The notes below the pieces were generated by a model. That model made no database searches, was not told the DNA's origin, and saw nothing but the letters and a program-made list of their open reading frames with translations. From Psilocybe azurescens (taxonomy: Eukaryota; Basidiomycota; Agaricomycetes; Agaricales; Agrocybaceae), in contig JAJIRX010000853.1 in assembly GCA_023853785.1 (NCBI GenBank), positions 183,407 to 247,406 on the forward strand: 64,000 bases of DNA, given 5' to 3'. Position numbers and translations under genes: made by a program. Numbering within the stretch: the first letter of the stretch is position 1; each line of letters opens with the position of its first letter. Shown here one piece after another: positions 1 to 64,000 of the stretch.

Positions 1-939
1 CCATGGAATCGAGGGCCTTGTTCTTCTTGATTGTACGATCTTGAGAGGGCATTGCAATGACGACTGACACTTGGAGCATTTCGATGCGAACTTTATAAGT
101 TATCGCAGGCGTTCCTGCCGTTGCACCAGATGGTGGTAAGTTAGCTCCCCCTGGCGAAGGTGGTACATCAGACGCAGCAATGATTTCAGCATCAAGACCA
201 TCCGCTTCTTCAGCATCAGGTTCCTGAGGTGGGGTGGAAGTGCGCCGAGAGCGGGACCACAGATGCCGTAGTGGCGAGCGAAGAGGGTGGCCAGTAGCGA
301 CACCTTCTGGGGACCCAGAGTCATTTACATTGGCATTGAGATTCTCGACGTTGATTTGCTGAGGGCCGCCTGAGATGATGATACCATCCTTAGGCACTCG
401 ACCATCTCTATATTTTCTTTTGACGAAAACAGGTTGGGCAGAAAGGGGCTGTGTATGATGCAATGGTAAGTATAGAACAAAACGACGAATGTGAGAGAGA
501 GGTAAAAGAAAGTTGATAGATAGATAACTGATGAGAGAAAGATGAACCAACTTTGATGTGATCCCAGGTGACACCGCCGTCCGCGAGCCACGTATCGAAG
601 AGCTTTGGTTTAGCGCCAAAGCGCTTTCGTTTTGAGCCTTGGGTGCGGGGAGCGAGGAACCTGCCAGCGGCCAAATGGTCGTCCTGCTCGCGTTGGAAGC
701 GCCTCCTGAGGATATAGGATCTCATAACGATAGCACATGACACAAACAGGAGAAGAAAGAGGGTCGCGAGGAAAGTGACGCTATTGTGATGTTAGTTACA
801 GCGAGTGAAAGAGAGAAAAAGAAACAAAAACTGACAGATAAAGGTTGCTGGATGTGCCAGAGCCTCCTCTGTCGCTGTGATCTGTAGGGGACGGGGAGGG
901 AGAGGAGGTTGGGGGAGGCTCGGCGGTGGATGAGGACAT
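1..939 (-). CDS. Single-pass membrane protein of unknown function (3' end cut by window)
   Basis: Three exons fit on the minus strand: 836-939, 552-780 and 1-448, joined by GT-AG introns with phases that agree. The start is the ATG at 937-939, opening with a Ser/Pro/Thr-rich leader of about 35 residues. A hydrophobic segment (VTFLATLFLLLFVSCAIVM) follows, then a basic stretch (RSYILRRRFQRE), so this is probably a type III or tail-in single-pass membrane protein. Exon 3 continues with VFVKRKYRDGRVPKDG and runs to base 1 near an IAMPS-like motif, still open. This architecture is common in mushroom genomes, but I know of no assigned function. The exon 1 donor (GTCAGT) was chosen over an overlapping GT because only it preserves the frame. 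Confidence 0.72.
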
Positions 940-1000
940 GGGGGATGGAAAAAGAAAGGGTGATGGGAATATCCGGTACCTGTTCCATCATTTACTCGGA

Positions 1001-1010
1001 CATATATAAG
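1001..1010 (+). promoter_or_regulatory. TATA-like box upstream of the DUF6533-like gene
   Basis: CATATATAAG lies about 45 bases before the ATG at 1054 and is the only TATA-like element in the 115-base gap between the two divergent genes. It supports transcription of the plus-strand gene starting between it and the ATG. Inferred from sequence only. Confidence 0.4.
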
Positions 1011-1053
1011 AGCAGTCAATTGGAAACAGACTCTCCCTTGCCCACCAGTGACC

Positions 1054-2496
1054 ATGTCCACCCCAACCCTTCAGCTCCCCAACGAGCTCAACCTCTCCCC
1101 CATCTCAGCGCCCACAAGTATTTCCTTGTCTGCACCCTCACCGTCGCCGCATGGGACTCCCTCGTTCTCTCCCCCCGCACTTGGCGTCTCTGGAAGACAC
1201 AAGGCTGGCCCGCTCTTAAGATCCTGTTCCACTTCTTAAGAGTATGGATGCCTGTTGAATTTATCATAGTCTGTGAGTCCCAGCGCCCATCTCTTGCCTG
1301 ATCAGTCAAAATTTAATCCCTCGATCAGCTGTCGCCTTTTTCGACACTAAATGGCCAATCTCCGTGCGCCCCCTCTCATCTTTCTCAACATACATACACT
1401 GAACAGTACTTTTAGTCCTGTGAAAATTTTATTTGTTTGAGCCCATTGCTACCGCTGTTCTCCTCGCCGCCAACTCTGGTAAATTCAACACACATGATTC
1501 AAATGATTTTTTTTAAATTCATTTCCGATAACAGCCGTCCATGTTATTCGCATTCATGCCATCTATGACAAGAACCGCACAGTTCTTTATCTCATGGGCG
1601 CTCTCTTTGCTCTTCAAATCGTTGTCACTGCTATTGCTTGTGGCTTCTACCGATGTGCGCTCCTTTTTCTCCGAGCCATTCTCTTCCTCTTGTCTTTTAC
1701 TAACGCCGCCCTCCAGCTGTACCGCTTCTCCAAGGTCAGGGATGCATTGCAGGTCCCAGACATAACTGGGTTGGAATCTACTGGGTTGCCCCTACTTTGC
1801 TATACACCGTTTCGGTAAATCATCTGCGCATCTATCTGCAGGGACAGAACTGATCCACAGCCACAGCTCGGTTTAGCTCTGATGCGCTCTATCAGCTCAC
1901 TTCAACAGCGCCCTCTCGGGGCATGGAAGCTCATGCTCCGTGATGGACTGAATCTCTACGGCGTAAGTTCGCCTTCCATCTCATCTTCATTCAAACTCGA
2001 AACACTAATCTATCTGATTCATCAGGCAATCTGGATCGTCAACATGGCCAACGTGCTCTTCTGGTTCATCATCACCCCCGACGATAAGGCCGACCCCATC
2101 AAGACCATTGTCACCTCCATGGCTGCCGTCCTTACCACTTCCATGACTCTCCGCATCATCCTTTCTGTCCGCGGAACCCTGGACCACGGTGGTTCCTTCG
2201 CTCTGTCTGCCTCCACCGGAGGCACCTCCTCCCGTACCACTCACGTCATCTCCGGGAGATCCGGAAACCATGCTACCAATATTAGCACCCACACTCCCCA
2301 TACCTACACCCTCGACGACTTGCGCTCCAAGCCTGAGGGCGAGTGGCCCAGCGCCGACGGCGACACCAAGAGCAGCGTGCACCTCGCAGAGGATGGTATC
2401 AAGGGTCTCGCCCGGGCTGACTCTCACAATGCCGGTGTCAAAATCACCATCGACAGGGAGATTGGCTATGATGACACTGAGCGCTACAGAAAATAA
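1054..2496 (+). CDS. Multi-pass membrane protein (DUF6533-like), two apparent frameshifts
   Basis: The ATG at 1054 starts a family-like N-terminus that must switch frame near 1108-1113 to continue as AHKYFLVCTLTVAAWDSLV. Exons follow with introns at 1273-1328, about 1361-1410, within 1478-1535, 1656-1718, 1818-1868 and 1962-2025. A second frame switch is needed at the A4 run near 1423, just before FYLFEPIATAVLLAANS. Repeated hydrophobic segments (for example MGALFALQIVVTAIACGFYR and AIWIVNMANVLFWFIIT) indicate about seven membrane passes. The last exon (2026-2496) adds a polar cytoplasmic tail of about 100 residues. The family is abundant in Agaricomycetes and functionally uncharacterised. 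Both frame breaks are solved by one missing base, so assembly error is more likely than a pseudogene. Confidence 0.7.
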
Positions 2497-5400
2497 GCAA
2501 ATTAGTATGGGCGGGCGGGGATGGACAGATCTGGGCAATCTGAGGATGTGTGTTCACATGTCCTCGCAAATTCTTCCGTTTCCGAACAGTCGTAGGGTGT
2601 GTTGTTTGAGGAGTATCTATTATTATATCGCCCGTTATCTTTGATTTTTCTATGTAAATCCATTCCCTGTTCTTCGTACATTCTGCCTTGATATATCACA
2701 TCCTATTGAAAACTAATAGGCAGCTCAATCATGAATACGACGCATCTGTTGATTACCTGGGTCTTTGGATGAGAGCGTTGCATCTCCTGCGTTTCATCAA
2801 AGTTCTATGATATCAAAGTTGTCTAAACCCGTCCTCTTCTGATCCACCACTGGTCCCAATGAGAACTTTCTGACATTCGAAGCGCCAAACACATGGCCAC
2901 ATTGCGAATTACCTGTGCAACGATGGAAAATACGGTTATGCAAATACAAACGTCAAAACTGGCTTTGCTCCAACGACGACGTTTCATCAGATATTCAAAA
3001 TACATTGTTATGGTACTGACAGCTCACTGGCAAGAGAAACCGTTTACCATCATATGTGTAAGCTGCCATAACCCGAACATCTAATTAGGTCGCCGTACAG
3101 TGACCATTTACTTAAATCATATAAGTACATTGCAGGAGACCATCTTGTGACCCTTCATGCCATTCGTTTAAACTAGGATATCATGTTTGAATTGGGAATC
3201 TCGCTGATTGGATACAGAGTGTACTTACTTACTGCTTCCATGCAGTACAATGACAGCAAAATAACTCCCTATATAATAAAAATTGTGATACTCATCTATG
3301 CGCCAATACACTGGATGCAACGCGGTGGCATCCATATATCTCTGCGCTTCCTTCGGTGACTTAGGCTCTCCGAGACCTCCTCACCAATGGTTGTGGCTTA
3401 TCCTCGTTCCCGCTGGTTCCCGTCAGCATCCACTCCCATTACTTACCCTTTATGATATTCTATCACTACTTATGGCTAGGATTGAAAATTTACAAGCCGA
3501 TCACATGCGAGTCCTAATAGCTGCCCGGATCCCTGATTCAACTTGAATTCAACAGATTCGACTATCGGTAGTGTTGCAAATTCCCAACCTTTCCAGGCAC
3601 TTCCGCCTACTTCCGCCAGGGCATTTCTTGGCGTCTTGTAGCACGGAAAGTCAGTTACAAATTCAACGTTTTCTCTAGCGTAGTATTGAGCCCGACAAGA
3701 TGGGCTTCGCCGAACACAAATACTGTAAAAGTTACCATATTAGGGATTGGTGGCGCGTACAATATTGTCTCAAAAAATTAAATACCGCAACGGTGAGCGC
3801 CAAGAAGGCCCAGCAAGGTCCAGACTCCAAACTCCAAGAGGGGTTGCAATTAGGCTGAAACTCGATCGATTGAAGAGTTAGGTCTGATTTTAACCGATAC
3901 ATAGCCCGTTAGGAAGCCATCGTTTCTAACAGCTGCTTGGTAGTTGCTCATTCTATATCCTAACCTGGGACAAATCAAAACTCGTTGCTAAAGTTGCACA
4001 ACAGTTTACCGACCTAAATTAACCAGAGTACTTGTAGATATCATTCTGGGCCGGTGATCCCTATGTGATCAAGGCCCATACTCGTAACAGTTGATTGTAG
4101 GTCAACCAGTCACCGTGATAGAAACATGGAATAAGAACAAAGCAAAACGTATATCGTGTTGAATCGCGTAAATGCATCTGTTAGCGGTGTTTAGTAGTTA
4201 GCACCAGATGTCTGGTGCGAAAAAGAAAAGACGAAGTACCTTTTGAGTGGAGCTATAGGTTGGGAGGAACGCTCCCTTGGTACCGAGATCATGACAGAAT
4301 ATCCAACGTTTTTGTTGCTGATCTCACTTCCGTCTTCAAAGATATTGCCGAAATAGTCCACCATTTAGCAATCGTAACCGACCTGGCATCCCGAGCTGCG
4401 ATTCAAATTCTCAATGACTGGACAATACAGTATTTGCGTAGAACTGTTGACAAGCCTCACAGATGATGAGTGATAATCAAAGCCGTTAGCCCTGCGATCA
4501 TTCTGATTGTATATTTTCTTTTCAGCGCACCTCTTTTGCTGATTCTTGGATAGAAAATAGTTCATTGTGAATACATCTTGTGAGTAGCAGATAAGTGTGG
4601 CACATGGACTTGGTCCAACCTGATACATCCAGTGGATGTATTTGACCCATAAAACTCATCGAACATCATGGACTACGGAAGCTAAAAGATGCCTGTGGAC
4701 ATGGGTTAAGAGAAGCGAACGGACATACACAATTTCATGGCCGACAATGGTCCTCAGTGCAATTATCTTTTCATTCGGAGCAGAGAATATTGAAGATATT
4801 TGGCCAATAGAAGTCATAAAATATCATAAGCCGGTAAATAGGGCGCTGAGAGTTCTTGGATCACAGAACTTTTATTTCAATAGCGAATCCAGACATGTCG
4901 AGTCAGTGATAATAACTTCAACGCACACTTAGATGGAAGGCTTTGCCAAAAACTAGATTCATTTTTATCGTGTTCCATGTAAGAGGTCTTTCTTAAAAAT
5001 GAGAATAGACGGCTGTGTCAAATACCGGGTCTTTAAGCGCTCAAAGTCTAACGCAGCATCTTAGGACTTCCTTTCAAGATTTCGTTTTGGTTCAACAATC
5101 GTTCAGGACGGCTTATAAAGAGCAGAATTATCACCCCAAACTTGGAAGGTCGACATCAAATAACAAAGATGATGATGAGTCGATGCTTTACGATTCACCT
5201 TTAATTTATCATTACTTGCCACCATTCGACTTGAACTTCACTGTGAGGCTTGTGCCAGTGCCCTCCATATATTCTGCTGAGCCAATTTCTCCAACACATA
5301 CGCAGACTCGATGCTTTGTCGACCCGATGGGATTTCACACCGACCCGATCGTTCTTGAACTTATCGAGCATACTGCGGAAGTTCTGTGAAGTAGATAACA

Positions 5401-6734
5401 GAGAAACATCACATGAGAGTGTCCCTTTGCAACAGGTTTGGAAGATTCCCGAAGAAATTTATTGCTGGAAGAAAAGGAAGCGTGCGGCGCTGTGCAGGAC
5501 ATCCCACATTGTGGGAAATATTTGCCCTGATCTTGACCCCAGTCAAATAAATGCTCGAATACGTTATACTTGTTCACCAGACCCCCATTTCTGTGCCTAT
5601 CTTCATTCTCGTTTGTCTATCAGGGCTTGCTATAAAATTTCTCAATGGAAGAAACCGCAGAGCACTATGTAACTGCCAGGGATCGAGTCGTGGCCTTCCC
5701 GTGGCACTGTATGCTTCCCGTACATGTACAGTTCCTTTCGTGGCTTCGTGCTGATACTTTCTGAGCCTGCGTGGTTTCTCCTGAGTTTTGGATTCACGGC
5801 CAATTATTCTAAGTAAAAAGTGGCATATAATGGGAAATCTGCTACTGCACCTGCGAGGGTTCAGGGCATATTCGATTCGGTCTGAATCAGCAGACCAACC
5901 ATTAGTAAATCTTTGACGCACTTTGCGAACGCCGAAGTACTTATCAGAGGTGACTAGGAATATGGATGAACGGGGCTAGAAGACCAGGGCTGCCAACGGC
6001 GACCTTTGATATTGGAAAATGAAAAGCTCCTGGTCATGTGCACATGCATAACGGTATATGTCAACGAAGAATTGGAAAAGAATTCTATAAGTTTACTACA
6101 GTTAAGTTAGCATAGAACTGTTCACTAGAATGAGGATTTGAGAAAAGAATCGTCATCGACAACTATAGGAGCAGTAAAAGATTTCCTGCATCCACCAAAT
6201 TGTTCTGACTGGGAAGCACAGAAAAGGGTTTACAAATACACCCTGAGCTTGTTGTAATACGAACCGGAAGATGTTGCCGCAAGCATGACGAAAACAACGG
6301 AAAAAGATACCAAGCAAGCAATCAACTCCTCCGAAAATAGCGATGGAAATCTTACAGCGAGTGAAAAGGACCTGCATACGATAGGCGAAGACAATCAGAC
6401 AACCATTTGAAGAGGACGTCCATTCGAATCCATCGTCTAACCGGGAGAAGAAAAAGCGATTGAACGAGATGTGATGGCAATGTGGCACCGGGAGAGAAAT
6501 AATACGCATGAAGCATGGTTTCGTAACGCTTCTGCTTAGGGCCGGGGACTTCAGGGCTTTCACTCCCTTGCATAGTTATAACCAAGATGTCTGTCGAGTT
6601 GGGGGCCAATCGTCTGCGAACTACGGTAACCTCTCAGATACGCCGAGAGGAGGTCTAACTTCGACCTTTGGTCGAGTATATATTAAGAGTAAGGTAGTAT
6701 ATGAACCTCTTGGGGGATGGGTAGATTCCAAAGG
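2497..6734. other. Gene-poor region, 4.2 kb
   Basis: No recognisable protein, tRNA or transposon domain was found on either strand. Short ORFs exist: a minus-strand ORF at 2823-3005 with one hydrophobic segment, a plus ORF at 4215-4466, a plus ORF at 5015-5389, and overlapping minus ORFs at 6153-6609. None shows a motif I know, and none joins neighbours through convincing splice sites. The composition is AT-richer than the flanking genes. It could hold decayed elements or lineage-specific genes. Confidence 0.55.
4201..4218. repeat. 18-bp palindrome GCACCAGA-TG-TCTGGTGC
   Basis: Perfect 8-bp inverted arms separated by two bases, in the middle of the gene-poor region. The bases before it (tgtttagtagtta) recur at about 30460 followed by CACCAG, but without the second arm there. 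It may be a protein-binding site or a repeat remnant. Confidence 0.5.
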
Positions 6735-7159
6735 TTATTTTTGTGATCCCAGAGCCTCTGTGGTAAAGATATGAGATCTGCTTTAGGACGTTGGCCTTTA
6801 GGACGTACCCTCATTGGCTTCAGCAAATCGCGCTCCAACCCGCTCGGAGTGTTTGATGAATTTCTCGGTGCAGTTCATGATACAGGTTTCCTTTAATATT
6901 GAATTAATACCATCGTGTTAGACGGTTAGTTTGATTTAAAAAACCTCTTTAGTCGACAGCGCCTTAGATGAGAAATCATTGCAGCACGTATTGAAGCACT
7001 TTTCAACAAGATTTGAGTACATTCGGAGAAAGTCTTGCATCTGTTTTAAAAAAAATGAAGAGTGACACGAAGAACAGCAGACGTAGAACGCACCTGTCTC
7101 TTCTCGATAATCTTGGTCATATGAGCCTGCTCTGCAGGGTTGAAGTTTGAAAAGTCCAT
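6735..7159 (-). CDS. TIM9: Mitochondrial intermembrane-space chaperone subunit Tim9
   Basis: Four small exons fit exactly: 7094-7159, 6945-7040, 6809-6890 and 6735-6757, totalling 267 bases (88 residues plus stop), with GT-AG introns of about 50 bases. The protein starts [20 protein letters not shown] and contains the small-Tim pattern: [14 protein letters not shown], a CFNTC pair, then ETCIMNC, followed by [13 protein letters not shown]. This is the twin CX3C signature and the C-terminal helix of Tim9. Tim9 forms a hexamer with Tim10 and escorts hydrophobic carrier precursors to the TIM22 complex. Length matches the family (about 85-90 residues). It is divergent to the DAHP synthase gene, 362 bases apart. 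No single ORF spans it because of the introns. Confidence 0.93.
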
Positions 7160-7270
7160 GATAAGGGTAAGTTACGAAGGACAAGGTATATGGACTTGTA
7201 AAGTGGTGACGGAGGATGGTTCGAAATTCAATCCGCATGACGGAGTAGAAATGGTATTGGGTCCGAGTAT

Positions 7271-7276
7271 CACGTG
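7271..7276. promoter_or_regulatory. CACGTG E-box between TIM9 and DAHP synthase
   Basis: A CACGTG hexamer (TATCACGTGCG context) sits 112 bases upstream of the TIM9 start and about 250 bases upstream of the DAHP synthase start. Such sites bind bHLH factors (Cbf1/Pho4-like) in fungi; use here is an inference. Confidence 0.35.
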
Positions 7277-7521
7277 CGCAATTTTTCTTTGAGATTGCTT
7301 ACCCCAGAGGGGTTGTTCTTTTCGAGTCATCTATCACCATAACGAACCCCAATTCATTTCTTCGATAACTTCCTACACATCTACCTGGGTCACCAAAACG
7401 TGCATTTATAGAGTCACAAATAGATTTCTACAATTCAACAAGTGTGTCTAATATTACTACTCCCACGATCAATCGTATATATAAGGGTCCCTAACATATT
7501 TTTAAAGTGTCTGAACCCGAC

Positions 7522-8899
<1,378 letters not shown>

Positions 8900-9514
8900 T
8901 TCTTGTAGGTCTCTCGTGACTATTCTCCAAACCTTTCTAGCTAAACAAAATCGCAAAATCTCAGTTCTGGTCAAAACTATATATAGAATGTATTGATATA
9001 GAAATTATAGAATGCATTGAACCTTGTAATCTCCACAGGAAATTTATCCTCAGTATCCGGCTGGAATCGCCATCAAGATTATAATTTCAGAACCACGGAT
9101 CAGTACGCACAAGCAATGCTCATCATCTGGTCAGGATCCTTTCGTACTTATCGAGAGTGGAACTTCGGTATTTTCTCTATCTATCGGGTTGATTATTGCT
9201 CATTGCATGAATAATCATTCTCAAAAGTGTACTTCGCCTCAAATGCTTCCATTATCGGCGCATTCTCGACTACTACTAAGATGATTGGGGAGGCAGGATT
9301 TGTTCAAAAGCGTGGCCATCTATAACTTGAAGATTCGCCATGGCCGAGAAACCTAGTAATTGGACAAATGGCAGACACGGCTACTTCAAAAGCCGACAGC
9401 TATACCATCGCAGTTTAGTCGATGGCTTTGGGAGAACAGGAATACGGTTTTGGTGATTGAGGTGCGTTACTCGGGCATGAATCTAAACGTTACAAAGCAC
9501 TCGTAATCTAAATC
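8900..9514. other. Intergenic, no gene recognised
   Basis: This 615-base stretch separates the convergent DAHP synthase and first metallo-beta-lactamase genes. A short plus ORF at 9017-9214 has no recognisable motif. No tRNA or repeat was seen. Confidence 0.5.
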
Positions 9515-10413
9515 TCATAAGGAAGAAATCTTTCCAGGCCAAAAGGCTGATCCACCCTTATTCTCTACATACCAGGCAAGCTCGTGCGCAATTATTACCC
9601 TCACGCGTGGTATCTTCAGTAGTTCACGTATACGATCGATATGCTCCTCTGCACGTTTCTTGTCAACATGCAGGCAAAAGTGGGGTTCCAGGGAGTGCCG
9701 ACTTTGATTGAAGACTCTCCGGTGATTATCTTCCAATGGTGTGCACTGTCAGCCGCAAGATAAATCCATGCACCATCCGAGGAGGTTCTCGTCAGGACGT
9801 TTACGTGTCCGGGGAGATGACCTGGGCTATCAACGATGTAAAGGCTTCCGTCGCCGTAAAAATCGAGAGCGTGGGGGAACGGTCCGATTGCTGGAGAATC
9901 TGTCAAGTCTAAATATCGGGTCCGATGTGTCGGATATATGTCAGTTGAATGCGTTGCGTCCGGGACTGTTGGATAGCCTTGGGAGAGGAGGGGTTCGACA
10001 TGCTTCGTTCGCGATGAATGTACTTTTGGTAAATACGCTTGAATCACCCGTATGGTCCCAGTGGATATGCGAAATGCAGACGTAATCTATATCGTCGGGC
10101 TTCATATCTCCTTTGGCAAGAGAGCTAATACAATCTTGCGATGCATCGACTGAAACTGAGGGGCTTTGAATATGGTCTTTTGCACGGCCGGTGGATAATT
10201 CTCCATATCACGTCGTATGCCTAGGTCAAAGAGGAATTTGTGGCCGTTGGTGGAGTGCTGTATCAAGAAACACAACGATGGCAATGTGATTGATTTGGAG
10301 AAGTCGGGTACTGGATTCGTAATGAAAAGATCTTCGGGCGCCGTCATTTGTCCCCCTTCGAGCGCAGAAACGGTGCAATACGCTTGATTAGTGGCTGGAA
10401 TAGGAAGAGTCAT
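9515..10413 (-). CDS. Metallo-beta-lactamase-fold hydrolase, copy 1 (apparent frameshifts)
   Basis: This looks like a lactonase-type MBL enzyme (AHL-lactonase/AttM-like), whose members hydrolyse lactones or other esters with two metal ions. The start at 10413 gives ALEGG..LFITNPVPDF, then SFLIQHS-like and FDLGIRRDMENYPPAV. The metal motif SHIHWDHTGD is encoded near 10050, DSAHHW near 9750, and a late IIAHE plus NKGGSAFWPGKISSL tail ends at 9515. These blocks lie in different frames: breaks are needed near 10150, near 10000 and near 9690. The break near 9690 is solved by one extra C in a C4 run. All ligand motifs survive, so assembly error is as likely as real decay. It is a tandem neighbour of copy 2, same strand, 378 bases apart. 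Confidence 0.7.
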
Positions 10414-10791
10414 TTTGGTTTCCTTAGACTATGTAAGTGCTAGTGAATCAGAGATGTGAAAGGTTGGCACCCACCTTTTGCATTCAACGTGCAATGCGTG
10501 AAACGAGGCCTTGGAGTCTTGAAGACTCTGGATATATAGGAAATATAAGAATTGTTATGGGGTGATATGCAACGTCGAAACCTCGTACTACTTCGCCTAT
10601 TAGTATTACAACAAATATCCTTATCATCAAAATACCGATAGCCTTAGTCACAGGACCAGTACGAGAACTCGGATTACTAAGTAGGGAGAATACAGTGAAC
10701 AGCTGGCTAGAGGTAGATAGATACTTAACAATAAAATCAACTATCGAACCATAAACGCATCGGAACGATACCGAAATGGGAAAATCGTCTA

Positions 10792-11680
10792 TCAAAGAGA
10801 CGCAATCTTTCCAGGCCAGAAAGATTCTCCACCTTTGTTCTTTGTATACCATGGCTCATCGTGAGCTATAAGCACCTGGACACGGGGGAGTTTCCAAACG
10901 GCATTGATGTAACGAATGTGTTCTTCAGCCGCCTCTTTGTCTACATGAGCACAGGTGTGCAAGTGGCCCGAATGTCCTACGGCGACCTGTGATTCAAAGG
11001 TAATAAGATTCCAATGGTGAGCACTGTCGCCGCCTAGGAATATCCAACCCCCGTCTTGAGAGGTTCGCGCGAGGATATTGACGTGTCCTGGAAGATGTCC
11101 CGGAGCGTCGATGATGTAGAGGCTGCCGTCTCCATAAAAATCGAGCGAGCGAGGGAAAGGGCCAATGGGTTTCCAATCACTGGGGTCCAAAAGTTTGTGC
11201 GATCTGGGGGGAGTAAATCGGAAGCAAAACGACCATTCGGATCGTCTGGATATTTAGACCCCTGCAAGAGAGATTGAGCGGCACCACCGATTAAGAAGGT
11301 GCTGTTCGAGAATGGACGAGTGTCGCCGGTGTGATCCCAGTGGAGATGCGATAGACAGACGTATTTGATGTCACTCGGCTGTAAGCCTCCCTTTGAAGAG
11401 ATTCCACAACATCTTGCTTGACATTCACGGGGTAGGTGTTCTTCACCCATTCGACGATAGCTGGAGGATGATTTTCCCAATCTTTGCGAATTCCGAGATC
11501 GAATACAAACTTCTCATCGCGTTGAGAATGGCGGATAAGGAAACTTAAGGAAGGTGCTGTGGTAACGTGTCCTGGGACACCATTGTTGATGAACATGTCA
11601 TCTAAAAGGTCGATTAGGCCTGCCTCAAGAGCAGATACATCGCAAAATGCCTGGTTCTCTGCCGGTGGCGGGAGTGACAT
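10792..11680 (-). CDS. Metallo-beta-lactamase-fold hydrolase, copy 2 (apparent frameshifts)
   Basis: Paralogue of the preceding copy with the same block order. The start at 11680 gives LPPPAENQAFCDVSALEAG, then FDLGIRKDWENHPPAIVEW, YVCLSHLHWDHTGDTRPF (the HxHxDH metal site), DSAHHWNLITFESQVAVG, HVDKEAAEEHIRYI, VLIAHDEPWYTKNKGG and ESFWPGKIASL. Two frame changes are needed, near 11400 and at the A3 run near 11194-11196 (minus-strand CACAAAC). Each is repaired by one added base. Total length, about 295 residues, is normal for a lactonase-type MBL. All expected metal ligands are present. Substrate is unknown; in fungi such genes often sit near secondary-metabolite genes, but none is evident here. 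Confidence 0.75.
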
Positions 11681-12189
11681 GGTGATTCAAGACGAAAGTT
11701 GCAGCGGTTGCGCAACAGTGTAGCCAAGCAGTTTGCCTTGGAATCGGTGGGAGACAAAGTGTGGTGGGGCCTCGGATTACCAGAGCCATTATATACACAA
11801 GGGCCGCCACCCATAGATATTTCTGTGAATGTTATTGATGAGCTTTTCCCATAGATTCACATGAAGGACCAATTAGATAGGCTGACATCTTTATTTGGTA
11901 TCAGGTGGTCACTTCACTGGCACAAAGAATATCCAGCGGCAGAGCGAGGCCTGCAGCTATGAGAACGATTATTTTTGCCAAAGCCTGCCCATCACTAAGT
12001 AAATAAAGTGTGCACCCACATATCGAGTGTGTTGTATCGTCTAAGTAAAGTGTATCGGACGTTGGTATCGCAGCCTCTTGGTTTGCCGAGCGATGAAGCA
12101 GGGAAAGCATGATCATGCTTAGTATCCGGCAATGTCGTCATATGAGTGGTAGCCATTAGTAGGAAACAGTTCAGTCTTGGTCTAAACCA
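11681..12189. other. Intergenic between MBL copies 2 and 3
   Basis: About 500 bases with no supported gene. Small ORFs at 11614-11814 and 11901-12116 on the minus strand lack any motif. The region holds the upstream sequence of MBL copy 2. Confidence 0.45.
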
Positions 12190-12860
12190 AACTCTTTCAG
12201 GTCCAAGGTGGTCAGAACTCGATAAAGTTCTTGCAGAGACAATCGATTAACGAATCGCCCCTTCATCTTGTGCGCAATTGTCTGTACATGTCCTGAATGT
12301 TCTACCGCGTTTTTCGATATCTCCAGTTATAACTTTATCCTCAAAATGTAGGCGTGATGATCTTCATGTGGTTAAAGAGATGTCCGGGGAAGAACATCGA
12401 AGAAATGGAACGGCTGGGGATGGGACCGATAGCGTTCCAAGGAGGCCTTACGCTCTAAGGGTGAGCTCGAATTTTCGGTTGTGGACTGTCGAATGAGAAA
12501 ATGCTGGTACGGAATGAACGTGTCTTGTCCGTGTTGTCCCAATGCCCATACGAGAAACAAACATAGTAAATGACACATGCGCGCATGCCCTCTTGCGAGC
12601 CATTCTATGACGTCTTGCTTAATTTGAGCAAGATTGACAACTTCGAGCCTCGAGGGGTATTGTCCCAGCTTGCGAGCGCCGAGATCACAAACCCAATACG
12701 ATCCTTGGACTGTTGAATGAGGATGACAAGAAGGATGTTCTGGCTACTTCGTCTTTGATGCCATTGAAGAAGCCCTCGACGTCTCTTAGCATGATGAAGC
12801 CTGTTTTAGAGCGGATACGTTGCAAAATGCCTAATTCGTCGTAGGTGGTGGAAGCTAAGT
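12190..12860 (-). pseudogene. Decayed third metallo-beta-lactamase copy
   Basis: Conceptual reading on the minus strand matches copies 1 and 2 throughout but is broken. From 12860 the reading is ACT TAG LPPP TTN TAG AFCNVSAL, so the start codon is lost and two in-frame TAG stops replace sense codons that copy 2 keeps. The metal motif SHLHWDHTGD has become SYGHWDNTDK, so the first and last histidines of HxHxDH are lost. Later blocks AIGPIP..PGHLFNHMKII and EHSGHVQTIAHK still align in order with the other copies, to about 12190. Unlike the neighbours' single-base breaks, these substitutions cannot be homopolymer errors. This is a genuine pseudogene. Confidence 0.82.
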
Positions 12861-13302
12861 AGGTCTTGGATGTTTAATTCTGAAAGAGCTTAGTTTCCCG
12901 TAGTCAAACTAGAAGGTTCGGGGCCTTTTGTAATGGGATTGGACTCACACCTAAGTACGCAATGCTCTTGTCAGTTCAGATTCGAAGGCGAGTAGGAATT
13001 AAATGAGCTTCTTTAGTCCGTTTTCCCAAGAAAAGTCTCCATTGCTCAATGCATTGGTTCAAAGCCAGTATGCTATCATTTGGAGTGTTTGATACTCGGC
13101 TCGTCCTTGTAATTGTAAAAATCATAGCCATACCATTTGCCGCGTGGATAGGAAGTATGCAGACTCTTTAGGCGATTACTAGTGAACTGCTGTGGGGCAA
13201 TGGTGGTAGCTCCGGCTAATGAAGTGACAGTGATTCCCGAGGCACCGACTCCGCTTGGGCCCGCCTCGGAAAAGCCCCTGAGCGAGTGAGCCAGCGGGAC
13301 TC
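12861..13302. other. Intergenic upstream of ATG26-like gene
   Basis: About 440 bases between the dead MBL copy and the sterol glucosyltransferase gene. No gene is supported. It probably contains the ATG26 promoter and 5' leader. Confidence 0.4.
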
Positions 13303-16300
13303 ATGGACAATGACAAGAGCTCCGGTTCAACTGACAACGATGATTATTGTTCTATTGTAAGGCCGCATAGTTTTGGTACCAATTCGGCTGTTTCTTCGTC
13401 ATCAACTTACGTTTACGGCAATCGACAATCGATAATCCCAAACAATCTAGCCAACATTCCGATGGAGTTCGGAATCAACGCTTGCAAGGACCAGGGTGCT
13501 CTTACTGTTTTCTTTCAGCAACCACGACCGGCACTCTACAGATGGCACCAAACGTGTCCCGCATCTTCTCCAGGCGCAAGCCGACCAAGGCCTCACAGCA
13601 CGGATGAAGCCAAGGTTGACGCCGACTTGATCCAGAGCCCTAAGAGGTCACCTTCCCAATCTTCAGCTAGCTCCCGAAGCTCTACACACTCGCATCTCAT
13701 ATCTTCGCTCTATAACGAAGCTGGAAAGTTCGAAAAGGTGCTCCTTGCGAACGGTTGTATAAGCCCTCGAGATACTCCCAATGGTACCAGTGGTTTTGAC
13801 GATCTTGTCGCACGCGATCTTACCAATAGCGAGCGCGCTTATGCCAATCACGATGCCAGGATACTTGCAGCCAGCGATTCATGGATTTCGCTAGCAGATT
13901 TAGATGAAAATCTCTTTTCCGACATTGACACCAACAGCGAAGAGATTGCAAGTGTCACGACTACCTCTACCTCCCAGAGTTTCGATAGTTCCGAACGTCC
14001 GAAGCCAACCATTCATCGTGCCTCGACGATTGACAGCCAATCCCTAGAGTCCTTGGAGCCAGAAGACATTGTCAACATCCTTATAGAAGAATTTGGCACT
14101 ATAGCTGCCCCGGGAGAGGAAGAAAAGTTAATCTTAGAGACGGATGGGGCTCTCCTACATGATGTCGCCATTGTGGTCAGTGGTTCAATCAGTCCTATTC
14201 TGTTGTGTGTTAAGAAAATATGATAGGGTGTCATTCACTTGACGACGCATCGTCTGACTTTCCATGCATCCCTACTTGCCACTCGTCCGGATCTATCCTC
14301 GTCGCAAGAACCAATAAAAGCCGGACCAGCCATAATGCACCGGAAAGGATGGAGAACAAAACGCCGTGTCTGGGTTGAACTTACGCACGATATGCTTTGT
14401 GCATATGCTTCAAGCCAGGAGGACCAGAAAGCGCGTCCCGTATGTTCGCTTCTACGTGAGTCAACATGCAGCATGTAAACGTCGACTAAGCTGATATCTG
14501 TTTAGTGTCTTTTGTGAAAGACGTCGTTCCTTACGACAAAGCATCTCCAAGGGTTATACGATTTAATGTTGATCAGCACGCTACAAGTATCAACGAATAT
14601 GCAGAATTTGATACCGAAGAATCAGCCCAAGAGTGGAGAAGGGAAATCAAAGGTTCGATATTTCCTTTACATGTGTTTTGTACTAAAACTTAAACACACA
14701 TCACTATGATAAAGGTGCTATTTTCAGTTATCGTCATCTCAGAAGGGAACTCTATGCAAGTCCAACACCTGAATCCAGTGGCGTCAGATTCCACTGTCCG
14801 CTTACACAAATAACCAGCCTGAAATGGGTTCACGAATCCATTTTTTCCTCTGTTGTTTCTTTGACCGTGCAATTATCGACTTCTGATTTCCAATTCGAGA
14901 ACGAACACCTCCCCGAATCACAAGTCTTTGAATTGGGCCCATGTGAGACCATTCCTACCTGGTCACGCTTGGACGAAATTGTAGCAGAGGCGAAAGAGAC
15001 TCACCGAGAGCCATACTCTTACCCACCAGTGGTGGTTGATTTCGGACCTTACAACTTCTTTGAAACGGATCGCAACCCAATCAAGTCGCCTGGTTCTACC
15101 AAGTTGTCTGCTCCGGGGAGAGACAGCTGTGCGCATTGCTCTGGGATTCAGTCCCGAATCAACTGTCTGGAGTAAGTTCTGATATATTTTCATAGTATAC
15201 TTCAACTAATTGTTGAAAATAGTTACAAGGGCTCGCATCAATCGTTCTATTTCTTGCACGGGATATTTCGCGCTATCGGATAATCATTTGGGGTTCTGGT
15301 GTAAGAATATTACCCAGGCAGACCGTCGGTATCGTTTGCCGATTTCCAGCATACGATCCATCAAGCCATTCAGTCTGAGTTGGATCTCAGTCGAAGGCCT
15401 TACCCTTAGTATTGAGGGCGAACCGGATTTGAATTTTACGTTCAAAACCACGCTTATCAGAGACCAGGCTATCAAGAACATCAAATCGGCCATATCATCG
15501 CATCAGCTGGCGAAGTTGGACATGTCGTCCCCACCAGCATCGCCTACCAGCAGCAGATCAGTGAGCTTATCGTCAATCTCTGGAAAGCTTGATCCGGTCA
15601 GCTTTTTGCCCCACTTTCACGTTCCTCGCTGCTGCTGCTGCCGGAGCAGCGAGCAGTAATATTCCCCGTATGGTCCGACTAAATCAAGTACCGAAAGTTC
15701 TTAACTTTCCTCGCGAAGTTCTGATCACGGAAAAATGTTACACTTCGTTTGTCTTACGATTGGTTCTCGGGGTGACGTCCAGCCCCGTATATTGCGCTGG
15801 GTGTTAGGTTGATGAAAGAAGGCCATACAGTGACAATTGTCACCCACGAGGAATATCGGGACTGGGTTGTTGGTTTTGGAATACAACATCGCACAGCAGG
15901 AGGCGATCCCGGCGCATTGATGAAGCTCAGCGTCGAGAATAAGGTATGGCCGGCCCCATACAGCGCTCATCTTCATTCTAACCATTTTGCAATTTGCGTA
16001 GATGTTCTCACCCGAATTCTTCAAACAAAGCTTGATGAATGTAAAGTCCACTTTTCTTTGCTTAACCGAAATCAGACACTGATGGTATGTTTACCTAGTT
16101 CCGACCTTGGCTCGACCAACGTATGTAATCGATTTTAATCCTTATGCAGCATCCTAAACTAGTTCCGTTAGTTCTCATCGAATCCTGGGCAGCGTGCCGC
16201 GATGCCGATGTTCTCCTAGAGAGTCCCTCAGCGATGGCAGGAGTACATATCGCGGAAGCTCTGAGTAAGAGACATGTATTCGTATTTGATATCTGTATTG

Positions 16301-17727
16301 ATTGAAGGACAGATATTCCATACTTCCGGACTTTCACAATGCCTTGGACAAAGTGAGTTAAAGCATAATTTCATGTTGATATGCTGAAAGCTGACATCAT
16401 CTTAGAACAAGTGAATTTCCACATGCTTTTTGAGTCCTCCAGTGGATTCACCGACTTTCAACGCTGCCTCGTAAGCCATTTTTTCATGCTCCCATATTAT
16501 CTCGCTAATGGTACCCCATAGCTACGTTATGTTCAGGTATGTTCATGGTAAGAGGAACTGCGATCTGGTATACTGAGTTTTTTATAGCAATGTCATGTGG
16601 GCTGCAACTTCTGGTCAGATTAATAAGTGGAGACGGAACTCGCTTGGACTGGCCAATACGGATATGGGGCACCTAGCTCAATCCAAAATCACTTTCATTT
16701 ACAACTTCTCGAAGGTATGTATGTTGTTTCGTATCTTTATCTGATTCTAACCTTGTGAGTATAGGCTGTTGTGCCAAAGCCATTGGATTGGCCAGACACC
16801 ACCATCGTCTCTGGATAGTGAGTTTTATTTCTTGGTAACAAGTCCTCATTCAATACTAAATTTCACCGGCCATTTCAGCTGGTTCCTTGATAATCCAGAT
16901 ATCGGTTGGACTCCTCCGCAGGATCTTTTAGATTGGATGAACAAAGCTCGCACAGACGACAAACCTATTGTTTATATTGGTTTCGGGAGCATCACAGTGC
17001 CTCGGCCAAATAAAGTCACTGCTACCATTTTCAAGGCGGTTCTCAAAAGTAAGTCGTTTACTTAGTCTGCACAGTATGTTGTCTCATATTCGACAAAAGG
17101 CGGCGTCAGAGCAATCGTTTCGAAAGGTTGGTCGGCCCGAATGAGCAAACCCGACGACAAAGACCCGCCTGTAGCAACACCCCGGAATGCTTCCTTTTGG
17201 ATAAAGTACCCCATGATTGGTTGTTCCCGCGTATCGACGCGGCTGTCCATCATGGAGGTGCTGGTACAACCGGAGCAAGTCTTAGAGCTGGGATTCCGAC
17301 TATTATCAAACCCTGGTTTGGTGATCAATTCTTCTGGGCATCGAGGGTGCAGGTCTTAGGGGTGAGGCCTAATCTTATATGGTTCTAGGTTTCATTTGTT
17401 GAATGAGTTCAATAGGCTGGTATCAAAGTTAGCTCGCTGCATTCCAGCGCGCTCGCGGCAGCTATGGTTAAAGCAACGCAGGACAGGTATGTAATCCTAC
17501 CAACCCCAGTTAAGATATCACGCTCATTCAACGCCCTTTTAGTGCTATGAAAGCGAAGGCTGCGTCGGTCGGTGAACTAATCAGAAAGGTCAATGGTGCT
17601 CTCCTGACTAGACGATTCAAACTAAACCCTCCTTTCTCTTTTACAGGAGGATGGCGTCCACACAGCTATATATACAATCTATACTTACTTGCACCGGGCA
17701 TCTCAAGACAGGAAATCATTGGTTTAG
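13303..17727 (+). CDS. ATG26: UDP-glucose:sterol 3-O-glucosyltransferase (Atg26-like), several apparent frameshifts
   Basis: The enzyme moves glucose from UDP-glucose to membrane sterols. Domains in order: a Ser-rich N-terminus; a first GRAM half ([22 protein letters not shown]); a PH-like part ([21 protein letters not shown], later [15 protein letters not shown]); a second GRAM ([21 protein letters not shown]); and the GT1 domain with [54 protein letters not shown] and the donor site [19 protein letters not shown]. Early introns are 14176-14226, 14456-14505 and 14653-14714; stop at 17725-17727. Breaks in frame occur near 15080, 15595, 15735 (A5), 15787 and 17180 (C4). The N-terminus is uncertain: an ATG at 13542 after a TTTCAG acceptor also gives a family-like start ([15 protein letters not shown]). 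Confidence 0.85.
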
Positions 17728-18201
17728 GGGAGCGTAATGGAGAGGGGTTCACAGGATGCGATCTCACTACTCATATGGACTCGATTATTAACGACTGTCT
17801 TCGGACACACATTATGACTGACTGATTTGAATCATTGCTTTTTTTTGTTGACGTGGATGGATTGGGCTTATATTGTACTATTAGAATTACAGCTATGTGT
17901 TTGCCAACGATATAAAAATACTATCTAGTTTAATGTACCGACAATCCTTTGACCATGAACACCAATCTGCTAAGACCGGATGTTCAATACAAACCCTACC
18001 GAATCCGACAGTGAGCAAGGGAATAAACACGTGTGTCACAAGCACATGACTTTCTTGTCACAGCAATTCACCGATCTGGCACCCAACTGGCACTGATTCA
18101 ATTCAAGAATCAAATTGACTCGTCTTTGTTCCGTCATGCTATATTCGACCTTGAACCAATTGCGACCAAGACAACCACAAACCACTTGGATTTGAGACTC
18201 G
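17728..18201. other. Intergenic between ATG26-like and SNM1/Artemis-like genes
   Basis: About 470 bases holding the ATG26 3' region and the nuclease promoter. A CACGTG lies at 18028-18033, about 170 bases before the nuclease ATG. No gene is supported. Confidence 0.45.
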
Positions 18202-21200
18202 ATGCCAACGGGAACTCCTTATAACTCCTTCATCCCACCGTACAAAATTCGTGTCGATGACTTCGGTTCTGTTTCGAATGCAGAAGAAACCCCACTACTA
18301 CATCTCTTGACGCACACCCATTCAGACCATATCAATGGATTGTCTGCAAAGTCCTTTGGCTTTAACGTTGTTTGCTCCCATGATGCAAAAGAAATGCTTT
18401 TGAGGCACGAGGTCTATGCCGAACGGGAGCTTCAAACCCTGGAATTAAGGGCCGAAAAGAAACGAACTTACTCGCACCTCAAGATTAACCTTATGATGCA
18501 CCCGGATGGACAATACTATAACGGCTCAAGAGATCTTCTGGTTTGTTTACTTGTACTCTATACTGCGCATATATTGATGTTAAACTTTAATCAGCGACCT
18601 TTTCCCCTCAATACCCCAACCCAGTTCGAACTGGACGCCAATGAATCCGTCACGATCACACTTCTGGATGCCAACCATTGTCCTGGTGCAGTCATGTATG
18701 CTGTTGTAAAGGCTCTTTACTTTGATACTCAATTTCTAGTTTAACAGGTTCCTCGTCGAAGGCGAACGGGGTGCCGTTCTTCATACAGGTGATTTCCGGG
18801 CAGAACCATGGTTTTTAGAATCTATTACCCGTAATCCAATACTTCAACCATATCTCTCGCCCACTCTTTCATCACTCGAAGGTCATGGTGGAAATAACGC
18901 TGCACCATCTGTTCTAAGCCGGGTCTTGGAAGTGATATATCTCGATACTGCCAGTGTCATGTCCATCCTGAATGTTCCAACCAAGGTACGCTGGTTTGTT
19001 CTCTTGATACAACTGCACCCAACTTTATACTACCTAGGCATGCGCCACAGCAGGATTGATTGATTTGATGAAACTTGTCCCATCTTCGACGTATTTCTTC
19101 ATAAATTCATGGACTTGGGGCTATGAAGACGTATTGAAAGCCATTGCACGGGAGTTTCAAACAAAGGTACCTACCCATTTTTATGCAGACTTGATCGCCG
19201 CCAAATTGTATCTTAGATTCACGTCGATCGTTACAAGCACAATATCTATCAACACATCTCCGATTCTTTCCTTCGCCTTCTCACTACACTGGACGAGGCT
19301 TCAACCCGATTTCATGCCTGCGAACGGTTCCACCGCTGCCGCTTTGTTGAGGCAGATCACGATGACGCGTTTCACAGAAAGACAATCAGTAAAGAAGGCA
19401 AACATGTCGTCTATATAAATCCTGTAAACATGGATGCCGAGAAATGGGCGGCATACTGCAAAAAAACAAAAGATCTTTTATTATCGGGAGGAAAAGTAAA
19501 TAACTTGGTAGGTGATCTGTCTACTCATGAAAACCCTTTTACTGACTATTTTGTAGCTTGTGCCGCTTTCGCGGCATTCACCCTCCCCAGAACTTCAGGC
19601 ATTTGTAAAGCTTTTTCGACCGAAGAAAGTCGTCCCAAATACCCTTGATCCGCGTTTATTGAACCTAGACTGGGCCTGCATCGATTCCATGTTTTCCTCT
19701 TGTGTTCATCCCTCTGCACAAAAAGAAGTCGCTGATGCATGTTCTTTTTCCGAACGACTGAGCATCTCACCCAAGGACAGACTCACTGCACATGTTCAGA
19801 AAGACGGTGATGTGGCTCTGAAAAATCTTGTTGGGGACAGCGCACACAAAATTGCTGAGCATTGGGCGGATAAGGCAAACATCCTCAACAAATTATCCGT
19901 CGTCCGGAGCTTCGTTGGCGATGAAGAAAATGCTATGATTGGTAAACTATTAGGGATTACCAAGCCGCGAGCACAGCACCAATTTGGAGCACCTTCTGAA
20001 CCCTCCTCAGAATCAATATGCTGACAAGGGCAAGGGAAGGCAAATGACCTTATCTCGGTACCATGACGGGGATAGCGAGGACAATAGCGACAATAGCAGC
20101 GACGAGCGAGGGAGAACCGCGGATTTCCTTTTCGGGGGTCAGGCTGGAATTTATGATAAAGAAAATAGCTGGCTATCGTCTGAAGCCTCCCAAAAGGCTC
20201 AGAATTTCATGACAATGCTGATGGCCTGAATGAGGTCGTACCGGCCAAATGGAGGCCAGAGCCTGTCAGAGACGGGGCGTGAGAGTGAATCGCATGACAC
20301 CTGAATCGTCCCCTATTCATCGACATAAGAATGCATTAAATTTGCCTCCATCGACGTCTGCGTCATTGCACCGGAATCTTCCCCAGAAACCTGTTGGCGT
20401 TCCTTCCACTTCCCGTCATGCTCGTACTCCTAAAGCTGCTCGATCTGAGCCAAATTTGGCGAATGCAAAATCAGGTAGAAGTCTGGCGTCGCCTATATGC
20501 CTTGTTTCCTCTTCCCCTGACACCCCATCCAACCTGAGATCTCGTATAAACCTCTTACCCCGTTCGTCATCAAATAGAATACATCAGGCCGCTGGTGAAG
20601 ATATTCCGAGATCTCGCGCAGAAACCTCTGCTCAAGCGTCGTCCAGCAAGCCGTCCACACTCAAGAGAAAGGCTACCATATCATTTGAAGCTTCTCTAAA
20701 TCGTGATTGGCGACCTGTTCCTGAAGTAAGTTTTTCACACCCTAGTCCCTGGACCAAACGCACAAAATTGGAAATGGGACTTTCCACGACTAATTTGTAT
20801 TCTGAACAGGAAGTCATCAAAGACCTTGTTACTACCTCACCTAAACGTCAATTTGGACTTAGACAATCTCATTCAACAATTCCGTATATTCCATCAGAGA
20901 GGGAGCAACTGCAGCGAGAACGTATTCAAACGTCAGATGACCTCGCGATGCTCTATCCTGATCGCGTTCAGCCTTCGTATTTGGTGAGGAGAAGCAGACA
21001 ACTCGCAAGGCTAGACAGAAAGCAACAGGTGCTTGAGGGTGACATGGCAGCAAGACTAAACCCATCACCATCCACACCTTCGAGGAGACCGCTGGTGTCT
21101 GCTGCTACCGTCCCAGCCTTTGATCTGGTAGAGGATGACGGTGTTAGGATAGGTCGGCAGCTGGCAGAGAAGATTCGGGACGACCGCGCAAGCGGAAGGA

Positions 21201-21244
21201 GAGTCAAGATACCCGCACTCCAGTGCACTGAGTCTCAATTATGA
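18202..21244 (+). CDS. SNM1/Artemis-family DNA repair nuclease (MBL/beta-CASP)
   Basis: Starts at 18202 with TPYNSFIPPYKIRVDDFG, then the metal motif LTHTHSDHINGLSAKSFG, LLDANHCPGAVM, VLHTGDFRAEPW and the DRMBL-type segment INPVNMDAEKWAAYC. Introns include 18541-18594 (no in-frame stop, so an ORF reads through it) and 18696-18747, with further introns after NVPTK, FQTK and VNNL. These nucleases trim DNA ends or crosslinked DNA; the short N-terminus and early MBL start fit Artemis (DCLRE1C) better than Pso2, which has a longer N-terminal part. The C-terminal 350-400 residues are Ser/Arg-rich and disordered. Frame changes are needed near 20020 and 20225-20280, where family-like WRPEPVRDG and VNRMTPESSPI lie in different frames. 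Confidence 0.83.
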
Positions 21245-21653
21245 TGTTCATGAATCGCTGGTGAACACTGAGCTATACGTAGATAGCGGAAGATGTATCA
21301 TCTCTTGATTCTGTTTTGTTCTTATATTGTTATTATTATTTATGTTCACTGAACTGTATTCTGCAGATACATAGTCCAGTACTTAAATCGATTTCATTCA
21401 TTCGTCAGTTGTCTTAACTTCCATATGGAGTCAGATTTGATCGCGCGCGTCGTCATATAGAGTTTGGCTCAACAAATGAGTCCTGGGCTTAGAACATTTT
21501 TCCCATGCCTGTCCCTGCCGCTTGAATTGTTTACATGTTCCCAGGAGTTCAAATGAGTTGGACATAAGTAGAGGGGTGGATATGTATCAACTTAACGGCT
21601 GTACACCACATGCAATAGCGTCTCCTTACACCTCTCCCACTTTTTCTCGTTAA
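21245..21653. other. Intergenic
   Basis: About 400 bases between the nuclease stop and the next gene. AT-rich 3' sequence follows the stop. No gene or repeat is supported. Confidence 0.45.
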
Positions 21654-23835
21654 ATGGCAGAAATTGCAGTCATCCTCAGCACATCTCAGTTAGAGGAAAC
21701 TTTTGGTGTGTTGTTCATAGGTACGGTTCTTCCCTTAGACGGCATTCAACAACTTAGGTTAAACTCTTCTTGCAGGCTATGTCTTATCAATGGCAGCCTA
21801 CGGATTTACATCCTTTCGTGCGTTGTCTTTCGGTCGATGAGTCCTTTCGCTGGACCTTCACTCTACAGAAACCTATATATATTTTCCCGATTCCCATTGG
21901 ACCGTAAGGGCGTTAAAACGATGGTATTTGACTTCAATTAGTTCTTAGTATAGCTGATCATGAAGGTGTCTCGAGGTTGCTTGTATTTGGTGAGTGCCAT
22001 ACGGTTTAGATGCTGATATTGATTTACAAATAAATTTTAGTATCTTGGACACTCTCAATTCTACTTTGAGTGGGTAGCACAAGAATAAGCATTGCAAAAT
22101 ACAAATACTGATGCTTGCATTTGCTTCGTTCTGCAGTTTCGCACACGTAAATTTTGTGCTGTTTGCTTATCGAGGCTTCTCTATTTTGACATACTTCTCA
22201 CCAGTTTATTTCATTATCTTGTTGTCCTCTTTCCTTTAACAACCGGTCTCATTCAAGCCACAAAAACGTATTGTGTATGTTTATTCTATGATCGGCATAT
22301 ACTAGGCAAATATTAACTGCGTTCTTTCTACAGGCTGAGATCGGTCTTTCCGTGAGTCAATCTGGAGAATAACCACTTAAGAATTGAGTGGGCTTATTTA
22401 TCTCTAGGCCCTTGCCGTTTTCATTGTACAAATGTATGTGCCGGCTTGAAATCCACTGGTGGTACTCTAATCAGAAATCATTTGCAGATATTATTCAAAT
22501 CGCATCTGGAATGGTACTGACACTCTTTTTATGATATGGGGCGACAAAGTGCTGAATATTACTCTCACAGCTGGCAAAAACGGTTTTGTGGCTGGTATTT
22601 CTGTAAGGCCGCCCTTTCATCTTAATCCATCTATAGTTGAGACTTTGAATTCTGTATAGCTTCTACTCTCCGCAGTAGCATTCGGTGTGCATGCTATCGA
22701 CAATTTGGAGTAGTTAAATACTGATTATGCTGCTTCTACTTTCAATTGAAGCACTGGGGCTAGGTAAGCATCGTCAATATTCAATCGAGTTGTCTGCCGT
22801 ATAAACAACCTTGCGGCGCATATGTAGTCGTTTCCGTCAAATTGTCAGTTTCATGGCACTCTCAGAGATTCATCCACGTCCACGGTATAACTGAACGTGT
22901 TGGCGTCTTACAGGGCAATAAACCCAGCCTTTTCGTCACTCTCTGACTCGGGCACAAAGGTACTGTACTACAACCGCCCTATTACTTAGAGTTGCTTATT
23001 CTGTTGCTTTTACAGATAATCATGTCGTCTTCCCAAGGGCTAATTACACTGTCCGGCTCTATGTCTTTCACTGCTCTATGCTTTTACCTGAGCCCAACGC
23101 GCAATCCTTTGGTCGTCCCACGGTTTGTATAACTTATTTTGAAGTATCCAACATTCTCATAGATACAGTCTTAGGAAGCGAGGACTTTGCGATACAATTC
23201 TAATGTACATAGTTTGCAGAGGTCTATTGGCCACAACCCTTGCATTGTGTTTGCTTATAACGGTATGTCAGGTTTTGTCGGCTATATGGTGGCAATCATT
23301 CCAACACTGAGTGCGTAGTTTTTATCAATACCCACGAAACCTATCTGGATGGTAATCCATCTTGTCATAAGCAAAGGTAAATATTATTCTACTTCATAAA
23401 TCAGCGCGCACAAGGCTTACATTACAGTATACTTCCCATAAGCAGCTTTTATAAACAGTCTTTTGACAATGTCTGTTTAGCATCATTCTCTTAGTTTGTT
23501 CCAAGCCTAAAGTGACTACTAACGCCTCTCAAAATAGGCTCAACTCTCGAGAAGTCTTTCACGGGCAGGGTTTCTATGAAGAAGACCTCATTACTTACAG
23601 AACGCGTAGCTCGTTCTCTGCTAGTGAGCCTCGAGTCAGCTCCGGTTTTATATTTGTTGTCCATGGCAGCAAAGTCGCGACCAAAGCAGAGGATACTCGC
23701 TCGACTTATATCGAATCTAGAATGGATAAAGTCGTATACCATGATGGTATCGAGGAAACAGATATGTCGTGGTTAGGTGAGTCTTGTCACTATACATGTG
23801 GTTCAGCCCAAGCTTACAGTGAGCATAGAAAATAA
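21654..23835 (+). CDS. DUF6534-like multi-pass membrane protein with many tiny exons
   Basis: The first exons are 21654-21720 and 21776-21817, giving MAEIAVILSTSQLEE, then GVLFIGYVLSMAAYGFTSF. The next exon gives QTYIYFSRFPLDRKGVKTM. Further short exons give TTGLIQATKTYC, ALAVFIVQIYYSNRIWN, AINPAFSSLSDSG and LCDTILMYIVCRGLLATTLA. The last large exon begins LNSREVFHGQGFYEEDL and ends near 23835. The pattern (an early 'G..YG..S.Q.Y.Y', a central 'Q..Y..R.W' and a late 'LN.R') matches the mushroom DUF6534 family of seven-pass proteins. Function is unknown. Exon borders between about 21950 and 23450 are only partly resolved, and some segments may be disrupted. Confidence 0.6.
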
Positions 23836-24078
23836 TAGCGTGAAAAAAGGGACCAGTTCATAACGTAGAATCTAATTCTTTTCGTAGTTTGCGATTTGTT
23901 GTATTTTTAATCAGGATTATACCATTGAACCCTCACGAGATGGCATATCTTGCATCAGCGACTGAGCACGGCCCTTAGTAAGCTAATTAAATAACAAGCC
24001 GATTGATACGGTATGAGTATAAGCAGGGTATAAGTATTATGACATATATCAAGAATTAGTACTATATGCTGGTCGCCT

Positions 24079-26322
24079 TCAACAAATACGAATGCGTCCA
24101 ACGGAAGGGTCGTGATCGCTGATACGCGCACTCAGTGAGGGCGACCAGTTGTTCACATGAATGTGTTCGAACTTCGCCCCGCGGATTCTGATGGCATCCG
24201 AAACGAGAGCGTGGTCGAGTTGCTGCGAGTTTTGGTCGAAAACGTAGCTGTACCTCTCCTCGGACCGGTGTTTTGGCAACTTCGTCGATGTCAGTAAGGA
24301 GCTTTGTGAGTGGCTGATACACTGAGCGCGTCTGGATATATTCGTTGAAGTCTCCTGCAACCACGATGTTTGCAAGTGGATTTTTGGCCAAGAGAGCTTT
24401 GACGAAGGTCTAGATTGTCAGCCAAACAAGTGAGAATCATAACATGCCATATAAAGTGTGGAATTCACCGCAACAGAGGTTACTTGTGCAGTGCGTGCTT
24501 CGAGGGGCGAGTTGACAGGCGTTCTGGCGTCGCCTTGGGTGGAGCTACTACCACCCTTAGAGCTAAGATGTAGATTGACTGTGAATAGATTGGCTCCCAG
24601 TTTTGTCGTCCAGTGGGCGACAAGGGGCTTTCTAGTAGCGTCCCAGGCAGGGTTGAGAGGGTCGATACGCCCTGGGTTGAAGCTGAAAGGCTTAAGTCAG
24701 CAAATTGTGGAGGCCATATCCTGTTAACATACCTCAATTGAGGGCTCAAAAAGTGGCCTATAACCTGTGTGGCGTTGAGTGCGCCACCTGGAGGGGCATT
24801 GCCGACTAGTTTGAGTTTTTCAGCTCGATACCTAGCAAACATCATGTCAGTGAGGTCATTCTATAAGCTGGCCATAAATATTATTACAGGTATGCAGTTC
24901 TAATGTTTCCTCCTGGTTGTCCTCCGTCTTGCCCATCGACTGGATCAACGGTGGCAAACGAATAAGTTACGTTGCTGATCTTAGCAATGGCATTGACCAG
25001 ATTCGTCAGGGTAACATTTGCGGAAACGGTACCGTCGTTCGTGGGCCCAGAGTTGTCTTGAATTTCTTGGAGAAACATAATGTCTGGGGTGCGGAGAAGA
25101 TTGCTGATGTGTGCTGCAACAGCAGGAATATGACTAGATGTTGGCGCCATGTTTTCGACCTGCATTCCCGGTTCCTCAGCGATAGTATTGGATACATGAG
25201 AGGAAGAAACTAACGTTGTAATCACCGAAAGTAACGAGACAGAAGTCATTTTTACTCGACACAAACGATGCAGCCGGAATTACCGCGTCTGGTATGGAAA
25301 CGACTCTTGAGGTGCAACAAGAGGAAGGACATAGAAGAACCCAAACCTGATGGGGTCCAGATTTTAGAGGCAAAAAATCTATTACATTTTAAAGTACGCA
25401 CTGATAATGAACAACACCAGTGATATCCGTCAGCGCCACACCGACAGCAGTCTGAGGATTCTTGCTTGCATCCAGAGGAGAACCGATGATAATGGCTTCT
25501 GGGTTTCCGTCGGGGATACCACCCGGACCTTGTAAGTTGAAGATTCAGATAAATGGAAAAAAAAATAAGCGAACTGAGGTCTTACCGAAAGTGATAGTCA
25601 AGCCTCCACGGCTGTTCTTGCCAGTTACTTTCCAATCACCATGTACCCAGAATTCGCCGAAGTTGTTTTGAAACGCGGTAGCAATAGGCTTGGGGATTGT
25701 TACCAATTGGCCTTCGAGGCTTTCCCAGAAGTCCATACCAAACTTATCCGGCTGTAAGGTAGCATTCGTCGTAGAGACGAGACTGCGATTGTTGGGAACA
25801 GATAGGAAGCCGTCGGGGCCATTATCTAAAGCATTAAACTGCTGAGTAGGAGGGCTTCTGTCTTTTCCAAGGATCACCGGGTTTATCGAATTATTGGAAG
25901 ACAAAACAGTGATGTTGGTAGGGCTGACGAGCTCAGTTATGAAGAGATTATTCGGGGAAGAAGCCGATCTGAACTCCGATACGCGACCACCCAAAGAAAT
26001 GAAGTCCCCGACAGTCACCGACTTCAATATGGTGGCTGAGCTGGAGAAGATAAAGAGGCCATTCGACTTCCTTATATCAGCTGACTTCTCTCCTAGAATA
26101 TAAAACCCATTGGAGGACTTTGAACGAAGAAGTCAGTTATTTTGAACACACTCTGCGAATTGGTACGAGTAATACCTTCGCTGTAACCACACCAGTCACA
26201 TTCTGAACAGTCTGGCCGTCTAATGGGCTCAAGTAGGCTGAGCCTTGAATATCAGTTACGGAGACCGAAGAGACAGCCGACAAGTAGGACGTCAACAAAA
26301 GGAGACCGTATAGCTTTGTCAT
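24079..26322 (-). CDS. Secreted endonuclease/exonuclease/phosphatase-fold DNase-like protein
   Basis: The start at 26322 gives a signal peptide (MTKLYGLLLLTSYLSAVSSV). An OB-fold-like segment follows (IQGSAYLSPLDGQTVQNVTG and SNGFYILG), as in bacterial ExeM/YhcR-type nucleases. The catalytic EEP part includes the FLQEIQDN metal-binding Glu, NLHLSSKGG, VVAGDFNEY, LDHALVS and the terminal SDHDPS histidine motif. All key residues of a DNase I-like active site are visible. Several short introns interrupt the gene. One frame change is needed near 24265 (an extra G in a GG pair), between IDEVAK and ERYSYVFDQN. The likely role is extracellular nucleic-acid breakdown for nutrient release. Confidence 0.85.
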
Positions 26323-27006
26323 GATTGCGCTGAGTACCTCTGAGAGTGAGCAGGAACTACTAGCCAACTGGGAGAACTGAAAAGCATTCGAAAGGCCTAT
26401 AAGTACGTTAGGTACCCGAATATTTGTGAGGTACGTTTACAGCTTGAGCATATGCAACAATCGCGGTGTCTTCCAATCCGAACATTGCTGAGAGACGATA
26501 TCTGATGCCAACCGCGTGAGGCGTGTTGCCCCAAGATACGGAAGAAGTTGGGCGCACTTAAAACTATAGCTTGGATTCAACGCTGACAGATGCCCTGACA
26601 GTGTGAAATTAGGAATGCAATGTCCGCGTGGATTAGAGAGCACGATCCCCAGGGGACGATAGCAAGTGCCATAAGTGAGCTGAAGATAGGCGGCGCACGT
26701 GCCACGTGTAAACCTTGAAAGACAATCATGAGCTTATCACCATCGGCATGAAAACACTACAGCCGTATGGAGACGGTTGTTAGTCCAGTATTTACTTATT
26801 TCACAGCAAGATAATGAAAACACTACTCCTGGGTGATTTTTGCCACGAAAAACAGGTACTAATACAGTTGACATAAACAACATACTTCTAGTCCAAATAG
26901 ATCTGGAATTAAGAATTAAAGGCGCACAGATGCCCAGAGAACCTGTCTGGGCATCTTGTAAAAAGATTGATACAAAATCTTGTCGGTTCCAAGTAAAGAG
27001 AGAAGA
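26323..27006. other. Intergenic with paired CACGTG sites
   Basis: About 680 bases upstream of the DNase-like gene and downstream of the secreted Cys-rich gene. No gene is supported; the minus ORF at 26437-26643 has no motif. Confidence 0.45.
26696..26708. promoter_or_regulatory. Paired E-boxes CACGTG-C-CACGTG
   Basis: CACGTG occurs at 26696-26701 and again at 26703-26708, one base apart. The pair is about 375 bases upstream of the DNase-like gene start. Tight pairing suggests a bHLH site rather than chance; unproven. Confidence 0.45.
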
Positions 27007-28414
27007 TTAAACTCCATTAGCGGCACGGCATTGGTTGGTCTGTGAGTCGCATTGGCCAACAGTGAGACCTGACGATCTGCCGGCAGCAGAGTTGGCAACA
27101 TTAGCACATTGGTTATGTTGAATGTCACAAGAGCGTCCGATGGCAGCTGCCTTGTTGAGGAAAGAATCGGACCCAGCAACAGCGAAGCCACGACCTCCAA
27201 CATTAACGGCAGGTGCAGCCACATTACCAACTATATTGGATTATTTTAGTAGATATCTTCGATCTGAAATAAATGCAGCTCACGTTTGCCAGCGAATACC
27301 TGAAGGTTACCGCTGGTATTGGCAGGCTTCTGTGGCAGGCGCGGTAGCGCTGAGGAAATTGCACTTCATTGGTTTACTGTCCCAAAAAGATAACAACAAT
27401 TGGACACTCACGCAGGGGCAGCAGCTGTAGGTGTACCCTCAGGTCCGGCGACGGTAACGGTTACGACATTTGCTAAAGAATCCGTCAGACAAGGTTCAAT
27501 GCCATTCGAGATAGATCTGGCTTACTGACGACGGGGCACTCAGCACTATTATTAGTGCCAGTACCAGAGCCAGCGCCACCGACTGCAGCGGTGATCTCCG
27601 CAGCAGTAGCGTCTGGCACCAAGAGGTTTTGCGTAAAAATGCATCCGACGGGGTCATCTGTGTTGTCACAAGTGTTTCCTTTGGCAGTCGCGTCATCGAG
27701 TCTTCCTGGTGCAAATGTCCCGGACTTGAGGGCGTCTTGAGGGTTGCCCCCAACAGCAGCAATCTGCTTGGCGAGCTCAAGCGTAATGGCCTTGTTAACT
27801 GCCTTGGCATTGGTCGAAGCAGGATCCTAAAATTAAAAGGTGTGAGTGATGTAAAATTGGTAGAAGGAACGACGGGAGACTACCTGATGCTGCTGAATGG
27901 CTGCGATTTCAGGATTTACGGCTTTGAGACTGGTGCAGGGAGCTGAAACAAGACCAATCCGGCCAGTGTTCCTTTCCAATGCGCGATAAATAAGGGCATC
28001 GACCATTCCCTGGATATTTCCAGCAGCTTTCGCGTTGGTGAAAGCCTGATCAGCAGTTGCTTGCTGAAGACAATCAATATCCTGGAAAGATTTGTCAACA
28101 CTCGTTCGCTAGTAAAATAGAAAGACTCTCTTACAGTAATTTGACCAGCTCCCACAGAGGCAGCAGCATTTCCAAGGAGAGCGAAGACAGGGTCTTGGAT
28201 TCGGTCTGGGTTGTTCAAGTTAAGATTCGTGCGCACAGAGGTCAAGAACTGCTCATGTGAATGCTCTACAAGTTATTAATAACAATGAATCATCGACATC
28301 CTGTCGAGCAGGCAATCTATTACCTTGGGGGACTTCACGTTTACGAATAGGAGCAGAAAAAGCAGAAGACAGAGAACAAGCAAGAGTAAGGAGTGTGACA
28401 AGATTTTGGAACAT
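27007..28414 (-). CDS. Secreted Ala/Asn-rich protein with C-terminal Cys motif
   Basis: Start at 28414 gives a clear signal peptide (MFQNLVTLLTLACSLSSAFS) followed by APIRKRE, with a dibasic KR site. The body is rich in Ala, Asn and Gln with helical stretches (ALLGNAAASVGAGQITDIDC, IQGMVDALIYRALERN, AITLELAKQIAAVGG). A low-complexity Val/Thr/Pro/Ala linker follows. The C-terminal 70 residues carry GGRGFAVAGSDSFLNKAAA and two spaced cysteine motifs, RSCDIQHNQCAN and GQCDSQTNQCRAA, ending at 27007. Five or more introns of about 50 bases fit. Similar secreted proteins occur across mushrooms without known function. The Cys motifs suggest a small disulfide-bonded domain, possibly cell-wall related (inference). 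Confidence 0.78.
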
Positions 28415-29795
28415 TTTGGCCAATAATTCTGAATGCGTAAATTGAAAATATAGAAGAGTATCCGCTGAAAAATGTCAGAGCTTGAAAAAAGGAACGCCTG
28501 CGACTTGAAGGGGACCCCAAAGTCAGCACAGAGGAGGTTAGGTGATGACGAACAGACGCATACAGGAAAGAAAAAAAGTCGAACAAGAACCTGTCTTGGG
28601 TGGCAAAGAGGGTAGTGGAATAAAGAAATTTGTATCGTCAAAAAGACTTATATACGTTTTGTGATTCCTTTGTTGCAGATGCCATCCCTATTGGATATTT
28701 CTCGCTAGCTGTAACCAGGGCAATTATTTGTTACAATAGCCGGAATGGCCTGGGTTGGCCAAGACAAGGAGTAGCTATGAATTGATGTTTTCTTTTCGAT
28801 GAGAATACATACACATGACGAAGAGCAAGTTCCACCGCTAGTGCACCAGGATCAGAACCGTTTGTCGTTAAGCAGGATGTCCCAAAGATTAGGTGACGGA
28901 ACATCAGAGGCCACAATTGATATTTTGTAGATCATATCGTCGGGAGTCGGGACTCCCAAGCCCGATTACCGAAATATGTCCGAGAGGAACTTCATTGGTG
29001 TGAAGTTGCACGAATGGATTCCCGAAAGATCGTCACAACTTGATCGTTGTAAGCTGCAGGTCGCCAGACCTACAGTCGACTTTGGGACTGTGTTGATCCA
29101 TTGGGGAGTCCAGGGAAATCTGAGCTTGTCAGAATTTATGCCGGTTCATGTCAGCCATCAGGCAATTGTACAAATTCCATCATTGAAATATCTGAACGAC
29201 GGCCCTGGATACTTACTCGCTTATTGGTGAAGGCTCCTAAGTACGCATTATAAAAAATGCGACGTCCAAGTTGCAAGGCAGAACGTCTTCCTCAAGAGAT
29301 ATATAAGTAAGCTACTCACAGGAGCACAAAAGCCGTTGAAAAAGACGCAGCAAAGCTGCTCCGACAGATCACAAAAGATGCATGCAGCATGTTTGCTGGT
29401 TCGTTGAATTACGCCTTTCTTTTGGCTCCCTTTTGTAGAGTCAAAATAGAGATGAAATTAGGCCTGATCTATTTATACCCTCAAGCCAAGAGCATTGTTT
29501 GTGAGACGACTGGAGACTTGGCTGACTCATTGTCAGCGTTAATGAAGGAGGTGCTTTCAAAGACATGCCAGATCTTATTTGCATCTGGCTTGACAGACTT
29601 GTATTCCACTCACCAGTAATAGGTTTGATATTTTATGCCAAGAATGGCAGTTATTGCAAGGTGACGGAAAGACATATCGAATTATGGTGCTCTATTTCAA
29701 ATCCGCACTTCTGTGGAGTCTTTCTCTGATAACTTATGAAGATCTTGTTCTGAGAATGATTTGAGTATAATGCATTCATACGGACAAACGGAAAA
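28415..29795. other. Intergenic, 1.4 kb without a supported gene
   Basis: Short ORFs at 28731-28916 (minus), 28976-29230 (plus) and 29389-29619 (plus) show no motif and no convincing splice partners. The first few hundred bases hold the promoter of the secreted Cys-rich protein. Confidence 0.45.
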
Positions 29796-30422
29796 TCACT
29801 TACGAATACCCCATACATGTGCTCGCAGATCCAAGAATTCTGTACACAGTGCACATCAACACCCTGTCTATAGCAAAAGAGCTGATCACACTTACCGATA
29901 TGAAGGCCATCATACAGCTTCTTCACTTCCGTTCTCACTCTGGAGATATCTTCCTTGGTGGCGGACGCATCGGACAATGCTTTCAGGTCCTTTTCAACGG
30001 CTTCTATCCGTCTGACATGCACAGTGACCTAGTCGTTTACATTCAGATAGGTTACCTCCTCCCCCACTTCTAGAGGCAGACTCACGTTTTCGGTACTGAT
30101 TTTTAGTTCTTCTACACTAGCCTGAAGCGCTGCTGAGGCTTTCTGGTATTCATCTAGCAGATGGTATGCGGCAAGTGACGAGGCCAAAGAGAACCCAAAG
30201 AGAAACCCTACGACTCTACAATATGGTTATTCGCGCAAGTTAAACCATGATGCGGATTGCTTACCCTCCCCGGAACCCTCCAACTGGTTTCTTTTGGACT
30301 TGGATATTGCCAACAGTAGACGTGGCCTCATTGCGCGCCACTGCGGTTGTGCTTATGCCACACCGCTGGAAAATAGGTAGAGACAGTCTTGACCGGCAGA
30401 CCGAGCGCGCAAATGAAGCCAT
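29796..30422 (-). CDS. Small mitochondrial-type coiled-coil membrane protein, unknown function
   Basis: Four exons fit on the minus strand. Exon 1 (30265-30422) starts MASFARSVCRSRLSLPIFQR, an Arg/Ser-rich, acid-free leader typical of a mitochondrial presequence. Exon 2 gives a glycine-rich membrane segment (VVGFLFGFSLASSLAAYHLL) followed by a heptad-like helix (ASAALQASVEELKIS). Exon 3 continues the coiled coil (VRRIEAVEKDLKALSDAS, RTEVKKLYDGLHI). Exon 4 ends FLDLRAHVWGIRK with the stop at 29796-29798. The predicted length is about 160 residues. The architecture (presequence, one membrane helix, coiled coil) suggests an inner-membrane scaffold or assembly protein, but I do not recognise a named family. 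Divergent to POP1. Confidence 0.72.
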
Positions 30423-30860
30423 TTTGTCTTGCTTCGAGGATAAGTAGTTGGTTAAAGCTGTTTAGTAGTTACCACCAGTGACCATTCACCTCACCCCCTT
30501 ACGATTACATCCGCGTTCCGTACACGTGACCCGACTCTGAGGTTCTTTGCGGTTCGAATGTCGTAAAGGTTTACCAAGTTATTAGTTGGTTATTAGGTTA
30601 ACCGTTAAGGCGTGTATGACTGTTAACGTTCTTATAACATTTCAACTCAACTCAATTGCTCTGAAAACCCCAAGAACCGATATCTAGTACCTGCTTAGGT
30701 CACATCCCACCGTCCTGTGTCTCGAGATCTTTGTTAGCAACCCCAGCTAGAAACAGCTCGAAAGCAACTGCGAAGTCGCATCCTTCAAATCGTTGTCGAG
30801 ACGCGCGTTCTTATATGACACTGGAACCCTCCGCCTCTTGGTGTCTATAAGCTTGAAACC
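30423..30860. promoter_or_regulatory. Shared promoter region of the mitochondrial-type gene and POP1
   Basis: This 438-base gap between two divergent starts includes a CACGTG at 30523-30528 (tacacgtgac) and the tgtttagtagtta-CACCAG sequence near 30460, which is shared with position 4187-4206. No gene is supported within it. Confidence 0.4.
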
Positions 30861-33800
30861 ATGGCACAGAAGCGAAGGAACGGAGAAGAGGGAGATGAAA
30901 TGACAGGACGCGAAAAAAGAAGTTAAAAATCAACGCAGCACGTACGATTGCCGTCCAGCCCACTTCTCAACACGCAAGTGGTTCTGCAGGTCCCTCGAAT
31001 GCAAATGCTGGTGCCAAAAGTAGTGAGTTACATTCGTTTTTGGCTGCAACGAATTAATTAAAAGTAGCGAAGGCTTAACAGGTCTACCAACTGTTATTGA
31101 TGTCGAGAAGTTCTTTGAGGTAGACCATAGGAAATCAATGCAACTGAATCGTCCAATTGATAAATCGTCTTTTGGAATATAGGCGCGGGCATTTGAAATT
31201 GATGCCATGCATACTGCCATGAAGACGGCAAGGTGAGCATCTCCGAATCTTCTTTATCTTATTTGCCAACCCTCCGTTGCTTCCAGTGCAAGTTCCACGC
31301 ATAGAGTATGGCAAACTCTCCCTCGACATCTACGAAGAAGAGCTGCAAGTCATGATGTTAGACGAGTTCCCCTCAGGCTTCGGGATAGAGCTCGCGCTGA
31401 GGTAAAGTCATAACCCTTCAACACCTATCTACCTTTATAAATACTTTTTTAGATGGACCCTATGCGTAAGAAAGCTCTGGGACGATCTACCCCAAAACTT
31501 GGAAAAGGTAAAGGAGCGTCAAGAACGGAATCATTTCTCAAAAGACAGCGTAAGTCTCGACGGATTGAAATACTTGTAATGCTAATCTTGGCTCCAGGCG
31601 ACAAGACATGGCTTGAAACCCACTTATGGCACGCAAAGCGCATGCACATGGAAAATCTATGGGGCTATCGTCTTGTCGGTGACCAACATTCGCCTGATTT
31701 TGTTGTTTGTGATTAATCCTCACTTTAGGCTGTCTCGCCCACTGAAAAATCATACCGTCCTTCGCATCGAGCTTCAGTGCACGGTTCGATTCTACATGAC
31801 GCTTCTTATTACTCCCTTTACGAGATCAAAGGCCCAGAAGAGGCGTTGGTAACACTGTTAGACTTATGTTGTGATCCTCAAGGTCCTGGCCCAGGCTCAA
31901 AACGGTAATGATACTCAATAGTTGCAACGGGATACCCATGTTAATTAACGGCGTCTAGATATCTCAATGGTTCTCGCATTCTTGAAACCTACATCTATAA
32001 TGTTGGATCCTATCCGTATGGCCTGGTTTCGCCGATGACTGTTATGTGGAGACCTCGTCTGTCTGTCTCACCCGAAAGAAACATATCAGGGCCTTCTGGG
32101 AGCCAAAAGGGCAAGGACGTTGAATCTGCCAAGACGTCGGATATTCGCTTTGCTTGGCTGCAATTCCATCCATCAGTGCAAACTGCTGTATTCGATACTT
32201 TGAAGGAGGCCACCTCGCGTAGCTTAAGCTTGTATAAGACTTGCCACTCGCAAGAAGCCGCTGTCGAAGTCGCCGATCTCAGAGGACAGTTGAATGTCTT
32301 CGAAATCATGGGCCCAAAATCTAGCCAAGTAATCAAAGGAGCACTGTCTTCTGTTCCATCCGAAAAATCTAAGGAGTTCTTGCAAGTGCGTGCTTTCCGT
32401 TGATAACGGAACATTTTGATCCGATAAAGATTACAGTTCTGGAGGTCGTTAACAAACCTTCAAAGTTCTGGTTCGAACCCGCGTGGTATGATTATTGGGT
32501 TCAAAGTCAATGATCCTAGACTCAAGTAAGTTTATTTATCGACGACTTTACTTGGCTCCAACCATCTATCAGTTTTCCTCCCAAGAATGCAAAGCCGGCA
32601 GCCATACCCTTAAAAAGCGTCCCTCCGACCGAAATCACCTTACCTTCTGCGAACTTAGCAAACAGCGAAATCTGGGACGAGTCTACACGCAATGGTCTGT
32701 CAAAACCACGCTTCAAGAAAAAGATATCGACGCAAGGCGTGCTAAAGTACGTGACCCCATCACATCGTCCACTTGCCACGTTAAGGAGTCAAACTTTTTC
32801 AGAACGATATTCCCGGAACGGCGCTCAATGCGCTTCGGCAGGACGATTGTATCCCAATTCTTCTCATCCAGCGGTCGATAGAAACACCAAATTCCTCAGA
32901 TAATAATGGTCTGCATGGATGGACTCTTATCCTCCCCGCCGGATGGTCGATGGCGTTTTTCAGCTCTCTCATCTACACGAGCACACGCGTAGCCGGCCAA
33001 CTTGAACGTCAGACTCAGGCATATGAAGCGGGCATGACTTATTTCCCTCGAGACTATCCGGGCACAGAGCCTTATCAACTCTACGCGAAAGAACGAGAGT
33101 CTAAGGAAATGGAAACATGGGAACGGAAACCGCCTGCGAAGCGCGTCAACTTCGAGAAACTAGGTATAGTAAACCCATGGAAGAGTAACTGGGAAAAGGT
33201 TCTTGGGATCACGGGGCAAGACGGTGAAGATGAAGAGGCGTTTGTTACGTGCCAGAGAGAGCCGGTTCCTACCCCAGAAAATGATGCTTATGCGAAGATC
33301 AAGCCTTGGTTACTGCGGGGTTCAGAACTACCCAAGATCTTATCCAATTTATCTTCCGTATTCAACGTCAGTGCTGCTCTGTTATCCGAGATTAACCGCC
33401 TGCGACTCAAACGGGGCCATCAAATATTGTCGGCGGACGTCAATGGCGCTCAACTTTTACATGGTGCTCTCGTGAATGTGAAAATTACAATGTGTTCTCG
33501 AGGTGCCCCACAGAACTTGGCCGAGATCTTTATCATGTCGGATGATCTTTTGAGACATTGGGAACGCTACCTGCAAACGCGAACACTGGGAGGTGTGGCC
33601 GATGAGGACCATCCTGACGAACTTGAAGTTCGTTATTTGATTTTTGCGTCAAGAACTTAGCTGATAACATATTAGCTGGCTAGCCGCATCCCGCCCAAGA
33701 GATCGATTATCGGCCATGTCACCACGGGCTACTACTCTCTCGCGAGGGGGAGAGGGATTCGCCATCGGTGCGATCGCTCTTGCACGTCTAATGGAGTTGG

Positions 33801-33977
33801 AACAGCAAGCCACTCGGTAAGCACCAATACCATTATCGTTTCCATGAATGTAAACTATATCGATGTAGATTGCATCCAAACCAGAAGGTGAAAAATCCGC
33901 CCATGCTTGTAGTTGTGCGGAACATAGATGGCTGTCAATGTCGAGTTGCTCGTCTTCAAGTTTTGCTGGATGCTTAA
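30861..33977 (+). CDS. POP1: RNase P / RNase MRP protein subunit Pop1
   Basis: Pop1 is the large scaffold protein of RNase P and RNase MRP in the nucleus/nucleolus. The ATG at 30861 opens AQKRRNGEEGDEM; then INAARTIAVQP, FEIDAMHTAMKTAS, WQTLPRHLRRRAASHD, the hallmark block WLETHLWHAKRMHM with LWGYRL, and ASYYSLYEIKGPE. Later blocks are LQFHPS, FEIMGPKSSQVIKGAL, the central WTLILPAGW with a large SMAFFSSLIYTSTRVAGQ exon, and the end GFAIGAIAL..VVVRNIDG. About eight introns are present. Two frame breaks are needed: in the A6 run 30913-30918 (one A short) and in the G5 run 33746-33750 (one G extra). Because POP1 is essential and single copy, these are strong candidates for assembly errors. Confidence 0.92.
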
Positions 33978-34180
33978 AGCCAATGTATTAGTAGAGACTA
34001 TGTATTATGTTAGTTTTTATAGTAAACCATAGCCATGGTATCAACTGCCACATGGGGTTTGGCTCGAACAAGTGCACTTATAGAAAAGAAAAGGAATAAA
34101 TAATGGTCCAAATGTATACAGTATAATATACAATATAGAAGATGAGGGACGAAGAAATGAAACAAAAAACAAAGGAAGGG
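33978..34180. other. Convergent intergenic
   Basis: About 200 bases of AT-rich 3' sequence between the convergent POP1 and borealin-like genes. No gene. Confidence 0.4.
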
Positions 34181-35765
34181 TCATCGGATCTTCCACTTGT
34201 CAACGGTGGCTTGTATCAACCGGCCCATCTCCACTTTGGCTTGTTTCTTTGCGCTGTCTGAAATACCCTCGAGAGCATCCAGCGATCCCGGAGAGGTCTG
34301 CAACGGATCAAACTCGAGAAGGTGGCCATCCTTCGTAGGGATCGCCACCAGAGCCGAAAACGTTCTCTCAATCTTCGCTGGAGGACGCGGGGTCATTTCG
34401 TTGTTGGTCGGCTGCGTTGGTGGAAAGCGGAAAGATGGACCAAGAGTCAGTTGGGGTTGCGAATCGGGTTGGGTAGGCTGGGAATTCTCTCTTGAATGCG
34501 ATGATGAATTTGGTCGCGATGAATTTGTTTGAGATGAAGCAGTGTAAAAGCTTGCTTGCGAGTCTGTCCGTGAATGCAAGCCCGAAGGAAAGGCGACAGA
34601 AGGGTCTCTCCGGATAATAATACTACTCTTAGACCGTTTCAGCGTACGTCCTCCATTGGCGTCGTTTGTCCGGGTAAGATCATTTTCTTCCAAGCAATCG
34701 TCCTCTTCGTCATCCATATGCGCCATTTCAACACCTTTAAACCAGCCTAAACCAAATTCGTAAGGGTTAGCGAGAGGTGAGCCATTTATGCTAAGCATGT
34801 TTTCGTCCTTTCTTGGTAATCGCATTGTTGTATTTTGAGGATCCGGGTGTCGATTATGTGAAGGGTATGCGGGTGTTTTGTGAGGTATAGTAGGGTTGAA
34901 ACTTGAACTTGAAGGAACGCGACTTTTCACGCCGCCGATATTGGGGTTAGACGATGTTTGCTTTAGAGGAGAGGTGGGACGGGACGGTGGTCGTGGATTA
35001 AAGATGGCAGTGGAGTTATTGAAGGGGGCTCTAGGTTTCTGCGGGCTCATTGATGGAGCTGGACGGCCCATAGTCCGCGACTGTTGTTAAAATTAGCATA
35101 CGGATCAAAAAATTGATGAGCAAAGTGCGTACCACGTTAGAGCCAGGTGTTTTGGTGTTGCTCAGTAGTCTCGAGCGTTGAGCAGTTCCAGGTCCAGTGG
35201 AAGATCCGGCTACTTTCTTTGGTGACGACAGGTGTGTACGGGCTAAACAACCAAGCGTTGAGCGTATCGTGGTACCACAGAAGACAAGGCACAAACCATT
35301 CTTTAAGACCCTCTGTGAATCGGAATCTTTAAGTTGGCTTGATCCAGATGGCTCAGTTTCCGTTTCCTGACTCGCGACCCATTTCCTCTTCCGCATGCTC
35401 TTATCTATCTCTCCTAGTGTTGCATCGGCGCCCGCAGCAGCCAGCCGTTCCTTCTGAAATCCTCGCAAAGCCAACTGAATGTTTCCTTCGTATTTCTGCC
35501 CAAATTCCCGCATTGTCATACTCCTGACCTGCTTTGGAATGCGGGAAACCTGTCCTTCCTGATGGATCGTAAAGTTCTCTAGTCTGTCTGTGAGCCATGC
35601 CTCGAACTGACGGGTCCGATGCGCGACTGCAAGACGAACAAACGAATGTCAGAAATGGGCTTTTTATTTGGCAGAATGATGTTATGGACCTTCAATATCA
35701 AGATTGGCTATGAGCTGTCTCTTCTCCTCGTTGCTATAATGCCTTTTGGTGGTCGGTATATCCAT
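34181..35765 (-). CDS. Borealin/Nbl1-like chromosomal passenger complex subunit
   Basis: Start at 35765 (MDIPTTKRHYSNEEKRQLIA). The next exon continues AHRTRQFEAWLTDRLENF, HQEGQVSRIPKQVRSMTMRE and KYEGNIQLALRGFQKERL. This N-terminal 80-residue helical region is the Nbl1/Borealin N-terminal domain, which forms a three-helix bundle with survivin and INCENP. The long remainder is disordered and Ser/Pro-rich with SPQKP, SPLKQ and TPAYP sites that could be Cdk or Aurora targets. The last conserved bit (IERTFSALVAIPTKDGHLLE, then GSLDALEGISDSAKKQAKVE) may be a C-terminal dimerisation helix. Four exons; no frame break seen. Diverges from the ERG26-like gene over 209 bases. Confidence 0.85.
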
Positions 35766-35837
35766 TGTTTGAAGAGACTGACTTGAAGATAACGTTCCTG
35801 GTAAACAAACCCCAGGGCGCGACCAAGGAAGCGGTCT

Positions 35838-35855
35838 CACGTGGCATATCACGTG
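35838..35855. promoter_or_regulatory. Two E-boxes CACGTG-GCATAT-CACGTG in a divergent promoter
   Basis: CACGTG at 35838-35843 and 35850-35855 are separated by six bases, so both lie on nearly the same helix face pattern, in the 209-base gap between borealin and the ERG26-like gene. Sterol genes in fungi are often controlled by bHLH SREBP-type factors or Cbf1; direct evidence is absent here. Confidence 0.5.
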
Positions 35856-35974
35856 CGACGCGTTATGGGGTAAAATAGTCTTTCTTCATGTCGTTCGATC
35901 TCGTTGCATAAAAACTAAAGCCAGCGGACTCTTTCTTTCTTTCTCTTCGCCAACCCATTTTATCATTCTTATTA

Positions 35975-37507
35975 ATGTCGCAAACAAAATCCCGCGATGT
36001 CTACATGGTAATTGGTGGGAACGGCTTCCTTGGTCGCCATATTGTGCAACAACTCCTAGATCGAGGCGACATCGTTTCGGTATTCGACATCGTTGAGCGT
36101 TATAGTGACGTTGCTTTCTATGCTGGGGACATCAGCAATCAAGAATCAGTTGCCTCTGCTTTGCGCAGTGTATGTACAAATTTGTGCTCTAAATATTTGT
36201 ATTAATTGAGCTTCAGAGCGGTACCACTTGCATCATACACACTGCGTCACCACATGCGACTTTGAACAACCCAGCTCTCTTCCACAAAGTCAACGTAGAA
36301 GGGACTAAGGCTGTCATTGCAGCCGCTATCGAGACCAAAGTGCGCAAGCTTGTCTTCACGAGTTCGGCCGGTGTCGTCTTCAACGGAGAAGACGTCATGG
36401 ACGCCGACGAACGACTACCATTCCCAGCAGTACCTATGGATGCTTACAACGACACCAAAGGGAAAGCAGAAAATGCCGTTATTGAAGCCAATGGTAAAGG
36501 TGGTCTATTGACTGTCGCGTTGAGACCTGCCGGAATTTTTGGGTTAGTGACTAAAAATATCCCCTCTCTAAATGGTTTGCTTACGTCCTTCGAATTGTAG
36601 TCCCGGAGACCGACAGGTCATGTCTGGTCTATACCAAGTGTATGAACGCGGACAAACACACTTCCAGATCGGCGACAACACAAATCTGTTTGACTGGACA
36701 TATGTCGGAAACGTCGCCTATGCTCATCTTCTGGCCGCCGACAAACTCGACAACCCCCTCCTGCACCTCCTGTGTCTGAACTGGAAAAAATTCCCGCAAC
36801 TGCAGATGAAGTCCCTCCTCTGACCGAAGCCGAAGCTGCTATTTTAGACCATCCTATCCTTCCTGTTTCCCTCAGCACAGGTAAACACCGGGTGCCTACA
36901 TGCGAGGCGAGACCGTTGGGCCCATACGTCACGCCCCCTCCAAATGGCGCAAAAATTGCCGCCGCGTTCGAGGATCCAAATTTCGAGACCACACTTCGCC
37001 CCGTTATCAGGACACGGTTTGACCAGCTCTCAGATCACGCTCTCAAACGTGCCAAAGTCAACTACCCTGACATCCACCCCTTACAAGTCGCCGGACAGGT
37101 GTTTTTCATCACCAATGGAGAGCCAACGTATTTCTGGGATTTCCCGCGCCTGATCTGGAACGAGCTCGACAAGTACTTCCCTGAAAAAGAAAAAGCGCGC
37201 GGACTGATTAAGCTTCCTAAATCTGTGGGGTTGGCTGCTGCGACAGGGTCGGAGTGGTATGGCTGGTTGACTGGGAAGGACGTCACATTTACGAAGTTCA
37301 AGGTGACATTCAGTTGTGCGACGAGGTGGCACAATATCGAAAAAGCCAGGAGAATTCTGGGCTATGAACCCCAGGTTGGCGTCCAAGAAGGAGTGAAGCG
37401 AATGGTCGAGGTTAGTTCCATTTCCTGTCTCTATCTGTACCTCATAACTCATTTTTCTCTAGTGGTGGTATGCCGACTACCTCGCCAATCACAAAAAGTC
37501 CAGTTAG
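35975..37507 (+). CDS. ERG26: Sterol-4-alpha-carboxylate 3-dehydrogenase (Erg26-like)
   Basis: An extended SDR (3beta-HSD) enzyme that oxidatively decarboxylates 4-carboxysterols in ergosterol synthesis. Visible: YMVIGGNGFLGRHIVQQLL (NAD-binding GxxGxxG), FYAGDISN, IHTASPHA, NVEGTKAVI, VFTSSAGVVFNGEDV (active Ser), AYNDTKGKAEN (a Y..xK motif, here Y-N-D-T-K as in Erg26 families), LRPAGIFGPGDRQVMSGL and FDWTYVGNVAYAHLLAADKL. A later exon gives GQVFFITNGEPTYFWDFPR, then RRILGYEPQVG. Introns follow at LRS, FG and VE. One frame break lies in the C5 run 36754-36758 (one C short); the reading shifts from AADKLDN to PAPPVSELEKIP. Stop 37505-37507. Confidence 0.9.
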
Positions 37508-37705
37508 TGACAGGCACTAATGAGTAATAGTTATATACATTTATTCCGCACACTTGCTATCTATTTTCAATGACCGATACCCAGTGTACCATAGCCATCT
37601 TAATATTTTTTTGTTTGGATCCTGGAATTGGCACAATTATTTCCTAATCAAGTGATTGGCCAAACAAAGCCAAAAGATGAATCTTATCTTCATCCCTGGA
37701 CCACG

Positions 37706-39021
37706 ATGCCAGACTCACCAGAGCTCTTCCCTCCGATCACTCCTACTTACATCCTCGCCTTTCAGTTCTCCTCTTGGTATCCTACATTCGCAAAGCATAC
37801 CATCAAAAGTACCATCATCCGCCCTCTCTCTGCCCCTTTTCAAGAATATCTGCATGCAGATGGGGTGTTCGTGCCAGAAGGCTCTGAAGACGCGTTAGTT
37901 TGATTCTCACACTCCGCCTCGCCTTGCTCATCCATTTTTACTTTGAAATGCATTGTTGCCTATGATCAGACCTGCAGAGAGCACACTCTCAGATGACGAG
38001 AACGACGTTGACAAAAGCGACGGATCCGACGACGACGACAACGAGCAGCCTCGGAAACACTATGCTTTTCCAGACCTGGATCAGCGCATCCGACAGTGTG
38101 TAAAGGAATACGAGGCTGTATTCCCGAAACTCAACTTTTCGTCGCCCAAAGTAAATGTCAAAAGGTTGTCCTGTGTATGCAGTGTCTACAAACTGACTGC
38201 CTTTTTCATCTTCACAGGACGCATCATGGCTTCTCCCTTCCTCGTCTCCCTTGAAATGCACATCGCCTGCTGATGTCTACCTCCTCCTCAAGTCGTCCGA
38301 TTTCATCAACCATGATCTGAACACGGACAGTGTATTCGAAGGGACCGAATTATCATCACTACCACCGACATACGAACTCGAGCTCGTCCTGCGCAAATGG
38401 TACCCTGTCGATCGCGGCCGCGAGCTCCGGTGCTTCGTACGGGGAAACACACTCATCGGCGAGTAGTCACTGTCTTCCTTTCCATGCACCGTCTAACGTA
38501 CCACAAACTTTGGTGCATTCGTACACAGGGATATCCCAGCGGGACACCAACTTCTACGAATTCTGGAACGACACCAACACACAAAGTAAAGTCGCCTCTG
38601 CAATCCGCCAATTCTGGGAGACCAACATCCTCTCCAACTGGACGGCACAACCCGACTGTTAGTTTCAATTTACCTACCTGTACGCAAAATTTGACGAGGC
38701 TGGTATTTCTTAGATATCTTCGACTTTCTTCTCACCCGTGACCTATCTCGTGGTCACATCATCGATTTTAACCCATATGCGCCCAAGACCGATCCTCTCC
38801 TGTTCACATACGAAGAACTAGCAGAACTAGCGACCTCAACCAAACAGGATCACCTCCCTATACTCAAGGTCATTGACTCAGCATCACATCCAGTAGCAAC
38901 TAGCAATGCTCCGGCCCATCAGCACAACATGCTCCCCGTCGAAGCAATCAACATGAGCAGCGGGAGAGATATCGAGGAGTTCGCAGATCTATGGAAACAA
39001 ACTGTAAAAGAGAGCATCTGA
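37706..39021 (+). CDS. CDC123: Cell division cycle protein 123 (eIF2 assembly factor)
   Basis: Cdc123 is an ATP-grasp-fold protein that assembles the eIF2 trimer. The ATG at 37706 starts PDSPELFPPITPTYILAFQF, followed by SSWYPTFAKHTIKSTIIRPL. Next are an acidic loop (SDDENDVDKSDGSDDDDNE), FPDLDQRIRQCVKEY, FPKLNFSSPKDASW, SADVYLLLKSSDF-like, LVLRKWYPVDRGRELRCFVR and GISQRD. The end has FDFLLTRDLSRGHIIDFNPY, a key part of the ATP-grasp site. Exon 1 ends at 37888-37893 with a 70-90 base intron; three further introns fit. No frame break seen. Stop at 39019-39021. Confidence 0.93.
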
Positions 39022-39146
39022 CAAATCATATAAACCTTCCAAGATTAGTTTTTATAATAATTAATGATGGTCTACATCTGTAGCACCTATTGACAATCCT
39101 CTACACAACTCTCGTACAGCCAAAAAGACACTCTAAAGCCTTATGT

Positions 39147-40887
39147 CTACTTGTCGACCTCAACACCGGAATCGCTGGCCGCGCTCTCTGGCATAGCTGG
39201 CTTCATCTGGGCAAGGCCGTATGCGTTTTTAAAGAAGACAACGTCGCCCTCATCTTCAACGAACTTGCACTCCTTGAAGACACGATAAACCTCGGCCCAT
39301 CCTCCGGGAGCACCTTCGATAGGGACACCGGCGGAAGCAAGTCTCTTCTTCAAAGGCAGTGCTTGCCTCCCAACTTGAAAAAAAAAAATGGTCAATCTAA
39401 AGCTTTCCAGGCGTAGTCAGGAAAAGACAAGACTCACGCATTGTAATGGGGGATCTTGCTGCAAACATGGTGCAGAACGTGGGTCTCCGAGATACCGTTG
39501 GTAGCATGCGAGCCGATCCAAGCCATGACACTTCCGAGATCACCAAGGAGGTTGCGATCCAGGGTGGCAAGGGCACCACGAGCAAAAGTGAACTCAGGAG
39601 CACGGTAATGGGGCAGGAGAGGATCAGTGTGTTGCAAGAAGGTGATCAACACGAGCCAGTGGTTAACCCTAAATTATGATTGGTTGACCTAAATTGCAAT
39701 AAATTGGTTCATTTCAAACGTACCAGAGATAGGGGAGCAAGTAGGAGCGGAAAACCTGGAGGAATCCGTTGTAGTGGATGCTGACACCAATGCAAGCGAG
39801 CCAAATGAGAATGCCGACGGTGGACATAATAACCTGGCTATAATGGTGGGCCATGAACATAGGCGAGTTTGGGGTGAAGTCTTGAAACAATACATCAATA
39901 CTTTGTAATACAAAAGATACTGGCGCGTCCAAACTTACGACTGGTGCCCTTGGGATATCTAGGTTGGCCTGAGGCGTTCATGATGATGTATGTCCACCAT
40001 CCTCCAAGCTGAAAAGAAAAAGGTAAATATCAAATTTCACCAGTCACCAGAGATTTCTTAATAGATATTTACCAAGTAGGAAGCAGGGGTCAAGATAGCG
40101 CCAATGGGGGGAATCACCAAGAGCCTCCCACATCTCCTTTTAACTTCCTCTGTCACACGCGATCCGAGGATGTCTTCCCTGGTAGGGTCAAGAGGTGGTA
40201 GGCCGACCATTGAACGAGTAGCAGGTACAAAGACTTGATCCTGGGTCATGTGTCCGGTGGAAGCGTGATGCTTAGCGTGGGAGACGCGCCATGAGTGATA
40301 TGGAACACCGAGGCTGTAAGACGCGTCGGCATTTGTCAAGTCCGACGAAACTTTAAAAAGAAATGAACTTACGCAGAGTGGAGGACCCATCCAACAGTGT
40401 TGTTGATGATCTTTGATTCAGAGAAAGCTTGATGGCCGCATTCGTGTCCGATGACCCAAAGACCAGTAGCAAACAAGCCAGCCCAGAATCCGTAGAGCGC
40501 CCACAGAGAGATGCTGGCGGCAGTGTAGAGGTAGGGGTGGGGCAGCGAGACGAAGGCAGGGTCAATGAATGCACCGAGGTAAACGGTGGCTTTGTAGAGG
40601 CATCCAATAACGAACAGGTCCCAAATACTATACACGTAGAAAAAGTTGAGTAAGTTGACTCCTCACGACCAGTCGACAAAAGGCTCACATGTAGGAGGAA
40701 GACCTGATGGCAGATCTCTTGAAGCAATGGGCGCTGGAAGAGGCTATAAGTAACACGAAACAAAAGAAATATAGATAAGAGCAGCTCACGGAATGGAATC
40801 CAACAAGTCCTTAATCGGGATATCTGGGACTGGGTATACTGCCTGGTCAACGACAGTGACTTTCTCGTCGTCGTCCTTGCGCGCCAT
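39147..40887 (-). CDS. Delta-12 fatty acid desaturase (oleate desaturase, FAD2-like)
   Basis: ER-membrane enzyme converting oleate to linoleate with a di-iron centre. The start at 40887 gives [20 protein letters not shown]; the N-terminal [20 protein letters not shown] block is typical. The three histidine boxes are [19 protein letters not shown] and [13 protein letters not shown]. Long hydrophobic segments lie between boxes 1 and 2 and before box 3 ([20 protein letters not shown]). Introns (about 50-60 bases) follow FKRSA.., SIWDLF.., WVLHSA, ASYL, KGTS and IPHY. The C-terminus is [19 protein letters not shown], then SGVEVDK. All boxes are intact and no frame break is needed. Confidence 0.93.
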
Positions 40888-41614
40888 TGTACCTGTTGTC
40901 GATGAGGGAGGATAAGAGGAAAGGGAGGAAGTACAAGCGAGCTGCTCGAGAGTTTGTTAAATTTATGGGGGACCTGTGATCGGACAATGCCGATATTTTT
41001 TTTCAATGGGGCAGCTGTGAGTGGGTGGTGCGTTGGCATGAGATTTTGGCAACCCCAGCCATCTTGCTCACCGTCAGTCTTTCTCCCTCGACTGCTCGGG
41101 GTAATCACCGTGCTACCTGTCTAGACTTGTCTCCATTCCCCCTACTTATCTACATACCTTTTCTTTTACTATCGGCTCATATATGGTACTTATTTGAATC
41201 CATTTCTAATTATAGATCAGGTCGAGGCCTCTGACCACTTATAATTATTCAAGATATTCCTCGAGAATCCCAAAAGGCATGAACAAATGCGCTCACTTTC
41301 ACTGGTTCGGCCATTAAGGTGCTCTAGACCCGGTCTAGTGTGATCCAACAACAAGCACTTAAGCGGTGGCTATGTGGGTCCTCGATGCAAATACCTCCGT
41401 GCCTTTCCATTGTGCAACCCTCAACGCATAAAAACATGTACACCGCGTGAAAGTATTATTAGGGTACATAGAATTTTCAAGATAGTCTTGGGTACTATTT
41501 ACATTTTTTACATTCTAGTATGACCTGTGTATATATCTAATGACCATAAATATCATCAAGCGAAACCTCGTGAATAAAATTCACCGTGAAAGAGCTTTTG
41601 GAGAAACGTGGCGA
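40888..41614. other. Intergenic between the desaturase and CK1-like genes
   Basis: About 730 bases upstream of the desaturase and downstream of the CK1-like gene. No gene is supported; AT-rich near 41500. Confidence 0.45.
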
Positions 41615-43711
41615 TTATTGCAGCACCTTCAGTCGCTCTGACAATCCTTCCAGGAAGGCAAATCCATCCTACAAGCAAGATTATAGGTAAGTACTCGTAC
41701 ACCTCTTGGAACATATGACCCCACCTTCGTCACTGTCCGTCCAGTACTCTTGTTCGTGACCTTGGCAAAATCAGCAACCAAAACGGCCAGCGCTTTGTTA
41801 CTTTGAGCCTGCATCACTTCCCGTCTAAGGCGGGCAACAACTCCCAATTTAACATGAGCAGGTTCTTTCTCCGGCACTTGCTCATTAAACGATTGGTGTC
41901 TAAACGGACCGTTGAGCATTTATCGCCGTGTTCAAGATACACAGACGTACCGTTCGGGCTTGACAAAAACAGAAGGGTCGTCCAGCTGTTTGTATAAAAC
42001 GTCCAAAAACGTAAACGCCTCTCTTGTCAACGTCCTCGAGCTATTCATCTGCAGAACATCCACAAACTCTCTAACCAAATGCGACAACGCTGCGTTGTCA
42101 GTAGCATTCGATCCTCGACCAGCCAACTGGTTGAGACGCAGAGCTTTGGGTGCTTGGTATCGCACAGGTGCTGGCCCATTTTCCGAATCACTGCTAATCA
42201 CGATGGTCTGACCTGACTGCCTTCGAGGTTTCTCGACTTCTTTAGTCGAATCAAACTGAATATCTTCCCTGGCTCTTCGCAAGGCTTCCTGGATATTGGT
42301 TCGATCACCCAGAATGGGTTGGGCCTCAAGGTTGAGATTAGTAAGATTGTTGAGAATATCAGCCATCTCGTCCCGAGGGACCGCTGGCGTCCTTGCTCTA
42401 AGTGGTGTGTTCATGGATTTGACAGCGGCCTATCAACGATAAATGTATTGAGACTTTACGAAAACAGTCAAAAATAGGATTCGAGAACTTACAACGGGCA
42501 CAGGCGGAGGTGGCCAAATAAACTCGTCGGCGTTTTTGAACCCTTCATCCATTGCCAACTCTCTGAACTTGTTTGTCCACTGTGCGTAGTCCGGCGATTC
42601 CTTGAAAGATAATCTTCTTGTATAAGATAAAAATTCTTCGAATTCCGAAGGAAGACCTCTGCAAAGATGCTCTGGTGTAGCTTTTCGCTTCTCTGCCTTG
42701 AGGCGATTGTGTGCCTCGCTTGTTTTTGGTACGCCATTCCTTGTCCAACTCAGCCCCCGTGGTGTTAGCAGGTGAATGAACATGAGCGCCGCAGCTTCCA
42801 AGTCGTCTCGCCGTGATGGAACTATCATTCAATAGAGATTCAGATATTGCAACTCGCAGAAGACTGACAAAAAAGGGATGCACCTTTTCCGCGGCAATGT
42901 ACGTTGACGGAGCTACCAAAGTATTGAGTCCTGAAATGGGGAATCGTAAAGAGGATGAATACCTGAACCAATAGTTGCCAATAAAATCGCGCTTAACCTT
43001 ACTATCAGGAATGTGCCGTCCGGTGTATTGGTCGATGTAGCGTTTGGAGAATCCAAAATCGATCATGTAAATAATCTTTTCGTTTGGCGGCAGTCCGACA
43101 ACGCAGTTGCCCAGTTGGATATCCCTGTGCAATACCCCACGATGGTGCATGAATTGCAACCGTTGGATCTATCAAGATCAGTACAAGCCTTACTAATCGT
43201 GCGCTCAAGTATGAGAAATATAGAACTCACCACTTGGATGGCAATTGAACAAACGGTTCTCAGATCCATCATATCTTTACCACTTCGGCGATAGAGGTTG
43301 TCGAGACTGGGCCCCAGCAGATCGATAGCAAGATAATCCCATGCTCCCTGCACACCAGCCGCGTAGAGTTTGGGCATTCCTACGCCGCCCTGGAGTAACG
43401 GATATAAATGCCGTTCATAACGGTTGGTTGGACATTCATGGTTGACGTATTGGACCTTTAAAGCGACGACTTGGTGTGTATGGAGATGAGTAGCTTTAAA
43501 AATGGATCCTGTAACAGATAGTCCATCAGAAATAAGAACCACTAGATGATGCAGTATATACCTGAATACCCTGATCCAAGATTCTCATTTAGCCACCAAT
43601 TGGCAATGACAGCGGGGATGACTGGGGAGGAGCTTCTATGCTCCCTTCTGATCCAGTTTCAGAGCCTTCTGAGGAGTAATCTTCAGAATTGGAAGCATGA
43701 GATTCGACCAT
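41615..43711 (-). CDS. Casein-kinase-1-like protein kinase with atypical catalytic loop
   Basis: Start at 43711 (VESHASNSEDYSSEGSETGS). The kinase part opens VIANWWLNENLGSGYSGSIF, with VVALKVQY (catalytic Lys of the N-lobe), ERHLYPLLQGGVGMPKLYAA, LAIDLLGPSLDNLYRR, then LHRDIQLGNC and YMIDFGFSKRYID (DFG). This order is CK1. The usual HRDIKPxN Lys is Gln here (codon 43115-43117) and PxN becomes LGN, so activity is questionable or relies on a different residue. A frame change is needed in the C4 run at 43624-43627. A C-terminal tail (YQAPKALRLNQLAGRGSNAT, then repeated R..FTFLDVLYKQL and DGFAFLEGLSERL) holds two similar short helical repeats. Stop 41615-41617. Divergent from PDC. Confidence 0.85.
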
Positions 43712-43875
43712 GATGATATCAGAAACGCGTCAAATAAAAGAATAGCGTGTGTGCGTAAGTTGGGCCAGCTGCGCAGTAGGCAGCGGCGAGGGCAGCGAAG
43801 AGATGGCCTTGGTGGAACCACTCAGTGTGGCTGCAGGCACGTCTGTGGTTGGACTGTGAAGCAAAACGCGTCAGT

Positions 43876-43899
43876 CACGTGTAAGTGGGATCACACGTG
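43876..43899. promoter_or_regulatory. Two E-boxes in the CK1-like / PDC divergent promoter
   Basis: CACGTG at 43876-43881 and 43894-43899, 12 bases apart, within the 398-base gap before pyruvate decarboxylase. The spacing differs from the 35838 pair. Role inferred only. Confidence 0.45.
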
Positions 43900-44109
43900 C
43901 TTAGAAGTTATATTTGTAACGGTGACAGGAACTAGATGTTTTGAAATGGATCAGTTGGTTCGTCATAGATCGAGGTCCAACCGAGACTTGGCCATGAGAA
44001 ACAGAACGCCCGCATGAAACATATGGTACACAAAAGCTCCTTTGAATTTCACTATATAATCTCAAACTTATCTACCCTTCTCCCTCACTAAATTCCTATT
44101 CCCCTCATC

Positions 44110-46608
<2,499 letters not shown>

Positions 46609-46997
46609 ACCGTGCAATCGCAATTCTCAATCGACGACCTCTGTATATTTGACGAAGTTTTATATGTAGCAATAACCGTGACACGCAACTAGATACATCC
46701 TAGACACGAACGCAATTAGTCTAAGATATGTACAGTATGTAACACCTCATATGTAATATGACTATTATGCCTCCATGTCATAGTAGTTTCGGGACCTTCA
46801 AGTACGTTGAGCATCGAAATACCGCTTAAGAAATAACTATTTCTGGAATAGAGTTATACAACTCTTCAACTGCGTTCTTGGTTAATAATCTTCAGACTGC
46901 TTACGATTCAAAGACGATATGTCACAATGCCAAAATGGCCTTGCTGTGAAACAGAAAGGCTCCCCACTGTCTAAAATACCTATGTTATGTAACTTAT
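46609..46997. other. PDC 3' region
   Basis: About 390 AT-rich bases after the PDC stop, with no gene. It leads into the minisatellite. Confidence 0.45.
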
Positions 46998-47275
46998 GTT
47001 GGTACATTGTTTGTTTCTCTTCCGTTTGCCAAACACTTGGACGATTCTGGGAAACTCGACAAAATGTTGGTACGTTGTTTGTTCCTCTTCCGTTTGCCAA
47101 ACACTTGGACGTTCAGATTCTGGGAAACTCGAAAAAATGTTGGTACGTTGTTTGTTCCTATTCCGTTTGCCAAACACTCGGACGTTCAGATTCTGGGATA
47201 ACTCGATGAAATGTTGGTACGTTATTTGTTCTTCTTTCGTTTGCCAAATAATTGGACGTTACTCGGGATTCCTAC
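46998..47275 (+). repeat. Minisatellite, four units of 65-75 bp
   Basis: Units start at about 46998, 47064, 47138 and 47212, each beginning TGTTGGTACGTTGTTTGTTC and containing CCGTTTGCCAAACACTTGGACG. Unit 1 lacks the TTCAG before ATTCTGGGAAACTCGA; unit 4 diverges at its 3' end. CGTTTGCCAAAC is itself a short imperfect palindrome in each unit. Confidence 0.85.
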
Positions 47276-47351
47276 GTCTAGTCACATACTGATGTTACAC
47301 TGTAACATATGATATGATAGAAAGTACATTTACAGTGTAGCATATCATATG

Positions 47352-47373
47352 GGTTCAGTGGTCCCTCTGAACC
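47352..47373 (+). repeat. Subterminal hairpin GGTTCAG...CTGAACC
   Basis: Seven-base perfect stem with an eight-base loop, 51 bases inside the left tip, mirrored in the right arm at about 52203-52224. Confidence 0.6.
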
Positions 47374-47407
47374 AGTGAATGTTTCCCTTCCATTTTGGGC
47401 AGCCTAC

Positions 47408-47432
47408 ACTGTACCATATGATATGGTACAGT
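47408..47432. repeat. 25-bp near-perfect palindrome ACTGTACCATATGATATGGTACAGT
   Basis: Arms of 12 bases mirror around a single central base. The mirrored copy is at 52144-52168. The related CATATGATATG and CATATCATATG words recur at the extreme tip (47306-47316 and 47340-47351). Confidence 0.75.
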
Positions 47433-47623
47433 AAATCCGCTCAATGGCTCATACCCAGGCATTTTTGTAGGCTATCTGGCATACATTCTGTGGCTCTGGG
47501 GTGTCTACAGGAAACTGGTAAAGCCTTAATTTTGCAATGAATTGACAAGCATTGGTGCACACACCATAATAAATTATAAGTGAGCAATCGGGAAAGAACC
47601 GGACTGTAAATGTGATTTAAATA

Positions 47624-48185
47624 AGCCCAGAATCATGCAAATCGGACAGGATTTGAGGGAGATATAATGGTTGTAATGATCCAATTTTGTGTATTTGGCC
47701 CGGGGCAGGGCGGGAATGAGAGCCGCCCGGTCCTGGTCCCGGGTGTAAAAACGCATGAAAAAAGCTAGACAAAATTCCGATCAAAACGAGCCTAGAAACA
47801 GCCTAATCGGACAGGATTTGAGGGAGATATAATGGTTGTAATGATCCAATTCTGTGTATTTGGCCCCAGGGCAGGGCGGGAATGAGTGCTGCCCCGGTCC
47901 CGGTCCCGGGTGTAAAACGCATGAAAAAATCTAGACAAAATTCCAATCAAAACAAGCCTAGAAACAGCCAAATCGGATAGGATTTGAGGAGATATAATGG
48001 TTGTAGTGATCCAATTTTGTGTATTTGGCCCCGGGGCAGGGCGGGAATGAGTGCCGCCCGGTCCCGGTCCCGGGTGTAAAACGCATGAAAAATCTAGACA
48101 AAATTCCAATCAAAACGAGCCTAGAAACAGCCAAAACGGACACAATTTGAGTGATATATGTGGGTTGTAAATTTCCAATTTTTGC
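47624..48185 (+). repeat. ~165 bp GC-rich tandem repeats (left arm)
   Basis: Recurring landmarks are TCGGACAGGATTTGAGGGAG (about 47643, 47806, 47971, and degenerate at 48135) and GGGCAGGGCGGGAATGAG. Period is 163-166 bases, so the repeat is nearly a multiple of three and stays open in one frame. The mirrored set is at about 51391-51952. Confidence 0.8.
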
Positions 48186-48194
48186 TGTATTTAG

Positions 48195-48885
48195 CCTTGG
48201 ACCAGAACATGAATTATCATTGAAAAAGTGAATGCCGGGCCCGGAAATTTTTGCAATGGGGCGGGAATATGTCCGGAATAGTGCCAGACATTGTAAACCG
48301 GGTCGGAAACATGAATATTATTGAAAATAGTGCATGCCGGGCCCGGGAATTTTTGTAATGCAGCGGGAATATGTCTGGAAAAGTGCCGGAAATTGTAAAC
48401 TGGGTCAGAAACATGAATTATTATTGAGAATAGTGTATGCCAGGCCCAGGAATGGTTGCAATGAGGCAGAAATATGTCCAGAAACATGTATTATCATTGA
48501 GAATAGTGCATGCTGGGCCCAGGAATTTTGCAATGGGGCAGGAATATGTCCGGAATAGTGCCAGACATTGTAAACCGGGTTGGAAACATGAATATTATTG
48601 AAAATAGTGCATGCCGGGCCTTGGAATTTTTGTAATGGGGGCGGGAATATGTCCGGAAAAGTGCCAGAAATTGTAAACTTGGTCAGAAACATGAATTATT
48701 ATTGAGAATAGTGCATGCCAGGCCCAGGAATGGTTGCAATGAGGCAGGAATATGTCCGGAAACATGTATTATCATTGAGAATAGTGCATGCTGGGCCCAG
48801 GAATTTTTTACAATGGGGCAGGAATATGTCTGGAATAGTGCCGGACATTGTAAACCGGGTCGGAAACATGAATTATCATTGAAAA
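48195..48885 (+). repeat. ~70-110 bp degenerate tandem repeats (left arm)
   Basis: Units contain AACATGAATTATCATTGAGAATAG, TGCATGCCGGGCCCGG (GGCCC core) and GGGCGGGAATATGTCCGGAA. Alternating long units (with an extra GTGCCAGACATTGTAAACCGG segment) and short units give a higher-order pattern. The mirrored set is at about 50464-51375. Confidence 0.75.
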
Positions 48886-49210
48886 ATGCAGATCACACTT
48901 GGGAATATGTCCAGATATATGTTGAGTATAGCAAACTGGGTCAGAAATGTGTATTATTATTGAAAACAATTCAGGCCATGTCTGGGAATTTTGAAATGGG
49001 CTGGAAATATGTCTGAACAGATGACAGACATGGAATTATGAGTTGAGTAGGCATGGAAATGTACAAAATGGTTTGTAAAATACCCCAGAAACATGGATTA
49101 TCGTTGACAAAGACTCATACTGAGTGTGGCAAAAGGTTAAATAGTCTGTAAACATGTCTGATCAGGTCAATATGACCGAGCCTTGAAATATGTATAATTG
49201 TCTGTAAACT

Positions 49211-50094
49211 ATTCCAGACATACAGATTGTGATTCTATAAAGCAAAATGGGGTGGAAGTTCTTGTGCAATTCATTGTAGTATCTGACTGCTATTGCAATT
49301 AGTATCGATACCTCATTTTATCTGTGTTAATTAACCTAACTGTAGACATATCGGTCATTTCAGTTCAAGCTGCAAGCTGCAGCTGCTTTTACTTTTTCCC
49401 TGGTTATTCCACTCTTTGTATAATTTCTTTCACAAGTTACAAATGGCAGTAACAATCAGAGTGCTACTTGCTTGTTTCTCAATCTGCTCTGTAACTTTTA
49501 TGACCAGCATCAGTTTTTGTTTTGAATGCAACCACACTCTTGTTTTCATTAAATACCAGTATCCAACCAGCAATAATTTTATCAAGTATGCATCCATGTC
49601 AATCTGCTTAATAATGTTAACAATCAGTGGAAATGTCTGTCAGTTCTTTTTAGTGCTTAACATGAATTTTAGAATACATTCAATGGACAGGCAGGCATGA
49701 CAACTAACAAGCAGCACTGCACATGCTTTCTCCTCTACATATGCACATTCACCACCCATACTTGCGGTTCATTCACACAACTCATTTCACTAACTGACAC
49801 CTTGCCTGGGGAAAGTATAGAAGGAGAAAAATAATGGGCAATAGAATAGTATGCACTTGCTAACCAAATTTACACTCTCATGTGCACCTACAACCTGTAC
49901 CTTTTCAAGCCTTGGCCAGGTGTAGAGATTGTGATAAGACAAAGTACAGGACAGGGCAGTTGAAAGGGAAATGAGTGTACAAAAGATCATTGGACTGTGT
50001 TCTACATTTCAGCACATGAGCTGAGTCTTCTCATTGATTATATACATATACCAGAACATGATTGTGGAATATTTTCCATGTTTCTGAACCAAGT
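49211..50094. other. Spacer between foldback arms
   Basis: AT-rich single-copy sequence of about 880 bases. The ORF at 49416-49700 has hydrophobic stretches but no recognised motif or coding bias I can support. Nothing else is identified. Confidence 0.5.
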
Positions 50095-52275
50095 CAAAGC
50101 AATTGTGCACCAATTATACATGTTTTAAGGCTCAGTATATATCAACTTGATCAGACATGTTTACAGGCTATTTAACCTCTTGCCACACCCAGTATGAGTC
50201 TTTGTCAATGATAATCCATGTTTCTGGGGTATTTTACAAACTATTTTATACATTTCCATGCTTACTCAACTCATAATTCCATGTTTGACATCTGTCAGAA
50301 CATATTTGCAGCTCATTTAAAAGATTCCCAGACATGGTCTGAATTGTTTTCAATAATAATACACATTTCCGACCAAATTCAGCATGTCTAGCACTTGTCT
50401 GGACATATTCCTTCCCATTTTAAAAATTCCTAGGCCTAGTCTGCACTTTTTCAATGATAATACATGTTTCTGGACATATTTCTGCCCTATTTTAGAAATT
50501 TCCAGGCCCAGTATACACTATTCTCAATAAGAATTCATGTTTCCGACCTTATTTACCATGTCCATCACTTGTTCAGACATATTCCTGCTCCATTGCACAA
50601 ATTTCTGGGCCCAGCATGCACTATCTTCAATAATAATTCATGTTTCCAACCTGGTTTACAATGTCCGGCACTATTCCGGACATATTCCTGCCCCATTGCA
50701 AAATTCCTGGGCCCGGCATTCACTTTTTCAATGATAATTCATGTTTCCGGACATATTCCCACCCTATTGTAAAAATTCCTGGGCCCAGCATGCACTATTC
50801 TCAATGATAATACATGTTTCCGGACATATTCCTGCCTCATTGCAACCATTCCTGGGCCTGGCATGCACTATTCTCAATAATAATTCATGTTTCTGACCAA
50901 GTTTACAATTTCTGGCACTTTTCCGGACATATTCCCGCCCCATTACAAAAATTCCAAGGCCCGGCATGCACTATTTTCAATAATATTCATGTTTCCAACC
51001 CGGTTTACAATGTCTGGCACTATTCCGGACATATTCCTGCCCCATTGCAAAATTCCTGGGCCCAGCATGCACTATTCTCAATGATAATACATGTTTCTGG
51101 ACATATTTCTGCCTCATTGCAACCATTCCTGGGCCTGGCATACACTATTCTCAATAATAATTCATGTTTCTGACCCAGTTTACAATTTCCGGCACTTTTC
51201 CAGACATATTCCCGCTGCATTACAAAAATTCCCGGGCCCGGCATGCACTATTTTCAATAATATTCATGTTTCCGACCCGGTTTACAATGTCTGGCACTAT
51301 TCCGGACATATTCCGCCCCATTGCAAAAATTTCCGGGCCCGGCATTCACTTTTTCAATGATAATTCATGTTCTGGTCCAAGGCTAAATACAGCAAAAATT
51401 GGAAATTTACAACCCACATATATCACTCAAATTGTGTCCGTTTTGGCTGTTTCTAGGCTCGTTTTGATTGGAATTTTGTCTAGATTTTTCATGCGTTTTA
51501 CACCCGGGACCGGGACCGGGGCGGCACTCATTCCCGCCCTGCCCCGGGGCCAAATACACAAAATTGGATCACTACAACCATTATATCTCCCTCAAATCCT
51601 ATCCGATTTGGCTGTTTCTAGGCTTGTTTTGATTGGAATTTTGTCTAGATTTTTCATGCGTTTTACACCCGGGACCGGGACCGGGGCAGCACTCATTCCC
51701 GCCCTGCCCTGGGGCCAAATACACAGAATTGGATCATTACAACCATTATATCTCCCTCAAATCCTGTCCGATTAGGCTGTTTCTAGGCTCGTTTTGATCG
51801 GAATTTTGTCTAGCTTTTTCATGCGTTTTACACCCGGGACCAGGACCGGGCGGCTCTCATTCCCGCCCTGCCCCGGGCCAAATACACAAAATTGGATCAT
51901 TACAACCATTATATCTCCCTCAAATCCTGTCCGATTTGCATGATTCTGGGCTTATTTAAATCACATTTACAGTCCGGTTCTTTCCCGATTGCTCACTTAT
52001 AATTTATTATGGTGTGTGCACCAATGCTTGTCAATTCATTGCAAAATTAAGGCTTTACCAGTTTCCTGTAGACACCCCAGAGCCACAGAATGTATGCCAG
52101 ATAGCCTACAAAAATGCCTGGGTATGAGCCATTGAGCGGATTTACTGTACCATATCATATGGTACAGTGTAGGCTGCCCAAAATGGAAGGGAAACATTCA
52201 CTGGTTCAGAGGGACCACTGAACCCATATGATATGCTACACTGTAAATGTACTTTCTATCATATCATATGTTACA
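50095..52275 (-). repeat. Right arm of the foldback structure
   Basis: Reverse complement of the left arm. The inner 50095-50700 is longer and more diverged than its partner (extra repeat units present), and the outer 50700-52275 is near-identical. Its end lies 11 bases from the helicase stop codon. Confidence 0.8.
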
Positions 52276-52286
52276 ATGGTACATAT

Positions 52287-54680
52287 CTAGCTGCTATCCA
52301 GCTCCCATGCGTCCCTTGTTCGCTCGTTTATTTCCTCTAGTCTTTTCATGTCTTTTCGAAGATCCTCAGACGGGTGATGCTGGAAAAGCTTGCGATCGAA
52401 AGGTCTGAGAAGCCTGATGGTATCTCTCCCTCTGCTCCTGGACATAGCCACATAGACTCCGAACGGTGAAAGGCTACCAGTCGGGGGTTTCGCAAGGTCA
52501 ATTATAACATATTCGATTGTTTGACCTTGTGACTTGTAATCGGTGAACGTGTATCCAGCTGTGATACCATACTGTCTTCTTTTATTAACATCGATTTCTT
52601 CTTTTTGCCTTTAGTCTTGACAGAAAACGTTGCCTCTGATGGTGTTAAAGGTATGAGGCCAGGTTCTATACCGTCGAACTGTAGTTCTGTGCGCTTATTT
52701 GGTTTGAAGAGTATCATCGCTGGTGGGTACTTCAGCTTTGCTGTGCCGTCCGTGATTGGTGGGTGTGTCCATTCTCTTTCATCCAATATTATGTTGTGTA
52801 TGATCCCGCGCGTCCCATTGGCAATGTTGCCTTCTGTTGCGATATTCAATAATATCATTGCTTTCATGCCGACCGCTATCTGAACCGTCTCCGCCAGCTT
52901 CTGTGTGTGATCTTCATTGAGTTTGGCAATTTCGCACCAGGTGCTTATTGATGGTCTTTCTCCAGTCTTCTTCACTGTGTCCTCTGCTTCTACAATGTAC
53001 CAAATATTGCCTGTTGTTCTGCAATGTTTGGCCAGAGATTCCACATTCCACATTTCTCTCACAACGTGTCGACTGGTCACTAAAACGGCATCGCTCCAAG
53101 GCGCTTCTTGAAAGTTTGGCTTGTCGCACTCCTTGTGCTCCAGTACCAATTTCTCGACTTCTTCAATATCGTTGTAGTCGCATTCGCCGACCCGGAGCCT
53201 GTTGAGTATATCTATCCAAACTTTGTCTTTGATGCGTATTTGCTTATCCAGAATAACAACAGTGTCAAACTGCTTGAATATTTCACGTCCGATGGTTGCT
53301 CTGGCGGTGTCTTTCTGTTTTTCAACGTACAGAGCTCCGGTAGCATTTCCGACTGGAGGGAACTGGTGAAAATCGCCCGTGAATATCAGATGCATCCCTC
53401 CGAATGGGTCTTCTGCGCTTCCTTTGAAATCATTTGCTCTTGTATGGCCAGTCACTTCTGATGTCAGGAACACCCCTGTTTTGTCCGTCATGGACACTTC
53501 GTCCAATATAAGGAAGGCTTTCCCCTCTATGTTCCTTCGCCGTTTATTTAATGTTTTGTCGCATGCCCCCTCTAGCCAATCTTCCTTCGTAGGTGGCCTT
53601 TGCGAAAGACCAGCCCATGAGTGTAGCGTCATACCTCCTATGTCGGTTGCCGCAATCCCAGTCATTCGCGCATTTCGGCTAAAATGTCTAGCTGTCCATA
53701 GTACCGAAAGGTCTCCATGATTGCTCCGATTAGCATCGATTTCCCAGTGCCCCCTTGCCCGAGTATCAACATTCTCAATTGGGGAGCTTTTCCGTCTATT
53801 AACTTCACTGTGAGCATCTAAATTTGCATCGTTGACATTTGTGCACTCACTCGTCATGTGCTGCTGCAGCCTCCTTTCGACTATGTCATGCGCTCTTCTT
53901 TGCTCTTCGTTCAAGAGTGCCAACAACATGCGTTCTTGTCTTGGAATCGGTACTCCCGAATCTGTCAACACTCTTGACGGCTCGATTGGCAATATCTCGG
54001 GTGCCGTGTTGGCTGTCGACAAATTCGGTGCTCTGTTCTGTACGCTTCCATTTACCGTGTCTGCCTGAGGTTCTGTACTGACTGTTCGCCTTACAGTCTC
54101 CTTCAATTTCTTCTCCCAGGCTACGATTTTCAAAGTGTCGTCGCCTGATGCCAACTTGCGTCCAGCATTCCACACTGTTTCCATCGGACTGTCGTCAAAC
54201 ACTCCTGCACAGTATCCTTCGTATAGCGCTGCCGTTCCAAACATTGTGTCCCTAGCTGCAATCTTTTCCAATCTTGCTATCTCCAGGTCTTCTTCTGTCA
54301 TCTCGTCCTCGATTACATTGGCTCTGACTAGCTCATCCATCTCGGCCCTATCCTCTTCGCTTATTTCGAGGCTCAAATTCGAGCGGACCACCTTCGCGGG
54401 CTGTCTTTTCTTCCTCCCTCCTCGCATGGGCTCCGTCCAAACACTCATAATAGTACTGGATGTTATGGATGATTTTCAGAACCTCTCGGTCGCCCTGTTC
54501 CAGCATGTGATCGAACTTTCCTTTGAACGTGGAGAAGTCGCCTTTGAGCTCAGATAGCTCGCTCCATGGGCTCAGCAATGCGAGGATTGATGCATAGTAA
54601 AATTCTTTTTCGTGCTCTTCGGTTCCATCGTTCCTTGGGAACCATCTGCCTACGAACCGAGGCATCGTCTGCGTGTCCAT
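52287..54680 (-). pseudogene. Helitron PIF1-type helicase region
   Basis: A 648-residue ORF (52502-54448) covers most of the helicase: AFLILDEVSM (Walker B), GGMHLIFTGDFHQFPPVGNA (motif III), and VGMKAMILLNIATEGNIANG. The Walker A motif (LILGQGGTGKSMLIGAI, 53735-53780) lies in a different frame between two opposite breaks: an extra A near 53788 and a missing A near 53690. A third break in an A5 run near 52600 separates the C-terminus: TDYKSQGQTIEYVIIDL, GVYVAMSRSRGRDTIRLLRP, stop 52287-52289. All helicase motifs are preserved in sequence, which argues for consensus errors or very recent inactivation. Confidence 0.85.
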
Positions 54681-55363
54681 CGCCCCCTACGATCACGACA
54701 TCTCGCCGGTTTTCCAGCGCCTTCTTTGTATTTTACCCGCTCACTGAGCGGCCGTCCTCTTCCCCTGCGAATTGGTGTTGCTCCTCCTCGTCACCTTCCT
54801 CTCCCTCTCCCTCTTCCTCATCCTCATTTTCGAAGTCAGGATTGTCAATATCGAAATTGCCGTCGACGGCAGCGACATCAACACCAACAATAGCGGCATC
54901 AACACCAACAACGGCGTCAGCGACAGTAGCCGCAGTATTGGCATCGGTGGCAGCGTTAGCATTCGGCGTTTTGTTTTCTTCTTTTTCTTCTTCACAATGT
55001 CTCCTTCGTACGTGTTCAACATGAACTTCAGAAAGTTCATTTCACGGAGCTCTTCTCCTCTGAATTTGTAATCTTTCAGTTGGTCTCTCAATACCACTTT
55101 TCCTCCGACCATATTGATTGTAACATTCGATTCCTGCTTTTAGATGATTCAGCTCTTTGAAGCCCGTGCTATTGCTGGTCTTACCCCTGGATCCGGTACA
55201 TGTTCTCTTTGCATCATCAGCACCATCGAGCTTCCTTGAGCAGGCGTCAGCGTCTCGAGAGAAGTAGGCAATCCATGTGTTTGGTCCGCGCCGTCTCTTG
55301 AACTTATAACCCCTCTGCTGCAATTGTAAGTCGGATCCCACACACTGCTGGTATGATGTACAC

Positions 55364-56962
55364 TCACCTGGGCCTGTCTAGTTCAGGAAATATTGTTTGT
55401 AAGCTTCGGGCAGCCGCATCCCAGAATATGGATACGAAATGGTGTGATTCATAAATATCTCCCCATCCCATGATATAGCTCATCACCTCAGGTGCGCTGA
55501 ACTCCCGGTATCTTGTCAATGAATTTGCGCATCGTTGAATCAGTCTTTTGTTGACAAGGTTCATGTCTGTCTGGCATCTATCCGCTGCCCTTGAGAAAGC
55601 TAATGTGGTTGCGAGCAGGGCCGACACGTTTGACGACCTTTGCTGTTTCTTCGCCGCATAGTTTGTTATGTAGAATGTGATTGTGGCAGTATCCTTTCCA
55701 CTCATGATAAGCTTGAGGTCATGGTTCGCCCTCAATGCCTGCATAATGCTTGGATTGAACGAGTTCAACAGCTCGCATACTCGTTTAGGCCCCAATTTCC
55801 AACTTCATCAACCCAATCGCTCTATTGCCTTATGGAACGGGGCCCTCCTCTTGCATTCCAGTCGTCCTTTTACCAACTTGAGACACGCGGCTGGCGTGCA
55901 TTTATGGTATTGCAACGCCCTCACAAGCTTTGCAAGTCGGTCTAATAACTCTTCGTCGGTGGCAGTCCGGCGGATTGACTGGATGAGAATATGATATTCC
56001 CGCAACCTTTGGTATTTCGAGAACCTGCTCCTTGGTCTTGCCGCCGATATCGGCCTGGATTACATTTTGATGTGACGCTTTCATCTTTTTCTGAACCCTT
56101 CTGTTTTCAGGGCAGTCTTGATCTCGTGTGCCGCCGGGCGCGTCTTTCAGCCAGATGAGAGTGTGCAAGTGCAGCGTCCCGCGTCCCTGTGCCTCAACTG
56201 TTCCGATATAGCTCTGGACTTTCCTAGCACCCCATACTCGCGTTCAAGTTTCCCTTTTGGATGCTTTTTGATTCCTAGCAACTCCTCAAACACGGTCTTC
56301 ACTATAAAATGAAAGTATTGTGCCGAGGCATATGGATCGGCTGCGATGTTCATGGCTCTCGTGATATGGTCGGGGCCGGCAGTGTTGCAGAAAGCATCCA
56401 TATCGATCTCCTCTCCGGCGAATACTTGGGCTATAGGGTCTTGAGAGTCCGCCGGATTTATTGTCATCCAGATCGATGGTGGATTGAAGATCAAATTCGT
56501 GCCCCACACCTTCGATCTAACACTCACCCTCGACTCGTCTGTCCCTTTCACTTTTGTCCCGGACTGCGCCAGTTCCTCCCGGAGAGCCCTGACTGCAGGA
56601 TTGGAAAATCTCACTCCTCGGGTCTCTTCTTTGCTTGCCTCAAGCAGATCTGCGGGCTTGAGGTTGGCTATCATGTTCATGTTGCGTACGAATGTCGATT
56701 TTTTCATTTGTAACACGGCTGATCTGCACACAGCTCTCTTCTGCATGACGCCGAAAACCTGGAAAGGGTACTGAATTTCTTTTCTAAATCTCCGGTCCAC
56801 GTATTCCATTGTCCATCTGACGTGTGTCTCGTAGGCTATATATACCGGTCTGTTCGTCTCGATCCCGCCCATCCCGTACGGAAATAACGTTGGGAAGCAT
56901 CCCAGTAGATGATTAGGATTGCTCGGCCCTCCGTCGTTTCTTAGACCAGTTTTGGGATCCAC
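55364..56962 (-). pseudogene. Helitron Rep (HUH/Y2-like) nuclease region
   Basis: Begins GCFPTLFPYGMGG, a conserved Helitron_like_N entry motif. It continues WMTINPADSQDPIAQVFAGE and YASAQYFHFIVKTVFEELLG. The catalytic HUH-like motif reads GRGTLHLHTLIWLKDAPG around 56168-56195, intact. The tyrosine motif appears as ATITFYITNYAAKKQ near 55650, matching Y..Y with a nearby Lys. These are the residues that nick DNA and form the covalent 5' bond in rolling-circle transposition. Frame changes occur near 56150, 55905, 55800 and 55360; the last may be a true intron. Confidence 0.82.
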
Positions 56963-58393
56963 GCGTGCATATTCGTTGACGAAAGCACTTCCCGGCGTAT
57001 GGTATAGTCTTCTGGGATATCTTGCTCCATGCAGCTATTGCTGAGAGCGTGTGCGAGAAGTTCTGATGAACTGATATCCCCTCCATCTATGTCAACTACC
57101 CCCATTGACTGTAGAGGGATAACCATAGGCTCAACTTCGTCGGTCTCTAGTTCAGTTAATTTGAATCAGAACTTGTTGTCTCTATGTAAGTGACTGTATC
57201 TTACGCTGTTCATTTTCTTCGTGAAGCTCATCTATTTCTGCAAGTCCGGCCTCATTCAACGTGATTCTGTATGTTTTCTCTCAGCAGTTTAGCTAAATGC
57301 GCACTCGGCTGATTGTGTAAAGATTGTACCTTCGTCAGCTGCATCCTCTGGTACGTAACCTGAGTGTTCTCTCTCTACTGCTTCGATGTCCGCTGAATGC
57401 TTCGCTGTCATTATCAATTCTTCTGGGATCCCATCTTCTGGAAGTAAGGTGAGGTTTTCTTCCGAGATTGTTATATCTGCATAGAGCGTGTTGTTGATTT
57501 TGAGCCATCGTAGAGCGTCCCTCACCCGTCTTCGTCTGACTCTAAACATGGTCGGCATTGATGATTCTGGCAATCCCTTTGGGCCAACGAACGTGACGCC
57601 GATGGTTGCTGGAAGAATTTTGGGCGGGCGTGGGTACGTTTTTAAGCCTCCTCCAGCATTGATGTGACTTGATTTGGGTTCAGCCGGTACGTTGATACAT
57701 TCCCTCGAAGCCCATTATGCATCTGAGCGCGATCCCAAGCTTGTGCTCCCTTCTGCTTCGGAAAAGCTTGACAATATAAGCAGCCGGGAAGTATACTGCT
57801 ATCAGCATCCTTTCTGGCAGTGTTAGATCTTGAAGCTCCTTGGGTACGTCGCCTATCCAAAGGTCATTTCCTAAACTGAATTTTGGTCTTTTCTCGGTTT
57901 TCAGCGAGTTGTAACATTCCGAGCAGATTATAAGGGTATTGCCGTTGTTGATGACCGAATCCCCATGAACCAACATACCGTCCATCAAAATGTGGGCAGG
58001 ATGCGGAGTCGCCGGTGCAAGAAGCTCCTTGTTCGGTATTTCGTCCAAATCCTTCTCTCTTAGATCCTCTTCTGGCCTGTCCCCGCGACATGATCCACAT
58101 GTCCGCCGACGCAAAGCTTCGTTACTGGTGGCGCTCTATAAATAATCCAAGCCTTTCTTTCAGTGTATCCGTTGTCGGTGCACTGAGAAAATCGCTCTGA
58201 ATGACTTCTTCTATACGGCGTTCTGAGACTTCATGATCCTCGTCGCTGTCCGTCTCGGGTGTCGCTGATCTTCTCTCTCCTGCGGCATCGTTCTGACAGT
58301 GGCGTCCGCTTCGTCTTTGATCCGGGTCCGCATATCTTCTGCGGCACACCGCTGCATGCTCTGGTTAACCACGTCTGGAAACGTTGCAATCAT
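56963..58393 (-). pseudogene. Helitron N-terminal part (DUF6570-like)
   Basis: Reading starts at 58393 (ATFPDVVNQSMQRCAAEDM), then a CxxC-type segment RRRTCGSCRGDRP and ICSECYNSL, which may bind zinc. The DUF6570 core follows: NDLWIGDVPKELQDLTLPER, VYFPAAYIVKLF, LRGNVSTYRLN, then RVRRRRVRDALRWLKINNTL. It continues with LLPEDGIPEELI and DYTIRREVLSSTNMHAWIPK. Frames change at about 58118, 57700, 57290 and 56950; some of these could be short introns. Function of DUF6570 in Helitrons is not established. Confidence 0.75.
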
Positions 58394-59591
58394 TGGGCGT
58401 GCATTTGAAGAAGGGACCTCAGAGATGCGTAGGAGTATGCCTCTCGGTCGAGTGTTGTATGATCAATGACCTAAGTTTAGATGCTGTTATTTGTCTTAAA
58501 CTCTCCATGGTAAACCATGGGTTGAGTGAATCAAGGTGGAAAGCGTCCCCTATTCCGGACAACAGGTGATGTATTCATGTTCCGCTGCACTGCTATTTCA
58601 AATTCTTCAATCTTACCAAACACCTTTATGGACCTCTCCTGGGACATCGTCGATAACAACGCCGTATATAGTATGAGGGACTCCATGATGGGTCTGTGTT
58701 CTATGCGTTCATGTTTACAGGTATGTTACATCATTTTCTTCTAATTCTGCCTCTTAAATAACCCTGTATCAGGATGTCGAATTCCGAAGTTGTGGTTTTT
58801 TAGGTGGCGCGTGCAACAGCATTTTCTGTGGAAGTCCCGGCTCTTGCTGGTTCGACGATTGTCTCGCATCGAGACTTAGATGTTTTCTTGTGGCTTCCAA
58901 TGTGTCCACATCTTCTGGACCACTTCACAGACCTTAGCGACGACTATCGGATTACAATTGAACGTGTACCTTGGGGCAGTGACGATAGAATGCTTTACAC
59001 GTTTGTTCATTTTAATCAGGTAAATCTTGCCATACATCATCTAGTAGTAAGACTAAATTCATGCAAAGGCTGCTATCCAGCGTATATCATCCTCCTTAAA
59101 CAGTCTAGTGGCATCGATTCTACTCGGTGTTTGTTCGTCGTCAGCCTTGGAGGGAATGGTACGGCGAAATTCTTATCGTAAAGTCCCTTGCGGACGGCAC
59201 GGTGGTCAATATGACTTCAGCCGACTTTTGCTCGTGCCTGGCATGTTAAAAGAGTATGTCATTTCAATGACATCTTCCGCTCCCGGCTTTAATTCACAAT
59301 CTTCGACAGAGTGGTGGGATTGAGAGACGATCACGATCTCTGAGTTTGATTTTGATCTTTCTCTCCTTTTTTTTTTTTTTTTTTTTCCTATAGATCCGTT
59401 CGTCGGTACCGATTCTAAATAGGTTCTTGGGTTTATTGATAATTCAAATTTCAAGTTTTTGATCGTTACTTGGCCCTCTCGGCTCTCTAACATTCCACAT
59501 TATCTCGAGAATTCTTGAGACGTCTTACTCCCACTCGCTGTGATTTCCATGACAGGTGACTTTACCGTATCTTTGTATAGAGGCGATGTAT
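58394..59591 (+). other. Unrecognised ORFs beside the Helitron
   Basis: Plus-strand blocks are linked by plausible GT-AG introns: GDVFMFRCTAISNSSILPNT, then VARATAFSVEVPALAG and LDVFLWLPMCPHLLDHFT, then a segment ending SSTEWWD at 59323. No family is recognised. A T-run of about 22 bases lies at 59369-59390. Could be a captured or decayed gene fragment. Confidence 0.35.
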
Positions 59592-60064
59592 TCTTATATG
59601 TTAATTTCTACAGATATGTCCGATCTATCCAGTGAATTGCTTTGGAAGATCTCAGAGTCCTGCTCGTGGTCGTCCCTCGTAGCACTAAACGCGACCAACC
59701 GACGATTCAGGCGACTGATTCAGGAATTCATATGTCGCAGAGTGAAGACTTTTTAGTCGACTTTTTACCCGTGGATGCTGTCGTCACGTTATTTGGTCTA
59801 TTGCGCATCCACGAAGGTGTGATAATCGGGCCCATTGTGAGATGTATAATGAGTGTCCACACCACTATCTACCGTCGCATCAACCCTAGGCAGCTCGATA
59901 TCATCCTTCCTTCTTCCTCTGCCTGGTCGAGTTTGCAGGAGTTGCTGATGTCCAATGGGTACCTCGTAGACCATACCGGTCGTGTTGATTCCAGGTTGTC
60001 AGTGGGATACAAAACGTTCAAAAAGTTCTTATTAGTAAGCCAAAATGTTAGAGATCGCGTATAA
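59592..60064 (+). CDS. F-box plus nucleotidyltransferase-like protein, copy A (partial, frameshifted)
   Basis: Starts MSDLSSELLWKISESCSW, an F-box-like helix, then LVALNATNRRFRRLIQEF. A stop follows at 59755; the next frame resumes EDFLVDFLPVDAVVTLFG and later RQLDIILPSSSAWSSLQELL, the acidic D-x-D-like position of mushroom NTP-transferase-fold F-box proteins. The usual C-terminal block (VMNF..H..F..YP) is missing here. Probably a truncated gene. Confidence 0.5.
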
Positions 60065-60182
60065 TACACTGACAGGCCATCTTTATAGTTTGACGGCTCA
60101 AGGGTGGTCTGTATCCTCTCGACAAGGACGCAAGCCACCCTTCGTGGTCTTTTAATGAGCCAGCTATCATCTCAGCTTTTCG

Positions 60183-60443
60183 TTATCGCCTACTCGCATA
60201 TACTGCTTTTACCCGGAGCTCTTCCCACGTGAAGAGTTCGTTGTTTTGCGAAACGATTGTCATCTTGTCGCAGGGTATCCCCTTTGAAGAATTCAACTGA
60301 TTGACCGGGATTGGACAAGCCAGCGTCCCAGATATGAAATGCGGGGAAAGCTGTCCGGTCCTTTGGAGGAAGGCTTCGTCTGCCGGCAGCGTTGAAGTAG
60401 TCAGGTGGGGGGCATAAACGGTTTGTGGGATGGAGGCATGCAC
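60183..60443 (-). other. Short minus-strand ORF, unrecognised
   Basis: 86-residue ORF between the two F-box/NTase copies. No motif; may be non-coding. Confidence 0.2.
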
Positions 60444-60924
60444 GTTACTCCGCGAGATCCTTTCTTTATTGAGGGTGGTCCCTTCATGTGGAGACGAGCA
60501 GATATGATTGGATGTGGTAACAAGTTTTGTGTGAATGTAGGAAGGACGACGAAATTGGATTCCTCTTATTAATATTGTATAAAATGTCGTTTACCATGGC
60601 ATCTTTTGAATTGGTCTCTTCGACTGATATTTTATGATATAACAAAAACAATACTCGCAAAAAGGATGTATTATTGCGCTCCTGTTGGTTGGATCTTAGA
60701 TCTGGGTAACGGGATCATAGCATGGCAATACTTTGTGTGATAAATATCCACTGAGAATGAATCTATCGCTCCCTTTCTTTGTGTTACAATGCCTCTGATG
60801 TCGTTGTAAGTCCTTCAATTGTATTGCCCTGCATTTACTGACATATGTAATTCTAATTACCGCGAAGACCACTGACAGCGGACGACGCTGTGATGTCCTG
60901 TTTGAGCCAGGCCGATCTTTACAG

Positions 60925-62064
60925 ATGTTCGCACTTGTACGGATACCTACTCCAGGGTCACTTCTTACCTTCGACGCGCTTTCAATGTCAATAAACTATT
61001 CGGTCGGTATTTCGACGACAATTCATCGATCGTGGATGACTTCCGCGAATGCAATTGAGACAGGCTTGATTGTTTCAGGGTCGTCTGCCCTCCATTTTCT
61101 CGATCGTACTGGGAACAAGTGGACGCCTGGCGATCTTGATTTGTATGTGGACCATCGCTCGACGAGAAGTCTGCTGCTGGCTCGAAATGCATAGATATAA
61201 TTTTGATCCTAGCCCTCGTCAGCATTCATGTGGTACACTTCAGGAATTCCTGGAGAATGAGACGGAGGCTCACATGTACGGCGAAGTATTGTCGGGTGCT
61301 CGATACACCAGGGGTCTTGTGTTGAATTTTCGCAAGGATGGAGTTCACAAAGGCGGGAAGATCCAAGTAATAACGTCGAATGGATCGGCTCTTAGTTCGA
61401 TACTAGGGTTTCATTCCAGTAAGGGTGTCGTCCGTTTCTTGCTGTTGTGGCCGCTGATATTTTATCATGAATCAGCCTGCGTCATGAACTTAATAACCTA
61501 CGATGCCGCATTTTCTCTATACCCTAAAGCCACTTTTGAGGACCGACTCAGTCTTCTTTGCCTTCCCGCCTCCCCCGAGCTTCATGTTCTCATAACCACA
61601 AAATACGGTGGAAGGGGGTGGAATATAATAGGCCAGCACGACCTTCCAATAATTGCACAACAGCGGCTCACTATTGATCTTTTGGCCACGCTAAAGTCTT
61701 ACAAACCTGAGACCGGACCTGAGCTGTCCTTCTATCCTGGCCGTAGACATCTCAGGGATTCGCTGTTGGACCCTTCCACTGATGAAACCGTCAACCGTGG
61801 GATTCTTCGACTTCAAGGAGCCTGCTTACAAGTATTCTGCGATAAATTCGTGGTATCTGGGATTCGGTGCAACGGTGTCTTGCTGTAGCCTGTCCAAGAA
61901 TCACTTTCGAACTGTTCGATCACGAGGTTGTCCAGGAGTCGCTTATAGTCTCTGATAGGGTTCTTCAGCGTATGTTGACCCGTATCTGTAAACATTTTCA
62001 AGCGGTAGAGAGAGAAGAAGAGATATTGACACGTGCTTGTGAGTCGAATTTTTATTTTGTCTGA
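60925..62064 (+). CDS. Nucleotidyltransferase-like protein of the mushroom F-box family, copy B (frameshifted)
   Basis: Blocks in order: ETGLIVSGSSALHFLD, then NKWTPGDLDLYVD (GS and DxD metal-site motifs of nucleotidyltransferases); a frame change near 61180; MYGEVLSGARYTRGLVLNF; KIQVITSNGSALSSILGFHS; and the family's hallmark ACVMNLITYDAAFSLYPKAT. The C-terminus CPRITFELFDHEVV is in the next reading after a stop at 61888. The start is uncertain and an upstream exon near 60788 may belong. Such genes are expanded in Agaricomycetes with no known substrate. Confidence 0.6.
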
Positions 62065-62248
62065 TGTTGCGTTGAAGTGTTTTGTGTTGCAGTGATATCA
62101 TGTCTGTGTTCGATTGGGGAACTCTTGAGCTTATCACGTGCTTATCTTATCTGAAAGACTCACGTGCACATCAAAGGCTGTTGGCAAATAGAGATTAGTA
62201 GTTGTTCAGAATTTAAAATTCACTGATGCTCCTTCGCTCGTTTACTCA

Positions 62249-63307
62249 TTGTGTGTGACATCCCCTGTAAGCCTTGAAACGCAATCAGTGTTAGTAAAAT
62301 CTGTTAAACGAAGCCTAGAAGCTTTTTTCTACACGTTCCTTGGGTCCTGGACCGTCTGTCGTATCTTTTCCGTTGCTGTAGGGGCTGGTGGAAGTCTTGT
62401 TCGATGTACCGCTCGAACTTCCGTACGAGCAACAGCGATAACTGTCGTTCCCTTCATGACGATGCAGGTAACGTTGCTAGATTTGTCTGTCTCGTGTTTG
62501 CATTTTGATTCTGTCGCGTTGTTTGTATAGATCTACAAGAGCTGAGACCCCATTTGCTGGTCTGCGACGATTATTTATCTGGTGACAGATTCCTCCGAAC
62601 GTCCTGCTGGCAAAAAATTGACCGTGTCTTATCCTGTTTGCATGGAACTCCGGTTCAGTACCAAAAGCGTTGTGTTGTAGTGGGATTGGTTTCCAGGGAA
62701 TGTGCATTGTTGGGACCCTCTGGTGATTTTGAGCCTGGGCATGGAAGCCTGGCGGACGCGAGACACATCTTCAAGTTGACTTGTCCCCAAAGCGATTCCT
62801 GGTTACGAGGACGATTTTGATGTTGCTCTGGAGAACGTGGCCGATCTTCTGGAAGTATTGCCAGGAAATAAACAGAGCGACGACCCTTTCCTATCGACCA
62901 CATCAAATGGTGCGGCTTGTCTCAGGTTCAATCCCCCAATCTTTCAGTCAAAGGTCAGTGGAATAGTCATCTCTATTGACTGGAAAACTGATGTTTATAT
63001 AGGCATTGCATTTCCTACGTGAGTGTCTTTTCCATCGACGTCCTGTCCAACGACTTATGCAAATTAGATTGGGTGCGCCATCGCATTAATCCCCGGTATC
63101 CTGTGCTCCCGGAACACACATCATATCTCTGAAATTGTCGAGGACTACGCAATGTCTGTTTATACTGTGACAAAGGCTGGGGAAGATGTACAAGCATCGG
63201 ACATAGGTTCTGTGTTAGTGGGCAGTCTTATTCGGGTCACATTTCTGTTGTTTCATGATATCAATAAAGGGTTGGTGACGTCCATAGATGATATTGCCAT
63301 TCTGTAG
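62249..63307 (+). other. Unrecognised ORF blocks
   Basis: Adjacent plus-strand blocks at 62249-62520, 62554-62820, 62837-63020 and 63060-63307 look coding (SGIVISIDWKTDVYIGIAF, then SEIVEDYAMSVYTVTKAG) but no family is recognised. Frame changes between them suggest either introns or errors. Confidence 0.3.
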
Positions 63308-64000
63308 AGATAGCCCCATGATTCATTGATTTCTGCTTAGTAAACCGTTCGATTCACGTCAATTTTATGATTACAATGTTCCGCGAAAATGTCAATGTAA
63401 CACGGATACAGTATTCCATATGAGTTTTTCATATTCTTCCACTCAGTTCATACTCTTCCTGTGCGCTACAAATCAATACGCTCGGTAGATTACTTGATTC
63501 AGCACCGGCCTCCGTAGGTATGTATGCTTATTTGTTACATTTGGCCGATCATCGGTTGGCTTGATTGACTGACTCCTGTCCCGGTTCATCCTTTCACTCT
63601 AGTCTTTACCACTCGCTGGCGTACGAAATCGCGATTTATCTGTTCTCCTGCCCGACCGTCGGTCTTTCGCGCAGTCAAAGTGGGTTGATGGAGCAAGATA
63701 GATCAACTCATCGGCATACAGGTATTATTGCGGTTTACGTGCTGCTCGGTGCGCCTCGTCGTTCGGGTGGGTGGATCGCTGTCCGCGTGAACTTTTTGTT
63801 ACTCGTCGGCTCGTGCGATGTTTGAGGACCCTCCTGAGAAGCATTGTGAGTTGGAAAAAAGGTGGAAGAGAATGGTCACGTATTCCCTTTTCCCACAAGT
63901 TCTTCATTTTTCTTTCTATTTCATTATTTTATTTCAAACGCGCTTACCCATCTTGTTATCATTTGGTATGGACTCTAGAACGTTGATCGCTATGCTAAAA
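63308..64000. other. Right edge, nothing identified
   Basis: About 690 bases with small ORFs only (63565-63825, 63771-63986 plus). No motif, repeat or RNA gene seen. Confidence 0.35.

Follow-up and report, generated by a model that had tools for sequence, protein, structure and literature searches.

A foldback transposon with unlike tips in Psilocybe azurescens, probably a non-autonomous member of the KDZ superfamily

A palindrome of about 5 kb lies in the 64,000-nucleotide stretch of Psilocybe azurescens DNA analysed here (contig JAJIRX010000853.1; the window), and the question it raises is whether it is a mobile foldback element or an immobile inverted duplication of local origin, two readings between which the initial annotation did not choose. 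From sequence comparisons we propose, with a probability of roughly 0.85, that the palindrome is a non-autonomous DNA transposon with a foldback structure, in the KDZ superfamily and most likely of the Kyakuja type, which would be moved in trans and whose arms would recombine.

Structure of the palindrome

The palindrome at 47283-52293 is real and consists of two inverted arms around a spacer, with the sizes first annotated (arms of ~1.9 and ~2.2 kb, spacer of ~0.9 kb; Table 1). When 47283-49290 was aligned, with gaps, to the reverse complement of 50061-52293, identity over aligned positions was 97.6% (1873 identities, 46 mismatches, 403 gap letters), compared with 73-75% when the right arm was shuffled five times. 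Among the 25 longest of 87 ungapped inverted pairs, the longest measured 459 nt and was 99% complementary, and further pairs measured 403 nt at 97%, 208 nt at 100% and 184 nt at 90%. Both arms are composite and share one unit order, as had been noticed from the letters: a tip with three 19-bp iterons, a 165-bp GC-rich array and a 73/102-bp array, the last containing a super-unit of ~277 bp in both arms. The extra length of the right arm is chiefly due to additional 70- and 176-nt stretches in this inner array. The location annotated, 47301..52275, was right, but the true ends are 18 nt further out on each side, where matching between copies stops. These outermost 18 nt, tips A and B, do not form an inverted pair. 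The element thus has the build of a foldback, with long, internally repetitive inverted arms that run almost up to its ends and a spacer between them. We agree that no transposase is recognizable in the element itself, and the longest ATG frame entirely inside the spacer (49201..50110) is 85 aa; elsewhere in the genome there is a family that has the same ends and does carry a transposase. A search of 46500-53000 against Rfam returned nothing at gathering score.

Table 1. Features of the foldback element and its insertion site (window positions)
Feature	Position	Strand	Basis or remark
Complete foldback element, 5011 bp, tip A to tip B	47283..52293	.	ends fixed across copies
Tip A, 18 nt, starts CA, unlike tip B	47283..47300	+	recurs at A ends of further copies (1-3 changes in a few) and in KDZ element
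Tip B, 18 nt, CA start on minus strand, unlike tip A	52276..52293	-	also at B ends of other copies and in KDZ element
Left arm	47283..49200	+	inverted-pair search, arm alignment
Right arm	50111..52293	-	inverted-pair search, arm alignment
Iteron 1, A side (putative transposase site)	47298..47316	+	iteron pattern
Iteron 2, A side (putative transposase site)	47333..47351	+	iteron pattern
Iteron 3, A side (putative transposase site)	47407..47425	+	iteron pattern
Iteron 1, B side (putative transposase site)	52260..52278	-	iteron pattern
Iteron 2, B side (putative transposase site)	52225..52243	-	iteron pattern
Iteron 3, B side (putative transposase site)	52151..52169	-	iteron pattern
165-bp GC-rich tandem array, left arm	47619..48196	+	tandem-repeat evidence
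165-bp GC-rich tandem array, right arm	51381..51952	-	tandem-repeat evidence
73/102-bp array, 278-bp super-unit, left arm	48202..48885	+	tandem repeats, inverted pairs
73/102-bp array, 277-bp super-unit, right arm (longer)	50401..51375	-	tandem repeats, inverted pairs, arm alignment
Spacer	49201..50110	.	comparison of copies; orientation relative to tips differs among them
Target Helitron left of insertion, with 73-bp tandem array	46936..47282	.	comparison with related Helitrons
Target Helitron right of insertion	52294..57031	-	frames; comparison with other copies covers only 52294-52900
PIF1-like helicase frame, host Helitron	52502-54472	-	
Helitron_like_N frame, host Helitron	56147-57031	-	

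Copies of the element and a KDZ partner with the same ends

The 70-Mb host genome contains 38 A tips and 61 B tips at no more than 3 mismatches, at least 21 of the B tips belonging to the KDZ-type family described below; reversed control patterns gave 0. When multiple copies were compared, the ends were fixed and the flanks different, and the unequal 18-nt tips A and B produced CA..TG ends. Eighteen copies could be read at both an A and a B end: 10 carry an exact 7-bp target duplication, four have one with a single mismatch and four, including the window copy, have none. The control, built on 14 of these copies (the remaining four come from a separate reading), gave 0 of 364 between-copy pairs with 0-1 mismatch. 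Outside this count stand a B/B copy (on C550), with ~118 bp of its own flank present as an inverted copy, and an A/A locus (on C623) without duplication. The initial annotation had named multiple copies, fixed ends and target duplications as support for a transposon, and all three are present. A one-off, immobile local inverted duplication has next to no chance of being correct, for although no target duplication flanks the window copy, the same ends recur in dozens of copies at different sites, 7-bp duplications accompany most copies that could be read at their two ends and related Helitrons are without the element. The first 22 nt of the A end had no exact counterpart in viral contigs.

A ~15-kb element that encodes a KDZ transposase bears both tips and three 19-bp iterons at the same positions, its A tip being found at L055, L056 and L057 and its B tip at L037 and relatives. 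A frame at L037 matches PF18758 (KDZ) at 31.9 bits (cut-off 26.6), homologues of a neighbouring frame bear CxC2 (PF18803) or KDZ domains, and KDZ matches lie inside further family members (e.g. C570, C854 and C819). Aligned with this element, the foldback scored 123 at the A end (114 identities, 27 mismatches, 6 gaps in the outermost 144 nt) and 149 at the B end (125 identities, 22 mismatches, 10 gaps in 152 nt); shuffles scored 30 or less. In each of the four ends that were compared, the iterons start at positions 16, 51 and 125 and depart from the pattern, which was derived from the foldback, by one mismatch at the most; we regard the three iterons at these fixed positions as candidate transposase sites. 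Past the outer ~150-164 bp, nothing detectable is common to the foldback and the KDZ-element stretches compared. An imperfect inverted repeat, with 98 identities in ~127 nt, lies subterminally in the partner, whose sole copy read at both ends, on C528, has an exact 7-bp duplication (1/1).

Published Kyakuja elements have 7-bp target duplications and CA..TG termini (PMC12730594), so the foldback most likely derives from Kyakuja as a non-autonomous element that is moved in trans; this assignment is made through published descriptions of termini and duplications, the transposase being recognized by its KDZ domain match. The foldback shares these two features, and the KDZ transposase is found in the partner with the same ends. 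Kyakuja-1_LB and Kyakuja-2_LB of Laccaria bicolor, also of the KDZ superfamily, are described as lacking TIRs and carrying TET/JBP genes (PMC12730594), whereas the foldback is non-coding and its ~2-kb inverted arms contradict the first of these traits; no TET/JBP domain was detected in the 10 partner frames scanned. KDZ1-3 of Cryptococcus neoformans likewise have a KDZ transposase but are coding elements of ~9-11 kb with short TIRs (139-241 bp) and 4-8-bp duplications (PMC12810828). We propose that the partner's transposase may bind the iterons in the outer ~150 bp, cut at CA..TG and join the ends at staggered 7-bp cuts, so mobilizing the foldback in trans.

Descent from the P superfamily, as for Galileo of Drosophila, is very improbable. 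Galileo does have 7-bp duplications and long inverted arms of internally repetitive make-up that are 98-100% alike within one copy but diverge more from copy to copy (PMC3573991, PMC2775673), all of which recall the element described here, but its transposase belongs to another superfamily, the passages compared mention no unequal tips, and a KDZ element with the same tips as the foldback exists. Two P-type transposase domains found no match in the genome, a result that is uninformative as control genomes were equally silent. Another possibility, somewhat better but still unlikely, is that a different KDZ family of this genome supplies the transposase that mobilizes the foldback. KDZ matches number at least 170 genome-wide and only the outer ~150 bp are common to the foldback and the L037 type; against this, the L037-type family, the one to which the end comparison was limited, agrees with the foldback in both 18-nt tips and in iteron spacing.

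Long inserts in L016, L024, L029, L035 and L036 were considered as transposase-bearing interiors and rejected. They have inverted ends (209-213 bp in L016, L024 and L035; 86 bp in L036) or an internal inverted 226-bp pair (L029) of their own and are accordingly read as unrelated nested or neighbouring elements; along ~1.6 kb the L024 and L035 inserts are 96.5% alike. DUF4939 and DUF4100/gag-protease were the sole matches for ten frames taken from L023, L024, L029, L030, L035 and L037, the KDZ frame lying outside these ten.

FB elements belong to the Mutator-type superfamily, and FB and Tm1 elements make 9-bp duplications, compared with 7 bp in the foldback. The FB elements of Drosophila (PMC4022104) and Tm1 of root-knot nematodes (PMC3169594; Mutator-type according to its title) resemble the foldback in having long inverted terminal repeats, with repeat modules arranged about a loop. 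Such long arms are described as having arisen convergently in different transposon superfamilies (PMC3573991), to which KDZ would now be added; within KDZ, the Kyakuja type is reported without inverted repeats. Foldback transposons are known as a class; no description of a KDZ foldback came up in searches of an open literature library, which does not cover subscription papers or Repbase Reports.

Arm likeness and spacer orientation

The nearest relative of an arm was its own partner in 25 of 28 cases, with 0 of 10000 random pairings as close, and the arms of one copy were sisters in 13 of 14 copies. For the CpG count of the arms, three of 28 rows were left out (L020_B and both of L036). As the tips are unlike, the orientation of the spacer can be scored against them, and crossovers between arms, which are difficult to detect where both ends are the same, can be counted. 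Of 28 loci, 11 have the spacer flipped with respect to the tips, made up of 8/21 scored by script (29 loci, with 8 lacking a spacer set aside) and 3/7 by coordinates; the ambiguous loci C568 and C794 were left out, as were the B/B and A/A loci. The spacer tree requires at least seven orientation changes, three of them forced by starred branches, and orientation is unclustered on it (500/500 shuffles as low; 2/16 inner branches starred), which fits recurrent flips but would also be expected if an assembler had oriented spacers wrongly at random.

The two arms of a copy thus seem to recombine, with the caveat that assembly error could mimic the flips. We propose that the arms of one copy may pair and recombine, gene conversion between them maintaining their likeness and crossing-over inverting the spacer. 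Either of two causes, or both, would keep tips A and B unlike: they differ and lie next to non-homologous flanks, or one of each is needed for transposition. That the transposon is real but the flips, and perhaps the within-copy arm likeness too, are artefacts of assembler or polisher is improbable, although it is the most serious of the alternatives: the ~2-kb arms are longer than short reads, flips are unclustered on the spacer tree and the match reaches a contig end in 5 of 27 loci (L009-L035). However, these 27 loci are free of N and lie on contigs of 10 to 866 kb, which suggests a long-read assembly; the 10 spacer-bearing copies with an exact or one-mismatch duplication are divided 5 and 5 between the orientations; and a polisher might be expected to mix arms across copies as well, yet arms group by copy.

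Beyond recombination between arms, we tentatively suggest, at somewhat less than even odds, that isomerization is continual in the living fungus, the arms crossing over so often that both orientations would coexist at one locus in one culture, while the unequal tips escape homogenization and preserve transposability. If so, the element would be a natural, self-scoring reporter of inverted-repeat recombination on a KDZ transposon.

The Helitron at the insertion site

The window copy is inserted in a Helitron (Table 1). Two related Helitrons that are without the foldback hold 69 bp between the corresponding flanks, and these 69 bp are missing at the window site. The copy's missing duplication may be explained by ectopic recombination between two copies followed by homogenization, but loss of the target fits better, given that the window arms are sisters and that the 69 bp are kept in two related Helitrons. 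This account covers the window copy only, and not L011, L012 or C817. A phage search with the PIF1-like frame gave nothing useful. The foldback was itself considered as a Helitron and rejected, as the Rep/helicase-type frames belong to the host Helitron and are not inside the element.

A dispersed foldback family with unlike ends

The initial annotation had left the choice between a transposon and a local inverted duplication; the window palindrome is a genuine foldback and belongs to a dispersed transposon family. A 459-nt arm tip gave at least 40 full or nearly full genome matches, the number scored of 140 candidates, and 27 arm-tip loci were fetched (L009-L035). The ends of the foldback copies were fixed and their flanks differed from copy to copy. 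The outermost 18 nt on the left (tip A) is unlike that on the right (tip B), yet each is common to several copies; with up to three mismatches the genome held 38 A tips and 61 B tips, and reversed controls gave none. Single changes were present in the tips of a few copies, and one locus (L033) carried a hybrid tip that was B-like in its outer part and A-like in its inner part.

Duplications of 7 bp were scored in 14 copies with an A and a B end (the window copy, L009-L020 and L036), including a 1.5-kb deletion copy (L020) and one holding an insert (L036). Seven were exact, four had one mismatch and three copies (window, L011 and L012) had none; 0 of 364 between-copy control pairs made on these 14 had 0-1 mismatch. 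When four further copies were examined from their ends alone, an exact duplication was present on C445, C550 (at 362 kb) and C8 and none was found on C817, giving 10 exact, 4 one-mismatch and 4 without among 18 A/B copies. No duplication was found at an A/A locus on C623.

A gapped alignment bore out the inverted arms of the window copy (97.6% identity over aligned positions; 73-75% in five shuffles). Both arms have the same unit order, with a 165-bp and a 73/102-bp array. The inverted pairs included ones of 459 nt (99%), 403 nt (97%) and 208 nt (100%). The annotated location held, with the true ends lying 18 nt farther out.

Coordinates of features, in the window unless a locus is named
Feature	Position	Remark
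Foldback element	47283-52293	true ends
Stretch aligned, left side	47283-49290	tip A outermost
Stretch aligned, right side	50061-52293	tip B outermost
Spacer	~49201-50110	
Host Helitron, left part	46936-47282	
Host Helitron, right part	52294-57031	
Right-flank segment	52294-52900	6 genome matches, own included (5 others)
73-bp tandem array	46996-47260	3.7 copies; within Helitron, beside tip A
Related Helitron	C844, roughly 33376-42485	seems to hold ~9 kb at the foldback's place, by coordinates
Other elements	L036:1433-4221; L016:2040-3631; L035:3989-5588; L024:1010-2607	inverted ends of 86 to 213 bp
190-203-bp block	L030:1558-1760; L032:5081-5270; L035:1418-1620; L036:774-965	93-97% alike

Terminal sequences shared with a KDZ family

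The foldback and a second family, typified by L037, are alike at 78-80% over the outer ~152 bp, and at least 21 of the 61 B tips run on into L037-type sequence. Within L037 itself, no inverted pair reached 60 nt. One of its frames matched the KDZ domain (PF18758, 31.9 bits; cut-off 26.6), and homologues of the adjoining frame have CxC2 or KDZ domains. A KDZ-element frame is similar to proteins of Tricholoma matsutake and Phlegmacium. The window also holds a POP1-like gene, which matched metagenome contigs best (96%); Rhizopogon vesiculosus, at 53%, was the sole organism named in the 120 hits listed. We infer that the host genome is that of an agaricomycete. The near end of this partner is the B tip, and its far end, found by comparing the C16 and C539 copies, opens with the 18-nt A tip of the foldback. 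A partner length of ~15 kb was projected from C16 to C480, no single contig having shown an uninterrupted copy. One copy, on C528, was read at both ends; it has an exact 7-bp duplication on either side and measures 25 kb from end to end, presumably containing an insert. In each family the A end and the B end both contain three 19-bp iterons, putative transposase sites, which start at positions 16, 51 and 125 and show 0-1 mismatch, the partner ends being scored against the pattern derived from the foldback; the partner A end has a fourth, weak match (4 mismatches). Inward of the terminal ~150-164 bp, no similarity between the families was found in the stretches compared (L037, L043, L050, L052, L054 and L055). 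The KDZ population of the genome is large and partly decayed, with at least 170 KDZ-domain matches, many of those listed containing stops.

Arm likeness, spacer orientation and placement

In 14 copies, 25 of the 28 arm tips were nearest to the other arm of their own copy; the three exceptions lie in L019 (one arm) and L020 (both arms). Within-copy arm difference was 0-0.7% in 12 copies, 2.7% in L019 and 27% in L020, of which the B arm extends past a deletion; mean between-copy distances for those 12 were 3.4-8.7%, and 0 of 10000 random pairings were equally close. Sister arms were recovered in 13 of 14 copies in the arm tree, with starred support in 11.

Since the tips are unlike, they serve as a reference for scoring spacer orientation. 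This was as in the window at 13 of 21 loci and flipped at 8, the L012 and L024 spacers being partial and eight more loci having no spacer. Seven extra loci were taken from coordinates, and of these C443, C817, C550 (at 362 kb) and C477 had the window orientation and C445, C8 (at 37 kb) and C175 were flipped, so that 11 of 28 spacers are flipped overall. A tree of 19 spacers required at least seven orientation changes, three of them forced by starred branches (for example L009 with L022); its resolution is weak, with stars on 2 of the 16 inner branches, and orientation was wholly unclustered. The supported arm group of L014 and L015 has oppositely oriented spacers. The main rival explanation for the flips is mis-orientation by the assembler; the simplest reading is that the arms cross over recurrently. 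A single B/B copy on C550 has the structure expected if arm copying had overrun the element: a 37-nt A-tip remnant is followed by ~100 further nt and then by an inverted ~118 bp of its own right flank leading into a B arm, and the 7-mer at the remnant matches that at the right end in all but one base.

Kyakuja elements are reported to have 7-bp duplications and CA..TG termini and to lack TIRs, and Zisupton to have 8-bp duplications (Kojima 2025, PMC12730594). The foldback fits Kyakuja in these features except its TIRs. Galileo arms are also reported to be alike within a copy, as in this foldback. From sequence comparison we propose that the foldback is, in all likelihood, a Kyakuja-type KDZ element that is non-autonomous and whose arms recombine (probability about 0.85). 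The foldback structural class is already known; within the literature searched, the assignment of a foldback to the KDZ superfamily and the scorable isomers look new.

Insertion site and sequence decay

The window foldback lies in a multi-copy Helitron, which accounts for both flanks. Minus-strand frames of the Helitron_like_N and PIF1-like types lie to the right of the foldback, and the left flank has 22 genome matches, own included. The positions split by the foldback are 69 bp apart in two related Helitrons (L074 and L075) and about 68 apart, from coordinates, in one on C733; a third relative (L076) has 642 nt at that place. The simplest account is a loss of 69 bp of target, right up to the element tips, at insertion or later; this loss would leave the window copy without a duplication.

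Transitions at CpG in the arm tips stood at 0.077 vs 0.0095 at other C/G sites, about 8-fold (25 of 28 arm-tip rows), an excess that, judged by substitution patterns, would fit cytosine methylation. The spacer majority sequence has just two CpG positions, with 10 transitions in 38 cells. The 190-203-bp block was found in a diverged set of foldbacks and had no match in the window copy. The other elements with inverted ends are apparently nested in or adjoin foldback copies, and those of L024 and L035 are 96.5% alike.
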